From Gemmatimonadaceae bacterium (GTDB lineage: Bacteria; Gemmatimonadota; Gemmatimonadetes; Gemmatimonadales; Gemmatimonadaceae): DNA of 58,265 nucleotides. The stretch is from NCBI GenBank assembly GCA_022843265.1, contig JALHNZ010000019.1, forward strand, positions 1-58,265. The letters are read 5' to 3'. The translations under genes and the position numbers were made by a program. This document shows positions 1 to 58,265 of this stretch, piece by piece. The notes beneath the pieces were generated by a model. That model was not told the DNA's origin and did not search any database. It saw nothing but the letters and a program-made list of their open reading frames with translations. Positions within the stretch are counted from its first letter, which is position 1. Each line of letters starts with the position of its first letter.

Positions 1-890
1 GTAACGCGTTCCACCACAATCGTGGCCAGACTGAATGCCGAGTTGTTGTAGTTGAACTCGGCGCCGGGCTCGTTCTGCAGCTTCGGCGCCCGGTTAACAA
101 CGCGAATGACCTCGGTGGGAGAGATGTAGTCTCCCTCCAGTACCTGACGGCCGCCGATCAAGAGCGTGTTGATGAACTCACGGTATCCGGTCGTGTGCGT
201 GAGCAGATGCCGAACGGTGATCTTCTTGCCGAAGTCTTTCAGCTCGGGGATGTGCTTGCGCACGTCATCATCAAGCGACAGCGCGCCGCGCGATGCCAGC
301 AATGCCACGGCGAACCCGGTGAATTGTTTGGCTGTGGAGCCAATGTTCGTGGGAGTTGTCGCCGTGAAAGGCATGCTGAACGTGAGATCAGCTGCGCCGT
401 ATGCTTTTACCATCGCCAGCTGGCCGTTCCGAATCACGCCCACGACGGCGCCGGGCGTGTCTTCGGAGAGATACGCGGCCGCCTGATCCACCTTGCCTTG
501 CGGCGTGGTGGCCGTGGGCTCCAACCGCGTGAGCCTCGTGCGGACCGCGCCGCTGGTCCCCGCTTTCACCGCGGCAACCTCGATCTTATGCCGGCCCGCC
601 GCTTTTGTGGTGAATACAAAGGCCTCCGGACCGCCACGAGCGATGCGCGAAGCGCGATGCAGTTGCGCGCCATCCGGCCCGGTCACGGTGACCATCACGT
701 CGACGCCGTCTTGATGCACGCGCCCGGCCACGAACCGGCCAGCCGGCAGTACCAGCTCATAGGGGAGCGTGCCATTCGCCGGCAGCGTAGCGGTGACGGC
801 CTGCCCGAGCACCAGACGCGCTGGCTGTTGGGCAGAAGCTTCTGCTGAGAGCAGCAGGAGCATGGGGGCGCAGAGGAGGGACGCTCGCAT
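1..890 (-). CDS. Secreted serine hydrolase, class C beta-lactamase-like (partial, C-terminus beyond window)
   Basis: The reading frame runs open from ATG at 890 to the left edge (about 296 residues), so the C-terminal part is missing. A signal peptide (hydrophobic stretch then ASAQQ, residues 1-21) is followed by a beta-sandwich-like region (about 25-125) and a penicillin-binding/beta-lactamase domain. The nucleophile motif S185-T-A-K188 (SxxK) and Y281-N-N283 (YxN) are visible; the third motif lies outside. The family includes D-alanyl-D-alanine carboxypeptidases, D-aminopeptidases and esterases, all periplasmic or exported. The promoter region holds an inverted repeat at 945-966 related to those before two other operons of this window, so it may belong to the same regulon. 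The exact substrate cannot be told. Confidence 0.85.
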   Translation of the reverse strand, partial: MRASLLCAPMLLLLSAEASAQQPARLVLGQAVTATLPANGTLPYELVLPAGRFVAGRVHQDGVDVMVTVTGPDGAQLHRASRIARGGPEAFVFTTKAAGRHKIEVAAVKAGTSGAVRTRLTRLEPTATTPQGKVDQAAAYLSEDTPGAVVGVIRNGQLAMVKAYGAADLTFSMPFTATTPTNIGSTAKQFTGFAVALLASRGALSLDDDVRKHIPELKDFGKKITVRHLLTHTTGYREFINTLLIGGRQVLEGDYISPTEVIRVVNRAPKLQNEPGAEFNYNNSAFSLATIVVERV

Positions 891-944
891 GGTGAATCCG
901 GGAGGGAGGTGCCCAGTTGCAGAGCCGCGCAAAGAGGGCGAAAT

Positions 945-966
945 TTGTCTACAACTTAGTATACTA
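945..966. promoter_or_regulatory. Candidate GntR/FCD operator, 8-6-8 inverted repeat
   Basis: Arms TTGTCTAC and GTATACTA are separated by 6 bp, and the second arm's complement TAGTATAC matches the first at 6 of 8 positions. The right half includes the perfect palindrome TAGTATACTA (957-966). It lies 55-76 bp upstream of the serine hydrolase start at 890. The layout repeats at 15742-15763 and, more weakly, at 8828-8849. FCD-type GntR proteins often bind short GT-N(2-3)-AC palindromes, so the regulator at 8893-9639 is the natural candidate (inference). Confidence 0.5.
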
Positions 967-1123
967 TATGAAAACGCGGTCCATCTGGCAACCGTGGGGA
1001 CGAGAGCTGGAGTCGCCGGATCTCGATCATCGCCCGTTCATTACATGAAAACAGACCGAGAAGCACCTTGCGCCGCCATTCTCGCGTGGGGAAGTTTTGC
1101 GCTCTCACTCCCCGGGGCGATGA

Positions 1124-2992
1124 ATGGGTGCACTAACGGGTTTCGCCGATGGCGTCCGCGCGTTCCGACGTGGCGCGCTGGTGCTGCTGCTCCTCACCCC
1201 GCTCGCGTGCAACAAGTCGCGAATGGTGGACGGACTTCCGGTAGCCTCAGCGAACGACAACCGCGTGCGCGCCGGTGAAATGCGCGGTGACACTCTGGCG
1301 CTGTCGCTAGTCGTCCAGATGGCGCGCTGGTACCCCGAGGCTGATCCAGGTCCACACGTGGATGCCCCAGTGTTCGCCGAGGAAGGAAACGCACCCCAGA
1401 TTCCCGCCCCGCTCATTCGCGTCACGACCGGCACGATCGTCGCGGCGACGGTGCGGAATGCGCTGCTCGACTCCACGCTTCGCGTGGTCGGGTTGTCCAG
1501 CCGACCGGCGGGTGAGCCGCTGGACACACTGATCATCCCGCCCGGAGAGACGCGATCGGTGACCTTCGAAGTCGGCGCACACGGCACATACATGTACGCT
1601 GCGCAGGCGGGAACAGTGGATTGGGATATCCGTGAGCGAGAGCAGCTCGCGGGCGCTTTCGTCGTGGATTCAGTTGGCGCTCCCGCTGATGACCGTGTGT
1701 TTGTGATGAATGTGTGGGGAGAGCCTCGCGACTCGATCAACTATGACAACGCCGTCGCCATCAATGGCCGCGCGTGGCCGCACACCGAGCGCCTCTTCGC
1801 GTCCATGGGCGATTCGATCCGTTGGCGGTGGGTGAACGCGACGGTGCGCCCACACCCGATGCACCTGCACGGTTTCTACTACCAGGTCACCGCTCGGGGA
1901 GACATGGCGCGTGATACCATCTACTCCCACGGCACTCAACGCACCGTCGTGACCGAGTCCATGAAACCGTTCTCGACGTTGTCGCTCGCGTTCGAGCCTG
2001 ACCGCCCCGGCAACTGGCTATTCCACTGTCACATCGGATTTCACGTGCTCGGCACCGCGCGGCTGGGGCCAAGCGATCATGCGGATCACGCATCGAGCGA
2101 CGTCGGGCGCCACATGGCGGGCCTCGTGCTCGGGCTCACCGTCAATCCCGCGCCTGAATGGCGAGAGCCGCCGCGTGCGGGTACGCGCGCCGTGCGCCTG
2201 CTGGTGCACGAAGGTGCGCGCCGCAGCCATGCGCTCCGCAACCTGAGCTTCATGTTGCAGCAGGGAACCACGGAGCCCTCACCGCAAACAGCGCGGGCAC
2301 CCGGTTCGCTCCTCGTACTCACGCGCGACGAGCCCACCGACATCACCGTCGTGAATCGGTTGCGCGAACCGACGGCCGTGCATTGGCATGGCATCGAGTT
2401 GGAGAGTTACTCCGACGGGGTCGTGGGATTCAGTGGTGATAGCTCACGGCTCGCACCGATGATCGCGCCGGGAGATTCCTTTACCGCGCGGCTGAGCCTG
2501 CCGAGGAGCGGCACGTTCATCTATCACACGCACCTCAATGACCTCGAGCAGCTTACGTCTGGCTTGTACGGTCCGATTGTCGTCCTTGAGCCCGGCGCGA
2601 TGCACGACCCGGAGCGCGACCGCGTCTTCGTGGCGGCCTGGGATGGTGACGAGGAACCGCCCAAGCTCGTAATCAACGGAGATTCCGCGCTGCCGCAGGC
2701 AGATCTCAGACGGGGGACTTCCTACCGCCTGCGATTTGTGAACATCGGCCCGGCGGCGAGCATTCGCGCGCTCCTCACACGCGGCGCCGACACGGTGTCG
2801 TGGCGAGCACTCGCCAAAGATGGATTCGACGTCCCTGTACACTCCGCACATGCGCAACGCGCTGTGCTCGTGCTCGACGTGGGCGAAACGGCTGACTTCG
2901 AATTCACTCCTGACCAGGTCGGGACGTACTCACTGCACTTCGCACACGCCCCTCGATTACGGCCGGTCGTGCAGAAGTTTCGCGTGCGCTGA
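1124..2992 (+). CDS. Multicopper oxidase lipoprotein with permuted copper-site order
   Basis: 622 residues. The N-terminus has a lipoprotein signal (LLLLTPLAC, Cys about 29), so it is probably membrane-anchored in the periplasm. Four cupredoxin-like segments can be read. The first (about 55-165) aligns with a normal domain 1 but lacks its His pairs. The second carries H244-P-M-H-L-H249 and H301-C-H-I-G-F-H307, the usual C-terminal T1/T2/T3 motifs. The third carries H420-W-H-G and H468-T-H, the usual N-terminal motifs. The fourth is degenerate. All copper ligands of a trinuclear site and a T1 Cys are therefore present but in reversed order. It probably oxidises a phenolic or metal substrate with O2; the substrate is unknown. 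It converges with the M20 gene (60 bp gap). Confidence 0.85.
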   Translation: MGALTGFADGVRAFRRGALVLLLLTPLACNKSRMVDGLPVASANDNRVRAGEMRGDTLALSLVVQMARWYPEADPGPHVDAPVFAEEGNAPQIPAPLIRVTTGTIVAATVRNALLDSTLRVVGLSSRPAGEPLDTLIIPPGETRSVTFEVGAHGTYMYAAQAGTVDWDIREREQLAGAFVVDSVGAPADDRVFVMNVWGEPRDSINYDNAVAINGRAWPHTERLFASMGDSIRWRWVNATVRPHPMHLHGFYYQVTARGDMARDTIYSHGTQRTVVTESMKPFSTLSLAFEPDRPGNWLFHCHIGFHVLGTARLGPSDHADHASSDVGRHMAGLVLGLTVNPAPEWREPPRAGTRAVRLLVHEGARRSHALRNLSFMLQQGTTEPSPQTARAPGSLLVLTRDEPTDITVVNRLREPTAVHWHGIELESYSDGVVGFSGDSSRLAPMIAPGDSFTARLSLPRSGTFIYHTHLNDLEQLTSGLYGPIVVLEPGAMHDPERDRVFVAAWDGDEEPPKLVINGDSALPQADLRRGTSYRLRFVNIGPAASIRALLTRGADTVSWRALAKDGFDVPVHSAHAQRAVLVLDVGETADFEFTPDQVGTYSLHFAHAPRLRPVVQKFRVR

Positions 2993-3052
2993 GGAGGTGC
3001 ACCAACACGCGCATCGAGCGCAACGGCGTCGCCCCCTCCGCGCATTTGACCG

Positions 3053-4351
3053 CTACGCGAGCGCCGCCGACGCAATCCGCGCCGCTTCGGCCAACACCGC
3101 TGCCCCCACAAACAGAGCCCCCTCGGCCGCCAGAAACTGCGGCGAATGGGCGGGCGTGGCCGCGCCACCTGGTTCGCGGGCACCGATGCGCAGAAATGCT
3201 CCGGGCATGCGCTCCATGTAGTCGGCAAAATCCTCGCCGGCCATATTGGTGATGCCCAGCGGCACCACGTTCACCTCGCCCACCAGCCCCTGCGCCGCCG
3301 CGCGTGCCCACCCTGCCTCGCGCTCGGGATTTACGATCGGCGGCGGGCCGTTGACAATGTCTACCTCCGCCACGAGATCGTATGCCGCCGCGATCCCTTC
3401 GGCGATGCGCCGGACTTCAGTGGCCACCAAGGCGCGGGTGGCGGAGTCCACCGTGCGAAGTGTCCCGCCGATAGTTGCCGAATCCGGGATCACGTTCAGC
3501 GCCTCCCCCGCCCGCATCGTGGCAACGGTCACGACAGCCGGCACCGATGGGTTGACCCGTCGCGAGACAATGCCCTGAAGCGCGGCGATCAGCATGCCAG
3601 CGCCAAGCACTGGATCGGCCGACTCGTGCGGACGTGCACCGTGGGCCCCACGACCGCGCAGCGTAACAGTGAAGGTGTCCGCAGCGGCCGCCAGGGGTCC
3701 TGGCTGCGCGACCACCTGCCCCACAGGAAAGCGTCGATCTACATGGGCACCGAATATTACCGACACACTATCGAGCGACTTAGAAGCCAGCATAGCAGCA
3801 GCACCATTCCCGGTTTCCTCCGCGGGTTGCAGCACAATGAGCACGTCTCCTGCGGCCGGGTTCTGCGCCAGAAGGCACGCCGCTCCGACTGCCCACGCCG
3901 CGTGCACGTCGTGACCGCAGGCGTGCATCAGTCCATCATGCTTGGACGCCCAGGGCACTCCTGTGGCTTCATGAATCGGGAGCGCATCGATGTCACCGCG
4001 CACCGCGACGATCGGAGCGCTCGGGTCGCGCCCGCGCAGGTGCACCACCAATCCGGTGCCGGCCACGCGTTGCACGGACACGGGCGGCGTATCAATCAGA
4101 AGCTGCGCAAGCGTTCGTTCCAGCGTGGCACAGGTGCGCTCCTCCTGGAACGCCAGTTCCGGATGCTGGTGCAGTTCGCGGCGCAGTGCAATGAGAGACG
4201 TCTGCAGCGGACGTGAGAACTGCGCGAGCACAGCGTCGGGGACACCGCGCAGGTCGATCGCGACATCATCGGTGGGGAGCAGGTGTGAGATCATGCGCTG
4301 AACATTCGCTCGCGTCTCACGCGCGCACCATGGCGTCAAGCGGCGTCGCAA
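3053..4351 (-). CDS. M20D-type amidohydrolase (N-acyl-L-amino-acid deacylase/carboxypeptidase)
   Basis: 432 residues. Family hallmarks are clear: RGDIDALPI, HACGHDVHAA, PAEE, a lid domain with GAHGARPHE, and GEDFADY near the C-terminus. These give the di-metal site of the IAA-amino-acid hydrolase/hippuricase/aminoacylase group. An alternative start is the Met at about residue 20 (MISHLLP). No signal peptide is obvious, so it probably acts in the cytosol. It is the last gene of an operon (26 bp after the D-aminoacylase gene). In the known Geobacillus D-to-L amino-acid pathway an M20 enzyme removes the N-succinyl group from the L product; this protein could play that part together with the GNAT and racemase at 15897-17896 (inference). 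Confidence 0.85.
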   Translation of the reverse strand: MRRRLTPWCARETRANVQRMISHLLPTDDVAIDLRGVPDAVLAQFSRPLQTSLIALRRELHQHPELAFQEERTCATLERTLAQLLIDTPPVSVQRVAGTGLVVHLRGRDPSAPIVAVRGDIDALPIHEATGVPWASKHDGLMHACGHDVHAAWAVGAACLLAQNPAAGDVLIVLQPAEETGNGAAAMLASKSLDSVSVIFGAHVDRRFPVGQVVAQPGPLAAAADTFTVTLRGRGAHGARPHESADPVLGAGMLIAALQGIVSRRVNPSVPAVVTVATMRAGEALNVIPDSATIGGTLRTVDSATRALVATEVRRIAEGIAAAYDLVAEVDIVNGPPPIVNPEREAGWARAAAQGLVGEVNVVPLGITNMAGEDFADYMERMPGAFLRIGAREPGGAATPAHSPQFLAAEGALFVGAAVLAEAARIASAALA

Positions 4352-4377
4352 GCGGCACCGGCGTTCCCAGCCTTTCG

Positions 4378-6027
4378 CTACGGCGCGCCGCTGGTCGCAC
4401 CGGGTCCGCGCAGCACGCGACCCGGGGTCGCGCCCGTGTGTTTGCCCTGCTCCATGACCACCACGCCATTCACCAGCACAACGTCAATGCCGGTCGGTAA
4501 CGCCATCGGATCTTCGTACGTGGCGTGATCCTGCAGCGCCTCAAAGTCAAAGATCGTCACATCGGCCCAGGCACCCACACGAATTGCGCCACGGTCGTCG
4601 AGCCTCATTCTGGTCGCTGGCCAGGACGTCATTTTTCGCACGGCGTCCTCAAGCGTGATCACCTTTCGCGTGCGCACGTAATGAGCGAGTACACGCACCG
4701 GATTACCGTACATGCGTGGATGCGGAAGTCCCGACGCGTCGGCAACGCCGGGAGTCGCAGCTGCCGCAGCATCACTGCCGATGCTCGTCCACGGAAAGCG
4801 CAGCGCCGTTTCAATATCCGGTTCGGACATCATGTGATAGACGGCCGTGACGCGCCCGTTGCCCGCGAGCACAAGATCCCATGCCGCGTCCGCCGGCTCT
4901 TTCCCCGTTTCTGTAGCGATCTGCGCAATGCTCTTGCGTTCGAATTGCGCGTTGTCCGGATTCTGCGCGCTCATGAGCACGACGCGATCCCAACCGCCCG
5001 CGGCTTCCACAATATTCCACCACCCCGGCGAGCCGGTGCTGACTTCGCGCTTGAGCCGCGCGCGAATGGCCGGATCAGCCAGCCGCGCGCGCAATGAGTC
5101 ACGCCCGCCCTCGAACGCCCAGCTCGGAATGGTCGCGTCGAGACTCGTGCCGCCGGCTGTGTACATGTACATGTTTGCGGCCACATCGAGACCGCGCGCG
5201 CGGGCCGCTTCGATCACACGTCCGATCGAATCCATGAGCACGCCCCACGACGGCTGATGCGCAACCTTGAGATGAAAAATCTCTACCGGCGCACCCGATC
5301 GCTCTCCAATCGTGATCGCTTCGCGCACGGACTCCACCACCTCAGCGCCTTCACCGCGAATGTGACTCGCGTAGAATCCGCCGTGCCGGGCCGCGACTTT
5401 CGCCACTTCCACCAGTTCGGCAGTGCTCGCGTAGCTCGCCGGCGGATAGATAAGCGCCGTGCTCATGCCGAGCACACCTGCCCGCATCGCCGTGTCCATG
5501 ATGGCACGCATGCGATCCAGTTCGGCCGGCGTTGGCGCTCGGCTCGACGGACCAATCACCGCCGAACGCGCCTGCACTTCGGCGAAATACGTGCCGAAGT
5601 TGACACTCAATCCCTGCTGCTCAAGCTGCGTGAAATACGACGCGATTTCCGACGCCGGTACCGGCGTGCCGCCTTCACCACCCACCAACGTGGTCACACC
5701 CTGCAGCAACTTGCTCTCGGCGCGTCCGTTCTGTCGCAGCACGCGCCCCGATTGATCGAGCATATCAATCCAACCGGGCGACACGTATTTGCCGCGCGCG
5801 TCGATTTCGCGCGTGCCGCGACCGGTCACGTGACCAATGCGCACAAAACGACCGTTGGCGATGGCGATATCCGCGAGGATCCACGGATTGCCGGCGCCGT
5901 CGAGCACGCGACCATTGCGGATCACGACATCGTACATGGGCTCCGATTGTGCCGCCAATGCAATGAACGGCAGCGCCGCCAGCAGCAACGCGCCGCACGT
6001 CGCGCGCACCCGCAGGTTCGTAGTCAT
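4378..6027 (-). CDS. N-acyl-D-amino-acid deacylase (D-aminoacylase) family amidohydrolase, secreted
   Basis: The start is placed at ATG 6027 (549 residues), preceded by GGAG at good distance. A longer reading would overlap the upstream gene. Signal peptide residues 1-26 (LLLAALPFIALAAQ). The composite beta domain (VIRNGRVLDGAGNPW) and the C-terminal ATYEDPMALPTGIDVVLVNG through TGATPGRVLRG are typical of D-aminoacylases. Ligands equivalent to His220, His250 and Asp366 of the Alcaligenes enzyme are present (SHIRGE, IFHLKVAH, IGSDAAAA). The HxH metal motif after beta1 is replaced by PGWIDMLDQS (84-93), and the bridging Cys region reads GGEGGTP (116-122). Catalysis may thus rest on one metal or on a different bridging ligand. 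Predicted to release D-amino acids from N-acyl forms in the periplasm. Confidence 0.85.
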   Translation of the reverse strand: MTTNLRVRATCGALLLAALPFIALAAQSEPMYDVVIRNGRVLDGAGNPWILADIAIANGRFVRIGHVTGRGTREIDARGKYVSPGWIDMLDQSGRVLRQNGRAESKLLQGVTTLVGGEGGTPVPASEIASYFTQLEQQGLSVNFGTYFAEVQARSAVIGPSSRAPTPAELDRMRAIMDTAMRAGVLGMSTALIYPPASYASTAELVEVAKVAARHGGFYASHIRGEGAEVVESVREAITIGERSGAPVEIFHLKVAHQPSWGVLMDSIGRVIEAARARGLDVAANMYMYTAGGTSLDATIPSWAFEGGRDSLRARLADPAIRARLKREVSTGSPGWWNIVEAAGGWDRVVLMSAQNPDNAQFERKSIAQIATETGKEPADAAWDLVLAGNGRVTAVYHMMSEPDIETALRFPWTSIGSDAAAAATPGVADASGLPHPRMYGNPVRVLAHYVRTRKVITLEDAVRKMTSWPATRMRLDDRGAIRVGAWADVTIFDFEALQDHATYEDPMALPTGIDVVLVNGVVVMEQGKHTGATPGRVLRGPGATSGAP

Positions 6028-6064
6028 ACGGTTCTCATCTCCAGCAGCAGTCGGACTCTCGTGA

Positions 6065-7234
6065 TCACGTGGTCCAGATCTCCGACAGCACGCGACGGAA
6101 GTTGCCACCGAGGATTCCCTCGATGTTCGCGTCGCTGTACTTGCGGCGGATGAGACCCTCCGTCAGGTCATACATGCGCTTCGGATGGTCGAGCCCTTCG
6201 ATGTCGATTTTTTCGCGAAAGCCGTAGCTGCCCTTGTACGAGTTGCGCAGCTGCTGATTGAGCGCCGGCGGCATGGAGTCGTATCCAGACAGACTGATAT
6301 CGCTGCCCACACCGAGGTGTTCGGGTCCGATGAGTTTGGACACATGATCGAAGTGATCGAGTGCGTGCTCAACCGTGGTGGGTTCACGATCACGCACAAA
6401 CATGCGCACGCCGGTTATGCCCATCACACCGCCACTCTTCTTCACCGCGAGAATCGCTTCGTCGGCTTTGTTGCGCGGATGGCCGTTGGTGAGCACGCGC
6501 GCGTTTGAATGCGTGATGAGCACCGGTCGTTTGGAGAGCTCGAACGCGTCAAGCGTTGTACGGTCACCGCAGTGCGACACATCGATCGCCATGCCCACCG
6601 TGTTCATGCGCTCAATAATTGCCGCGCCGAAGTCGCTGATCCCTTCATCGCGACGTTCTGTGGCGCCGTTGCCAATGAGGTTGCGGCTATTGTAGGTGAG
6701 TTGCGATACGCGCTGACCCAAGCCGTGAAAAAAGTCCACGTCGGTGGGACGTCGAAAGTGCTCGGCGTTCTGCAAACCGAGAATCACGGCAATCTTTCCT
6801 GAGGCCTTCACCCGAGCAAAATCATCGACGGAGTCAATGCGCATGAGACGCGTATCGCTGCCGGCGATAAATGCGTTCCATCCGCCAAAGAAGTTGACCG
6901 CATTCTCGTAGGCGTTCGGCCCGCCCGATCCGACCGCTGGATGAAACACATTAATGCCGGAGTCGAGAAACGCCTGAAACTCAGCCTGTGTGAACGATTC
7001 CGGATTGAGATTCCATTTGGTCTGATCCGGAAAATTCAGCGTGAACACGCTCAGCATGTCGATCACAAGTGAGCGCTGTACCAGCGCGATGGCGCGCGCC
7101 GAGTATTGCTGCTGGCTGTGGGCGAAGAGTTTGTAGCGACCAAGGTTGATCATGGGCGCCGCGATCGTGGCGGCGGCCGCAGCGGCTGCGCCAGCGAGCA
7201 GTGAGCGACGAGAGATCGGTGTAGATCGAGTCAT
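6065..7234 (-). CDS. Membrane dipeptidase (M19, renal dipeptidase) family protein with Tat signal
   Basis: ATG at 7234 gives 389 residues starting MTRSTPISRRSLLAG, a twin-arginine signal followed by an Ala-rich hydrophobic stretch. The longer frame to 7615 would overlap the previous gene and is rejected. M19 features: VSHCGDRTTLDAF and ITHSNARVL (two His ligands), HPRN (the Arg that binds the peptide carboxylate) and GVGSDISLSGYD (Asp). The usual HxD near the N-terminus is replaced by VIDMLSVF, and the bridging Glu of GIEGGH appears as GLQNAEH. M19 enzymes cleave dipeptides including those with a C-terminal D residue, and some cleave beta-lactams. Seven bp separate it from the serine hydrolase gene upstream, so they are co-transcribed. 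Confidence 0.85.
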   Translation of the reverse strand: MTRSTPISRRSLLAGAAAAAAATIAAPMINLGRYKLFAHSQQQYSARAIALVQRSLVIDMLSVFTLNFPDQTKWNLNPESFTQAEFQAFLDSGINVFHPAVGSGGPNAYENAVNFFGGWNAFIAGSDTRLMRIDSVDDFARVKASGKIAVILGLQNAEHFRRPTDVDFFHGLGQRVSQLTYNSRNLIGNGATERRDEGISDFGAAIIERMNTVGMAIDVSHCGDRTTLDAFELSKRPVLITHSNARVLTNGHPRNKADEAILAVKKSGGVMGITGVRMFVRDREPTTVEHALDHFDHVSKLIGPEHLGVGSDISLSGYDSMPPALNQQLRNSYKGSYGFREKIDIEGLDHPKRMYDLTEGLIRRKYSDANIEGILGGNFRRVLSEIWTT

Positions 7235-7241
7235 GGCAGGT

Positions 7242-8822
7242 TCACCGGGGAGGCGCAACGCGCGTGTAGGTGTGGCCACTCCAATCAAGTGCGGCCACGC
7301 GACCCGTACCGTCGGGTCGGAAAGCGAGGCGACCTTCGTTCCGAGAACGGTCGCTCCATCGAATTCGAAAGACCTCATACTCCAACGGCACCAGATCACC
7401 AGGCGAGCCATTGGCAAAACGCATGCGCAACGTGTCGGCTGATTGCGCAATGACGATGTCGCCGAACGTCGCGTTCCGATACGTGCCCACGTACTGCGTG
7501 AGCGGCATGCTGTTCTTCGTCTGCGCAACCGGCCGCGACTCGGCGGTACGACGTGCTTCGGCTGTTCGCTGCTCCTGTGCGGCGAACAAGTCGAGCAACG
7601 CCGCACTCCAGTCACGTTTCACAGGACCCGCCGCGTCACCGAGCCGATCGAAGACCTCGTACATGATCGCGTGACGCAGTTCGACGTGATCAGTGTTGGC
7701 GAGTACGTACACGCCCAAACGTTTGTCGGGAATCAAGCCGATGATCGCACTCATACCGTTGATGCTACCGGTATGCATGGCGACCGCCTGGCCATTGTAG
7801 TCCTGCAAAAACCAGCCCAGGCTGTAGAGAAAAAAGTGGGGGCGCGACAGTGCGAGCGCCGGATACGTGGCCGGATCGGCCACGGTCTGCGGCGAGAGCC
7901 AGGCGCGGAATGTCGCTTCGCTAACGAGACGGCGGCCGTCGACGCGACCGGAGTCGAGTACAAAGCGCATCCACTTCGCCATGTCGTTCACACTTGACCA
8001 CACGGAACCTGCGGCGGCGACGGGATCGACGGCGCGGTTGCTCACCACGCGCAGCGTTCCGGTGGCCACGCCGTGCGGCGCTGCCACATTGGGAAGTCCT
8101 TCAACTTTTTTCAGGCTGGTCACGGTGCCGGTCATTCCGAGCGGCGCAATGATGCGCTGCTCGACGAACGCTTCCCATGTGAGCCCCGAAACCGCTTCGA
8201 CCACGGCGCCCGCGACCGCGTACATGATGTTCTGGTACACGAACCCGGAGCGGAACGAGTAGCTGGGCGGCAAGTTGCCGATGCGCTTCAGGATCTCGGC
8301 AGCGGAATAGTCGGTGGCAGTCCAAAGCAGGTCGGCATTGCCAAGCCCTGCGCGGTGCGTGAGCAAGTCACGCACGGTCAGCTCACGCGTCACCCAGGCA
8401 TCCGACATCCGAAACGCGGGCAGGTACTCGATGACGGGCGCATCCCATCGCACCTTGCCTTCATCGACCAGCATGCCGAGTGCCAGGGCGGTCATGGCTT
8501 TCGTGGTAGAACCGATCGCGAATCGCGTGTCGGCGTTCACACGGGCGGGCTTGCCCACCTCGATGAGGCCGTAACCTTTCGAGAGCAGCACACTGTCGTT
8601 GCGCACAATGGCGACCGCCAGGCCGGCCGTCTTCCAGGCATTGGCGGCGGCCGCGATGTCCGCGTCCAAGCGGGCGACAATGTTCGGTGTGCTCTGTGCG
8701 CCTGCGGGGCGCTGCGCGGGCAGCGACCACGCCGAGAGAGCGATTGCCCCAATCGCGGCGGGCAGGAAGGCGAGGCGTGCACGAAGGCGAAACCGGTGCA
8801 CTACAGCCAGGAGAGTAGGCAT
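7242..8822 (-). CDS. Secreted serine hydrolase, class C beta-lactamase/D-aminopeptidase-like, with DUF3471-type tail
   Basis: 526 residues. A signal peptide (about 1-43, ending PAGAQ) precedes the catalytic domain. Motifs: S105-T-T-K108 (SxxK), Y196-Q-N198 (YxN) and H350-T-G352 (KTG equivalent). A C-terminal beta domain (about 435-526, LTQYVGTYRNATFGD) resembles the lipocalin-like DUF3471 tail found on many such enzymes. It opens the operon that continues with M19, D-aminoacylase and M20 genes. A half-conserved operator lies just upstream (8828-8849). Given these neighbours a D-stereospecific aminopeptidase or D,D-peptidase activity is likelier than antibiotic hydrolysis, but sequence alone does not settle it. 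Confidence 0.87.
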   Translation of the reverse strand: MPTLLAVVHRFRLRARLAFLPAAIGAIALSAWSLPAQRPAGAQSTPNIVARLDADIAAAANAWKTAGLAVAIVRNDSVLLSKGYGLIEVGKPARVNADTRFAIGSTTKAMTALALGMLVDEGKVRWDAPVIEYLPAFRMSDAWVTRELTVRDLLTHRAGLGNADLLWTATDYSAAEILKRIGNLPPSYSFRSGFVYQNIMYAVAGAVVEAVSGLTWEAFVEQRIIAPLGMTGTVTSLKKVEGLPNVAAPHGVATGTLRVVSNRAVDPVAAAGSVWSSVNDMAKWMRFVLDSGRVDGRRLVSEATFRAWLSPQTVADPATYPALALSRPHFFLYSLGWFLQDYNGQAVAMHTGSINGMSAIIGLIPDKRLGVYVLANTDHVELRHAIMYEVFDRLGDAAGPVKRDWSAALLDLFAAQEQRTAEARRTAESRPVAQTKNSMPLTQYVGTYRNATFGDIVIAQSADTLRMRFANGSPGDLVPLEYEVFRIRWSDRSRNEGRLAFRPDGTGRVAALDWSGHTYTRVAPPR

Positions 8823-8827
8823 GATTT

Positions 8828-8849
8828 TAGTATACAGTTGTGGGCACTA
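8828..8849. promoter_or_regulatory. Candidate GntR/FCD operator (weaker copy)
   Basis: Left arm TAGTATAC is identical to the complement of the right arm at 945-966. After 6 bp (AGTTGT) the right arm GGGCACTA keeps only 5 of 8 pairs. It starts 6 bp upstream of the serine hydrolase start codon at 8822. The stretch CAGTTGT beside it also follows the site at 15742-15763. Confidence 0.35.
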
Positions 8850-8892
8850 CATAAGCCAACCTACGCCTGCATTTGTCAGCTGGCAAGCGGCC

Positions 8893-9639
8893 CTACCAGC
8901 GACCGATTTCGCCCTGGGCGCTGATTACGTGAGAGAGTCGGTCGGCGGCATTGCGCCAGTTCGTTTCGACCGACCGCTGGGCGCCGTCGGCGTCGCCCGA
9001 TTCGATGGCCCGGTTAATCACTTCGTGCTCTTCAACCGATGTACCGATTGCTCCTCCAAGGGCGCTCACATAAAGGCGGGTGTAGCGCTCCGCCTGCGGC
9101 TTGATCCCCTCGTGCAGTGCCAGCAGCCGCGGTCCCGCCGCCGCCGCGACGTAACTCTGATGAAACGCCATGTCGAGTTCGAAGTACCGCTGAGGCGTAG
9201 CTGGAATCGCTCGCCCGGCACTCGCGAGGTCGCCGTTAAGCGCTCTGAGCTCCGTAACCAGAATGGCGCGCTCGCGCGCTGGTAGCTCTGCGGCCAGCCG
9301 TGCGGCCAGCCCTTCAAGCTGCCCGACCATCAGGAAGAGCTCCCGCGCGTCTGACTGCGTGAGAGGCGCCACCACGAGCCGCTTCTCCTTGGGTCGGTCG
9401 ACGGCCGAGACATAACCCTCTTGCTGCAGTCGGTGCAGCGCACTCCGCACCGGGGTGCGACTCAGCTCCAGGTGATCGGCAATGTCGCTTTCGATGATGC
9501 GCGTGCCCGGAGCCAGCTTCCCCTGTACGATCATCGCGCGCACCTGCTCGTAAGCGCGCGTGATGCTGGCGCCACGTCCGCCACGGGGGCGTTTCGTCGC
9601 GACCTTCGGCTTGGTGGAGGCGACCATCGGAGCGACCAT
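8893..9639 (-). CDS. GntR family transcriptional regulator, FCD (FadR) subfamily
   Basis: 248 residues. The N-terminal winged helix (about 25-95) includes AYEQVRAMIVQGKLAPGTRI, LELSRTPVRSALHRLQQEGYV and VDRPKEKRLVV, the classical GntR pattern. The C-terminal all-helical FCD domain has ELDMAFHQSYV and EEHEVINRAI, supplying the Asp/His residues that bind a metal or carboxylate ligand. It lies 96 bp after the SusCD-hydrolase operon and before the second hydrolase operon, between two sets of genes it is likely to control. FCD regulators usually sense small carboxylic acids or acylated amino acids, which fits the catabolic neighbours (inference). Confidence 0.9.
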   Translation of the reverse strand: MVAPMVASTKPKVATKRPRGGRGASITRAYEQVRAMIVQGKLAPGTRIIESDIADHLELSRTPVRSALHRLQQEGYVSAVDRPKEKRLVVAPLTQSDARELFLMVGQLEGLAARLAAELPARERAILVTELRALNGDLASAGRAIPATPQRYFELDMAFHQSYVAAAAGPRLLALHEGIKPQAERYTRLYVSALGGAIGTSVEEHEVINRAIESGDADGAQRSVETNWRNAADRLSHVISAQGEIGRW

Positions 9640-9735
9640 CGATGTGACGGGAAAGGGCGAAAACGCACTTCGATCACCATACGCGCAGGCGACACAGGCA
9701 AGCTATCACGTTGATCGTCGCAACTGAAACGCCGG

Positions 9736-11331
9736 TCAGTTGCTCGGTGGCGCCGTGGCGTTCGCGGGGGTTCGCGGGGGAGCAAGAGGTCGACGGAAGC
9801 TCACCGGCACACCCACCAGATCGGCCACGAGTTCATTCACCTTGCCAGCCGGAGTTACGCGAAATCCGATGAAGAACGCGGGCAGCACCGGGGTGTCGAA
9901 CTTCACGCGGAAGTTGTCAGCGTTCCAATACTCGAGCGGAGACTGCCAGTTTGGGCCGAACGCGAGATGCAACCCACCGTTTTTCTCCGTCACCACCATC
10001 TGTCCGTGCAAACTATCCACGAACGTGCCGACATACTCGGAGAGCGCGAGCGTCGGTTTCGCATCGGTCGGGCGCGCAGGCGCGCTGCGCGCAGCTGCTG
10101 CGGCACGCGTCCGCGCCTGCTCCTGACGCACGAGGGCTTCGCCCACCCAATCGCGCTCCGTGACGCCAAGCTGCATGTCCATAACGCGGCGAAGCAGCGG
10201 CGTTGGAATGGCCGTGCCGTTCAGATTGGTAAGAATCACCACGCCGAATCGTTCCTCCGGAAGCATGCCGACCAGCGCGGTAAACCCGTCCACGTTACCG
10301 CCGTGGTGCACCAGCAGGCGGCCACGGTAGTCTTCAACGAACCACCCCAACCCGTAGCTGGTGAGGTGCGTGTACGGATTGTTGGCGCGCGCCGCCGAGT
10401 CAATGCGAATGAGCGTTTGCGGTTGACGCATTTCGTCCACTTGTCGACGACTGACAATCTGTTTGCCATCTCGCGCACCGTCAGCCAGATGCAGGCGCAC
10501 CCACTGCGCCATATCCACCACATTCGAATTGATCGAGCCGGCCGCCCCGGCGTTATCGATGTTGCGCCACTTCACGGTAACAGCGCGAGTGCTGTCGTCG
10601 AGAGCGTGAGGAGTGGCACGATTGGTTATGGCATCAATACCGCGAACGGTGGTGCTGCTGCTCGTCATTCCGAGCGGCGCAAATATTTGCGATGCGATGA
10701 ATGCATCCCAGCTGATGCCACTCACCGTTGCCACCACCTGCCCGGCGGCGACATACATCAGGTTCTGATAGCCAAACTGCGACCGCAGGCTCCACGACGG
10801 CGTGAGGAAACGAATGCGTCGTACCAGTTCGTCTCGATCAGCGTCGGAGCCGTACCACGCAAGCTCACCGCGCGCGAGCCCACTGCGATGTGACAGCAGA
10901 TCGCGCACCGTGAGTTCACGCGAGACAAATGGATCGTACATCTGAAAGCTCGGGATGTAACGCGTGACCGGCGCGTCGAGTTCGAGCTTCTTCTCGTCTA
11001 CCAGCTGCGCCACCGCGGCTGCGGTGAACGCCTTTGACGAGGATCCAATGGCGAACACGGTGCGCTCATCAACTGGTATGCCCGTGCCAACATCTCGCAG
11101 GCCGTAGCCACGCGCGTAGATCACCGAATCGTTGCGTACAATGGCGATGGCAAGACCCGGAACCTTGAAGCGCTCGATCGCTCGATTCACGTAGGCGTCG
11201 AGACCCGCGAACGGTTCACGCGCCTGCGCGGCGAGAAGTGTTGGCACTGCACACAGTGTGAACAACGCACTTCGGGCGCCGCGGACAAATCCGATCATTG
11301 TTTGCGTCGCGTTGCAAGGTCCGATCATCAT
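9736..11331 (-). CDS. Secreted serine hydrolase, class C beta-lactamase/D-aminopeptidase-like (paralogue)
   Basis: 531 residues from ATG 11331. A start at 11298 (MIGFVRGARS) would give a cleaner signal peptide ending TLLAAQ. Catalytic motifs: S97-S-S-K100, Y188-Q-N190 and H343-G-G345. The C-terminal domain (about 435-515, LSEYVGTFVDSLHGQMVVTE) matches the tail of the paralogue at 7242-8822. The two proteins share many blocks (RELTVRDLLSHR, APLGMT). It starts 11 bp after the SusD stop codon, so it belongs to the susC-susD transcript, and it probably trims imported peptides in the periplasm. Confidence 0.87.
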   Translation of the reverse strand: MMIGPCNATQTMIGFVRGARSALFTLCAVPTLLAAQAREPFAGLDAYVNRAIERFKVPGLAIAIVRNDSVIYARGYGLRDVGTGIPVDERTVFAIGSSSKAFTAAAVAQLVDEKKLELDAPVTRYIPSFQMYDPFVSRELTVRDLLSHRSGLARGELAWYGSDADRDELVRRIRFLTPSWSLRSQFGYQNLMYVAAGQVVATVSGISWDAFIASQIFAPLGMTSSSTTVRGIDAITNRATPHALDDSTRAVTVKWRNIDNAGAAGSINSNVVDMAQWVRLHLADGARDGKQIVSRRQVDEMRQPQTLIRIDSAARANNPYTHLTSYGLGWFVEDYRGRLLVHHGGNVDGFTALVGMLPEERFGVVILTNLNGTAIPTPLLRRVMDMQLGVTERDWVGEALVRQEQARTRAAAAARSAPARPTDAKPTLALSEYVGTFVDSLHGQMVVTEKNGGLHLAFGPNWQSPLEYWNADNFRVKFDTPVLPAFFIGFRVTPAGKVNELVADLVGVPVSFRRPLAPPRTPANATAPPSN

Positions 11332-11342
11332 GTGCGAAACCG

Positions 11343-12638
11343 TTATCGCCCGATGTTTGGATTGTTCACCCGCTCGACGTCGGGAAGCGGGAAGCAGTTC
11401 TGCGAACCGTAGACGCCACCACCCACCGGGTACGGCGCACCCGTGGCCGGTGTGAGCGCCAGATTGTAGCGGCGAATGTCGCCCAGCCGGTGCCCCTCGA
11501 GGAATAGTTCGCGGCGACGATCTTCGATCAGCGTCGCGCGAATCTGCGCTGCCGTCTGTCCGGCGCCATTGTAGGCCGGCACGCCGGTGCGTGATGCGCG
11601 TACCGTATTGATCGCGGCCACAGCACCCGCCAGATCGCCGGATTCAAGACGCGCCTCGGCAACAATGAACTGCGCCTCCGCGGCACGCGCGATCGGCGTG
11701 AGCGAGGTGACCAGCGGATATTTGTTTGGCGTCCAGATGATTGTGCCCTGCGCCGTGCCGTTCCGGTTCGTGTTCGTCACGGCGACGCGTGGATCTGCGA
11801 CCCCATCGATCGTGAGCCCACGGTACGACACGTCAACGGTCGCGAAGGAGTTCTGGTTAATGGTGAGGAACGAGAAGTTCTGCCGACGTGCGTTCACATT
11901 GTCGGTGCCCGTGTTGGCCACAAAGCTTGCAGGAATTCGCGCGGCATCGGTGGCTGCGGGGCCCAGTTGGCGCAGATTCAGCAGCGTCCGTGCGCGCCCA
12001 AGCAGCGCGAGATTGAGCGTGGCGGCGTCGTTCGCCGCAGTCGCGGACGTGACCGCCGAGTCAAAACGAATTTTGGCTTCGGCAAACAGTTGAGTTGGCG
12101 TGAGCTCCGGACCCACGTTGATCGCCGCCGAACACATGCCCTCGCCCAGCAACACAAGGCTGAGACCGGCGTACGTCGCCGCTTGACCGATTAGCTGTGT
12201 GCGATTTACACCCGAGGGCATATCCGCGTCTTTCCACTCCCGCAAACGCGCGAGCACCGTGTCGGCGCTGCCCCGCGCCCCCGATAACGTGGTGTAGATG
12301 GGCGGCTGCTGATTGGTACCACAGACACCGGTGCCGTAGGTCGCATTGGTCGTCAAACGTCGTGCATCGTAGTCAAAGTTGGCGACCGCTCCGATCGCGT
12401 TCGACAGTTCATCAATGAGCAGTCCGCTGCCAACGACGTATCGCGTATGTGCACATTCGTAATCAGAGATGGCGCCGTTGACGAGGAGTTGGGCGTTCGC
12501 CGGAACGTAGAGTGACGAGGCCGAGACCTGACCGGGGTTGTTCTGCTGAAGCGCCGTGATTTCGGTGCAGGCCGCGAGGCCAATGCAACCGATGCTGGCG
12601 ACGAAGGTGGTGATGGAGGATGTGCGCATGCGACTCAC
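11343..12638 (-). CDS. SusD/RagB family substrate-binding lipoprotein
   Basis: 431 residues, GTG start overlapping the SusC stop codon (GTGA). Lipobox CIGLAAC (Cys about 24) shows a lipoprotein, expected on the cell surface as the lid of the SusC barrel. Helical repeat blocks and the C-terminal signature ARAAEAQFIVAEARLESGD, then LIEDRRRELFLEGHRLGDIR, are typical of SusD/RagB. The protein ends with the usual CFPLPDVERVNNPNI. Its substrate is not visible from sequence. The adjacent peptidase genes suggest peptides, as for RagAB of Porphyromonas, rather than glycans. Confidence 0.9.
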   Translation of the reverse strand: MSRMRTSSITTFVASIGCIGLAACTEITALQQNNPGQVSASSLYVPANAQLLVNGAISDYECAHTRYVVGSGLLIDELSNAIGAVANFDYDARRLTTNATYGTGVCGTNQQPPIYTTLSGARGSADTVLARLREWKDADMPSGVNRTQLIGQAATYAGLSLVLLGEGMCSAAINVGPELTPTQLFAEAKIRFDSAVTSATAANDAATLNLALLGRARTLLNLRQLGPAATDAARIPASFVANTGTDNVNARRQNFSFLTINQNSFATVDVSYRGLTIDGVADPRVAVTNTNRNGTAQGTIIWTPNKYPLVTSLTPIARAAEAQFIVAEARLESGDLAGAVAAINTVRASRTGVPAYNGAGQTAAQIRATLIEDRRRELFLEGHRLGDIRRYNLALTPATGAPYPVGGGVYGSQNCFPLPDVERVNNPNIGR

Positions 12639-15600
12639 CAGGCGACGTTGATGGTGGCAGAGAACATTCGAAGCGGGGGCGTGACGGCCTGATCCAACGC
12701 GACGATCGAGGTGCCGGCGTTGTTGGCGTTGACTTCAGGATCGATGCCGTCGTACTTCGTCCAGGTCATCAGATTACGACCGGCCACTGTGATCGTCGTG
12801 CGCGCGCGCGTCCAGGTCGGCGGCATCGTGTACGAAATCGACATCTCACGCAGTTTGAAGAATGACGCGTCCTGGTAGTACTCCGCCGTGATGCCCTGCG
12901 CCGCCGCCGTCGGTACGACTCCGGCGAGATAGATCGGCGAGAACTCCTCGGGGAACTGATTGGCACGACACAACGGCGCGCCCACCGCACCCGTGCAGCG
13001 CAACTGCTCGACGGCGTTGTGCAAGAGATTGCCTCGACGGAAGTCACCGAGTGCGAAAAGTCGAATGCGTTCACCAAGCCGTAGCGTTGTGCTGATGGCT
13101 CCAGTGAGGCTCGGTGTTGGTGTGCCGATGTTTACAAACGGTGCCTGTGCGCAACCAACTGGTGCCTGCCCCTCGCCGCCGTCGCAGAGCACGTTGGTCG
13201 CCTGCCCGGTGGCGTTGCGATCGGCCGAGACGACGCGTTTTGCGAACACTGCACCGATCGGAAAGCCGACAAGATTGTGGAAGCCAGGATTCGCGACGAC
13301 GTTCTGAATGCCGCCGAGATCAATGATGCGATCGCGGTTGGTCGCCACGTTGCCGCCCAACTCCCACTCCAATCCTGGCCGTGCAATCGCACGCCACGTG
13401 GCGCTTAGCTCGATGCCACGATTGTCAACACGACCAAGGTTGCGAAACTGACTGCCGGGAAATCCGCTGGAGGGTGCGACCGGCTGACTGACGATCTGGT
13501 CGAATGTGCGCTTCGAGAAGTACGTAAAGTCGAGTGTTACGCGTTCAAACAATCCGGCCTCGAAACCCAGCTCCACTTCTTTGCCGCGCTCGGGGCGCAG
13601 GTCCGGGTTGCCGAGAGACGCCGGCGTCACGGCGCGCGAACCATTGGGCCCTGTCGCAGCGGCGAAGGTACGCAACGCGGAGAATGCCGCCGGTTGCCGC
13701 CCCGACTCTCCGTAGGCTGCTCGCAGTCGCAGCGTATTGAACAGGTCTCGCAGCGGGAAGAATGACTCCTCACCAATGACCCACGAACTACTGACCTTGG
13801 GGTATGTCACCCACTTGAAGTCCTGACCGAACGCCGAGTTGTTGTCGACGCGCACGCCCGCCGTGAGGTAGAGGCGTTCGCGCCATGCGAACTGCTGCTC
13901 GGTGTAGGCGCCAATCGTGGTGTTGAGGATTTCTGACTGCGATGACGCGAGTGGGGTGGTCGTGCCGCTCACCACTTCCACGCCGGGGGCCGGGAAGGCA
14001 AGCCCGCCCAGGAAGCTCGTGTTAAGGGCCGTGCGATAGTACTGGCCACCCACGGAGGTGCGTGAGGTCAGCGTGGACGTGAGCGGCAGACTGGCGGTGC
14101 CACTGTAGTCGCCACTGATAATGCTGTTGCGGCGCACCGTCTGGCCGATGCTGCCCGCAGCGGATGCCGGCGCGAGAAACCGTGCGATCTCGGGCGGCGC
14201 GAAACGCTCAAGCGACCGCGCGTCTTCTCCTGTGTAGTCGATACCCGCGATGAGACGCTGCGTAAACCAGGAAACCGGCGCGTTGGAGAGCGTCGCGCTG
14301 ACCGTGATGCGGTCAATGGCATCGGAGTTGTCGTACAGTTGCTGCGGCACCTCCGGGACGGTCGCGAAGAAACCGCGCGTGGCGGTAAAGAGGCTCCCGT
14401 GTCCGACTGATGCACCGAGAAGCGGAGAGGCTCCCACGTCGGCACCAAGACGGTTCGACGCGGTGATGTAGTTCAGGCTCGTCGCAAGATTGGTATTGGG
14501 TCGCAGCTGCACGTCGAGATTCGTGCGCATCGACAGCTGTCGAATGGAGTTGTTCGGTTCGATACCAAGGGAGTTTTCGTAGGTGCCGCTCACGTAGTAT
14601 CGAAACACATCGCGGCTGCCGGAAACCGAGCCGGTGTAGCGACGGACCTGCCCCGTGCGATAGATCGATCGTCCGCTATCGGCTTCAGACTGCAGACCGT
14701 TCCACGTGACGACCGATCCGGTCGCGGGCACGCGATAGTAGTTGGTCGGAACACGGGATTCGGCGTTGGCGAACTCCATCATGCCCTGTTCAACTTGCAT
14801 CGTGAGCTGCGGGCGACTTCCCGCCGCGCCGCGCTTCGTGATGATCTGAATCACGCCGTTCGCCGCTTCGGTGCCGTAGATGGTGGCGGCGGCGGGACCT
14901 TTGATGACTTCGATGCTCTCGATGTCATTGGGGTCGATATCGTTGAGCCGACCAGCGACGGTAGCGCCCTGCCCACCGAGCCGACCCGCGACCGCGAGCG
15001 GACCGGTGCTCGTCGCGCTGTTGATGCGCACGCCGTCCACAAAGATCAGCGGGGCATTTTCAAGACTCAGGCTGTTGCGACCGCGAACCTCGATCGCCGG
15101 TCCCGACCCGAGTCGTCCGCTGCGGGCGCGCACGGTGACACCCGGCGCGCGGGCGCTCAACAGGCTGGTCACGTTCGTGGCGCCGGATTTGCGCAGTTCG
15201 GCTGAGGCGTTGATGGTGGTGACCGCGTTGCCGATCGAGCGCTTTTCCTGCGCGCCTGCGGTACCCGTCACGACCACCTGATCGAGCGCAATGGCGCTGG
15301 GGCTCATCACCAGCGCGATCGTGGCCTCGGCACCAGACCGCACCTCGACCGACGTGCGCGCGGCGGAGAAGCCAATGCGTCTGGCCACAATCTGCTGGGA
15401 GCCGATGGGCACGTTGACAATGCGAAAGCGGCCGTCGCTCGCTGAGGTGCCGACAAGCCCGGTGCCAGCCACTTGCACCAGGACGCCCTCAATCGCGGCA
15501 GTTGAGGCGGCATCCGTCACCCGTCCGACGATCGTGCCCGTCTGCCCCTGTGCGCCGGCAGGCGACAGCAGAGCGAGTAGAGCCACGACGGCGAAACAGG

Positions 15601-15679
15601 CGAAGGGCGAGCGGAGGCGCGTGGCAGTCCGGCACAAGGCGGGACCGCGGAGGGAGCGCCATCCTGGGAAAGGACGCAT
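12635..15679 (-). CDS. SusC/RagA family TonB-dependent outer membrane transporter
   Basis: About 1014 residues from ATG 15679, preceded by CGGAG. A GTG at 15724 would add 15 residues without a ribosome-binding site. Signal peptide (AVVALLALLSPAGAQ) leads into a carboxypeptidase-like regulatory domain (IVGRVTDAASTAAIEGVLV). The plug domain has the SusC signature VFVDGVRI-like (LIFVDGVRINSATS) and IESIEVIKGPAAATIYGTEAANGVI. The beta-barrel ends in aromatic W. With SusD it forms an energised outer-membrane importer. First gene of the susC-susD-hydrolase operon; its promoter region is shared with the divergent GNAT-racemase pair and contains a perfect inverted repeat at 15742-15763. Confidence 0.92.
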   Translation of the reverse strand: MRPFPGWRSLRGPALCRTATRLRSPFACFAVVALLALLSPAGAQGQTGTIVGRVTDAASTAAIEGVLVQVAGTGLVGTSASDGRFRIVNVPIGSQQIVARRIGFSAARTSVEVRSGAEATIALVMSPSAIALDQVVVTGTAGAQEKRSIGNAVTTINASAELRKSGATNVTSLLSARAPGVTVRARSGRLGSGPAIEVRGRNSLSLENAPLIFVDGVRINSATSTGPLAVAGRLGGQGATVAGRLNDIDPNDIESIEVIKGPAAATIYGTEAANGVIQIITKRGAAGSRPQLTMQVEQGMMEFANAESRVPTNYYRVPATGSVVTWNGLQSEADSGRSIYRTGQVRRYTGSVSGSRDVFRYYVSGTYENSLGIEPNNSIRQLSMRTNLDVQLRPNTNLATSLNYITASNRLGADVGASPLLGASVGHGSLFTATRGFFATVPEVPQQLYDNSDAIDRITVSATLSNAPVSWFTQRLIAGIDYTGEDARSLERFAPPEIARFLAPASAAGSIGQTVRRNSIISGDYSGTASLPLTSTLTSRTSVGGQYYRTALNTSFLGGLAFPAPGVEVVSGTTTPLASSQSEILNTTIGAYTEQQFAWRERLYLTAGVRVDNNSAFGQDFKWVTYPKVSSSWVIGEESFFPLRDLFNTLRLRAAYGESGRQPAAFSALRTFAAATGPNGSRAVTPASLGNPDLRPERGKEVELGFEAGLFERVTLDFTYFSKRTFDQIVSQPVAPSSGFPGSQFRNLGRVDNRGIELSATWRAIARPGLEWELGGNVATNRDRIIDLGGIQNVVANPGFHNLVGFPIGAVFAKRVVSADRNATGQATNVLCDGGEGQAPVGCAQAPFVNIGTPTPSLTGAISTTLRLGERIRLFALGDFRRGNLLHNAVEQLRCTGAVGAPLCRANQFPEEFSPIYLAGVVPTAAAQGITAEYYQDASFFKLREMSISYTMPPTWTRARTTITVAGRNLMTWTKYDGIDPEVNANNAGTSIVALDQAVTPPLRMFSATINVAW

Positions 15680-15741
15680 GCGAGGCTCCGACGATCGGGA
15701 AGGAGGGAAGGACGGGTCGGGCACAACCAGTTGCTGAACTT

Positions 15742-15763
15742 CTGTGTACCGGATTGTACACAG
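15742..15763. promoter_or_regulatory. Perfect 8-6-8 inverted repeat in divergent promoter region, candidate GntR operator
   Basis: CTGTGTAC, 6 bp, then GTACACAG: the arms are exact complements. The site is 63 bp upstream of the susC start and 134 bp upstream of the GNAT start, so one bound regulator could govern both divergent units. It shares arm pattern and 6 bp spacing with the site at 945-966. Confidence 0.6.
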
Positions 15764-15896
15764 TTGTGCGCCAAGCTATGTTCGCGTTGGGCGTTCGGCA
15801 AGAGTCGGTCTCGGCGCTTCCCTTCTCCCAGCCCCTCGCACCCCTTAAAACCCGTCAGGTATCCGCCGCGACCTCGCGTCCCGTTCCATCATCCGA

Positions 15897-16778
15897 ATGC
15901 CGACCTCCACTCACGTATCCACCGCCGTTGCTGATGCTCTGCCCGAGGCCCGTGGGGACGACGGCATCGTGGTGCGCCGTGTCCAGTCGCTCGACGAGTT
16001 CCAGGAGTGTGTGCACGTTCAGGAAGAGATCTGGGGCGACGGTTTCCGCGAGCGCGTCCCGGTTGCCATCCTGCTCGTAGCCCAGAAGCTCGGTGGTGTC
16101 TGCGCCGCGGCGTTCGACCCCACGAATCGCATGCTTGGCTTTGTGTTTGGTCTCACCGGCATTCGTGACGGCGTGCTGACTCACTGGTCCGACTTGCTGG
16201 CAGTCCGCGCAGAGGCACGCGGCGCGCACATTGGCGAGCGACTCAAGCGCTTTCAGCGCGAACTGTGTCTCGCGACCGGCGTGCACACGATGCATTGGAC
16301 CTTCGATCCTCTGGTGGCGCGTAACGCGCATCTCAACCTCGTGCGACTGGGCGCGCGCGCGGCCGAATACGTGGTGAACATGTACGGCAGCAATACGGGC
16401 AGCCCGCTGCACGGCGGCGTAGACACCGACCGCTGGATCGCCGCCTGGGACCTCGCTGGCTCCGCATCGACGCCTCGCCAAAGTGCGCCACGCGACGAGG
16501 GTGTGTTTGTGGTGCGACCCTCCGCAGAACACCCCACACTTCCTGAGTGGGTCGACGCGCCGGACTCGCTGGTTGTGCGCGTGGCTGTGCCCGAGGATTA
16601 CGAGCATCTTGCACTATCCGACCGAGTCGTCTGGCGCGACGTGACACGCCGAGCCTTCATGCACTACCTGTCCCGAGGCGGCGTTGTGCTGGGTTTTCAC
16701 CGCGCACGCGGCAACGTGCCGCCTTTCTACGAGATCGCCTGCGATCCCGCCACCCGTGACACGTCCTTGTCCTCATGA
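15897..16778 (+). CDS. GNAT-family N-acyltransferase, partner of N-acylamino-acid racemase
   Basis: 293 residues. The acyl-CoA binding motif A region reads WSDLLAVRAEARGAHIGERLKRFQ (about 99-122), after a beta4 segment RMLGFVFGLTG. The pattern HWTFDPLVARNAHLNLVRLGA is characteristic of the GNAT type encoded beside enolase-superfamily racemases. The stop overlaps the racemase start by 4 bp (ATGA), so translation is coupled. In Geobacillus kaustophilus the equivalent enzyme transfers a succinyl group from succinyl-CoA to D-amino acids, the first step of irreversible D-to-L conversion. The same role is inferred here from gene order. No signal peptide; cytosolic. Confidence 0.82.
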   Translation: MPTSTHVSTAVADALPEARGDDGIVVRRVQSLDEFQECVHVQEEIWGDGFRERVPVAILLVAQKLGGVCAAAFDPTNRMLGFVFGLTGIRDGVLTHWSDLLAVRAEARGAHIGERLKRFQRELCLATGVHTMHWTFDPLVARNAHLNLVRLGARAAEYVVNMYGSNTGSPLHGGVDTDRWIAAWDLAGSASTPRQSAPRDEGVFVVRPSAEHPTLPEWVDAPDSLVVRVAVPEDYEHLALSDRVVWRDVTRRAFMHYLSRGGVVLGFHRARGNVPPFYEIACDPATRDTSLSS

Positions 16779-17896
16779 CCTGCCTCGCCCAGCTGTCGCT
16801 CCGGGAAATTCGTTTACCACTGCGCGAGCCGTTCCGCATCTCATCCGGCGAAGTCACGGAACGACGCATCATGCTGCTCGAGCTGCGTGATGCAGACGGC
16901 GTCACTGTGTGGAGCGAGGGTGTGGCCGGTGAGCAGCCCAACTACAGCCCCGAAGCGATCGACACGGTGTGGATCGCAGTCACGCAGTGGGTCGCGCCGC
17001 GCGTGCTAGGGCGAGAGTTTGCTCAACCGCACGACGTCTTTCCCGTGCTCGAAGCCGACTTCCGTGGCAATCTCATGGCCAAGGCGGCCGTGGAAATGGG
17101 CATGTGGGTGCTTGAAGCGCAGCGACAGGGTGTGCCGCTCGCGCGTTTACTCGGCGGCACGCGCGAGGCAATCGCCACCGGCATCTCGCTCGGCATTCAA
17201 GCATCTCCTGAGGCGCTCGTGTTGAAGGCGAAGGCCGCGATCGCCGAGGGCTATCGCAAGGTGAAGATCAAGATTGCGCCCGGTTACGATGTGTCGTACG
17301 TGCGCGCCGCGCGTGAAGCGTTGCCCGATGCGCCGCTCATGGCTGACGCCAACAACGCGTACACATTGCACGATATCGATCTGCTCGCGCAGCTCGACGA
17401 GTTCAATCTCATGATGATCGAACAGCCGCTGGCCTGGGACGACGTCGTGCAGCACGCCACGCTGCAAAAGCGATTGCGCACACCGATTTGTCTTGACGAG
17501 TCCATTACATCGCTGGACAAGGCGCGCGACATGGTTGCGCTGGACGCGGGCCGCATTGTGAATATCAAACCCGGGCGAGTGGGCGGATTCGCCAGTTCGC
17601 TCGCCATTCACGACTACTGTGTGTCGCAGGACATCCCGGTGTGGTGCGGTGGCATGCTGGAGAGCGGCATCGGTCGGGCGTGCAACGTCGCGCTCGCGTC
17701 GCTCCCCGGGTTTACGAAACCCGGTGATCTTTCGCCGAGCGCGCGTTACTGGGCGCGTGATGTCGTCACGCCTGAGTGGACCATGAGCAGTGACGGCATG
17801 GTGCAGGTGCCAACGCAGGCGGGACTGGGTGTCGCGGTGGATGTGGACCGCATTGACGAGTTGACGGTGCGACGGGTGGTGTTGCAGATGGGGTGA
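16775..17896 (+). CDS. Enolase-superfamily N-succinyl/N-acylamino-acid racemase (o-succinylbenzoate synthase-like)
   Basis: 373 residues, normal length for the OSBS/NAAAR group. Catalytic bases: K164-I-K166 and K265 (NIKPGRVGG). Metal ligands: D191 (MADANNAY), E216 (MIEQPLAWDD) and D241 (ICLDES). The C-terminal WCGGMLESGIGRACNVALASL, here at about residues 291-311, is typical of the group that has both o-succinylbenzoate synthase and N-acylamino-acid racemase activity. No other menaquinone genes are in the window, whereas the GNAT partner and an M20 deacylase are. N-succinylamino-acid racemase is therefore the preferred role. MenC function for menaquinone cannot be excluded. Confidence 0.88.
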   Translation: MTCLAQLSLREIRLPLREPFRISSGEVTERRIMLLELRDADGVTVWSEGVAGEQPNYSPEAIDTVWIAVTQWVAPRVLGREFAQPHDVFPVLEADFRGNLMAKAAVEMGMWVLEAQRQGVPLARLLGGTREAIATGISLGIQASPEALVLKAKAAIAEGYRKVKIKIAPGYDVSYVRAAREALPDAPLMADANNAYTLHDIDLLAQLDEFNLMMIEQPLAWDDVVQHATLQKRLRTPICLDESITSLDKARDMVALDAGRIVNIKPGRVGGFASSLAIHDYCVSQDIPVWCGGMLESGIGRACNVALASLPGFTKPGDLSPSARYWARDVVTPEWTMSSDGMVQVPTQAGLGVAVDVDRIDELTVRRVVLQMG

Positions 17897-17995
17897 GTGA
17901 CGGCGCACTCCTACTGAACCGTCCGGATCCACAATGCACCCACCGCAGTTTCCACACGGCTCAGCGGGCATGACTGAGGAGATCGGGAGGCGTCG

Positions 17996-18868
17996 TCACC
18001 GCGCCTGGCGTCGTCGCCGTGCGAACGGCAGGGCCAGCAGACCCGCCGTCAGCAGCACCAGAGTCGACGGCTCAGGCACGCTTGTGGGGGGGGCGGCGTG
18101 GTCGGACACTCGCCAGAGAAAATCGGCACGGCTCACGGTCATCGAGGCCTCGCCGTCCGGTTGGTCGCCGAAGGCGATGCGGCCGCTCGAGACGCGTACG
18201 GATGCACTTCCCGTGAGCCGAAGCGGACCGATCCGTGGCTGCGAGGAGAACGACAGGCTCGCGTCGGGACAGTTCGGGTTGCAACTGGCCACGAGCACTG
18301 AGGCTTCGCCGGACGCATAGGTCGGCACCAGCGTTGGTGCGCCGAACGGCGGCTGGAAGACCAACTCCGTTCCCGTTTGGAACCTATAGGCCGTGGTGAC
18401 GCTCGCCGTCCCGGTCCAATCGCCGCTCGACCAGCCTGACATCTCCACCCCAGTGAGTGCGCCCCCCAGTATGATGCCGGGCGCGTCCGCGCTCGCGGAT
18501 ACGGCAAACGAGATGGACCGCTCGCTGAAGTACTCGCCTTCCAGACAGAGACTCACGAGTGCCAGGTAGTTGGTGCACGCGAATGCGGGGAAGTCACTGG
18601 TCGCGGTCAGTGGCATCGTCAGCGAGAAGCCGAGGTATGTCTGGCCGAGGTACCCAAAGCTCGTGATCGGCGTGAGCATGGAGGCCGCTGGCGCGAACAC
18701 ACTCGCCTCGAAGTTGCTGAACGTCACGGCGCCGATTCGACACGGCGTACTGTAGCTGGAGAGAACTCCCGCGGCGCAGTCCGGCTGCGCCTGAACGCTC
18801 GCGAACGGCATGAGCATGGCGAGCGCGCCGATGGCGCTCCGGATCGACGAGGAAACGGCTGAAGACAT
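17996..18868 (-). CDS. PEP-CTERM sorting domain protein of unknown function
   Basis: ATG at 18868 is preceded by CGGAG at good spacing; GTG at 18874 is the longer alternative. A signal peptide ends in FASVQAQ. The central 220 residues are beta-rich and rich in Ser, Gly and Ala, with no recognised domain. The C-terminus has the full sorting signal: VPEPS, a hydrophobic segment (TLVLLTAGLLALPFA) and a terminal RRRRQAR cluster. PEP-CTERM proteins are processed by an exosortase and exported to the cell surface or matrix. No exosortase gene is in the window. Confidence 0.85.
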   Translation of the reverse strand: MSSAVSSSIRSAIGALAMLMPFASVQAQPDCAAGVLSSYSTPCRIGAVTFSNFEASVFAPAASMLTPITSFGYLGQTYLGFSLTMPLTATSDFPAFACTNYLALVSLCLEGEYFSERSISFAVSASADAPGIILGGALTGVEMSGWSSGDWTGTASVTTAYRFQTGTELVFQPPFGAPTLVPTYASGEASVLVASCNPNCPDASLSFSSQPRIGPLRLTGSASVRVSSGRIAFGDQPDGEASMTVSRADFLWRVSDHAAPPTSVPEPSTLVLLTAGLLALPFARRRRQAR

Positions 18869-19098
18869 CAGCACTCCGTAGAGTTGGAAGACCCACGGCT
18901 ATCTGGCTCGATGCGTCGCCGTGTCCAACAGTAGGCGGAAGCTGGCGCCGTTTCAGCTCACGCCCGCATGTCTGTTTTGCAACTAGACGCGCGCTTCTGC
19001 AGCAAACGCGAACACCTATGCAAGCGGGGTGTTCGATGTGGCGCGAGGGAGTCCGCCAGCGTTTCGCGGCGCGCAAGCCGATCGATACGACCTTTCCT

Positions 19099-19542
19099 CT
19101 AGAGCGGGACCAGCGTCACCTGCAGCTGCTGCGTCGTGACCCCTTCGCATCCGCACGAACCCACGGCCCGAACCCGCGCTACCGTGACGCTCCGTTGCAG
19201 CGATTGATGCCCCAGCGCGCTGAAGCGTAGCGTATAGTTCCCGGCCGCTCCCGGGACCGTGCAGCGCCCCGACGCGTCGTCGCACGGAATGCGCGCAATC
19301 GTCGGCGTGGACACGTCGACAAGCAGACCGGCGAGTGAAAGCCCGGTTCCACTCGTCACGACGGCTTCGACCGCCAAGGGCAGCGGGCATGGAATCGTGA
19401 TACAGTTCCCACCGCACCCGGTGCTCAGCAGCATGCCGCCAACTGCGTACCAAGCCATCGCACCAGTGCGGGCCGGCAGGAATGGACGAACCGTGCCTCG
19501 GGCTCTGTCGTTCTGGAAGTCGGGGGTAGGGGTCGGATTCAT
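19099..19542 (-). CDS. Small secreted lipoprotein with carboxypeptidase-regulatory-like domain
   Basis: 147 residues from ATG 19542. A later ATG at 19458 would put the signal peptide at the very N-terminus. The longer frame to 19992 would overlap the neighbouring hydrolase and is rejected. The segment WYAVGGMLLSTGC is a lipobox. The mature part (GTGLSLAGLLVDVSTPTIARI, CTVPGAAGNYTLRFSALGHQ) looks like one beta-sandwich of the transthyretin or carboxypeptidase-regulatory type, with several Cys residues. Function unknown. Confidence 0.6.
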   Translation of the reverse strand: MNPTPTPDFQNDRARGTVRPFLPARTGAMAWYAVGGMLLSTGCGGNCITIPCPLPLAVEAVVTSGTGLSLAGLLVDVSTPTIARIPCDDASGRCTVPGAAGNYTLRFSALGHQSLQRSVTVARVRAVGSCGCEGVTTQQLQVTLVPL

Positions 19543-19682
19543 GCTGGAGCTTAGCACTGAGTCCGCGAGCAAGATTGTGCGCAACGTCACCGGTACGACG
19601 CACGCGCGAGCAGCGTGATCGCCGAATTCGCATCGGCACGGGGCCATCAAGAAAAGCTGTAACTCGTTTTGCCCGTCAGTTC

Positions 19683-20864
19683 CTACTTCGCCGCGCGAAT
19701 CAGCCGTTCCTGAACCGCACGCAGCGGTAGCGTCGGGCCGCCGCTGATGTTCCACGCGTTGAAGACCACCACCATCTCCTGATCGGGAAACGCCATCGGG
19801 AACTGCCCGCCGAATCCAGACCCGGCCCAGATGAACGCGTCCGGCTGTACCGGATTGTTGTACAGCCACCACTTGTACCCGTACTTGGGAGCGCCAGCGC
19901 GAGTGCTGGTCGCGACGTGCGGGGTCACGGATTCGCGCACCCAGCGTTCCGACACGATGGTCGTTCCCTGCCACTGGCCGCCCTGAAGCCACAGCTGCCA
20001 GATCCGCGCCAGGTCGGTCGCTTCGAGATACAAGCCACCCTCGGTGTCGACGGTGCCCGAGGTTGTACGCTTCCAGTGCCAGTTGGTGATGCCCAGTGGC
20101 GTGAAGAGATGGCGCGCCGCGTACTCCTCAATGTCGACGCCCGTGGCGCGGAAGAAGATGTGCGCGAGCAACGCGCTTTCACCGCTGCTGTAGTTGAACC
20201 GTGTGCCCGGCTCGCGCATCATCGGTCGGTCGATGGTGAACTTGACCCAGTCCGGGCTGGCTTCGAGCGCGCCAGCTGTGTTGCGCGGATCGCTATACGG
20301 GATGCTTTCGTTCCAGTCCAATCCGCCCGTCATCGTGAGCAAGTGACGGATGGTGATGCGCCGCTTGCGGTCGTCAAGATTCGCGACGGCGGTGGTGTCC
20401 CAGTACGTGAGAATGGGCGTGTCGAGCGCTGGGAATTCACCGCGGGTGACCGCCACCCCGATGACCGCCGATGCCACGGTCTTGGACACGGACTGCAGGG
20501 TGTGCAGCGTGCCCCGCCGATACGTCGGGTGCCACCACGGGTTGAAGTAGTTGAACGGCCCGGTCGGGTCGTGCGAGTTGTTCAGCGACGAGCTGGCGCG
20601 TGACGAGTCGCCGTAGATCTTGTCGTAGTCGCGCGGATACGTCTTGTCGGTCACAATCCGACCGCGACGAATGACCACCATGCGGTCGATGTTGCCGTAC
20701 TTCCCTGCCGTGATCTCGGCGTCAAGGCTGTCGAGTACGGCGGGGTTGAGACCGACCGACGCCGGGGTCGAGGTTGGCCACGTGAATGGCTTTGGCTGGG
20801 CGCCGAGCGACGAGGCCGCGAGGCACGCCAGTGCGACGGCGAAGGAGGAGAGAAGACGAGTCAT
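19683..20864 (-). CDS. Secreted serine hydrolase, beta-lactamase family (class C-like)
   Basis: ATG at 20864 gives 393 residues with a clear signal peptide (SSFAVALACLAASSLGAQ). The longer frame to 20945 adds no signal and runs into the divergent promoter. Motifs: S125-V-S-K128 (SxxK), Y225-S-S227 (YxN variant) and AGSGFGGQ near residue 350 (KTG position). No C-terminal DUF3471-like domain, unlike the paralogues at 7242 and 9736. It stands apart from the D-amino-acid locus and is divergent from the kinase gene. Substrate unknown; 6-aminohexanoate-dimer hydrolase-like esterase or amidase activity is possible. Confidence 0.83.
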   Translation of the reverse strand: MTRLLSSFAVALACLAASSLGAQPKPFTWPTSTPASVGLNPAVLDSLDAEITAGKYGNIDRMVVIRRGRIVTDKTYPRDYDKIYGDSSRASSSLNNSHDPTGPFNYFNPWWHPTYRRGTLHTLQSVSKTVASAVIGVAVTRGEFPALDTPILTYWDTTAVANLDDRKRRITIRHLLTMTGGLDWNESIPYSDPRNTAGALEASPDWVKFTIDRPMMREPGTRFNYSSGESALLAHIFFRATGVDIEEYAARHLFTPLGITNWHWKRTTSGTVDTEGGLYLEATDLARIWQLWLQGGQWQGTTIVSERWVRESVTPHVATSTRAGAPKYGYKWWLYNNPVQPDAFIWAGSGFGGQFPMAFPDQEMVVVFNAWNISGGPTLPLRAVQERLIRAAK

Positions 20865-20962
20865 GCCATATGCTACGCGCCCGTGGCAGATGGCGGAATG
20901 GCAGTGGTCGGCCTGGACTCGCAGTTTGCGCTCACGAAACCGCACGGCGATCTTCGGCTGTC

Positions 20963-22501
20963 ATGATGCGCAACGCTACCGAAGCCCTGCCATCCCGTTT
21001 TCGCTTCGCGTCCGGCAAAGGCTCCGGCCCGAGCGACGACCTTGCTGCGACGCTGCAGGGGAGACTGCGCGTGATCGCGATCGTCATCGTCGCGACCATG
21101 CTGTCGTTCTTCGTACTTCTGAGCGTGAAATTGTTGGGCGCGATCGGCGATGCTCGCGGCGTGCAAATAGGCAGAGCCATTGTCGGCGTGCCGATGCTGC
21201 TCTGCGCCTTCGTCGCGTGGTGGCTGCGCAAGGGTCGCCCACGTGCCATGCGTCTGCTCCGGCGGATGGAAGTCGTGCTCATTGCCGGCTTCAGCACATG
21301 GGTGGCGTTGTACATCGGGGGCGCCTTTCCTTCCATCGCCCCGCTCCTCGACCAAGCGCCGCTGGATCTCGGATTAAGCCAGGCCGCGTGGATGTCACTT
21401 ATGATCGTCGCGTACGGTCTGCTCATTCCGAATCGATGGCAGCGCACCGCGTGGATGATTGCATTCATGCTCGGCGAAGTCGCGCTTGTCGATGCGTGGA
21501 TTCTGAGTCAGTATTCGATTCCCGTGTCCGTCGCTGCCACGTTCCTCGGCGCACAGTGGAGCCTTCTACTTGGATTCACCGCGTACGCGGTGTTCGGCGC
21601 ATATCGCATTGAAGCGGCGACCACCGTGGCGCGCGATGCGCTTCGGCTCGGACAGTATGTGTTGGTGGAGCAACTCGGCTCGGGCGGAATGGGCGAAGTG
21701 TACCGCGCCGAGCATCGTTTGCTGCGCCGACCGTGTGCTATCAAGCTGATCAGACCGGAGCACGCCGGGAATTCTGACGTGCTGCGCCGCTTCGAGCGCG
21801 AAGTGCAAACCACCGCCACGCTCACGCATCCGAACACCATTGCGATCTACGATTACGGCATCACCGATGACGGTACGTTCTACTACGTCATGGAATATCT
21901 ACCCGGCATAACGCTCGAGCAGCTCGTGTCGCGCGACGGACCCATGGACGCACCGCGTGCAATACATGTACTGCGTCAGATCGCGGGCGCACTGCACGAA
22001 GCGCACCGCGCGGGCCTCACGCACCGCGACATCAAGCCCGGAAACGTCATGCTCGGCGAGCGAGGCGGCATACCCGACGTGGCCAAGCTGCTCGACTTTG
22101 GTCTCGTGACCGCGCACAACGCGGACGGTGATGTGGTAGGTGACGGCACGGGCGGCATCACGCAAGCCGGCATTGTACTCGGCACGCCCGCCTATATGTC
22201 CCCCGAACAGTGCGCGGGGGACCAAACGCCCGGACCAGCGAGCGATATCTACAGCCTGGGCGCGCTCGGCTACTTCCTGGTGACCGGACGGTCACCGTTC
22301 GAGGGGCGCGCACCGCTGCAGATGATGCTGGCCCATCTCAGCGAAGCGCCCCCGTCAGTGCGCGCGGTGCGACCGGAGCTGCCCGCGGCGCTCGACGCGG
22401 TGCTCCAACGCTGTCTCGCCAAGCGACCGTCGGAGCGGTACGAGAGTGCGCGCGCGTTGGACCACGCGCTGGCGCACGCGCTCGCGAGCACGTCCGCATA
22501 G
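20963..22501 (+). CDS. Membrane-anchored serine/threonine protein kinase
   Basis: 512 residues from ATG 20963. The N-terminal third has about six hydrophobic segments (roughly 35-57, 72-88, 101-120, 141-155, 163-181 and 193-212). A complete Hanks-type kinase follows from about 231: LGSGGMGEVYRAE, CAIK (K261), HRDIKPGN (D356), DFG (378-380) and GTPAYMSPEQCAGD. The usual bacterial order, kinase first and membrane segment after, is reversed, so the N-terminal membrane domain may act as sensor. No extracellular PASTA repeats. Confidence 0.88.
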   Translation: MMRNATEALPSRFRFASGKGSGPSDDLAATLQGRLRVIAIVIVATMLSFFVLLSVKLLGAIGDARGVQIGRAIVGVPMLLCAFVAWWLRKGRPRAMRLLRRMEVVLIAGFSTWVALYIGGAFPSIAPLLDQAPLDLGLSQAAWMSLMIVAYGLLIPNRWQRTAWMIAFMLGEVALVDAWILSQYSIPVSVAATFLGAQWSLLLGFTAYAVFGAYRIEAATTVARDALRLGQYVLVEQLGSGGMGEVYRAEHRLLRRPCAIKLIRPEHAGNSDVLRRFEREVQTTATLTHPNTIAIYDYGITDDGTFYYVMEYLPGITLEQLVSRDGPMDAPRAIHVLRQIAGALHEAHRAGLTHRDIKPGNVMLGERGGIPDVAKLLDFGLVTAHNADGDVVGDGTGGITQAGIVLGTPAYMSPEQCAGDQTPGPASDIYSLGALGYFLVTGRSPFEGRAPLQMMLAHLSEAPPSVRAVRPELPAALDAVLQRCLAKRPSERYESARALDHALAHALASTSA

Positions 22502-22588
22502 GAACGCAGTCGTCACTGTGGCTGCTGTTGCTGCGCCGTTCGGCATTCCCGCCACCGAAACGTCCACGTACCCGAGCGTTCAAACCAA

Positions 22589-24355
22589 ATGCGGGTGCCC
22601 GAGGTCCAACCCGCAATGTTCCCGAGCAATTCACCCGTTGATGGTGCGGCCGTGACGTATCGGTTGTTGATACTGAGTCTGTGGGCAACGACCCTCGCCG
22701 CGCAGCCAGCGAGAGTTGCGCGCGCCAGCCTTCGCCTCGTGGGTACGGACACGCGCTGTGATGCGGTGGCCGTCGACGGGCGGACTGTATCACGCGGCCC
22801 CAGTGGTGTCGTGGTCCTCGATACGATCGAGGCCGGCACCCATGAGGTCTCGTGCGGCGCGCCCTTCGCTCTGTACCTGCCGGCGCGTTCGCAACTGACG
22901 GTCACGCTGCAGGTCGATAGCGCGCCGCGCTTTGCGGGAAGTGCGGCGGACGTGAATCGATACCTGCAGAAGTCATCAGCACTTTCGACGGCGGCGTTCT
23001 CGGCGTTATGGCAGGTTCAACCGCCAACGTTTCGAAATCGCTGGCAGGCTGCATGGCAGCGCGAACGTCGCGCGCTGGCGGCGGTGCGCGGCGCCGACGC
23101 CACCTTTCGCGCCCGGGAGCGCGCGCGCCTCGACTTCCGCTATGCGTGGGGAAGGGTGACGTATCCGTTCTTTCGGTGGCGCGAGTCCGACGACCCGGAA
23201 ATCGTCGTAGATCCCGCCGTTCCGAAAATCATCCGCAGCGTTTTGCTCGCCGACGAGCGCTGGTGGACTCTCGCCGAGCACCGCGAACTGCTCGGGGCCA
23301 TCGTTCACGAACGCGCACGAACCCTGCTGGCAACGACCGCTGCACTCCAGCGTGGTGACGCGCGATGGCTCCGCGCAGAGTTTGCGGCGCTGACGTCGCT
23401 GTTTCGCGATCCGGCGTTGCAACGCGAAGCCGCTTTTCGAGTGCTGTTTGCCCATCTTGATGACAATGACGGCCGCGGGGTCGATTCCGTCTATCAGCGC
23501 TGGCTCGCGCTGTCGCCCAACGCCTCCCAGCGGTCGCAGATCGACTCGATGCTGAACGAGGACCGTGCGCGAATGGCCGCGTATCCGTCGGCCGTGTACC
23601 GCGAGGTCGACGGCGTGCCCCTCTTTGTGCATGTCATGCGACCCACGGCCGGCGACAGCTCTGGCGAGCGCCCGGCGATGCTCTGGTTCCACGGAGGGTC
23701 CGGCACCACCGGATCGTGGTATCAGTCGCCGGGTGTCATCTCCGCGCTTCGGCAGCGCGGCGTAACGGTACTCGCGATCGAGTTCCGAACAGGCGCGCGA
23801 TTCGACAACGACGCGGACGCCTTGAGCGACGCCGCGCGCGCGTACCAATGGGCCCTGCGCTCGGGCGGCGCGTTTGGCATTGATACCGCGCGAATCGGCG
23901 TCGCGGGGTTCTCCTCGGGGTCGCTGCTCGCGCTGCAACTGGCGACGATGGGTGTCGACATGACAACCGGTGCGGCGGCGACGTCGCCATCGGTGACATC
24001 GCGACGCTTCCCGGCGGGTGTCATCGTCACCGGTGCGTGTCCGAATCCCGCCGAAGATGCGTACACACGCAAGATGATCGCACGTCACGGCAGCGCGATT
24101 CAGCCCTCACCCATGAGTCACGTCTCGAGCGGTCTGCCGCCGATGCTCATCGTTCAGGCGTCCGATGACGAGTACTGCGCGTTTGCCGATGCCGATCGCT
24201 TTGCCAAGATGCTTCAGGCCGCGGGCAACCGCGCGGACTTTGTGCAAGTGCCGGGCGGAGGGCACTTCTTTGGATTTTACCACCCGCCCGGCCAGCGCCT
24301 GCTGCGCGACGGGATCACGCGCGCATTGCAACAATGGGGGTGGATGCCTCGTTAG
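22589..24355 (+). CDS. Secreted alpha/beta hydrolase (esterase/peptidase-like) with N-terminal extension
   Basis: 588 residues; a signal peptide precedes AAQPARV (about residue 38), and a start at residue 10 is also possible. Residues 40-330 form an extension with no recognised fold, many Arg and aromatic residues, and an HELIX-rich middle. The hydrolase domain begins around 340: oxyanion motif H368-G-G370 and nucleophile elbow G440-F-S442-S-G444. An acid and a His follow (QASDDEYC and GGGHFFG). It resembles acyl-peptide hydrolase or acetyl-esterase catalytic domains. Substrate unknown. Confidence 0.78.
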   Translation: MRVPEVQPAMFPSNSPVDGAAVTYRLLILSLWATTLAAQPARVARASLRLVGTDTRCDAVAVDGRTVSRGPSGVVVLDTIEAGTHEVSCGAPFALYLPARSQLTVTLQVDSAPRFAGSAADVNRYLQKSSALSTAAFSALWQVQPPTFRNRWQAAWQRERRALAAVRGADATFRARERARLDFRYAWGRVTYPFFRWRESDDPEIVVDPAVPKIIRSVLLADERWWTLAEHRELLGAIVHERARTLLATTAALQRGDARWLRAEFAALTSLFRDPALQREAAFRVLFAHLDDNDGRGVDSVYQRWLALSPNASQRSQIDSMLNEDRARMAAYPSAVYREVDGVPLFVHVMRPTAGDSSGERPAMLWFHGGSGTTGSWYQSPGVISALRQRGVTVLAIEFRTGARFDNDADALSDAARAYQWALRSGGAFGIDTARIGVAGFSSGSLLALQLATMGVDMTTGAAATSPSVTSRRFPAGVIVTGACPNPAEDAYTRKMIARHGSAIQPSPMSHVSSGLPPMLIVQASDDEYCAFADADRFAKMLQAAGNRADFVQVPGGGHFFGFYHPPGQRLLRDGITRALQQWGWMPR

Positions 24356-24626
24356 GGATTCCGGGTGGCGTGGCGACGACAACAGACCCGAGAATTGAGC
24401 AGGAGAGCCGGAAAACGAGAGGGAGAGGTGCGCCCGGATGGAAGTGAGAATCCAGCGCTTTGGAAGTGGGAAGTCAGCGGCCTATGCAGCGGATAGTCCG
24501 GAGCTGAAGCAACGAATCTTCGACGACCAGTTGAATCCGCCCAGTACTGCTGCCACGAATCTCTGCGGGCGCTCGCAGCGCACCGCTGGCTGCCGAGCAT
24601 GATCGATACACAATGCTTGTTGGCCG
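24356..24626. other. Intergenic stretch without recognisable gene
   Basis: From the hydrolase stop codon to the first attC-like hairpin no reading frame on either strand looks like a protein, and no terminator-like hairpin with a T tract is obvious. It would be the sequence flanking the distal end of the cassette array. Confidence 0.5.
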
Positions 24627-24722
24627 GCCTAACCCGATAGTGCTCTGCTGCAGCGCTCGAAACAAACTGCGCGCAGAGCGCGCATTCCGACAGGCGCTGT
24701 CAGCAGCAGCGCCGGGTTAGCG
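24627..24722 (-). repeat. attC-like recombination site (cassette end)
   Basis: A roughly 96 bp imperfect inverted repeat. On the minus strand it ends in GTTAGGC, the exact R-prime core consensus (GTTRRRY), and begins with GCTAACC, where the TAA is the stop codon of the upstream gene. The arms pair over about 20 bp (CTAACCCG against CGGGTTAG, then the GCTGCTG/CAGCAGC region). The + right arm has one extra unpaired T (GCTGTCAG), as expected for the extrahelical bases of integron attC sites. The same single-base bulge occurs in the site at 27025-27153. Confidence 0.55.
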
Positions 24723-25211
24723 AGCGGATTCGCGCGCCAGCGCATCAGGGCACATGCGCCGAGTCAGCACCACCGTGGCATGTGGTTGAACGGGTCCTCT
24801 GACATCGTGGAACGCTTGCGCCAATCCGGTCAGCCGTTCGCCGGTTCCGGTGAGGGTTAGCGTGGTGCCGACGTACTTGTCAGTCCACGTCATTTTGACC
24901 GTGTCGCCAGCAGGGGACAGCTTCCAACTCGGCGACCATTTGCGGTGTTGCTCGAGCGCCAGAATCCCTGGCGTGAGCCGGCGGTCGCCTTTCCGCCACG
25001 AGAAGTCGGTTAACAAGATCGTATCGAGCCGAACAACAGGCGGAGGCTGGTGGCCTGCGGGCATGCCTGAGGGAAACGGTCCGCTCCATGGACCAATCTC
25101 CACCTCGAAGCAGCCGGCGAACACCGCTGGAGACGCCTGTTGCGCACCCGCTGCCCGAGGTCCAAGTAATGCAACGATGATGAGGCTGAACAGTGACTTT
25201 GTTACTAGCAC
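24717..25211 (-). CDS. Secreted hypothetical protein in a cassette
   Basis: 164 residues from GTG 25211; no ATG is available. A signal peptide (TKSLFSLIIVALLGPRAAGAQQ) is followed by a small domain with AGCFEVEIGPWSG, LLTDFSWRKGD and WTDKYVGTTLTLTGTGERL, which reads as a beta-barrel or lipocalin-like fold. The family is not recognised. The TAA stop lies inside the attC core, and the 5' side abuts the former attC boundary GTTAGCG (25226-25232), now occupied by the IS end. Cassette length is about 600 bp. Confidence 0.55.
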   Translation of the reverse strand: MLVTKSLFSLIIVALLGPRAAGAQQASPAVFAGCFEVEIGPWSGPFPSGMPAGHQPPPVVRLDTILLTDFSWRKGDRRLTPGILALEQHRKWSPSWKLSPAGDTVKMTWTDKYVGTTLTLTGTGERLTGLAQAFHDVRGPVQPHATVVLTRRMCPDALARESAR

Positions 25212-25230
25212 TTTGGTTTGACTCGCTAAC

Positions 25231-27024
25231 GAGGCTGTAGAAAAAGCTGCTCTTCGCGCCGATGTGGAAACGGAACTCTTTGAGAGGCGCCAAATTCGTC
25301 CTCGAGAATCTGTGGTCCCTCGCGTCCCTCGTCGAGTCCCGCCATGGCCCGCTACAAGTACATCGACACGTAGCCCAAGCTGATTCCGGTTGATCTCGCG
25401 GCGCAGTTGCTGCCTGGCACCTTTGAGCACGCGCTCAATCACTTGCTGGACCACGCCGTCGACCTCTCGCATTTCGACGCGCGGTTTCGCAACGATGAGA
25501 CCGGCGCGCCCGCGTATCCGCCGGCGCTGCTGCTGAAGGTGGTGCTGTTCGCGTACTCGCGGGGCATCGTCAGCAGCCGCCAGATCGCGCGCGCATGCCA
25601 AGAGCAAATCACGTTCATCGCGCTATGCGGGGATCAGGCGCCGCATTTCACGACCATCGCGAAGTTCGTGAGCACATTGGGTGACGACATCGCTCGTGTG
25701 TTCGCGGCCGTACTCGCGGTGTGCGACGCGCAGGGACTCATTGGCCGCGAGATGTTTGCCATCGATGGGGTGAAGCTACCAAGCAATGCGTCGAAGCACC
25801 GCAGTGGTACGCGCGCGGATTTTGAACGGCAGGCGGTGAAACTCGAAGCGGCGGCCGCGACGATGCTGCAGCGGCATCGCGCGACGGATGACGCGCCGCT
25901 GGAGCCCGACCCCAACACGAAGGCGGCGAAACGCGTGGCGCGCCTCGGGCGTGACGCCGCGCAGATTCGCGACTGGCTCACGCGGCATCCAGATGACCGG
26001 CGCGGCGCGAAGGGCAGTCTCCGCAAGAGCAATCGGACCGACCATGAGAGTGCGAAGATGGCCACGAGCAAAGGTGTCATCCAAGGCTACACCGGTGTCG
26101 CCGCCGTGGATGCCGCGCACCAGATCATCATCAATGCGCAAGCGCATGGCACGGGCTCAGAGCACGAGCTGCTCCTGCCAGTGGTCACCGCAACGCAGCC
26201 ATGGCGCGCTGCAACGACCGTGATCACCGCGGATGCTGGCTATCATAGCGAAGCGAATCTGCGCGAGCTCGCATCGCTACACGTCCACGCCTTGATTGCG
26301 GATCGCGACATGCGCCGTCGCGATGAACGCTTCGCGACGCAGGAGCGGTATACGGCGCTACCGGATCCGCTCCATGACAAATCGCGTGGTGTGTCGCACG
26401 CGTCGTCGCCTGTGTTTACGCCGAGTGATTTCACGTACGATGCCACCGCGCGGACGTGTGTCTGTCCCGCGGGCAAGTCCCTGTATCGCAAAGGCGCGCG
26501 CAATATCACGAATGGTTTCGTCGGCGAGCACTTTCGCGGTACGAAACGCGATTGTGTCCCCTGCGCGCTGCGCTCGCAATGCTTGCGCACACCCGCGACG
26601 ACGGCCGTGCGCAACGTCGCATTCTTCTCCGGACGCGTAGACGTCGCGACGCGAAACTACACCGCGGAGATGAAGGCGCGCCTCGATACACCGGCCGGTA
26701 GGCAGCAATACGGTGCACGTTTCGCCGCGGTGGAGCCGGTGTTTGGCAATCTGCGCGCGAACAAACACCTGGATCGTTTCACGCTGCGCGGCCGCACCAA
26801 CGTCGACGCGCAGTGGAAGCTGTACTGTCTCGTGCACAACATCGAAAAGCTCGCCAACGCGGGCTACGCCGCGTAACAGAGCGCACGAAACACGCTCGTA
26901 CGTGCGCTCCACGCCGCATATTCGCGCGCAAGCACGCGCGCCGTGCACATTCTGACCGCGAACTCGTCGACAACGAACGAACGGCTTGCTCTGCGTTCTT
27001 GAAATCGACTTATCCTACAGCCTC
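25231..27024 (+). mobile_element. IS1182-family insertion sequence, 1794 bp
   Basis: Terminal inverted repeats: the left end GAGGCTGTAGAAAAAG matches the complement of the right end, GAGGCTGTAGGATAAG, at 14 of 16 positions. Flanking AAC occurs on both sides (25228-25230 and 27025-27027), a possible 3 bp target duplication. One transposase gene is inside. Removing the element and one AAC rejoins GCTAAC to GTCAGG and restores an attC core, so the element inserted at the recombination site of a cassette. Confidence 0.8.
25407..26876 (+). CDS. IS1182-family transposase, with upstream in-frame stop codon
   Basis: The family N-terminus is readable from ATG 25344 (MARYKYIDT), then TAG at 25371-25373, then PKLIPVDLAAQLLPGTFEH. 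A single substitution thus interrupts codon 10. The downstream frame is intact for 489 residues from TTG 25407. Features: N-terminal DUF772-like domain (PPALLLKVVLFAYSRGI), DDE residues in MFAIDGVKLPSN, ITADAGYHSE and AVEPVFGNLR, and a Cys-rich insert (CVCPAGK, CVPCALRSQC). The element is probably inactive or poorly expressed unless re-initiation occurs. Confidence 0.82.
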   Translation: MLPGTFEHALNHLLDHAVDLSHFDARFRNDETGAPAYPPALLLKVVLFAYSRGIVSSRQIARACQEQITFIALCGDQAPHFTTIAKFVSTLGDDIARVFAAVLAVCDAQGLIGREMFAIDGVKLPSNASKHRSGTRADFERQAVKLEAAAATMLQRHRATDDAPLEPDPNTKAAKRVARLGRDAAQIRDWLTRHPDDRRGAKGSLRKSNRTDHESAKMATSKGVIQGYTGVAAVDAAHQIIINAQAHGTGSEHELLLPVVTATQPWRAATTVITADAGYHSEANLRELASLHVHALIADRDMRRRDERFATQERYTALPDPLHDKSRGVSHASSPVFTPSDFTYDATARTCVCPAGKSLYRKGARNITNGFVGEHFRGTKRDCVPCALRSQCLRTPATTAVRNVAFFSGRVDVATRNYTAEMKARLDTPAGRQQYGARFAAVEPVFGNLRANKHLDRFTLRGRTNVDAQWKLYCLVHNIEKLANAGYAA

Positions 27025-27153
27025 AACGTCAGGTTCTGTTGCAGCCGATCAAATGAAATGGGGTAACGGGCCGCTGCGTGCCTTTCGAAGCCACCGAGCG
27101 GCGGCCCGTCACCGCTTCCGTAGCCCGGCTGTCAACAGCAACCATCGTTAGGG
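27025..27153 (-). repeat. attC-like recombination site split by the IS
   Basis: A roughly 129 bp imperfect inverted repeat. The outer arms pair AACG...GTTCTGTTGCAGCCG with CGGCTGTCAACAGCAACC...CGTT, with one extra T in the right arm, as in the site at 24627-24722. An inner stem pairs GTAACGGGCCGC (27062 area) with GCGGCCCGTCAC. The right core overlaps the TAA stop of the toxin gene (27148-27150). The other core is cut by the IS; rejoined with 25221-25230 it reads GTTAGCG on the minus strand. Confidence 0.55.
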
Positions 27154-27402
27154 TACGATGCGATCGTAGTCTGCATGGGAACCGATCCAGAACCAGAGCA
27201 TTCCGTCGGGCGCGTCAACCGCCAGCGCGCGGTAGTGGACACCCACGCGAACGGAGTGGAAGCGCTTGATACGCTTGAAATGCAGCGACGGATGGCGAGG
27301 ATTGGCCTTCAAAAGCGCGAACTGCTTGTCCGCGAGATCACGCACTGCCGCCGGCAGCGCGTCATAGCACGCCCAGAAGCTGGGCGAGGCGTGATGCGTC
27401 AA
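27148..27402 (-). CDS. RelE/ParE-type toxin of a cassette toxin-antitoxin pair
   Basis: 84 residues, the usual size. Pattern: FWACYDALPAAVRDLADKQFALLKANPRHPSLHFKRI, then SVRVGVHYRALAV and WFWIGSHADYDRIV, which fits the RelE/ParE fold (helix hairpin, then four beta strands with an Arg and terminal Tyr). Members are ribosome-dependent mRNases or gyrase poisons; which applies cannot be told. The ATG overlaps the antitoxin stop by 4 bp. The stop codon lies within the attC-like core downstream. Confidence 0.8.
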   Translation of the reverse strand: MTHHASPSFWACYDALPAAVRDLADKQFALLKANPRHPSLHFKRIKRFHSVRVGVHYRALAVDAPDGMLWFWIGSHADYDRIVP

Positions 27403-27599
27403 AGCTCTCGCGAGCGGCCAGCCGCGTGATCGGCGAGTGCGGCCTCAGCCAGCGAATCCAGCCGACCGGCTTCCGCGTCGGATTTGAGCTGCGTCTCCCA
27501 GCGGGCCGCGTCGAAGTCCGAAAACCACGCACGAAACGACGCGAGCTCCTTCTCAGAGAGCTGACGCACTTCCTTCTCGATCTGCTCGACCTTTGTCAT
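27399..27599 (-). CDS. Antitoxin of the cassette RelE/ParE-type pair
   Basis: 66 residues from ATG 27599, preceded by the strong site GAGGAGGG; the frame to 27704 crosses a cassette boundary and is rejected. Sequence MTKVEQIEKEVRQLSEKELASFRAWFSDFDAARWE then a charged tail with LAEAALADHAAGRSREL, a pattern known from small antitoxins paired with RelE/ParE toxins. The N-terminal helices probably bind DNA or dimerise and the tail blocks the toxin. Confidence 0.75.
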   Translation of the reverse strand: MTKVEQIEKEVRQLSEKELASFRAWFSDFDAARWETQLKSDAEAGRLDSLAEAALADHAAGRSREL

Positions 27600-27649
27600 C
27601 GGGACCCTCCTCGGAGTCACCCGAAGGATAATCGATACCGGTCTCGTTC

Positions 27650-27656
27650 GCCTAAC
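27650..27656 (-). repeat. Cassette boundary core site (GTTAGGC on minus strand)
   Basis: GCCTAAC on the plus strand equals the exact R-prime core GTTAGGC, 51 bp upstream of the antitoxin start. With the toxin-side attC it delimits a cassette of about 630 bp. The remaining part of a full attC upstream of it is poorly conserved: CTAA at about 27706 and a weak GGCTG/CAGTCC stem. Confidence 0.35.
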
Positions 27657-27710
27657 GAGTATTGGACTGCAGGCGATCACTGCGAACAGCCGTTTATGTC
27701 GCACATTAGC

Positions 27711-27832
27711 GCAGCATAATCGGCGGTGACAGTGAAGCCTTTGAACAGCCTAAACACATTCGCCCCAGTACTTTATATGGTCAAGGTTTGGTGTCGTTGC
27801 GGAGCGATTATGCTGCCGATATCGCAGCATAA
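27711..27832. repeat. Inverted/direct repeats in the intergenic region before the M14 gene
   Basis: GCAGCATAATCG (27711-27722) is repeated inverted as CGATTATGCTGC (27805-27816). GCAGCATAA returns at 27824-27832. The last two form a near-perfect palindrome around CGATATCG (27810-27830). No gene is evident in 27657-27970. The repeats could be an operator, a degraded attC-like site or a small hairpin element. Confidence 0.4.
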
Positions 27833-27970
27833 CGCGAGCCGCCGCCGAGCTGCGATCGAAGAGCGTGTGGCACGAGCGAGCTGCGAACACCGAGCAAGCC
27901 GCGATGCAGCACGCGACGCGCGAGGATTACAAGTCAAGGCACCACGCGCCATGTTGCACACGACCGCTCC

Positions 27971-29548
27971 GTGATTCGCCCATCATCCCTCCTGCACACT
28001 GCCGTGAACGCACCGCGTCTTTCTCTGCTGAGCTGCTCATTTCTGGCCGTCGTCGCCGCCTGCTCATCCTCGCGCGTACCGGCTGCGGTTGAACCCACGC
28101 CCACCGTCACGCCAGCAGCGACAACACCGCCTGCAACGACACCCGCAACACCGGGCACGCCGCCGGCGGGAGCGCAAACGCCAGGCGCGCAGAACCGCGG
28201 CGCAGCAACGCCAGCCGCACCACCAATTCCGTACCCGTCACCTCTTCCCACCGGGCGCGTCACGTATCGCACTCTGAGCGAAACAAACAACGAGCTCGAG
28301 CACATCTCCGCACAGTTCCCGAAAACGGTGAAGCGCTTCGAACTGTCGCATCAATCACTGCTCGGTCAGCGCATCTACGCACTCGAAATCACGCACGATG
28401 TGCAAGCGAGTTCCGGCAAGCCCGTGTTTCTCATGACGGGACTGCATCACGCGCGCGAGTGGCCAACAGTTGATCTCACCATGGAGTTTGCGTGGGATCT
28501 GCTCAAAAATGACGGCGTTGATCCCGTGATCACACGCTTGCTCGACAGCGTGCGTGTGATTCTTGTGCCGGTTGTCAATCCTGATGGATACGATATGTCG
28601 CGCTCGTTGCTCAACGAACAGAAGCGCAAGAACTGTCGCATTACCATGGGACAGGTTCCCACGTGGGCCGAGTGCGCGTCGCCGCAGCAGACAAACGCGG
28701 GCGTTGACATTAATCGCAACTACGGCGCGTTCTGGGGCGGCAGCGGCGCCACGATTGGAACGAACGGCGGCAGTGCACGTGGTGAAGCACCGTTTTCAGA
28801 ACCGGAAACACGTGCCATGCGCGACTTGATGGCCAGCAATCAAGTGGTCGTCGCGCTCAGCAACCACACACCGGATGCAAAAGTCTTGCGCGTGCCAAGT
28901 TCAACCGAAGAACCCATTCCAGCCGACGTTGACGCGTACGACGAACTCGCGCAGGCACTCGGTCGCGATATGTCATGGGAAGCGGGACCGTGGCCGGAGA
29001 TTTATTACACAGCCGCCGGCACGATGGAGCAAACGGCGTATTACTCGGCGGGCACGTTCGCCTTCACGTTTGAACACACGCCGCGTCAGCGCGAGCGGTT
29101 TCATCCGCCGTATTCATTTGTCATTGATCAGTACTTTGGCACCGGGGCGTATCCGGCCAGCAGTGCACGCAATGCGTTCCTCCGACTGCTCGCCGCCGCG
29201 GCAGATCCGGCGCGCCACTCGGTGCTCGACGTGCGTGCACCCGCCGGGGCGAAACTCACGATTTCCAAAGCGATCACGCTCGAAACGTCGCCGCTATTGA
29301 AAGAGGATCGCACCACTGATCCCGCGTTCACGTTTCCAATGGCGCTGACATCGTCGGTCACCATGCCAGCCGGCAGAACCCAGATCGACTGGCATGTGAA
29401 TCCCTCACCCCGCCCAAGCCAGAAGGCGAAGGCATGGATTCCCGAGTCGTGGACATTCACCTGCTCGCTGAACGGGCGCACGCAAACGGTGGCCGTCTCG
29501 GTCAAGCGCGGCGAACGGGCTACGGTCGACGTGAGGGCGTGTCGGTAG
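27971..29548 (+). CDS. M14 zinc carboxypeptidase lipoprotein
   Basis: 525 residues, GTG start. Lipobox VVAAC (Cys31) is followed by a Pro/Thr/Ala-rich linker (36-93). The catalytic domain has H160-A-R-E163 (zinc HxxE in HHAREW), VNPDGYD, GVDINRNYGAFWG (substrate Asn-Arg), FSEPET, H299 (third zinc ligand, LSNHT) and catalytic E368 (FTFEHTP). A C-terminal beta-rich domain (about 410-525) follows. Predicted to remove C-terminal residues from peptides at the outer or inner membrane face. Monocistronic in appearance. Confidence 0.9.
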   Translation: MIRPSSLLHTAVNAPRLSLLSCSFLAVVAACSSSRVPAAVEPTPTVTPAATTPPATTPATPGTPPAGAQTPGAQNRGAATPAAPPIPYPSPLPTGRVTYRTLSETNNELEHISAQFPKTVKRFELSHQSLLGQRIYALEITHDVQASSGKPVFLMTGLHHAREWPTVDLTMEFAWDLLKNDGVDPVITRLLDSVRVILVPVVNPDGYDMSRSLLNEQKRKNCRITMGQVPTWAECASPQQTNAGVDINRNYGAFWGGSGATIGTNGGSARGEAPFSEPETRAMRDLMASNQVVVALSNHTPDAKVLRVPSSTEEPIPADVDAYDELAQALGRDMSWEAGPWPEIYYTAAGTMEQTAYYSAGTFAFTFEHTPRQRERFHPPYSFVIDQYFGTGAYPASSARNAFLRLLAAAADPARHSVLDVRAPAGAKLTISKAITLETSPLLKEDRTTDPAFTFPMALTSSVTMPAGRTQIDWHVNPSPRPSQKAKAWIPESWTFTCSLNGRTQTVAVSVKRGERATVDVRACR

Positions 29549-29608
29549 CGACCCCCCACCGCCGCTCGACCTGAACCGGGGGGCCGCAAGGCACGAGGAT
29601 CGTGGTAC

Positions 29609-29651
29609 TTGACGCACGGAACGATAGCAATACTATTATCGAACGATAGTA
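29609..29651 (+). promoter_or_regulatory. Promoter with overlapping palindromic operator for SulP-carbonic anhydrase-TetR operon
   Basis: A -35 TTGACG (29609-29614), 16 bp spacer and -10 TACTAT (29631-29636) fit a sigma-70-type promoter. From the -10 onward, TACTAT...ATCGAACGAT...ATAGTA (29631-29651) forms a palindrome that would block RNA polymerase when bound. ACGATAG recurs at 29621 and 29644. The TetR encoded third in the operon is the likely binder. Confidence 0.55.
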
Positions 29652-29696
29652 AAGCACTATTTATCCGTGCGTCGCCCTCACCCTCGCTCACGTCCC

Positions 29697-31313
29697 ATGA
29701 CTGAGTTGCTCAAGAACATAAAATACGACCTGCCAGCGAGTATCGTCGTGTTTTTCGTGGCAGTGCCGCTGTGTCTTGGCATTGCACTCGCCTCTGGTGC
29801 CCCGCTGTTCTCAGGCATCATTGCTGGCATCGTTGGCGGCATTGTGGTGGGCGGCGCGAGCGGATCCGCACTTGGCGTGAGTGGTCCTGCGGCCGGACTG
29901 GCGGTCATCGTGCTCGGCGCCATCGCCACCCTCGGCGGCTCATTCGAAGCCTTCCTGCTGGCGGTTGTACTCGCCGGCATTTTGCAAATCGCGATGGGCT
30001 ACGCCGGACTCGGCGCGATCGCCTACTACTTCCCGTCGTCGGTGATCAAGGGCATGCTTTCGGGCATCGGGCTCCTGATCATCATCAAGCAGGTCCCCCA
30101 CGCGCTCGGCTACGTCGGTGGGACGCAGGAAGAGCTGGTCACAACGGGAGGCGGTGCGGCACTCAATCCCGTCGCCCACATGCTGGACTCCATTACGCCG
30201 GGGGCCTTGCTCGTCTCGGGAATCGCGCTGGCCTTGCTGGTGAGCTGGGAGAACTTCCTTGCGCCGCGCGCGAAGCTTTTCCGTACGGTGCCTGGCCCAC
30301 TCGCCGCTGTTGCCGTGGGCATTTTGATGAGCGGGCTGATGGCTTCCGGAGCGATTCCGTTCACGCTGGCCGCGAACCAGCTGGTGGCGATTCCGGTTGC
30401 TGGCAGCGTGTCCGAGTTCCTTGCCCAGTTTGCTACGCCAGACTTCAGCGCATTCGCCAATCGTGATGTGTACATCGTGGCGCTGGTGCTCGCGCTCATT
30501 GCCAGTATTGAGACGTTGTTGTGTGTGGAAGCCACCGACCGTCTCGACCCGCAGAAGCGCATCACGCCCACCAATCGTGAGCTCAAGGCGCAGGGACTCG
30601 GCAACATTGTCTCTGGTCTGATCGGCGGCCTTCCGGTCACGCAGGTGATCGTGCGCAGCTCAGCCAACATTTCGTTTGGCGGACGCACGAAGATGTCGGC
30701 GATTCTACATGGCGTGCTCATTCTGCTGTGCGTAATCGCAATACCCGGCGTGCTCAACCTGATTCCGCTGGCGACGCTAGCCGCGATCCTGCTGGTCGTG
30801 GGTTACAAGCTCGCCAAGCCCGCACTGTTCATGCAGATGTATCGTCACGGCTGGGAGCAGTTCACGCCCTTTGTGGCAACGGTGGCGGGCATTCTCACGT
30901 TCGACTTGCTCACCGGTATCGGCATCGGACTCGCGGTTGGTATTGCCGTCGTGTTGCATCACAACCTGAAAAATCCGTTCTCGGTGACCATGCGTCATCC
31001 AGAGGCGCTGGAATACCGCATTCAGCTCGCCGAAGAAGTCTCGTTCCTGAACAAGGGCAGCATCCTGCAGCAGCTGCAGGAAATCCCCGAAGATTCGCAT
31101 GTCGTGATCGACGGATCGCGTTCCAAAGTTGTGGATTTCGATGTGCTCGAAATCCTGCGCGATTTCCGCAACACCGCGCCGGCGCGGCGAATCGCAGTGG
31201 AGCTGCAGGGCATCTCGCTCGACGCGCCATTCCAGGCCATCAGGCCGTCCTCTCCCGACGCCTCGTCTGATCCGGCGTCTCGTTCCACCCCTCTGACCTC
31301 CTCCAAACTATGA
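29697..31313 (+). CDS. SulP family anion transporter, probable bicarbonate uptake
   Basis: 538 residues from ATG 29697; a GTG at 29667 is the longer alternative. SulP hallmarks: LPASIVVFFVAVPLCLGIALASG at the start, many hydrophobic segments with GGVVGG-like loops, and IETLLCVEATDRLDPQKR and GLIGGLPVTQVIVRSSANI in the core. A C-terminal STAS-like part (about 440-520, VVIDGSRSKVVDFDVLEILRDF) follows. Its stop overlaps the carbonic anhydrase start by 4 bp. Fused or adjacent SulP-carbonic anhydrase pairs usually move HCO3-, so bicarbonate is preferred over sulfate. Confidence 0.88.
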   Translation: MTELLKNIKYDLPASIVVFFVAVPLCLGIALASGAPLFSGIIAGIVGGIVVGGASGSALGVSGPAAGLAVIVLGAIATLGGSFEAFLLAVVLAGILQIAMGYAGLGAIAYYFPSSVIKGMLSGIGLLIIIKQVPHALGYVGGTQEELVTTGGGAALNPVAHMLDSITPGALLVSGIALALLVSWENFLAPRAKLFRTVPGPLAAVAVGILMSGLMASGAIPFTLAANQLVAIPVAGSVSEFLAQFATPDFSAFANRDVYIVALVLALIASIETLLCVEATDRLDPQKRITPTNRELKAQGLGNIVSGLIGGLPVTQVIVRSSANISFGGRTKMSAILHGVLILLCVIAIPGVLNLIPLATLAAILLVVGYKLAKPALFMQMYRHGWEQFTPFVATVAGILTFDLLTGIGIGLAVGIAVVLHHNLKNPFSVTMRHPEALEYRIQLAEEVSFLNKGSILQQLQEIPEDSHVVIDGSRSKVVDFDVLEILRDFRNTAPARRIAVELQGISLDAPFQAIRPSSPDASSDPASRSTPLTSSKL

Positions 31314-31957
31314 AGACGCTGACCCGTGAAGTGCGCGACGCACTCACCCCCGACATGGTGCTCGACGTGCTGCGGCGCGGCAACGAGCGCTTCGTGAACA
31401 ACCTCAAGTCGAATCGCGACCTGCTCTCGCAGGTCAATGCCACAAGCGAAGGCCAGCATCCGATGGCCATTGTGCTCAGCTGCATCGATTCCCGCACGTC
31501 GGCCGAGCTGATTTTTGACCAGGGGCTCGGTGATATTTTCAGCTGCCGAATCGCTGGTAACGTGCTGAATGAGGACATTCTTGGCAGCATGGAGTTCGCC
31601 TGCAAACTTGCGGGTTCAAAGGCCATTGTGGTGCTCGGCCATACGAAGTGCGGCGCAGTCAAGGGTGCCTGCGACGGTGCCAAGATGGGCAACCTGACGG
31701 CCCTGCTCTCGAAGATTCAGCCGGCGGTGGACCTGGAAGATGAGACGACGGAGAATCGCTCCTCGAGCAACTCCGAGTTTGTAGAGCGCGTGGCGCTACT
31801 CAATGTTGAGATGGTGCAGCGACAGATCGTGGAACGCAGCGAAGTGCTCGCGGGCATGCTTGATCGCGGAGAGATTGCACTCGTTGGAGGGATGTACGAT
31901 GTGGAGACGGGTACGGTAGACTTTCATGACGCGCTGACGACGGCCAGCGCCGTTTGA
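31310..31957 (+). CDS. Beta-class carbonic anhydrase
   Basis: 215 residues. Zinc ligands C58, H111 and C114 with the catalytic Asp-Arg dyad D60/R62: VLSCIDSRTS and LGHTKCGAVKGA. Interconverts CO2 and HCO3-. The start overlaps the SulP stop (ATGA), so the pair is translationally coupled and likely works together, converting imported bicarbonate or maintaining cytosolic pH. The TetR gene follows 23 bp after the stop. Confidence 0.93.
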   Translation: MKTLTREVRDALTPDMVLDVLRRGNERFVNNLKSNRDLLSQVNATSEGQHPMAIVLSCIDSRTSAELIFDQGLGDIFSCRIAGNVLNEDILGSMEFACKLAGSKAIVVLGHTKCGAVKGACDGAKMGNLTALLSKIQPAVDLEDETTENRSSSNSEFVERVALLNVEMVQRQIVERSEVLAGMLDRGEIALVGGMYDVETGTVDFHDALTTASAV

Positions 31958-31980
31958 ATCCTGTTCGCACGAGCAACACA

Positions 31981-32700
31981 ATGAACGTTTCAGCAAACGG
32001 CGTGCGTGTCACGTTGCACGTCGACGAAAAATTGTACGGAAAGGACCCGAACTCGTCGGACATGGGTCGACGGATCCTTGAGCACAGCATTGGGCTCATT
32101 AACGAGATCGGGTTCGAGTCGTTCACGTTCCGAAAGCTGGCGCAGCGTATTGGCAGCACCGAGGCCACCGTCTACCGGTATTTTCCGAGTAAGCAGCGTC
32201 TGTTGCTGTACCTCACGTCGTGGTACTGGAACTGGATGGAATACCGGTTGCTGCTGGCCACAAGCAATGTGGTATCGGCTGAGCAGCGTTTGCGGATCGC
32301 GCTGCGCGAACTCACGCAACCGATTGTGGCCGACGACGCCACGCCGCACATCGACGAGGGCGCGCTGTATCGCGTTGTGGTAGCGGAGTCGTCAAAGGCG
32401 TATCTCAATCGCGATGTGGACGCCGAGAACCGTGAGGGACTGTTCCGCAGTTACAAGCGGCTCTGCCGCACGGTGGCGGACATCATCAAGGAGATCAATC
32501 CGGAGTACCGGTATCCGGCGGCGCTAGTGTCTACGGTGATGGAAAGCTCGCATATGCAGAAGTATTTCGCGGAGCATCTGCCGGCGCTGACCGATGTGTC
32601 CCAGCACGATCGTGACGGCTCGACCACGGACTTTTTAACGGATCTGGTATTCCGGGCCATCCAGCCCGGCGCGCTTCAGGTGCAACAACCAGGGCCCTGA
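31981..32700 (+). CDS. TetR family transcriptional regulator
   Basis: 239 residues from ATG 31981; a TTG at 31954 is possible. The helix-turn-helix lies at about 35-75: ILEHSIGLINEIGFESFTFRKLAQRIG and STEATVYRYFPSKQRLL. The ligand domain is not similar to a group I recognise. Its position after a SulP-carbonic anhydrase pair and the palindrome over the operon promoter suggest an autoregulated repressor of bicarbonate handling. Confidence 0.88.
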   Translation: MNVSANGVRVTLHVDEKLYGKDPNSSDMGRRILEHSIGLINEIGFESFTFRKLAQRIGSTEATVYRYFPSKQRLLLYLTSWYWNWMEYRLLLATSNVVSAEQRLRIALRELTQPIVADDATPHIDEGALYRVVVAESSKAYLNRDVDAENREGLFRSYKRLCRTVADIIKEINPEYRYPAALVSTVMESSHMQKYFAEHLPALTDVSQHDRDGSTTDFLTDLVFRAIQPGALQVQQPGP

Positions 32701-32769
32701 TCAGCACACTGTACGGGTGACGGTGGTCACCGGAGGGCACTTGTCTGGCCATGGCCGGTAAGATTCAGC

Positions 32770-34047
32770 ATGCCCTCTCTCTCACGTATTTTCGCGCGCG
32801 GCTCGCGTGTGCCCGCGCTGGTCTTGTCGCTCACTGCCGTTGCGTGCGGCGGCAGTGATCCGGCCGCCATTGAGCCGCCCATCACGGAGCCGAATCCTCC
32901 GGAGACCAGCACGCCAACGTTGACGCGCACCGTGTTGATGACGGGGCTGGCTGGACCGTGGGATATCGCGTTCAGCAGCGACGGCGTGATGTTCTTCACC
33001 GAAAAATGTCGCGGCCTGTCGGCGCGTCGTGCCGACGGTTCAATCACGCGTCTCTTTGGCACGACGGGATCAGCGCTCGTGGCACCCGATCTCGTGTGTC
33101 AGGGACAGAGCGGTATGCATGGCGTGGCGCTTGATCCACAGTTTGCCACGAATCGCACGGTGTACGTGTACATGGCGTCGAACATTAATGCGAACCCGCG
33201 CACCAACCGTGTCGTGCGCTTGCAGCTCAACGAAGGATTCACGTCAGCAAGTGCGCGCACCGACATTGTCACGGACATTGCGTTCAAACATGTTGGTAAC
33301 GCACACGGTTCAGCCGGTGCGCACAGCGGCGGACGCATTCGTTTTGGTCCCGACGGATTTTTGTACATCACAACAGGCGACAATCACAACGCCGTCGTGC
33401 CACAGAGTCAAACGTTGCTCGGCGGAAAGGTGTTGCGCGTCACCCGTGATGGAACCGCTGCATCGGGCAATAACCCACCGTCCGGATTCGACACGCGCAT
33501 TTTCACGTACGGTCATCGCAATGTGCAGGGCATCGCGTTTCGTCCGGGCACGGGCCAGGTGTTCGTGGGCGAGCACGGCCCGAATCACAGCGACGAAGTG
33601 ACGCCGATTGTGGCGGGCGGAAACGGCGGTTGGGATCCGCAGAATCGCCCGGGACTCAACTGCCCCGACAACTATTGTGGGTATGCCGGCACCGCGACCA
33701 CGATGCCAATGACCGATCTGGCGCGTTTCCCCAACGCGATGCGCGCCTCGTGGACGAACAACGGTGCGTCGCAGGGCATGTCGCCGATCGCATTTCTGAA
33801 CGGCGTGCAGTGGGGCACGTGGAATGGTCGGCTCGCGGTGGGCATCATGGCCGGTCAGCGTATGGAATTGCTCACGCTCGATGCGGCCGGTATGACCACG
33901 GCCACGGTGAACTCCGGGCTTCCGCAAACGCGATACCGTGCGCTCACGCAGGGGCCCGACGGCAGCTTGTATGTGGCGACGGACAGTGGTGAGATCTGGC
34001 GGGTGACGCCGAGTACGGCACAGGGAAGTCGCCAGTCGCGCGAGTAA
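32770..34047 (+). CDS. PQQ-dependent aldose sugar dehydrogenase-like lipoprotein
   Basis: 425 residues. Lipobox LTAVAC (Cys about 26) with a Pro/Thr linker to 55. The six-bladed propeller (GDH-B/YliI type) has LAGPWDIAFSSDGVMFFTEK, GMHGVALDPQF, HSGGRIRFGPDGFLYITTGD, YGHRNVQGIAF and GEHGPNHSDEV, which include the active-site His and PQQ-binding residues. It oxidises aldoses in the periplasm, passing electrons to the respiratory chain. No PQQ synthesis genes are in the window. Confidence 0.88.
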   Translation: MPSLSRIFARGSRVPALVLSLTAVACGGSDPAAIEPPITEPNPPETSTPTLTRTVLMTGLAGPWDIAFSSDGVMFFTEKCRGLSARRADGSITRLFGTTGSALVAPDLVCQGQSGMHGVALDPQFATNRTVYVYMASNINANPRTNRVVRLQLNEGFTSASARTDIVTDIAFKHVGNAHGSAGAHSGGRIRFGPDGFLYITTGDNHNAVVPQSQTLLGGKVLRVTRDGTAASGNNPPSGFDTRIFTYGHRNVQGIAFRPGTGQVFVGEHGPNHSDEVTPIVAGGNGGWDPQNRPGLNCPDNYCGYAGTATTMPMTDLARFPNAMRASWTNNGASQGMSPIAFLNGVQWGTWNGRLAVGIMAGQRMELLTLDAAGMTTATVNSGLPQTRYRALTQGPDGSLYVATDSGEIWRVTPSTAQGSRQSRE

Positions 34048-34084
34048 CCGGGCGTCTGCGGGCGCTTGCTAGAGAAAAATGAAA

Positions 34085-34099
34085 TGGCTATTATAGCCA
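34085..34099. promoter_or_regulatory. Perfect palindrome before the toxin-antitoxin operon
   Basis: TGGCTA-TTA-TAGCCA (6-3-6) ends two bases before the antitoxin ATG at 34101. Antitoxins of the Phd/VapB kind bind such palindromes and repress their own operon. The site also overlaps the place where the ribosome would bind. Confidence 0.55.
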
Positions 34100-34100
34100 G

Positions 34101-34394
34101 ATGCGATCTATCTCTGTATCCGAGGCGAAGAACACCTTGAGCGCGCTGCTGCAGGAGGTTCGCGGCGGATCGTCGATCGTGATTACAGACAGAGGTGTGC
34201 CGGTCGCTCAGTTAGCGCCGGTGGTGATGCCCACCGGAGTGCCGGCCAGCGCGATCGAACTGGCCCAGCAAGGTCGGCTCGTTCTCCCCGCGAAACAGCC
34301 CGATCTCGCATGGCTGGAACTGCCGATGGGTGAACCATCGACAGGCGCGTCAGCGGTGCAGGCGTTGCTCGACGAACGTGAGGAATCGCGCTAG
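34101..34394 (+). CDS. Phd/YefM-type antitoxin
   Basis: 97 residues: MRSISVSEAKNTLSALLQEV then GSSIVITDRGVPVAQLAPV, the typical Phd/YefM DNA-binding fold. The C-terminal part (KQPDLAWLELPMGEPS) probably wraps the PIN toxin encoded next. The stop codon is directly followed by the toxin GTG start with no gap. Confidence 0.85.
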   Translation: MRSISVSEAKNTLSALLQEVRGGSSIVITDRGVPVAQLAPVVMPTGVPASAIELAQQGRLVLPAKQPDLAWLELPMGEPSTGASAVQALLDEREESR

Positions 34395-34844
34395 GTGCGC
34401 TATTGGGATACCAGCGCACTGTTGCCGCTCGTGGTGCGCGAGGCCACGTCAGACGTCATCAGGCGACAGGTCGAAGCCGACCCTGCGATCGTGACATGGT
34501 GGGGAACACGCGTTGAGTGTGTGTCGGCGATTGCACGCCTTGAGCGCGACGGCCTGCTTCTCGCCCCGCAGACGCGCGCCGCGCTCGCGCGACTTGATGA
34601 GATGGCCGCACGATGGAGTGAAGTGCCAGCCATCAACGACGTGCGGGTGCAAGCAACACGATTGCTTCGCACTCACCGGTTGCGGGCCGCGGACTCCTTG
34701 CAACTCGCCGCAGCAATTGTGGCGAGCAGTTTCGCCGCAGCCTCGCTCCCCTTCCTCACGCTCGATGTTCGTTTGGCCGAAGCCGCCGAGCGTGAGGGAT
34801 TTCCTGTGCCGATTGACCTTACTCGCCAATCACCTTCGGCTTGA
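34395..34844 (+). CDS. vapC: VapC-like PIN-domain toxin
   Basis: 149 residues, GTG start. PIN acidic residues: YWDTSALLPL (Asp4), TRVECVSAIARLE (Glu) and HRLRAADSLQLAAAIV (Asp), with FLTLDVRLAEAA (Asp) at the end. VapC toxins are Mg-dependent endoribonucleases, often cutting tRNA. The 3' end overlaps the convergent M28 peptidase gene by 26 bp. Confidence 0.87.
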   Translation: MRYWDTSALLPLVVREATSDVIRRQVEADPAIVTWWGTRVECVSAIARLERDGLLLAPQTRAALARLDEMAARWSEVPAINDVRVQATRLLRTHRLRAADSLQLAAAIVASSFAAASLPFLTLDVRLAEAAEREGFPVPIDLTRQSPSA

Positions 34845-36618
34845 GCGGCTTCGTGCCATTCAATTTCGGACGCGGTCCGTTGCCCACTTCGACGGTCAGG
34901 TTCTTGAGATAGTTCGTGATCTTTGCGTAGTGCGGATAATCAATGAACTCCGCTTCATCACTCCGCTGGTGATAGTCGCCGTGCAATCCGGTAAAGAAGA
35001 ACGCAATCGGAATGCCTTGACGCGCGTAGTTGATGTGATCACTGCGACCGTAAATGTTGTTGTATCCGGCCCATGAAATCGGCTCGTCGAACTTGTAGTC
35101 AAAGTTGAGCGGCTTGGGCTGCTTCTTGTTGACGGCCTGCACCATCTCGCCGAGATCTTTCGAGTCAAAGAACGAACCGATCACGCCAACGTAGTCATCG
35201 CCACCGCCGGGCAAGTCTTCAGCGCGACCGCGACCAATCATATCCACGTTGATTGCGGCGACGATGGAGTCAATAGCTACAGTGGGAAAGCGCGCGTAGA
35301 ACGCAGAGCCCACGAGTCCGCCTTCTTCGCCGGTGTGCCACACAAACACCGTGCTGCGCTTGGGCTTGACCGGCATTGCCATCATGGCTTCGGCAACTTC
35401 GAGCACGGCCATTGAGCCGGAGCCGTCGTCATCTGCCCCGTTGTTGATCGAGTCGATACGCGGCGTGGGATGAATGCGACGAATGCTGTCCATGTTCACC
35501 TTGAACGACGTGATCACCTCAATCGTGGGGTTCTTCATGTCGTTTGCAAGCTGCCACTTGATGCGCATGTCATTGAACGCTTTGATGGAATCCTTATCCA
35601 CCGGTGGCGCAAAGCCCACGTGATCGTTGTGCGCACCAATCGCGACGTACTGATTTCGGAGCACCGGATCGCTGCCCGGAATCACAGCCACCACATTGCG
35701 ACCAAAGTTGGTGGGCTCTTCCACGAAATGCAGCAACGCGTTCACCACACCGCCGGAGGCACCAGCGCTCAAGCCATCAAGCGATGTACGCGCGAACAGT
35801 TTCGCAGCAGCGGCGCGTGTAATGCGCAGTGCAGCCTGCGGCTGATAGGCTGCGAGCTGTGCCTTGAGCAGTGCGAGTGAGTCAACCTGCGCATCGGCGG
35901 AGGCCGGTGCACTACGCGGCGCGGCCGGCTGCGAGGCTACGGTGGGTGAGTTGATCGCCACGCGCTGTGCCATGTTCAGCGCGTCCAGATCCACCGTGGC
36001 AACGGCAACGGCGTCGGCAAACCGAGAGGCGGTTTGTGCTCCGCCACGCGGTCCACCAAATGCCTGCTGCCCCTGCGGTCCACCCGCGCCGCGACTGCCA
36101 GCCGCGGGCAACACCACGACAAACTTTCCGGCGGCTTGCGCGGCGGAAATCTGTGTGGTGGTATCGCCCACCGTTCCACCAAAGATCACGTCAACGTTGC
36201 TGATCGCGCGTGGTGCACGCGCGCCCGGCACCGCGACAAAATCTTCGTTCCACATCAGCGGATTTCCATTCACCGCCAAACGAGAGCTCGCGGTGAACTT
36301 GCGCAGGTGATACGGCAACACCTGGAAGTACGAACCGCCGTCACCCATGGGCAGCAGTCCGAGTCGCTTGACTTCGTCGGCAATGAAATCAGTCGCCTTC
36401 TGATTGCCGAGTCGGCCAACCTGGCGACCTTGCATGGAATCATCAGCGAACTGATAGAGACGAATTTTGAGATCGCGCTCTGTGATTTCGGCGGTCGTAG
36501 GCGCCGGCGCGAGTTTTTCCGGGTTGCCGTAGCGATTGACCGACTGCGCGTGCAACAAGGCTGGCGCGGCCAGCAATGGAAGTATCAGGAACGTGCGAGG
36601 GAGTGCAGGACGCCGCAT
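34819..36618 (-). CDS. Secreted M28 family metallopeptidase
   Basis: ATG at 36618 gives 599 residues with signal peptide LILPLLAAPALLHAQ. The frame to 36666 adds 16 residues without a signal. A PA-like inserted domain (about 110-270) precedes the zinc domain. Ligands: IGAHNDHVGF (His, Asp), NNGADDDGSG (bridging Asp), TGEEGGLVGS (Glu base and ligand), NVDMIGRG (Asp) and GLHGDYHQRSDEAEF (His). Typical of bacterial aminopeptidases that release N-terminal residues from peptides in the periplasm. Confidence 0.9.
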   Translation of the reverse strand: MRRPALPRTFLILPLLAAPALLHAQSVNRYGNPEKLAPAPTTAEITERDLKIRLYQFADDSMQGRQVGRLGNQKATDFIADEVKRLGLLPMGDGGSYFQVLPYHLRKFTASSRLAVNGNPLMWNEDFVAVPGARAPRAISNVDVIFGGTVGDTTTQISAAQAAGKFVVVLPAAGSRGAGGPQGQQAFGGPRGGAQTASRFADAVAVATVDLDALNMAQRVAINSPTVASQPAAPRSAPASADAQVDSLALLKAQLAAYQPQAALRITRAAAAKLFARTSLDGLSAGASGGVVNALLHFVEEPTNFGRNVVAVIPGSDPVLRNQYVAIGAHNDHVGFAPPVDKDSIKAFNDMRIKWQLANDMKNPTIEVITSFKVNMDSIRRIHPTPRIDSINNGADDDGSGSMAVLEVAEAMMAMPVKPKRSTVFVWHTGEEGGLVGSAFYARFPTVAIDSIVAAINVDMIGRGRAEDLPGGGDDYVGVIGSFFDSKDLGEMVQAVNKKQPKPLNFDYKFDEPISWAGYNNIYGRSDHINYARQGIPIAFFFTGLHGDYHQRSDEAEFIDYPHYAKITNYLKNLTVEVGNGPRPKLNGTKPLKPKVIGE

Positions 36619-36690
36619 ATACGTGGGCTCTTCGAAGGGGACAGACAGCATGCGCTCGAGCGACACCGCTGGAGACCCTTCAATTCTGGT

Positions 36691-37560
36691 CTAGCCGTTT
36701 GCCTCGTGCAACATGGCGCCAATGGCTGTGCCAAACCCGGCGTGCAACGGAAGCGTGATTTCCGTGCTGTAGTACGCACCGACGCGCTCGACCACGGCGC
36801 GAAAGCTTGGCATGTCGGTCATATGCCCGATCACCACAATGCGCGTGAGCCGTTCGGCGCGTGCGGCGTTGATTGCCGTAATGGCAATGACCTGGCCAAC
36901 CAGTGTCATGAGCGCGGCGGCGAGGTCGGGCTGTGACGCGTCCTGTGCGAGATGGGCGAGTCGTCCGAAGTTTACGGCCGTGGCATCTGGAGGGAGCGTG
37001 CCGAGTTTACCGCTGATCACGTCGCCAATGCTGAGATCGGCGCCATTGGCGTTGCCCGTCTGGGCGAGGGCGTCAATTGCACTGGCGTTGGTGGTGCCCA
37101 GCAGGAGACGTCCGAGTCCTTGCAGCGTGCCGCCGCCCACGCCGGTGCCGGTAATGTGTGAATACTCGCGTCCGCGCGCCGCCACCACCGCGGTGCCAGA
37201 ACCGGCACTCACGACGAGCATGGGCGCGGTGGTATTGCTCTCGTCAAGCGCGCCAAGTGTTTGTCCGCCGCGGCCGATGGCCGTGACCTCGTTCACGGCG
37301 CGCAGTGGAATACTGTTGATGCGCTCGGGGAGCACGCGGTGACGACCGCCGGTGACGGCGAGATGCGGCAGCACGGTGAGGGACAAACCGCCTTCGGCGA
37401 GCACGGAGTGCACGACTTCATCGTTGGGCACGCCGTCGGTCGGGCGCGTCCAACGGTACACCGTGCCGTCGATGAGGCTGACGGCGTCGGTGTTGCTGAT
37501 CCCAAAGTCGATGGCCGCGAGCGCTCGTCCCGGAATGGCCGATTCTGTCGTAATGTCCAC
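36691..37560 (-). CDS. coaW: Type II pantothenate kinase (CoaW/Fumble family)
   Basis: 289 residues. Actin-like ATPase motifs: IDFGISNTDAVSL (phosphate 1), VSAGSGTAVVAARG and HITGTGVGGGTLQGLGRLLLG (family signature), and IVVIGHMTDMP (adenosine). Phosphorylates pantothenate in the first step of coenzyme A synthesis. The start is preceded by an intergenic stretch to 37775; the M28 gene follows in the same direction with a 72 bp gap. Confidence 0.82.
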   Translation of the reverse strand: MDITTESAIPGRALAAIDFGISNTDAVSLIDGTVYRWTRPTDGVPNDEVVHSVLAEGGLSLTVLPHLAVTGGRHRVLPERINSIPLRAVNEVTAIGRGGQTLGALDESNTTAPMLVVSAGSGTAVVAARGREYSHITGTGVGGGTLQGLGRLLLGTTNASAIDALAQTGNANGADLSIGDVISGKLGTLPPDATAVNFGRLAHLAQDASQPDLAAALMTLVGQVIAITAINAARAERLTRIVVIGHMTDMPSFRAVVERVGAYYSTEITLPLHAGFGTAIGAMLHEANG

Positions 37561-37774
37561 GGGACGATGTTAATGCGGGGGCGAGCGGGGCGTGAGGTGC
37601 CGACCAGTTGCGGTACACGGCAGCGCGACGCTCGAGCCGTGACAATTCGTGGACCGCGGCGATCTGCGTGCGGGCACCTGAAGATTCCGGAGGTTGTTCG
37701 CCGTAGGTACGTTGCAACTGGCGGCCAGTGGCGCCGGTGGTCTCTCCGATTTGAAAACGTGTGGAGTGTTCGAT

Positions 37775-38395
37775 ATGGTCGTGAAGAAAGTGACGAAGAC
37801 GGCAGCGAAGACCGCAAAGAAAGCCGCGAAACCTTCAGCAAAGTCAACGAAGCCGGCCGCGAAAAAGGCCCCGCAGTCCATGCCGTACGATCAGGGCAAA
37901 TGGGCGCATGTGTACACCCGCGTCAAGGGAGAGCGTCGCTACTGGCTGGTGAAGTCCGAGCCTGATGTGTTCTCGTTTGACGACCTCGAAGCAGCGCCCA
38001 AGCGCACCACCTGCTGGGATAGCGTTCGCAACACTGGCGCGCGGAATTTTTTGCGCGACGGCATGAAACTCGGCGATCTCGTGTTCTACTACCATTCCAA
38101 TGCCGAGCCGTCGGCGATTGTGGGCATTTGCGAAGTGGTACGCGAAGGCTATCCCGATCACACGGCGTGGGATGCGAAGCATGCGTACTACGACGAGAGC
38201 TCTGATCCTGAGGTACCCACGTGGTTCATGGTGGACGTGAAAGCGGTGCGCAAACTGGCGCGCGAAGTCACGTTGCCGGAGATCAAGGCGGAGCCGGCGC
38301 TATCGGAGATGGCACTCGTTCGCGTGGGGCGGCTCTCCGTGGTGCCAGTCACGGAATCCGAATGGAGTACAGTGATCGCGATGAGCGAACGCTGA
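37775..38395 (+). CDS. EVE-domain protein with Lys/Ala-rich histone-H1-like tail
   Basis: 206 residues from ATG 37775. Residues 1-35 (VVKKVTKTAAKTAKKAAKPS and onward) are a basic, disordered Lys/Ala/Pro tail like bacterial histone-H1-like proteins. The EVE domain starts near 53: YWLVKSEPDVFSFDDL, TCWDSVRNTGARNFLRDGMKLGDLVFYYHSN, GICEVVREGYPDHTAWD, and TWFMVDVKAV. EVE domains recognise modified bases in DNA or RNA. The tail probably adds non-specific nucleic-acid binding. Confidence 0.88.
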   Translation: MVVKKVTKTAAKTAKKAAKPSAKSTKPAAKKAPQSMPYDQGKWAHVYTRVKGERRYWLVKSEPDVFSFDDLEAAPKRTTCWDSVRNTGARNFLRDGMKLGDLVFYYHSNAEPSAIVGICEVVREGYPDHTAWDAKHAYYDESSDPEVPTWFMVDVKAVRKLAREVTLPEIKAEPALSEMALVRVGRLSVVPVTESEWSTVIAMSER

Positions 38396-38441
38396 TGTGG
38401 CAGCGTATTATTTGCGGGTAGACCATTGCCCGGGAGAGCCA

Positions 38442-39104
38442 ATGTCTGGAACACCGCTGAGCGAGCAGGAGCTTGAACGATTGATTGCGCGAGCGATTGA
38501 AATCGACGCGCAGGACGCAGCGCCAACGCTTGCGCGCTTTCGACAAATCGCGAGTGAGTTGAATCTGTCGCCGGCGGCGATCGAAAAGGCGATTGCGGAA
38601 CGTGCACAAGGCGCGCTCGTACCCACGTGGCAGACAAGCCAACCACAATACGCCGTGAGCGCTGACGCCACGATTGCCGCGCGCAGCGTTTCGCGCTGGA
38701 AGAGCTGGCTCACGGCCGGGACTGTAGCCGCTGGTGCCGCGCTTGGCGCTATCTCCGGAGCAACTTCTCGCCTGCAGTTGCCGTACGATGATGTGGTCGC
38801 GGCAACGACCGTTGGCATGCTGGTGGCGATTTCTGCGCTGCTGGTCTGGACGCATCGGCGCAGTCACTCGTCGGCCCAGATGATGCTGCAACTCGCATCG
38901 TTCTGGAGCACCTGGATGTACGGCTTCATGACATCGTACGGTCATTTCTGGGACGACATTCTGTTCTTTGGCGCCTGCGGTTTTGGAATCTCGGCCATTG
39001 CCGGCGTCTCGCTGCAGTCATTGCTGCAGCGCTTCCAGATCACGCGCAGGGTTTCGTCGTACATCACACCAGTGCCCTCTTCGTACGCAACACCGAATCC
39101 CTGA
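38442..39104 (+). CDS. Membrane protein of unknown function, tandem family member 1
   Basis: 220 residues from ATG 38442. The N-terminal 55 residues are a helical motif, LSEQELERLIARAIEIDAQ then LNLSPAAIEKAIAE, followed by a linker and about four hydrophobic segments (about 87-105, 117-134, 143-165, 170-190). The C-terminal tail ends SSYATPNP. The same layout occurs in the next two genes. Not a family I can name; the N-terminal helices might mediate self-assembly or binding of a partner. Confidence 0.72.
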   Translation: MSGTPLSEQELERLIARAIEIDAQDAAPTLARFRQIASELNLSPAAIEKAIAERAQGALVPTWQTSQPQYAVSADATIAARSVSRWKSWLTAGTVAAGAALGAISGATSRLQLPYDDVVAATTVGMLVAISALLVWTHRRSHSSAQMMLQLASFWSTWMYGFMTSYGHFWDDILFFGACGFGISAIAGVSLQSLLQRFQITRRVSSYITPVPSSYATPNP

Positions 39105-39164
39105 AAGCGAGATTCAACCCCCGCGCCGTAATCCGTACCTCGATCTCATTCCCACTCGCTCACC

Positions 39165-39875
39165 ATGTCGAACCCTCCGCTGAACGACGACGAGCTGCAA
39201 CGCGTGATCGCGCGCGCCATCGAAATCGATGCACGTGGTGAACAAGAGCTCACCCGACTGCGCGATCTCGCGGCGCAACTGAACATCTCGCCAGCCGCAA
39301 TGGATCAAGCGCTCGCCGAAGTGGCACGCGCCAAGGACGTGGCCGCGATTGCGGCAACGATGCATACGTCGGCACCCAAGCGATCACGACTCCGGGGATG
39401 GCTGGCCGCCGCGACCGTTGGCATCGGCAGCCTGAGCGGATACGCGGCCGGGACGGACTATCAGCCGCCGGGTGGCGATAGCCTCACCGAGTTCACGGTG
39501 ATCACGCTGATCGGATTTTGCACCAGCCTGGCCTGGTTGTACCGAAAGGATGCACGTCCGTGGGGTCTGTTCGGGCGCATGGCGGTACTCTGGGGGAGTT
39601 ACGGCTACGGCTGGGCGGTTGGCCACGGCCAGTTTCCGGGATGGGCGTCCGAGTTTGTCCTCATCGGCGGCGCGATCAGCGTGGTGGCAGGTGGCGTGCT
39701 TCACCAAGCACTGCAGTACTGGCGGCGCTTGCGCCGTCCCCCTGCCGAAACGCCGCGCCACTCGATGCACGGCGCGCCGGGCGCGAGCTACGTGACTCCA
39801 ACGTCGCGCTATGTTTCGGAGCGACCTGAGAAGTTCTCAACGCCACTGCCTCCGCATTTCAGCACTCCGATTTGA
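39165..39875 (+). CDS. Membrane protein of unknown function, tandem family member 2
   Basis: 236 residues. The N-terminal motif is LNDDELQRVIARAIEIDARG then LAAQLNISPAAMDQALAEVA, with hydrophobic segments at about 74-92, 104-122, 130-150 and 155-178. The C-terminal tail has FSTPLPPHFSTPI, echoing the TP-rich ends of its neighbours. Clearly paralogous to the gene before and after; 60 bp separate it from member 1 and 3 bp from member 3. Confidence 0.72.
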   Translation: MSNPPLNDDELQRVIARAIEIDARGEQELTRLRDLAAQLNISPAAMDQALAEVARAKDVAAIAATMHTSAPKRSRLRGWLAAATVGIGSLSGYAAGTDYQPPGGDSLTEFTVITLIGFCTSLAWLYRKDARPWGLFGRMAVLWGSYGYGWAVGHGQFPGWASEFVLIGGAISVVAGGVLHQALQYWRRLRRPPAETPRHSMHGAPGASYVTPTSRYVSERPEKFSTPLPPHFSTPI

Positions 39876-39878
39876 GCC

Positions 39879-40706
39879 ATGACTGACCAGCCACTCTCGC
39901 CGCAGGAGATCGAGCAGATTCTGGCGCGTGCCGCTGAGATCGATACGCAGGGACGTGCGTTGTCGGCGCTGCGCGAACGGGCGCTTGAACTGCAGATCTC
40001 ACCGATGGCGCTGGAACAGGCGTTGAAGGAGCGCGTGGCGCTCGATCGCGTGACACTGGAACGCGTGCCGCTGGCGAGTGAGCAGCTTATCGTCAAACAA
40101 GCGGAAGAGCTTTCGGCGCTGGCAACTGCTGTTGCGCAATCCACTGCACCCGACGTAACGAGCGAGCTGGACGTCTCATCGTGGCGTCGGTGGCTGACGG
40201 CGACATCAGTCGCGACAGGCACGGCGCTGGGCGCCATGGGTGGTGCCGCCGCATTTACGTCAAACGGCGTTACCGAATTCACCGCTGCGGGCACGTGGGT
40301 TGCCGCGCTTGGATTATTCGCATTGCACCGAAAGAGCCGTCGCAGCTGGGTAATGAATGGGCAGTTTGTGGCGCTCTGGGCCAGTTACGGCTACGCGTTC
40401 ATGGCGGCGGTGCCTGATCACGTGCGTCGCGGTGACATGCAGGAAACCGGACTCACGTTGGGCCTGCTTGGCGTTGGCATCTCAGTTGTGAGCGGCACAT
40501 CGTTACTGTGGCTCACCAAACGCTATAACCTGCGCAAACAAAAGCGCGCACTCGCGCGCCTCGCGGCCGCAGAAGCCACCGTGCGTGCGCACCAGTTATC
40601 ACTGCTCGGCGTAACGCCCAAACCACCGCGCAAGAAAAAAACCGGTGTGCGCGCCATCGTCGCGCGCCTCACCGGTTCCTTTCACACGCCAAACCCGTCG
40701 CATTGA
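39879..40706 (+). CDS. Membrane protein of unknown function, tandem family member 3
   Basis: 275 residues. The N-terminal motif LSPQEIEQILARAAEIDTQG then LELQISPMALEQALKERVAL is longer here (to about 90). Four hydrophobic segments follow, then a basic cytosolic coil with RKQKRALARLAAAEATVRAHQ and the tail SFHTPNPSH. A terminator-like hairpin overlaps the stop region. The three genes probably form one transcript. Confidence 0.72.
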   Translation: MTDQPLSPQEIEQILARAAEIDTQGRALSALRERALELQISPMALEQALKERVALDRVTLERVPLASEQLIVKQAEELSALATAVAQSTAPDVTSELDVSSWRRWLTATSVATGTALGAMGGAAAFTSNGVTEFTAAGTWVAALGLFALHRKSRRSWVMNGQFVALWASYGYAFMAAVPDHVRRGDMQETGLTLGLLGVGISVVSGTSLLWLTKRYNLRKQKRALARLAAAEATVRAHQLSLLGVTPKPPRKKKTGVRAIVARLTGSFHTPNPSH

Positions 40707-40717
40707 ACGCGACGGGT
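40693..40717. terminator. Hairpin between convergent genes
   Basis: ACCCGTCGC, 7 bp loop, GCGACGGGT: perfect 9 bp arms. It overlaps the stop of the third membrane protein gene and precedes the stop of the convergent secreted protein. No T tract follows, so termination strength is uncertain. Confidence 0.45.
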
Positions 40718-40727
40718 GCACGCCGTG

Positions 40728-41432
40728 TTACGGCTTCGTCATGGTGAAGCCACTTACGGTCGCGTCGGTATTATGACCAAAGCGAATACCGTACACGCCA
40801 TCGGTTGACTTGAGCTTGCCGGCGCCCACGAGCGCAGCCTTGTCGTACGTACCGACAACCGTGCCGTTAATCGCGCAGGTCACGCTGTTGCCCTTCACGG
40901 ACATCGCGATTTCCTGAGTGACGGGAGACATTTTGCCAGCGGCCTTATTGATCGCCGCGTTCGCTTCACCGCGGCCATTCATCTGAAACGGCGCCGGGCC
41001 CATGCCACGCACGATGAAACGTCCGTCGCCGTAGGCTGCGCAGTAGAGATAGCTCCCCGTTTCGGTACCAAGATCGCTACCAGCAATCACAATGCCGTAC
41101 GGATGCGCGTGATTGTTCACGTTCATGAACTGCGGCTCATTAAACGTGGCTTTCACGGTGTAATCACCCGTGGCCTTGTTGGCCGGGTTCCAATAGGTGA
41201 CAGCGGGACCAGTCACCACCTTCATCACTTTGCCGTCCATCGACAGCTTGGCGTTGTTGAGCACCTGACCGGCCGCTGTTTCCTTGGCGTCGATCACGCC
41301 TGTCCAACCCGGAATTGAAATGCCGCCGCCGGCAACTTTGCGCGACTCTTCATTGTCAGCCTGCGCCAGCATGACTGTGGGCAGCAACGCCGCCGCGGCG
41401 AGCGCCAACATCGAACGCTTCATGATCTGCAT
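40728..41432 (-). CDS. Secreted hypothetical protein, jelly-roll-like
   Basis: 234 residues from ATG 41432, preceded by GGAGAG. Signal peptide ALAAAALLPTVMLAQA. The mature protein has NKATGDYTVKATFNEPQF, GSDLGTETGSYLYCAAYGDGRFIVRG and GVYGIRFGHNTDATVSGFTM. This resembles the concanavalin-like fold of DUF1080/LamG-type proteins. Function unknown; possibly a glycan- or polyester-interacting periplasmic protein. Confidence 0.65.
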   Translation of the reverse strand: MQIMKRSMLALAAAALLPTVMLAQADNEESRKVAGGGISIPGWTGVIDAKETAAGQVLNNAKLSMDGKVMKVVTGPAVTYWNPANKATGDYTVKATFNEPQFMNVNNHAHPYGIVIAGSDLGTETGSYLYCAAYGDGRFIVRGMGPAPFQMNGRGEANAAINKAAGKMSPVTQEIAMSVKGNSVTCAINGTVVGTYDKAALVGAGKLKSTDGVYGIRFGHNTDATVSGFTMTKP

Positions 41433-41471
41433 CGTTCTCTCCACTTCAGGGAATTATCAGGACCTGCACCA

Positions 41472-42806
41472 CTACACTTTCCCAACGACAACACCAGCAC
41501 ACGCGCCAAAACCAATACGTACCGCGCCTTCGCGTTCGGCGAACGCACGCAACACCACTTCATCACTATTCTCCAGAAATCCACGCGATTCGCCATTAGG
41601 CAGCACGATCGGTTCCGCAGCGCGCTTGGTGATTTCCAACAGACATCCTTGTGAGCCAGGTAGCGGTCCCGACACCGTACCACTGCCGATCAGATCGCCC
41701 GCTCGCATGTTGCAGCCATTGCTCGCGTGATGCGTGAGCATCTGCGCAAAACTCCAGTACAAGTCGAGCGAGCTGCCGCGCGATATACGTACCGCATCGT
41801 GGCCTTCGTCTCGCATGCGGGCGGTGCGCAACCACACCTCTAACGTCAAGCCTAAACCTCCACCCGCGAGATCACGTTCGCCAGAGAGATACGGTAACGG
41901 CTCGGGATCAGACGCAGCCCGGGGAGCGAGCGGCGCCCGGAAGGGTTCAAGTGCATCGAAAGTGACAACAAACGGACTGACCGTGCTCGCGAAGTTCTTG
42001 GCCAGAAACGGGCCGAGCGGCTGGTACTCCCACGACTGTAAATCGCGCGCGCTCCAGTCGTTCAGCAGACACACACCGAACAAATGCGCTTCGGCCTCAT
42101 CGATACTGATCGTGTCGCCAAGTGTATTCCCTTTTCCTACCCACGCACCGAGCTCAAGTTCGTAGTCGAGTGAGCGTGAAGGCCCAACGGTCGGCGTGTC
42201 TTCGGTTGGCGCTTTGCGCTGACCCGCAGGTCGCTTCACCGGTGTTCCGCTTACCACCACGCTCGACGCGCGCCCATGATAGCCGATGGGCACCCACTTG
42301 TAGTTGGGAAGCAGAGGCTGATCGGGACGAAACATGCGACCCACATTCGTGGCGTGATGCACGGAGGCGTAGAAGTCCGTGTAGTCTCCAACCGTTGCGG
42401 GCAGCAGCAGGCGCGCCTCATGCATAGGTACAAGCAACGGCTCGAGCCTGGCACGCATGGCATCGGCGGCATCAACCGAAAGCCAATCGGACAGCTGTAT
42501 GCGCAGCGCGCGAGACGGCGCGCGTCCCAAGGACATGAGCGTGTTCATCGTGGCTTCGCCGCAGGCCCGCGCCGCCTCCAGCGCGTCTCCCGTGAACACG
42601 TCGCATGAGATCGCGGCAAACACATCGACGATCTGATCACCAATCGCGACGCCAACACGCGGTGATTCGGTCTCGCGACTGAACACGCAGAACGGCAGAT
42701 TCTGAATGGGGAAATCAGTGTCTGTTTCGTTCGCGGACTCTACCCAACTGCGTCGCGACGGATCGAGCGTGGCGTGAAACGCGGCGAGTGAATCGGACAC
42801 TACCAC
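41472..42806 (-). CDS. fahA: Fumarylacetoacetase
   Basis: 444 residues, GTG start overlapping the upstream gene by 7 bp. Hallmarks: DYTDFYASVHHATNVGRMFRP (catalytic His and metal Asp), ELELGAWVGKGN (two Glu ligands), LLNDWSARDLQSWEYQPLGPF (Asp ligand) and NLGSGTVSG-like LIGSGTVSGP. Hydrolyses fumarylacetoacetate to fumarate and acetoacetate, the last step of tyrosine and homogentisate breakdown. Other tyrosine pathway genes are not in the window. Confidence 0.92.
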   Translation of the reverse strand: MVVSDSLAAFHATLDPSRRSWVESANETDTDFPIQNLPFCVFSRETESPRVGVAIGDQIVDVFAAISCDVFTGDALEAARACGEATMNTLMSLGRAPSRALRIQLSDWLSVDAADAMRARLEPLLVPMHEARLLLPATVGDYTDFYASVHHATNVGRMFRPDQPLLPNYKWVPIGYHGRASSVVVSGTPVKRPAGQRKAPTEDTPTVGPSRSLDYELELGAWVGKGNTLGDTISIDEAEAHLFGVCLLNDWSARDLQSWEYQPLGPFLAKNFASTVSPFVVTFDALEPFRAPLAPRAASDPEPLPYLSGERDLAGGGLGLTLEVWLRTARMRDEGHDAVRISRGSSLDLYWSFAQMLTHHASNGCNMRAGDLIGSGTVSGPLPGSQGCLLEITKRAAEPIVLPNGESRGFLENSDEVVLRAFAEREGAVRIGFGACAGVVVGKV

Positions 42807-43729
42807 GCACCCATCGCGCGCCCTTCAGACACCGGCTCGGCGAACGAACACGAACCAAACGACGTGAACACGTGCTCGCGCATGTGCGCAATGCGCGTGC
42901 GATCCAATGTGTGCGAACGCCAGCTCACACTTTCTTCGGTGAATTTGATTGACGCCCGATCCGTCTCACGCAGTGCCTCCAGCAGTACCTCACGCGGTGC
43001 GTTGGCGAGACGCAGCGCCACGGCGAGTGCGATGTTGAGGTATCCATACATCGGCGCCGACTCGCTCTCTGCGGCGTACGTCAGCGCATAGTGTCCACAC
43101 ATGGCATGATGCAAACCCGCTGTGGCTTTGAACGGCACACCGGCTTCAACGCAGCCGTCAATGAAGCTCACAATCGCGTCCGCCGACGGAAACGCGTCGG
43201 ACACCACGCCGCCTGTGCGCAACTTGGCGCGACGGCCCGTGCGTGCCAGTGCGGAGAGCAGCGGCGCGAGCTCTGCATCTGGCGCAAGCTCCACGTACAC
43301 GGTGGCCTGCGCCCCGAACGCGCGGTCAATCTGTTCGATTTCCGCAACGGACGACGCACGCGTCTCGACTGTATCAACAATCGCGCTGCATTCATCCCAA
43401 CTCCAGCGATGCGATTCGTTGATCACGGCAATGGCCGCTGCGTCCGTGGCATGATCTCCAGTGCCAATGGCCGACAACCGCCATGGAATCGCACCGGCAT
43501 CACGCGGCAGCAACGGTTCCGCGACCGCCCCAAACGACTCGAGCTGGGCCACGGGACACACAAACCGACCAAGCATCCAGCCGGCGTCGCCACCGCGTGC
43601 TTTGGCGTACTGTTTGACCGCGTCGGGCATGGAAAGCGACGCGGGAGGAAACAGGCCTGCGAAGTCCACGAGGCCGTCGAGCAGTACACGCGCGGCCGGG
43701 TCAGTGATCAGGGGAATGCGAACAGGCAT
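42800..43729 (-). CDS. Conserved hypothetical protein, TIM-barrel-like
   Basis: 309 residues. Alternating blocks suggest a beta/alpha barrel: GLVDFAGLFPPASLSMPDAV, GWMLGRFVCPVAQLESF, TVYVELAPDAELAPLL, AKLRTGGVVSDAFPSADAIV and PFKATAGLHHA. The family cannot be named from sequence. It overlaps fahA and follows nadC by 21 bp, so it is co-transcribed with both and may act on a related metabolite. Confidence 0.65.
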   Translation of the reverse strand: MPVRIPLITDPAARVLLDGLVDFAGLFPPASLSMPDAVKQYAKARGGDAGWMLGRFVCPVAQLESFGAVAEPLLPRDAGAIPWRLSAIGTGDHATDAAAIAVINESHRWSWDECSAIVDTVETRASSVAEIEQIDRAFGAQATVYVELAPDAELAPLLSALARTGRRAKLRTGGVVSDAFPSADAIVSFIDGCVEAGVPFKATAGLHHAMCGHYALTYAAESESAPMYGYLNIALAVALRLANAPREVLLEALRETDRASIKFTEESVSWRSHTLDRTRIAHMREHVFTSFGSCSFAEPVSEGRAMGAW

Positions 43730-43750
43730 GGTCAGAACACCGGAAAACGG

Positions 43751-44680
43751 TCAGAGACCGTCGAAGTCGAGCGCCAGATCAAGTGCTGGCGCGCTGTGCG
43801 TCAGCGCGCCAATGGAGATGCGGTCCACACCGCACCGTGCAATGTCAGCCACGGTATCGAGAGCAACACCGCCCGACGCCTCGGTAATCGCGCGGTTTCT
43901 GCACAGCGCTACAGCGTGGCGCAGTTCGTCGAGCGACATGTTATCGAGCAGAATGGAGTCGGCGCCTGCATCGAGCGCCGACTGCACCTGCTCCAGCGTA
44001 TCACATTCAACCTGAATCGCCGTGCCTGGCGCCGCAATGCCGCGCGCGCGAGACACGGCCAACGCCACATCGCCACCAATCGCGGCGAGATGATTGTCTT
44101 TGATCAGCACACCACTGCGCAAATCCATGCGGTGGTTTTCACCGCCACCACACAACACCGCATACTTCTCGAGCTTTCGCCAACCAGGTGTTGTTTTTCG
44201 CGTATCAAGAATGCGCGCCGAGGTTCCGCTCACCGCAGCCACAAAACGCGACGTCAGCGTGGCCACACCCGACAGTCGCTGCATGAAGTTGAGCGCCACG
44301 CGTTCGGCCGACAACATGGCCCGCGCGTGTCCGTTTATGCGCAGCACGACATCACCGGCGTTTACATGCGCACCGTCGATCTGCTCGGCCCGAATCGCGG
44401 CATGATCGTCGAGCAAGCGAAACGCTTCGCACGCCAGCGGCACCCCCGCAATCACGCCCGTGCGGCGCGCCACGAGTGATCCGCGTACATGACGATCCGA
44501 CATCACCGTGGCGATCGTGGATACATCGTGAAACGCGGCGTCTTCTTCCAGCGCCGCACGTACCAACGCTTCGGTTTCCAATTCACTGAGCGGGAAACCA
44601 GAGGCGCCAACGCATGTCACGGCGGGTGAGCCGAGCGGTGTGATGTGCCTGAGCGGTGTGTCGGTGTGCGGCTGTTGCAT
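43751..44680 (-). CDS. nadC: Nicotinate-nucleotide pyrophosphorylase (carboxylating)
   Basis: 309 residues. Motifs: EDAAFHDVSTIATV, AERVALNFMQRLSGVAT, ILDTRKTTPGWRKLEKYAV, GGGENHRMDLRSGVLIKDNHL, EVECDTLEQ-like IQVECDTLEQVQSAL and IGALTHSAPALDLALDF. Converts quinolinate and PRPP to nicotinate mononucleotide. The ATG overlaps the nadA stop by one base (TAATG). The N-terminal 25 residues are an extension. Confidence 0.94.
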   Translation of the reverse strand: MQQPHTDTPLRHITPLGSPAVTCVGASGFPLSELETEALVRAALEEDAAFHDVSTIATVMSDRHVRGSLVARRTGVIAGVPLACEAFRLLDDHAAIRAEQIDGAHVNAGDVVLRINGHARAMLSAERVALNFMQRLSGVATLTSRFVAAVSGTSARILDTRKTTPGWRKLEKYAVLCGGGENHRMDLRSGVLIKDNHLAAIGGDVALAVSRARGIAAPGTAIQVECDTLEQVQSALDAGADSILLDNMSLDELRHAVALCRNRAITEASGGVALDTVADIARCGVDRISIGALTHSAPALDLALDFDGL

Positions 44681-45690
44681 TATTCCCCCGGATCGTCGGG
44701 ACCAAACGGGCTGGGTGCGGGCGAGCCACCAATTGCCACCATGCGCTCAATGGCCAGGCGCGCGCGATCCGCAATGTCCTTGGGCACCGTGATACGATGC
44801 TCAAGTCGCTGCAGCGCACCCAATACCTTGGGCAACGTAGTGACTTTCATGTACGCGCACTGTGCGCGTTCGTTGGCGGCAATGAAGTGTTTACCCGGAT
44901 TTTCGCGGCGCAACCGATGCAGAATGCCGATTTCCGTGGCAACGATGAACGTATCGTTCTCCGTTTGCGACGGGCGGCGGATCATGCCCTCGGTGGACAG
45001 AATGTGCGCGCCGTCTTTGGAGATCGCACCCGCCGAGATCGCGTCAACAACCGACGTCGCGCAGCCACATTCCGGATGAATCAGAAACTCGGCGCCCGGA
45101 TGCTGCGAGCGCGTGAGATTGATATGCTCCGGATCAATGCCGGCGTGCACGTGACACTCGCCCATCCACACGTGGATGTTCTCGCGGCCCGTGACACGCT
45201 GTACGTGCGCACCGAGGAACATGTCGGGAAGGAACAGAATCTCGGTTTCGGCCGGAATCGCGTTGATCACTTCAACGGCGTTGCCGCTGGTGCAGCAGTA
45301 GTCGCTCTCGGCTTTGACTTCGGCCGTGGTGTTCACATAGGACACGACGACCGCGCCCGGATGCTCCGCTTTCCACGCGCGCAGTTCGTCGGCGTTGATC
45401 GTGCTGGCCAGCGAACAACCCGCAGCGAGATCCGGCAGCAGTACGGTCTTCTGTGGCGACAAGATCGCAGCCGTTTCCGCCATGAAGTGCACACCGCAAA
45501 ACACAATGACATCGGCACTGGTCTTGGCGGCTTCGCGCGAGAGTCCGAGCGAATCGCCCACATAGTCGGCGACATCCTGAATTTCCGGACGCTCGTAGTT
45601 GTGCGCCAGAATCACCGCATTGCGCTCAGCCGCGAGGGAACGGATGGCGTCGTGCAACGCCGGATCATAATGCGCTTCAAGAATCGTCAT
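44680..45690 (-). CDS. nadA: Quinolinate synthase
   Basis: 336 residues. Motifs: ILAHNYERPEIQDVADYVGDSLGLSR, VFCGVHFMAETAAILSPQK, LLPDLAAGCSLA (first cluster Cys), SYVNTTAEVKAESDYCCTSGNAV, HPECGCA and ANERAQCAYMK. Three Cys residues hold a 4Fe-4S cluster. Condenses iminoaspartate with dihydroxyacetone phosphate. Confidence 0.95.
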   Translation of the reverse strand: MTILEAHYDPALHDAIRSLAAERNAVILAHNYERPEIQDVADYVGDSLGLSREAAKTSADVIVFCGVHFMAETAAILSPQKTVLLPDLAAGCSLASTINADELRAWKAEHPGAVVVSYVNTTAEVKAESDYCCTSGNAVEVINAIPAETEILFLPDMFLGAHVQRVTGRENIHVWMGECHVHAGIDPEHINLTRSQHPGAEFLIHPECGCATSVVDAISAGAISKDGAHILSTEGMIRRPSQTENDTFIVATEIGILHRLRRENPGKHFIAANERAQCAYMKVTTLPKVLGALQRLEHRITVPKDIADRARLAIERMVAIGGSPAPSPFGPDDPGE

Positions 45691-45759
45691 GCAGAAATCG
45701 TCACGAGGAGTGGGAATATTTCAAAGGCGCGATGCGCGCGCAGTGGAATGCAACATCAG

Positions 45760-47271
45760 CTACCAGGTAATCTGTCGACCTTTCCAGGCTCGCTGCCGAT
45801 TGGGAAAGTCGCTCCGGTAGTGCCCTCCGCGCGACTCCTTGCGCAGTAGCGCGGCTTCGGCGATAAGCTGCGACGTGGTCAGCAAGTTGCGCTCCTCGGT
45901 GGCACCTTCGGACAATCGTGGTTCAATCGCCGCCAGTCCCTTCAAACACGCTCGCAATCCGCGCGCTGTCCGGTCAATACCCGCGTAGTTCCACATGAGT
46001 GCCCGGATTTCGTCGGCCGCCACCTGGGCAGCGCCCCGATCATCAAGCATGGGCACCGCCCACTTTTTGGCGCGCGGCGTTGGGAAACGTTTGGGAGTGG
46101 TGGCCAAATCGCGGGCCACACGTTCCGCAAACACCAGACCCTCAAGCAACGAGTTCGACGCGAGCCGGTTCGCACCATGCACGCCCGTCCGGGCCGATTC
46201 ACCAACCGCGTACAAACGCGGCAGGCTTGAACGTCCGCGCAGATCGGTCACGATGCCACCCATCATGTAGTGCGCAGCGGGCGTAACCGGAATGAGTTGA
46301 CGAGATGGTGTGATACCCCGCGCCAGACAAATGGCCTGAATTCCGGGAAACCGCTTTGCAAACCCGCGTCCCAGTTTCCGGGCATCGAGGTACACCGGTC
46401 CTGTGCGCTGCTGCTCGCGGAAAATTTCGCGGGCGACCACGTCACGAGGGGCCAGATCGCCCAGTTTATGTCGTTTGGCCATGAACGGTTCTCCCTGACT
46501 GTTCACCAGGATTGCCCCCTCGCCCCGCACCGCTTCCGAAATCAGGGCCAACGGGTTTTCGCTCGTGGCGAGTGCGGTGGGGTGGAACTGGACGAACTCC
46601 ATGTCGGCCAGTCGCACACCCGCGCGGTGGGCAATGGCAAAACCATCGCCCGTGGCGACCTGTGGGTTCGTGGTATGACGGAACACCTGTCCACAGCCAC
46701 CGGTAGCAAACACAGTCGCGTCTGCGATGATTTCCACCGCCTGTCCGGCCAGACTGGCGCGCACGCCTACACACTGCCCGTCGTGCACGATCAGATCGAG
46801 CACGCGGGCCCATTCCCGAACATCCACCCCGGGGCTCTCCGCAACCCGGGCCAGTAGTGTTCTCGCCACCTCGGCGCCCGTCTGATCACCCTGGGCGTGT
46901 ACGATGCGGTGGACCGAGTGAGCGGCCTCGCGGCCGAGTTTGAGCGACCCATCGGGCGCCAGATCAAAGCGGGCGCCGGCCGTTTGCAGTTCAAGCACAC
47001 GAGCCGGTCCCTCTTCTACCAGTACCTGGACGGCCGCGGCATCACAGAGCGCGGCGCCGGCCGCGAGCGTATCGCGGCGATGCAGGGCCGGTGAGTCGCC
47101 GGCACCGAGTGCAGCGGCGATGCCGCCCTGTGCGTATGCAGTCGCGGAATCGAACAGCGAGCGCTTGGTCAGGAGCATCACCAGACCATGGTCAGAGGCA
47201 CGCCAGGCGGTGTGCAATCCAGCCACACCGCTGCCGACGACGAGGTACCGGGTGCGAATTCGTTCAGTCAT
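45760..47271 (-). CDS. nadB: L-aspartate oxidase
   Basis: 503 residues from ATG 47271; the frame to 47358 has no support and overlaps the divergent promoter. FAD-binding GSGVAGL, flavin-contact AQGGIAAALGAGDSPALH, RFDLAPDGSLKLGREAAHSVHRIVH, and HYMMGGIVTD near the C-terminal third. Oxidises aspartate to iminoaspartate for NadA. First of the nadBAC cluster; divergent from the TPR protein gene. Confidence 0.94.
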   Translation of the reverse strand: MTERIRTRYLVVGSGVAGLHTAWRASDHGLVMLLTKRSLFDSATAYAQGGIAAALGAGDSPALHRRDTLAAGAALCDAAAVQVLVEEGPARVLELQTAGARFDLAPDGSLKLGREAAHSVHRIVHAQGDQTGAEVARTLLARVAESPGVDVREWARVLDLIVHDGQCVGVRASLAGQAVEIIADATVFATGGCGQVFRHTTNPQVATGDGFAIAHRAGVRLADMEFVQFHPTALATSENPLALISEAVRGEGAILVNSQGEPFMAKRHKLGDLAPRDVVAREIFREQQRTGPVYLDARKLGRGFAKRFPGIQAICLARGITPSRQLIPVTPAAHYMMGGIVTDLRGRSSLPRLYAVGESARTGVHGANRLASNSLLEGLVFAERVARDLATTPKRFPTPRAKKWAVPMLDDRGAAQVAADEIRALMWNYAGIDRTARGLRACLKGLAAIEPRLSEGATEERNLLTTSQLIAEAALLRKESRGGHYRSDFPNRQRAWKGRQITW

Positions 47272-47340
47272 ATAGATTTCAACAATATCGCGGCACCGCG
47301 TGGGTGCCAGCCGTCCTTTCCGGCAGGAGATCGTTCCGAC

Positions 47341-48882
47341 ATGCGTGCTCTTCGTCAATTTGGTCGTGCTACGGCGCGACTTCTCCCTGTGTCCGCGGCA
47401 ACTGTCGCGACGCTGTCCCTGTCCGTCATTGCCCAGGCGCAGCCTGGCGGTGTTGGACCGAGCTGCGAGATGGACGCGAACTCACCGAAAGAACTGTTGG
47501 TAGCGAACCTTGCGTTCCAGCGGGCTGCCGGCGCGGCTGACCCCGCGGCGCGTCAGGCTGCACTGAAGCAGACCATGAAGGAGCTCACCAACAAGCCCGA
47601 ACGGTTTCGGGAGAAGAATGTGACGGGCTACAACATGGTACTGGCACAGACGCTGTCGCTGTGGATTGCCGATCCGACCACGCCGGTGGTCACCACGCGC
47701 GGTGCGATTGGCGCCACCGATCTGCCGGACACGCCGATTGACCTGGTGAAGACGGTTGATGAATCGCTCAAGGCGATTGTTGCCGCCTCGCCGGCCTGTG
47801 CGGCTGATGTGCGCACCATGCGCCAGAGCGAAGGCTGGTTGGCCATGACGCGCAAGGCGCTCGATATGGCGAGTGGTGATCCCGACTCCGCGGCGTTCTA
47901 CGCGCAGCACTCGTTGACGTTGCTCCCGGACAACAATCCGTATCCGTTCCAGGTGCTCGGAATCGCTTCACAGAAGAAGGGCGATCTTGTTGGTGCCGTC
48001 AATCAGTGGGAAAAGGCCGTGGAAGCGTCGGGTACGGATTCCAGCTACGCCGATATTCGACAGAGCAGCCTCTTCTACGTCGGCTTGTACACGCTTGCGC
48101 AGTCGCGTGATCTCACGGGCGATGACAAGAAAGCGCGGTTGACGAAGGCCGTCGCGGCGATGAAGCAGTTCATGGTCGATTATCCGACGGCATCGGATGC
48201 GCCGACCATCATGCAGGGGCTGGGCGAAGCGTACCTGACGCTGGGTGACACTGCGAGCGTATCGAGTGTGTACGCACCGCTGCTGGCCACGCCCACGTCG
48301 TACTCCGATTATGCGCTGACGATGGCCGGTGTGCTCGCCACGCAGGCTGACAAGACGACCGACGCGATCGCGCTCTTCGAAGGCGCGGTGGCCAAAAACG
48401 CGAATCAGCGCGATGCGCTGCGCAACCTCGCTGCGTCGTACTACGCGGCCAAGCAGTTCGACAAGATGAACAAGCCGCTCGACGCGCTCGTCGCGATCGA
48501 CCCGAACAACTACGACGCGTGGTCACTGTACGCGTTCGCTGCGCAGGGTCGCATGCAGGCGGCAACGGCGGCGGCCGACAAGAAGAAGTGGACGGATTCG
48601 CTCATCACCTACGCCGCCAAGGCCGACAGCCTCCCGGTAAAGCTGACGGTTGACGAGTTCGAGCGGAAAGCGGAATCAGTGTCGTTCTCTGTCTCGCTCG
48701 AAGGCGTCGCGGACAAGCCGAAGGCCAACACGTTCTCGGTCGAGTTCCTCGACGCGTCGGGCAACGTGGTGTCATCGGCATCGCAGGAAGTCGAGCCGAT
48801 CACGAAGGGCGAGCGCAAGCAGGTGCGACTCGAAGCGCAGGGCGCTGGAATTGTGGCCTACCGATACAAGCCGCTGACCTGA
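47341..48882 (+). CDS. Secreted tetratricopeptide-repeat protein
   Basis: 513 residues from ATG 47341; upstream frame rejected because it lies inside nadB. Signal peptide TVATLSLSVIAQAQ. Repeated helical pairs follow (SAAFYAQHSLTLLPDNNPYPFQVLGIASQKKGD; DAIALFEGAVAKNANQRDALRNLAASYYAAKQFD), then a C-terminal beta domain (about 425-513, SFSVSLEGVADKPKANTF). Probably a periplasmic scaffold; partner unknown. Confidence 0.78.
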   Translation: MRALRQFGRATARLLPVSAATVATLSLSVIAQAQPGGVGPSCEMDANSPKELLVANLAFQRAAGAADPAARQAALKQTMKELTNKPERFREKNVTGYNMVLAQTLSLWIADPTTPVVTTRGAIGATDLPDTPIDLVKTVDESLKAIVAASPACAADVRTMRQSEGWLAMTRKALDMASGDPDSAAFYAQHSLTLLPDNNPYPFQVLGIASQKKGDLVGAVNQWEKAVEASGTDSSYADIRQSSLFYVGLYTLAQSRDLTGDDKKARLTKAVAAMKQFMVDYPTASDAPTIMQGLGEAYLTLGDTASVSSVYAPLLATPTSYSDYALTMAGVLATQADKTTDAIALFEGAVAKNANQRDALRNLAASYYAAKQFDKMNKPLDALVAIDPNNYDAWSLYAFAAQGRMQAATAAADKKKWTDSLITYAAKADSLPVKLTVDEFERKAESVSFSVSLEGVADKPKANTFSVEFLDASGNVVSSASQEVEPITKGERKQVRLEAQGAGIVAYRYKPLT

Positions 48883-48948
48883 TCTGACGGAATTTCGTTC
48901 TCGGCGTCGCCTTGTCCATGACGGCGCCGAGGGCGATCCTTCCGACTC

Positions 48949-49986
48949 ATGCGTCGGACCCTCTATCTCCTTGGCGCCCTCGTCGCCGCCCATCTCCTCC
49001 TGCTGACCATTTCCCCGTCGGGCGCCACGATTGCGCCGGAGGGCGAAGGTCTCGACATCGGCATTGTATTCGATGTTGGCGGACGCGGTGACAAGTCATT
49101 CAATGACGGCGCATATCTCGGCGGCATGCTCGCCGCCGACTCGCTACAGGCGCGCGTTCGCTACATCGAACCCGGCGAAGGCTCCGATCGGGAAGCCGGC
49201 CTGCGCTTACTCGCCGCCGAAGGTATGGACCTTGTGGTCGCGGTGGGATTCATCTTTACCGATGACGTGCTCACGCTGGCGCGAGAATACCCGGATGTGA
49301 AGTTTGCCGACGTCGACTTTGCGGTCGCGACGGATTCTCTGGGCAATCCACTGCCACTGCCACCCAATCTCGTCGCGCTCAAGTTCCGCGAAGAAGAGGG
49401 TTCCTTTCTGGTGGGCGCACTGGCGGCGCTCGCTGGCGGATCTAAAAAAGTGGGATTCGTGGGTGGCATGGATATCGCACTCATTCACAAGTTCGAAGCG
49501 GGTTATCGAGCTGGCGTGATGCACGTGTGTCCAGACTGCGAAGTGATTGCGCAATATGCGGGCGTCACACCCGAAGCATTCAAGAATCCTGGTAAGGGCA
49601 AAGAGCTCGCGCTGTCGCAGTATCAGCAGGGTGTGAACGTGATCTTTCACGCGTCCGGCTCCACCGGGCTCGGTGTGTTTGAAGCCGCGCGCACGACCGG
49701 ACGACTGGCGATTGGCGTCGACGCCGATCAATACAGCGAAGCGCCGGGCCACGTACTTACGTCGATGGTGAAAGGCATTGACGCCGCCGTATATGACGCG
49801 GCAAAAGCGGTGCAGACCGGCACGTTTGTGGGCGGCGTGCGTGTGTTCGGACTCGCCGAGCGAGGCGTTGGTTATGTGTACGACGACAACAATCGCGCAC
49901 TGATTCCCGATGCGGTCCGCTCGCGACTGCTCGCGCTCGAGGCCGATATTATCGCGGGCCGCATCAAGGTTCCGAATACGCGATGA
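48949..49986 (+). CDS. BMP-family substrate-binding protein of a nucleoside ABC importer
   Basis: 345 residues. The signal peptide has no lipobox Cys, unlike most BmpA/PnrA proteins. Typical blocks: DIGIVFDVGGRGDKSFNDGAY, DLVVAVGFIFTDDVLTLAREYPDVKFADVD, GSFLVGALAALAGGSKKVGFVGGMD and GSTGLGVFEAA. Binds purine nucleosides in PnrA-like relatives. Overlaps the ATPase gene by 4 bp; first gene of a five-gene unit. Confidence 0.9.
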   Translation: MRRTLYLLGALVAAHLLLLTISPSGATIAPEGEGLDIGIVFDVGGRGDKSFNDGAYLGGMLAADSLQARVRYIEPGEGSDREAGLRLLAAEGMDLVVAVGFIFTDDVLTLAREYPDVKFADVDFAVATDSLGNPLPLPPNLVALKFREEEGSFLVGALAALAGGSKKVGFVGGMDIALIHKFEAGYRAGVMHVCPDCEVIAQYAGVTPEAFKNPGKGKELALSQYQQGVNVIFHASGSTGLGVFEAARTTGRLAIGVDADQYSEAPGHVLTSMVKGIDAAVYDAAKAVQTGTFVGGVRVFGLAERGVGYVYDDNNRALIPDAVRSRLLALEADIIAGRIKVPNTR

Positions 49987-51542
49987 GCGCGCCGGCTACG
50001 ACCGCCACCTGGGCTGTGCGCATGAGCCAGGTCTCAAAACACTTCGGTTCGGTGCAGGCGAATCGCGACGTGACGCTTGAAGTCGCCAACGGGGAAATTC
50101 ACGCACTCGTTGGTGAGAATGGTGCCGGCAAGAGCACGCTGATGCACATTCTGAGCGGACTGCATACGCCGAGTGGCGGACGCGTGGAAGTGCTCGGCCG
50201 CGACGTGACCGGATGGGATACCAACGAGGCAATCGCCGCTGGCGTTGGTATGGTGCATCAGCACTTCATGCTCGTGCCAACGCTGACCGTGGCCGAGAAT
50301 CTTGTGCTTGGGCGTGAGCCACGTCGCGGTTTGCAGCTGGACGAAGCCCGTGCCGTTGAAGACGTGCGTGCACTCGCTGCTCGCACAGGACTGCGCGTGG
50401 ATCCCACGCGCTCCGTCGCTGAACTCAGTGTAGGCGAAGCGCAACGCGTTGAAATATTGAAGGTGCTGTACCGGGGCGCGCGCATTCTCGTGCTGGATGA
50501 ACCAACGGCCGTATTGTCGCCCCCAGAGGTTGATGAGTTGTGGACCGTGTTGCGCGGACTTCGCGCGCAGGGTGATACGATCATCATCATCACGCACAAG
50601 CTGGACGAAGTGGTCGCCATCTCGGATACGATTACGGTGATGCGCGATGGTCGTAGCGTTTCGCGTCTGGCCACAGCGGATACCACCCCGCGCGACATTG
50701 CGCGCGCCATGGTGGGCCGCGATGTCACGCTGGCACACGATTTTCCCGCGAATGATCTTGCGGCCCGCGATGTGAGCAGTGCACGGGCAGCGCTTGAGGT
50801 GCGCGATCTCGTGGTGCGCGGCGATCGCGGAACACCGGTCATCGAACAGCTCAGCTTCCGTGTACAGCCCGGGGAGATTCTGGGCATTGCGGGCGTTGAA
50901 GGAAACGGGCAGACCGAGCTGCTTGAAGTGTTGGCCGGTCTCCGGCGCGCGCACTCCGGTCGCGTGTTGCTCAACGGGCAGGAGATTACCTCGCTGGACG
51001 TGCGGGCCCGCGCGGACGCTGGCTTATCGCATATTCCCGAAGACCGACATCGACGTGGTCTGGTGCTCGATTATTCGGTATCGGATAATCTGTTGCTTGG
51101 CCGGCAACACCACTTCACGTCGCGTCTCGGTGGTCTCGACAAAACGAGGATTGAGCGGCACGCGGAAACGCAGATTCGCGCGTTTGACATTCGTCCATCC
51201 GATCCCACGTTGCCAGCGCGCGCACTCTCCGGGGGCAATCAGCAAAAGATCGTGATTGCACGCGAGATGGGTCGCTCGTTTACGGTGCTACTCGCGGCGC
51301 AGCCGACACGTGGCGTTGACGTTGGCGCGATTGAGTTTATTCACTCGCAGTTGCGCGCGGCGCGTGATAGCGGGAAAGCGGTGTTGCTGGTGTCGGCCGA
51401 TTTGTCGGAAGTGCTCGCACTCGCCGATCGTATCGCGGTGATGTACGAAGGTCGTTTCGCGTGCGTGTTGCCTGCCACGGAGTGCAACGCGGAGATACTC
51501 GGCCCGTACATGACCGGCGCTGACCGTGAGGTGGTGTCGTGA
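49983..51542 (+). CDS. Sugar/nucleoside-type ABC ATPase (double domain, NupO-like)
   Basis: 519 residues with two ABC halves. First half: Walker A GENGAGKSTLM, signature LSVGEAQRVEIL, Walker B ILVLDEPTAVLSP. Second half: degenerate Walker A GVEGNGQTELLEVL, signature LSGGNQQKIVIARE, and LLAAQPTRGVDVG in place of Walker B LDEP. Such asymmetric pairs are normal in ribose/nucleoside importers. Powers the permeases encoded next. Confidence 0.92.
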   Translation: MSAPATTATWAVRMSQVSKHFGSVQANRDVTLEVANGEIHALVGENGAGKSTLMHILSGLHTPSGGRVEVLGRDVTGWDTNEAIAAGVGMVHQHFMLVPTLTVAENLVLGREPRRGLQLDEARAVEDVRALAARTGLRVDPTRSVAELSVGEAQRVEILKVLYRGARILVLDEPTAVLSPPEVDELWTVLRGLRAQGDTIIIITHKLDEVVAISDTITVMRDGRSVSRLATADTTPRDIARAMVGRDVTLAHDFPANDLAARDVSSARAALEVRDLVVRGDRGTPVIEQLSFRVQPGEILGIAGVEGNGQTELLEVLAGLRRAHSGRVLLNGQEITSLDVRARADAGLSHIPEDRHRRGLVLDYSVSDNLLLGRQHHFTSRLGGLDKTRIERHAETQIRAFDIRPSDPTLPARALSGGNQQKIVIAREMGRSFTVLLAAQPTRGVDVGAIEFIHSQLRAARDSGKAVLLVSADLSEVLALADRIAVMYEGRFACVLPATECNAEILGPYMTGADREVVS

Positions 51543-52630
51543 GCGGTGACGGCCTGCTGATGCGCGCCGCTCAGGCGTTTCTTGCACCACTGCTGGCCGT
51601 GGCGCTCGCCATGGTGGTGGGTGACCTGCTCATTCTGACCTACGGCGAGTCACCGGCCACGGTATACGCGCTGTTGCTGGAAGGAACGTGGGGCAACTGG
51701 TACGGTTTTGGCCAGGTCATCTACAAAACGATGACGCTCACCTGCACCGGGCTCGCCTTTGCCTACGCGGCGCGCGCCGGTCTGTTTAATGTTGGCGCGG
51801 AAGGACAGCTGGCGGCTGGCGGATTTGCGGCCGCTTTAGTGGGCCTGCTACTGCCAGCGTCGATTCCTGGAGTGATCGCGGTGCCAGTGTGTATTGCGGC
51901 CTCGATGATTGCCGGTGGTGCATCGGGCGCAATCCCCGGTGTGTTGCGCGCGCGCTTTGGTGCCAGCGAAGTGATCGTGACCATCATGCTCAATTTTGTG
52001 CTGCTGGCGCTGCTGAATTATGTGGTCGCATCGCACATGGCTGTTCCGGAAACGTTGCACACGGCTGAAATGAACGCCGGATTTGTCGCGCGGCTTGGCA
52101 GCCTGTTCCCCGTCTTCGCCGGATCGGCCGCCAATCTGACCATCGTCGTTGCGGTGCTCGTGGCGGTGTTCGCGTGGTGGAAGCTGTTTCGTACGCGCTC
52201 AGGATATGAACTGCGTGCGGTGGGACTGCAACCCGACGCCGCGGAATACGGTGGCATTCCCGTGTCGCGCGTGTGGTTCCGCGCCATGGTGTGGTCAGGT
52301 GCGTTCGCGGGGCTTGGCGGCATCAACTTTGTGTTGGGATACAAGCACTACTACGAAGAAGGGTTTGCTGCGGGCTCCGGCTTTCTCGGCATTGCCGTTG
52401 CGCTGGTGGGACGCAATCACCCGCTCGGTATTCTGATCGCAGCGCTGCTGTTCGCGACGCTCTCGCAGGGTGGTCTCGCGGTCAACGCACTCGTGCCCAA
52501 GCAGTTGGTCGATATTTTGCAAGCCGTGGTGATTCTCGCCGTGGCGACCACCGTGCCTGAAGTACAGCGATTGCTGCGCAAGACGGCCGCCTCGCTCGTG
52601 CGACGTGATGCTGCGGAGGCCACGCCGTGA
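51539..52630 (+). CDS. ABC transporter permease, nucleoside type (NupP-like)
   Basis: 363 residues with about nine hydrophobic segments. Family features: LTCTGLAFAYAARAGLFNVGAEGQLAAGGF and GVLRARFGASEVIVTIMLNFVLLALLNYVV, with GSGFLGIAVALVGRNHPLGI near the end. Forms the membrane pore with the permease encoded downstream; the genes overlap by 4 bp. Confidence 0.92.
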   Translation: MSGDGLLMRAAQAFLAPLLAVALAMVVGDLLILTYGESPATVYALLLEGTWGNWYGFGQVIYKTMTLTCTGLAFAYAARAGLFNVGAEGQLAAGGFAAALVGLLLPASIPGVIAVPVCIAASMIAGGASGAIPGVLRARFGASEVIVTIMLNFVLLALLNYVVASHMAVPETLHTAEMNAGFVARLGSLFPVFAGSAANLTIVVAVLVAVFAWWKLFRTRSGYELRAVGLQPDAAEYGGIPVSRVWFRAMVWSGAFAGLGGINFVLGYKHYYEEGFAAGSGFLGIAVALVGRNHPLGILIAALLFATLSQGGLAVNALVPKQLVDILQAVVILAVATTVPEVQRLLRKTAASLVRRDAAEATP

Positions 52631-53505
52631 TTCTGCTCGCGTTCCTGTTGCAGACGATTCGTATTGCCATTCCCTATCTGCTCGCCGCCGCTGGCGGCGT
52701 GATGTCCGAGCGCGTGGGCGTGATCGCGCTTGGACTGGAAGGCATGATGTTGGCCGGTGCGTTTGGAGCTGTGCTTGGGTCCTACTACGGCGGCAGTGCG
52801 TGGATTGGTCTGGTGTGCGCCATGTCGGCCGGGATACTCGTGGCGTTGCTGCTGGCGTTGTGCACGCTGCGCTTTCGCGCCAATCAGGTCGTGGTGGGCA
52901 TTGCCATCAACCTGCTGGTGATTGGCGCCACGCGATTTTTTCTGCGTCTCGCGTTTGATAGTGCATCGAACTCGCCACGCGTTGATGGATTTGGTGGCGA
53001 GGGCAGCGGGCTTGGTGTGCTGGCGAGCTTCTCGAATCCACTGGTCTGGCTGGGCCTGATTGCACTGCCTGCGCTCTGGTGGTTGCTGTGGCGCACACCA
53101 TTCGGCTTGCGCGCACGAGCGGTAGGCGAAAAACCTGAGGCGGCGGCGACGCTTGGTGTGAACGTGAGCGCACTCCGGCTGCGCGGTCTGCTCCTGTGCG
53201 GCGTGTTGGCGTCGCTTGGCGGTGCCTATCTCGCACTTGATCAACATCAGTTCACCGACAGCATGACCGCTGGTCGCGGATTCATCGCGCTGGCCGCGAT
53301 CATTTTTGGTCGCTGGATGCCGATGCGCGTGGCGGCCGCCTGTTTGCTCTTCGCGGCGGCGGAAACGCTGCAGATTCAGCTGCAGGGTGCGCAGCTCGTT
53401 CCGTCGCAGTTTGTTGAGCTCATTCCGTACGTGCTCACGATTGTCGCGTTGGCGGGAGTGGTTGGAAAGTCTGTGCCGCCAGCGGCGCTTGGGAAGGTGG
53501 AGTGA
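52627..53505 (+). CDS. ABC transporter permease, nucleoside type (NupQ-like)
   Basis: 292 residues, mostly hydrophobic. Family features: TIRIAIPYLLAAAGGVMSERVGVIALGLEGMMLAGAFGA, RFRANQVVVGIAINLLVIGATRFF, RAVGEKPEAAATLGVNVSALR and AGRGFIALAAIIFGRW. Second half of the permease pair. The stop overlaps the MFS gene start (GTGA). Confidence 0.92.
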   Translation: MILLAFLLQTIRIAIPYLLAAAGGVMSERVGVIALGLEGMMLAGAFGAVLGSYYGGSAWIGLVCAMSAGILVALLLALCTLRFRANQVVVGIAINLLVIGATRFFLRLAFDSASNSPRVDGFGGEGSGLGVLASFSNPLVWLGLIALPALWWLLWRTPFGLRARAVGEKPEAAATLGVNVSALRLRGLLLCGVLASLGGAYLALDQHQFTDSMTAGRGFIALAAIIFGRWMPMRVAAACLLFAAAETLQIQLQGAQLVPSQFVELIPYVLTIVALAGVVGKSVPPAALGKVE

Positions 53506-54746
53506 GCGCTGAATCCGTGACTGGCGAATACGAAACGCAGCAACCCAACGCCACCGGAAAACTTGTCATTCTGATGGTTTCGGCGTTCGTCGACATGCTC
53601 GGCATGTTGATGCTCGTGCCGCTGCTTCCGTTTTACGCGGAGAATTTGGGAGCGAACGGTACCATTGTTGGTTTGCTGATCGCTTCGTTTCCCATTGCAC
53701 AGCTGCTGAGTGCGCCGTACTGGGGACGCTTCTCGGATCGCTTCGGTCGACGTCCTGCGCTGATGGTGAGTCTACTCGCCTCTGCAATTGCGTTTGTGGT
53801 GTTTGCGTACGCCGATTCGCTGTGGCTGCTTTTCCTGTCGCGCATTGTGCAGGGAGCTGGTGGCGGTACGGTTGGTGTGATTCAGGCGTACGTCGCGGAT
53901 GCAACCAAACCGGATGATCGTGCACGAGCGCTCGGCTGGTTGAGCGCCGCCACCAACGCCGGCGTCGCCATTGGACCGGTGTTTGGCGCGTGGTTGCGGC
54001 CGCTGGGCGCTGAATGGCCGGGGCTTGTCGCGGCGATGCTGTGCGTGGTGAACATGGCGTTTGTGTGGCTCTATCTCACGGAAGCGCGCGCGATCAATAC
54101 GGCCGACCGGAAGGCGGCGGTTGCGCCTCGGGGCGCATCACGCGCGGCCTTGTTGCGGGTGCTTTCGCACCCCAAGGAGCCCGCGTCACGCCTGATCCAG
54201 ATTTATGCGTTGGCGATTGGTGCGTTTCAGGGCAGCACGGCGCTCCTGGCTCTTTTCCTTGGCTTCAAGTTCGGCGTGACCGAACTGACCATTGGGTACT
54301 TTTTTACCTACATCGGCATCCTGTCCGTCGTGACGCGCGCGCTGTTTCTGGGCCCGTTGGTCGATCGGTTCGGCGAAGCGCACCTGGCTCGCATCGGGCT
54401 CGTGCTCTTGATAGCCGGTCTGATCGGCCTGGGGCTCGCACCAAATGTGGTCACACTGGCGATCGCTGTTGGACTGTTGCCCCTTGGTACCGCCTTCACG
54501 TTCCCATGCGTGACAGCGCTGCTCTCGCGTGTCATCGGCAGCGCACAACGCGGCCTGTACATGGGAGTGCAACAAACGTATGGCGGCCTCTCACGCGTCG
54601 CATTTCCCATCATCTTTGGCCGCGCGTACGATACCATTGGCCAAGCCTCGCCGTTTTACATTTCGGCCTTTATCGTGGCGCTTGCGTTCTTGCTGGCGCA
54701 TAACATTGCGAGCTTTGTACCGCGCAAAAAGCTAGCGGCGGCGTAG
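53502..54746 (+). CDS. MFS transporter, TCR/Tet-like
   Basis: 414 residues, GTG start, twelve predicted hydrophobic segments. Motif A GRFSDRFGRRPALMVSLLASA after TM2, TM5 stretch AIGPVFGAWLRPLG, and GRAYDTIGQASPF near the C-terminus. The pattern fits proton-driven efflux pumps of the drug or metabolite group. Because it is translationally coupled to the nucleoside importer, it may export a related compound; this is inference. Confidence 0.87.
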   Translation: MSAESVTGEYETQQPNATGKLVILMVSAFVDMLGMLMLVPLLPFYAENLGANGTIVGLLIASFPIAQLLSAPYWGRFSDRFGRRPALMVSLLASAIAFVVFAYADSLWLLFLSRIVQGAGGGTVGVIQAYVADATKPDDRARALGWLSAATNAGVAIGPVFGAWLRPLGAEWPGLVAAMLCVVNMAFVWLYLTEARAINTADRKAAVAPRGASRAALLRVLSHPKEPASRLIQIYALAIGAFQGSTALLALFLGFKFGVTELTIGYFFTYIGILSVVTRALFLGPLVDRFGEAHLARIGLVLLIAGLIGLGLAPNVVTLAIAVGLLPLGTAFTFPCVTALLSRVIGSAQRGLYMGVQQTYGGLSRVAFPIIFGRAYDTIGQASPFYISAFIVALAFLLAHNIASFVPRKKLAAA

Positions 54747-54766
54747 CCCCCCTTGCTGCAGCGCGA

Positions 54767-55354
54767 CTACGAAACCTGAAGCCCCGGCTCACTGTCGAGC
54801 ACCGCTTTGGCAATGTTGACCATGGGTACTGACTTGTCCTGACTTGTGCGTTGCATGATGCGGTACGCTTCCTGCTCAGAGCTGCCCGTACGACGCATCA
54901 GAATGCCCTTGGCACGCTCAATCAACTTCCGTGCTTCCAGCTGCGTCCTGGCCTGCGCGGCTTCCTCTCGCGCGGTCGCCAGTTCGCGCGCTCGCAGCGC
55001 GGCCAACCGGACGGTGGCATCGAGTACCGTCACAGGAATCGGCTTCAGCAGCAGCGCAGCCGCGTGCGACCGCTGCGCATCATCGGCACCGAGTTGTTCC
55101 GTCTCATGACTCGTACACAACACAACGGCAATTGACGGGAACGCTTCACGAATTGCGGGAAGCGTATCGAGTGCGCTGCCGTTCGTGGTTCGTGTGACAT
55201 CGAGGATCACGACGTCAGCTTCCGGCGGCGGACTCGATGAGTCTGACGGTTCCACGACATAAAATCCGAGCGCGTTCAGCTCGATCGCGAGTTCATCGCG
55301 CGACCGGGTGTCGTGGTCTACCACGAGCACTCGCAGGGCAAAAGGGTCGCTCAT
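54767..55354 (-). CDS. ANTAR-domain response regulator (RNA-binding antiterminator)
   Basis: 195 residues from ATG 55354. The receiver domain (about 1-115) has VLVVDHDTRSRDELAIEL and VVILDVTRT, with phosphoacceptor Asp about 53, and a Lys at LLLKPI. A coiled coil (about 125-150) leads to the ANTAR domain: LIERAKGILMRRTGSSEQEAYRIMQRTSQDKS. ANTAR proteins bind paired hexaloop RNA hairpins and prevent termination. No cognate histidine kinase lies beside it. Confidence 0.87.
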   Translation of the reverse strand: MSDPFALRVLVVDHDTRSRDELAIELNALGFYVVEPSDSSSPPPEADVVILDVTRTTNGSALDTLPAIREAFPSIAVVLCTSHETEQLGADDAQRSHAAALLLKPIPVTVLDATVRLAALRARELATAREEAAQARTQLEARKLIERAKGILMRRTGSSEQEAYRIMQRTSQDKSVPMVNIAKAVLDSEPGLQVS

Positions 55355-55542
55355 AGCGCTCACGGGCCTCAGCTGAACGGCGTACAGGAACCATCTGGAC
55401 TCAGGAGGGAAGCTAGACGAACTGGTTCCCGGAAAAGTCGGCGGTTTCCTGACAGCCTGTAGGGGCGACGCGGTAGTTACCACGAGCCGGGTTCGCGGGT
55501 ATCTCAGGGCGAGTCCCCACCCTGACACGACGGAGTGCCACT

Positions 55543-56007
55543 GTGCCGTTCACGATTCAGCAGGCCAATCCGGACGATCTGCTCTTTATGCGATCGCTTC
55601 TCGAAGCCTTTGGTCGCGGCTTCGATGACTACGAGACGTACAGCGCGAATCAGCCCGACGATGCGTACTTGGAACGGCTGTTGCGCGGCGACAGTTTCGT
55701 GGCGTTCGGCGCAGTGGAAGACGGTCAGGTGATCGGCGCGATCGCCGCCTATGCGCTGCACAAGTTTGAGCAGGCACGGAGCGAGATGTTCATCTACGAT
55801 CTTGCCGTTGACGAAGCACATCGCCGACGCGGTGTCGCCACCGAGCTGATCGAATCGCTGCGAGCGATTTCACGGCAACGTGGCGCGTACGCCATGTTCG
55901 TGCAGGCCGATACAAACGAGGATGACGAAGCGGCGATAGCGCTCTATCGCACGCTGGGTGCGGAGCAGCAGGTGCTGCACTTCGACATCGCCGTGGATCC
56001 GCGATAA
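55543..56007 (+). CDS. AAC(3)-I-like aminoglycoside N-acetyltransferase (GNAT)
   Basis: 154 residues, GTG start. Blocks match the AAC(3)-I family: FGRGFDDYETYSANQPDDAYLERLLRG, AAYALHKFEQARSEMFIYDLAVDEAHRRRGVATELI, GAYAMFVQADTNEDDEAAIALYRTLGAEQQVLHFDI. Acetyl-CoA binding is at RRRGVA. Known members acetylate the 3-amino group of gentamicin-type drugs. Whether this one acts on an antibiotic or a natural amine is unknown. Upstream 188 bp contain no other gene. Confidence 0.85.
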   Translation: MPFTIQQANPDDLLFMRSLLEAFGRGFDDYETYSANQPDDAYLERLLRGDSFVAFGAVEDGQVIGAIAAYALHKFEQARSEMFIYDLAVDEAHRRRGVATELIESLRAISRQRGAYAMFVQADTNEDDEAAIALYRTLGAEQQVLHFDIAVDPR

Positions 56008-56010
56008 CAC

Positions 56011-56048
56011 AATGACGCGGAGCCGGTCGGCACCGGTTCCGCGTCATT
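56011..56048. terminator. Bidirectional terminator hairpin
   Basis: A 17 bp stem with one mismatch: AATGACGCGGAGCCGGT pairs with ACCGGTTCCGCGTCATT around a 4 bp loop. Lies between the convergent acetyltransferase and LVIVD-protein genes. Very strong stem and A/T at both ends suit termination on both strands. Confidence 0.8.
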
Positions 56049-56068
56049 ATGCGTGAGTACGAGGTCCG

Positions 56069-57919
56069 CTAGCGCGCTGCGGCCGCGAGATCGCGAATCG
56101 CCTGTGCCATCGCGCGCACACGCTCGGCGTCTTTCGCGCCGCGCGCGTCGGCGTCAACCGCACCGGCGAGCGTTGTCAGCGACGTGCGGCGCGCGGCCCC
56201 TGTCTGACGCTCGGCAGCGGTGAGCGCTTGCCCAATCGCTGTTGTACGCGCGGACGCCAGTCCGTTGCCGCGCACCAACTGATCGAGATACGAACGCACT
56301 ACCGGGAACGCCGCCGGCCAGGTAATACGCGGCTGACTCTGCGGATTGAACTCATTCATCATGACCAGCTTGGCAGCAGCCAGCTCATTTGCCGACAGCT
56401 GATCACTCGGCAACACTTCAAGAATGTCGAGACCACGCGCCATTTCTGACGAGTAGACATAACCGTTGTACCAGTAAGCGCCCCACGAACCGGCAATCGT
56501 ACCACGCGCACGGCTGTTCGGCGCGGAGGCATCGCCCGTGGGCGGCGCATCAACCGCACCGCGATCGAAAAAGCCGATTTCGAACGGCTTGTCGGGATCG
56601 GTGAAGTCAATGATGTTCACGCCGCCCTGATACCACCCTTGGACCATGATATCGCGTCCGGGCACCGGAATGAGTGAGCCATTGTGCGACACGCAGTTTT
56701 CCTGCGGACTCTGCGCCGACGCAATCTTGTAGTACGCGTGCTGCTTGAGCTTCTTGTCATCGCCAATCACCAGCGTGGTATTGCCACCCATTTCGAGCGG
56801 ATGAATGGCCTGACAGTTCGGTGACGTGCCACCGCCCCACTCATCGGTGAACACCACTTTTTTGCCATCGTTGCTGAACACCGCCGTGTGCCAGAGCGAA
56901 AAATTCGTATCGGCCACCGCATCAAGGCGACGCGGCTTCATGGGATCCGAAATGTCGACGAGCAAACCGTAGCTTCCGCACGCGCCGGCGAGCAAACCCA
57001 TTTCGGGATACGACGTCACGTCATGGCAGTTGCGCGGTCCTGTGGCCATGAGCGCCGCCATCTCTGCGCTGTCGGCGCCAGCCATCGGCCGCGCGGCACG
57101 GGCGCGACCACCGCGCGCTGGCGCAGGGCCGAGTCCGGTAAAGATGCGTGCACCGGTCACGACTTCTGCGTCCTGCGGTCGCGCGACATTCACTTTGATG
57201 ACATCAAGTCGGAACAGTGAGTTGGATTCGTCGGCAGGATCGACCCCATTCTTGCAACCCGCGAGCTCGGTCGCCGGACGAGCGCCCTGACTGCCGGATA
57301 CATAGATGTACAACACACCCATTTCGGTTGGGCTTGGGACCAGCGTGTGCGTATGCGAGCCCTTGCACGTCTGTACGTTCTTGATCAGGCGCGGCGCACG
57401 CGGATTGCTCACGTCATAAATGCGCACGCCGGCCATGTGGTCGGCGGGATTCGTGACACCGCCTTTGGCGCAGTCATTACGATTGCCGCCGCCTTCAGCG
57501 GAAACAAAGAGCAAGTTGCCGTAGATGGACGGATCACCTTGCGATGTAATGCATGGCACGACGGAGAGCATCTGCGGCTTTGCCGGATTGCTGACGTCCC
57601 AAATGGAGAAGCCCGCGAAGTTGCCCTGATATACCAGGTTGCCTTTGAACGCGAGATCGGAATTGACGAATGTCAGTCCGCGCATCGAGTCAAACGGGGC
57701 CGGCTTGGGCGCGGTGGAGAGCAGACGCATGCCTTTGAGGGCAATACCGGCGTCGTTCAGACCGGTCTTCAAACCATTGCGTGGATCAGACGCGCTGGGA
57801 TACGTCTGTGCCTCTGCACGCGTCGCAATCACACCGATCGCCGAGACGGCAACGAGCAGCGCGACGCTCGATGCCGAGCGACAGAATGTGCGAACATTTT
57901 CCAGACGGGCGGATCGCAT
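56069..57919 (-). CDS. Secreted LVIVD-repeat beta-propeller protein
   Basis: 616 residues. Signal peptide VAVSAIGVIATRAEAQT. Repeats of the LVIVD type recur: YQGNFAGFSIWDVSNPAKPQML, MAGVRIYDVSNPRAPRLI, GSYGLLVDISDPMKPRRL, GGVNIIDFTDPDKPFEIG and GLDILEVLPS. Such propellers occur on bacterial surfaces with unclear roles. Several His and Cys residues in HDVTSYPE and CVSHNGSLIP could bind metal. Follows the DUF305 gene by 45 bp. Confidence 0.85.
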   Translation of the reverse strand: MRSARLENVRTFCRSASSVALLVAVSAIGVIATRAEAQTYPSASDPRNGLKTGLNDAGIALKGMRLLSTAPKPAPFDSMRGLTFVNSDLAFKGNLVYQGNFAGFSIWDVSNPAKPQMLSVVPCITSQGDPSIYGNLLFVSAEGGGNRNDCAKGGVTNPADHMAGVRIYDVSNPRAPRLIKNVQTCKGSHTHTLVPSPTEMGVLYIYVSGSQGARPATELAGCKNGVDPADESNSLFRLDVIKVNVARPQDAEVVTGARIFTGLGPAPARGGRARAARPMAGADSAEMAALMATGPRNCHDVTSYPEMGLLAGACGSYGLLVDISDPMKPRRLDAVADTNFSLWHTAVFSNDGKKVVFTDEWGGGTSPNCQAIHPLEMGGNTTLVIGDDKKLKQHAYYKIASAQSPQENCVSHNGSLIPVPGRDIMVQGWYQGGVNIIDFTDPDKPFEIGFFDRGAVDAPPTGDASAPNSRARGTIAGSWGAYWYNGYVYSSEMARGLDILEVLPSDQLSANELAAAKLVMMNEFNPQSQPRITWPAAFPVVRSYLDQLVRGNGLASARTTAIGQALTAAERQTGAARRTSLTTLAGAVDADARGAKDAERVRAMAQAIRDLAAAAR

Positions 57920-57964
57920 CAGGAGCGACTCCAGGTAAAGGGCATGGTGGGAACGCGCGGTTGC

Positions 57965-58265
57965 TTAACGCAACTCGGCGAGCATCTGCAACATCAGGCC
58001 GATCTCAGCGGTCTGCGTTGTTTCAACATCATTGGCGAACACCGAGATATCGACTTCCTGCCCGGCACGCGGTGTCGCAAACAGATCGGCGACCATTTTA
58101 ATCGCGCCTTCATGATGCTTGATCATGAGCGTGAGGAACTGGCGGTCAAACTCCTCGCCGCGCGCTTTCTCAAGTTTCGCGAGCTCGTCGGCGGTGAGCA
58201 TACCGGGCATGCTCATGCCGCGCCATGACGAGGTGTCGGGCACCTGTTGTTGGTATTCGGCCAGC
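57965..58265 (-). CDS. DUF305-domain protein (partial, N-terminus beyond window)
   Basis: The open frame continues past the right edge, so the first part is missing. Visible 100 residues include GMLTADELAKLEKARGEEFDRQFLTLMIKHHEGAIKMV, the DUF305 core with Met/His residues typical of copper-related ferritin-like helices. The upstream part is read as AEYQQQVPDTSSWRGMSMPG. It is the first gene of the pair with the LVIVD protein. Confidence 0.85.
   Translation of the reverse strand, partial: LAEYQQQVPDTSSWRGMSMPGMLTADELAKLEKARGEEFDRQFLTLMIKHHEGAIKMVADLFATPRAGQEVDISVFANDVETTQTAEIGLMLQMLAELR

Follow-up and report, generated by a model that had tools for sequence, protein, structure and literature searches.

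A candidate GntR-controlled locus for the utilisation of D-residue peptides in a Gemmatimonadaceae genome

Organic matter in soils and sediments persistently contains D-amino acids and peptides with D-residues, and the bacterial catabolism of such compounds, as known, proceeds mostly through oxidases and dehydrogenases. Here, we asked whether the genes at 3053-17896 of a 58,265-nucleotide stretch of Gemmatimonadaceae DNA, analysed as a whole and hereafter called the window, belong together as a system for the use of such compounds. From our comparative analysis, they appear to form one co-regulated set for the uptake and cutting of unusual, probably D-amino-acid-containing, peptides and for the conversion of D-amino acids into their L forms, which would connect an established conversion pathway with an uptake system of its own; we regard it as rather likely that GntR here controls a locus for the use of D-residue-containing peptides or N-acyl amino acids.

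Content and recurrence of the gene set

Pfam and NCBIfam scans bore out the annotated gene identities at 3053-17896, start codons aside, and the starts of M20 (4294), DAA (6027), M19 (7234), SusC (15679) and SusD (12629) were corrected. The same profile scans confirmed the minus-strand block of the original prediction, namely SusCD, two serine hydrolases, M19, D-aminoacylase and M20 homologues with a GntR regulator. The genes within its proposed extent are real, and the extent was incomplete, since an additional member of the set, the S12 serine hydrolase SH0, lies at 3..890 on the minus strand. A multicopper oxidase at 1124-2992 was considered as a block member and rejected: in the closest relatives nothing near the locus matched it, and its paralogues elsewhere reached at most 48%.

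The gene set was found together again in 40 loci of relatives and in 80 loci of named genomes, the two collections sharing part of their genomes, and genes for DAA and GntR were found repeatedly across loci. Because the same genes recur jointly in both collections, the set is more than a chance assembly; indeed, the gene sets and the operator site described below are conserved.

The GNAT-NAAAR-M20 triad and the menaquinone question

On the plus strand, a GNAT N-acyltransferase (15897..16778) and NAAAR, a predicted N-acylamino acid racemase of the NSAR/OSBS subfamily (16775..17896), have reading frames that overlap by 4 bp. NAAAR aligned over its full length to PDB 2ggg/2zc8 (~1e-96), its closest PDB chains being N-acylamino acid racemases, and it carries the subfamily residues, i.e., the KxK motif, the Asp/Glu/Asp metal ligands and the second catalytic Lys; K164, K166, D191, E216, D241, K265 and R268 were invariant among 13 aligned sequences. 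NAAAR was absent from three of the four other genomes of the genus. GNAT itself had no Pfam match, and phmmer against PDB with GNAT alone returned nothing useful; it was assigned from its pairing with NAAAR and from an AlphaFold2 model (pLDDT 89.5) with acetyltransferases among the top PDB matches listed by Foldseek. PF13508 was matched weakly by 21/24 GNAT homologues.

The M20 amidohydrolase/deacylase (3053..4294, minus strand; TIGR01891, 332 bits; PDB 1ysj, 3e-78) is displaced in the window to the block's far end, whereas in most relatives it stands directly after NAAAR: GNAT, NAAAR and M20 followed in a row, with M20 directly 3' of NAAAR, in 35/40 relative loci, and the 80 named-genome loci held the GNAT-NAAAR pair in 73 cases and M20 in 48. 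In a tree, the window M20 nests within the NAAAR-adjacent M20 clade. None of the three proteins has a signal peptide, as judged by eye. GNAT, NAAAR and M20 make up one gene set of the Geobacillus type, and the earlier view of them as a D-to-L unit is upheld by the frequency of the triad and by M20 orthology in the tree. We therefore propose M20 as the third triad member, a putative N-acyl-L-amino acid deacylase, and, by analogy, that GNAT may N-acylate D-amino acids. For an alternative D-amino-acid route, no DadA scored above cut-off in the genome or in nine relatives.

The best NCBIfam model for NAAAR was TIGR01928, o-succinylbenzoate synthase (322 bits, above cut-off), and its family is known as promiscuous, so that NAAAR could be read as MenC, or as a dual enzyme, serving menaquinone synthesis among incidental neighbours. 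MenD was not found in the assembled part of the genome (5% is unassembled) and exceeded its cut-off in only 3/99 relatives, while the futalosine gene MqnC did so in 87/99, source genome included. With no MenD and with MqnC present, the source genome would have no pathway requiring OSBS; moreover, NAAAR travels with GNAT. An association of the GNAT-racemase pair with menaquinone genes, named beforehand as a finding that would overturn the original prediction, thus failed to appear. A menaquinone role of NAAAR seems largely refuted by these gene distributions, and we regard it as highly improbable.

A shared operator and the SusCD link

A 22-bp palindrome, TTGTATACAA N3 TGTATACAA, was present and enriched in GNAT promoters. 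The gene for the GntR/FCD regulator (8893..9639, minus strand; PF07729, PF00392) occurred in 26/31 loci with the palindrome versus 4/71 without it (Fisher p 2.8e-15), and 37/42 palindrome sites stand before block genes. In the window, one operator, CTGTGTACCGGATTGTACACAG (15742..15763), occupies the divergent SusC/GNAT promoter, where a scan for sigma-70 promoters and terminators found nothing. A second, TTGTCTACAACTTAGTATACTA (945..966), lies 55 bp upstream of SH0 and, in the other direction, 158 bp ahead of the start of the divergent multicopper oxidase. No other place in the 4.63 Mb matched TTGTATACAANNNTGTATACAA with 3 or fewer mismatches, and the reversed control gave 0; the site at 945 probably serves SH0, by which it is better explained than by the oxidase. 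Just before SH2, the weak operator-like site TAGTATACAGTTGTGGGCACTA (8828..8849; PWM score 14.8), a half-site with 2 mismatches, may be due to chance.

In relatives, distal palindrome sites were located before S12 serine hydrolases and before one GntR/APC-permease pair. Four weaker matches in the genome (C16, C62, C84, C100) were rejected, being in or near unrelated genes and at control level, as was a strong site in G048:C14, which falls within an MFS coding sequence and was read as chance. The shared palindrome, newly found here, adds a regulatory link that the original prediction did not contain.

SusC (12635..15679, minus strand), a SusC/RagA-like TonB-linked transporter, scored 423 bits against TIGR04056, and SusD (11343..12629, minus strand), a SusD/RagB-like outer-membrane lipoprotein with a lipobox recognised by eye, matched PF07980 at 6.7e-14; both are above cut-off. 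Had SusCD never neighboured GNAT-NAAAR elsewhere, the original prediction would have been overturned, and this is not the case: seven other genomes also have a SusC at the locus, and in 6/7 it is this copy that best matches the window SusC, an orthologous linkage in six other genomes that points to a real link. The SusC within the locus of genome G033 is not an orthologue of the window SusC. Since SusC lies near only 17/103 loci, SusCD uptake is accessory to the core.

The triad is accompanied by no SusCD in most relatives, and cell-wall turnover also yields free D-amino acids; both facts would suit a triad whose role is to detoxify or reuse the D-amino acids set free as the cell turns over its own murein, next door to a SusCD-hydrolase block that is an ordinary peptide-scavenging operon. 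Such a separation is unlikely in our assessment, given the orthologous SusC linkage, the operator in the divergent promoter that both sides share, and sites of this type before S12 hydrolases, distant loci included. For the favoured reading of a single utilisation locus, an inner-membrane transporter is also called for; none was identified within the window, and in relatives APC permeases were found near the locus or carrying the same operator.

Exported hydrolases, substrate and known systems

Three S12 serine hydrolases with signal peptides (by eye for SH1 and SH2) belong to the set. SH1 (9736..11331, minus strand; PF00144, 9e-72) and SH2 (7242..8822, minus strand; PF00144, 8e-66), both with a DUF3471 domain, contain the SxxK, YxN and HxG motifs as SSSK/YQN/HGG and STTK/YQN/HTG, respectively; SH0 (PF00144, 1.5e-34), which loses its 3' end at the contig end, has STAK and YNN, the contig ending before the third motif. 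S12 enzymes also comprise esterases and beta-lactamases.

The amidohydrolase DAA (4378..6027, minus strand), with a signal peptide by eye, had D-aminoacylases 1rjp/1m7j as its best PDB matches (7e-65 for 1rjp). The catalytic Asp and the two His ligands are present, the HxH pair is missing, and the metal-binding Cys (Cys96 position) is replaced by Glu, a noncanonical motif conserved in most relatives; this is not the metal site of D-aminoacylases (subtype V amidohydrolases), and for the missing HxH and the Cys replacement we term the protein D-aminoacylase-like rather than filing it as a D-aminoacylase. In PpOngB, which is related to DAA, activity is abolished by His68Ala or His70Ala (PMC12017989). 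The M19 dipeptidase-like protein (6065..7234, minus strand; closest PDB 2i5g), with a Tat-like RR leader by eye, belongs to PF01244 by profile (2.4e-73, 247 bits); in the alignment it keeps two His ligands, lacks HxD and has Gln for the bridging Glu, and so does not show the renal-dipeptidase metal ligands. Consequently, neither DAA nor M19 need have the textbook activity of its family. With these altered sites and the breadth of S12, the D-specific periplasmic cleavage originally predicted stays hypothetical, and D-specificity, which membership of these families does not prove, is a putative property of the locus hydrolases.

The noncanonical sites of DAA and M19, the esterases within S12 and the GlcNAc1A deacetylase within the D-aminoacylase-like family (PMC12017989) would also accord with a substrate of N-acyl-amino acids, lipopeptides or modified L-peptides instead of D-peptides, cleaved by S12 esterases or amidases, with GNAT-NAAAR-M20 handling the amino acids set free in racemic or N-acylated form. 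The pairing of GNAT with a racemase implies, to the contrary, a supply of free amino acids on which acylation is the first step, and D-specific members are known in several of the families at the locus. We hold this alternative kind of substrate to be distinctly unlikely.

Under the D-residue reading that we prefer, SusCD would bring D-residue peptides or N-acyl amino acids across the outer membrane; SH0, SH1, SH2, M19 and DAA, judging from their families and leaders, may cut them in the periplasm into free D- and L-amino acids, which an inner-membrane transporter would then import. In the cytoplasm, by homology to the Geobacillus pathway, GNAT would N-acylate D-amino acids, NAAAR would equilibrate N-acyl-D with N-acyl-L forms, and M20 would remove the acyl group from the L form only, rendering the conversion irreversible. 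GntR would control transcription, by putative binding and repression, at the TTGTATACAA-type sites that precede the genes for GNAT, SusC and serine hydrolases. If true, this would be a complete route from uptake to assimilation without amino acid oxidation, and the phylum in which it occurs is widespread yet little studied. With a conserved operator, the regulon can be tested directly, and so can the substrate through its inducer; furthermore, the loci contain D-aminoacylase-like and M19 subgroups with metal sites unlike those of characterised members. With slightly less than even confidence, we suggest a distinct kind of nutrient locus widespread in Gemmatimonadota, a D-peptide utilisation/GntR regulon of SusCD, modular exported hydrolases including metalloenzymes of unusual metal site, a D-to-L triad and one palindromic operator.

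No description of the whole combination was found in the open-access literature. The closest parallel to the triad is the D-to-L pathway of Geobacillus kaustophilus, which consists of a GNAT D-amino acid N-succinyltransferase, an N-succinylamino acid racemase and an N-succinyl-L-amino acid hydrolase (Sakai et al. 2006, doi 10.1021/bi060230b; cited in PMC8762209). The three enzyme types are alike, GNAT adjoining NAAAR with M20 usually next, and the window differs in its GntR/FCD gene, conserved palindromic operator, exported hydrolases and SusCD. The DgcN-DgcA pathway likewise acylates, racemises and uses the L form. NAAAR belongs, however, to another branch of the enolase superfamily, scoring 111 bits against the DgcA model (cut-off 400) of this D-glutamate pathway of marine bacteria (PMC10845958). 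In a marine gammaproteobacterium, a TonB-dependent transporter beside a D-aminoacylase gene invited the same substrate guess, and a racemase/GNAT triad, SusD and the operator are not among the features in the available part of that description (PMC3400609). The D-aminoacylases AfDam/BbDam and PpOngB (PDB 1m7j, 3gip; PMC12017989) are of the same protein family as DAA and have the catalytic Asp and the two His ligands in common with it, but the window protein and most relatives lack HxH and replace the metal-binding Cys with Glu. Finally, SusCD, exported hydrolases and a linked regulator are common to the polysaccharide utilisation loci and RagAB/SusCD peptide uptake of Bacteroidota (PMC11817032), from which the window is set apart by peptidase/amidase-type hydrolases, a GntR regulator and the D-to-L end of the pathway.

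The GNAT-NAAAR-M20 triad and its distribution

The source genome (4.63 Mb, 95% complete) contributes one entire contig (G000:C19), and the locus core is, as judged from sequence, the known D-to-L triad of an N-acyltransferase (GNAT, 15897-16778, +), an N-acylamino acid racemase (NAAAR, 16775-17896, +) and an M20 homologue, with putative activities; it is quite probable that this triad performs D-to-L conversion. The original gene names were backed by profile searches except for GNAT, which had no Pfam match itself and was supported by other evidence. GNAT profiles were weakly matched by 21 of its 24 homologues, and the 50 PDB matches listed for its AlphaFold2 model (pLDDT 89.5) were acetyltransferases or complexes containing one. 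The nearest named relatives of GNAT were Gemmatimonas/Gemmatimonadaceae metagenome-assembled genomes, from which a Gemmatimonadota origin is very probable. Moreover, the closest solved structures to NAAAR are N-acylamino acid racemases, and its catalytic lysines and metal ligands were invariant among relatives.

NAAAR matches at E < 1e-30 occurred in 64 of 99 genomes (own and relatives), some being lower-identity paralogues. The GNAT-NAAAR pair was found in 73/80 named-genome loci, several of the rest being cut by contig ends; these loci were mostly of Gemmatimonadota, and also of Acidobacteria, Ignavibacteriales, KSB1, Hydrogenedentes and Bacteroidetes bins. M20 directly followed NAAAR in 35 of the 40 loci fetched around the closest NAAAR relatives, the window being an exception, where M20 is found in the minus-strand block, at the end away from NAAAR. 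Since the window M20 nests within the NAAAR-adjacent clade of the M20 tree, beside its two nearest relatives, its predicted link with the divergent pair was right.

In a second locus type (L108, L115, L130, L135, L136 and L148; NAAAR identity ~50%), genes for GlcD-like and GlcF-like oxidases, together with a different M20, lie upstream of GNAT-NAAAR; M20 changes here and the pair is kept. Two NAAAR copies per genome were observed in L035 (genome G019) and on G020:C4, those of G019 lying ~15 kb apart, one at each end of a single locus.

The rival that the GNAT-racemase pair belongs with menaquinone genes had been named as a refutation and did not refute the proposal. MenD was above the cut-off in 3/99 genomes and MqnC (futalosine route) in 87/99, the latter including the source genome, where MenD was not found; a menaquinone role for NAAAR therefore fails. 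G014, G034 and G073 had MenD and no MqnC, the reverse of most relatives, and the two routes therefore replace each other, denoting a switch of menaquinone route in these genomes. Furthermore, no DadA was above the cut-off in the source genome and nine relatives, a gap that the triad could fill as a route for D-amino acids.

Hydrolases and SusCD of the minus-strand block

Start codons were placed later than in the longest ORFs for M20 (4294), the D-aminoacylase-like DAA (6027), M19 (7234), SusD (12629) and SusC (15679). The spacing of the genes points to three transcription units, SusC-SusD-SH1, SH2-M19-DAA-M20 and GNAT-NAAAR (frames overlapping by 4 bp), with the GntR gene between the first two. 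Judged by eye, signal peptides are present in DAA and in the S12 serine hydrolases SH1 and SH2; M19 has a twin-arginine leader, SusD has a lipobox, and no export leader was seen in M20, GNAT or NAAAR.

In DAA the two metal-binding histidines and the catalytic aspartate are retained; its Cys ligand is replaced by Glu and the HxH pair is absent, as in most DAA relatives in NAAAR loci. In the related PpOngB, mutation of either HxH histidine abolishes activity (PMC12017989). M19 has no HxD motif, and its bridging Glu is replaced by Gln, a residue also found in its best PDB relative, 2i5g. The homologues in L035-L073 likewise form conserved subgroups without the textbook metal motifs, and DAA and M19 are taken as such subgroups, not decayed genes. 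The S12 family covers D-aminopeptidases and DD-peptidases as well as esterases and beta-lactamases, and the block proteins weakly matched profiles of several of these types. With HxH and HxD missing and the S12 family mixed in activity, the original claim of D-specific cleavage is weakened.

Because SusC genes are so numerous (15 to 39 matches per genome), their proximity alone proves little. The best match of the window SusC was, however, the copy beside GNAT-NAAAR in six other genomes (G019, G020, G034, G035, G037 and G091; 43-65% identity; ~10 kb away in G035), so SusC does neighbour the pair elsewhere. In G033 the in-locus SusC was more distant (31% identity) and the best match lay elsewhere in the genome, as did those of genomes without the link (40-42%). 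SusC-like genes were present in 17 of 103 non-redundant loci, fewer than DAA-like (31) and GntR (22) genes. The SusCD/GNAT-NAAAR link is real, not universal. An exported S15/CocE-type hydrolase (by eye) was seen near the locus in L034, L036, L075, L093, L127, L140, L151 and L152, in L034 at the place held by SusCD in the window.

A candidate operator and the GntR regulator

The divergent SusC/GNAT promoter carries CTGTGTACCGGATTGTACACAG at 15742-15763, a putative operator shared across loci that the original prediction had missed. GNAT promoters of many relatives have the same site type, with one or two TTGTATACAA copies ~12 bp apart. Exact TTGTATACAA occurred in 15/102 GNAT upstream regions vs 0.5% of random stretches, and with ≤2 mismatches in 31/102 vs 3.4%. 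Site and GntR homologue coincided in 26 loci (site only, 5; GntR only, 4; neither, 67; Fisher p 2.8e-15, a statistic that ignores kinship of genomes), and 37 of 42 near-exact sites lay just before block genes (2.0 Mb of loci, not de-duplicated). Given this enrichment, co-occurrence and position, GntR likely binds here and regulates both sides of the promoter.

In the whole source genome, the 22-bp consensus was matched with ≤3 mismatches only at 945-966, 55 bp upstream of SH0, an S12 serine hydrolase (3-890, -) whose gene end is cut by the contig end. The named genes of the predicted locus stood; its extent (3053-17896) was incomplete, since SH0 lies outside. Eleven other genomes gave eleven places (reversed control, none): six were NAAAR loci, three precede S12 serine hydrolases (G034, G029, G055), and one (G037) is flanked by the gene for a GntR homologue (59% identical) on one side and that for an APC-type amino-acid permease (family by eye) on the other. 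Another, within MFS coding sequence, was taken as chance. Six relatives likewise had such a permease (by eye) close to the locus; one of them, G026, has the highest NAAAR identity of the relatives that carry a full locus.

A lipoprotein-like multicopper oxidase (1124-2992, +), divergent from SH0 and 158 bp from the 945-966 site, showed no synteny with the locus among close relatives. Just beyond NAAAR, at 17996-18874 (-) and 19683-20945 (-), are genes for a PEP-CTERM protein and a further S12-type serine hydrolase, near which no operator-like site was found.

Proposed working and known systems

From the observed gene content, conservation and site, we infer all activities of a working model that, as a whole, is somewhat favored. 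SusCD would import peptides or N-acyl compounds, the chance that these include D-residue peptides being about even; exported hydrolases would free amino acids, and a permease would carry them inward. GNAT would acylate D-amino acids, NAAAR would equilibrate the acylated forms, and M20 would deacylate the L form, drawing the reaction forward. The gene set would be under GntR control, with release probably by an acyl- or D-amino acid.

No account of the triad together with SusCD, the set of hydrolases and the operator was found in the open-access literature searched. The triad is that of the Geobacillus D-to-L pathway (Sakai et al., 2006, via PMC8762209), and a D-aminoacylase gene neighboured by that of a TonB-dependent transporter was noted in 2012, with the same substrate guess (PMC3400609).
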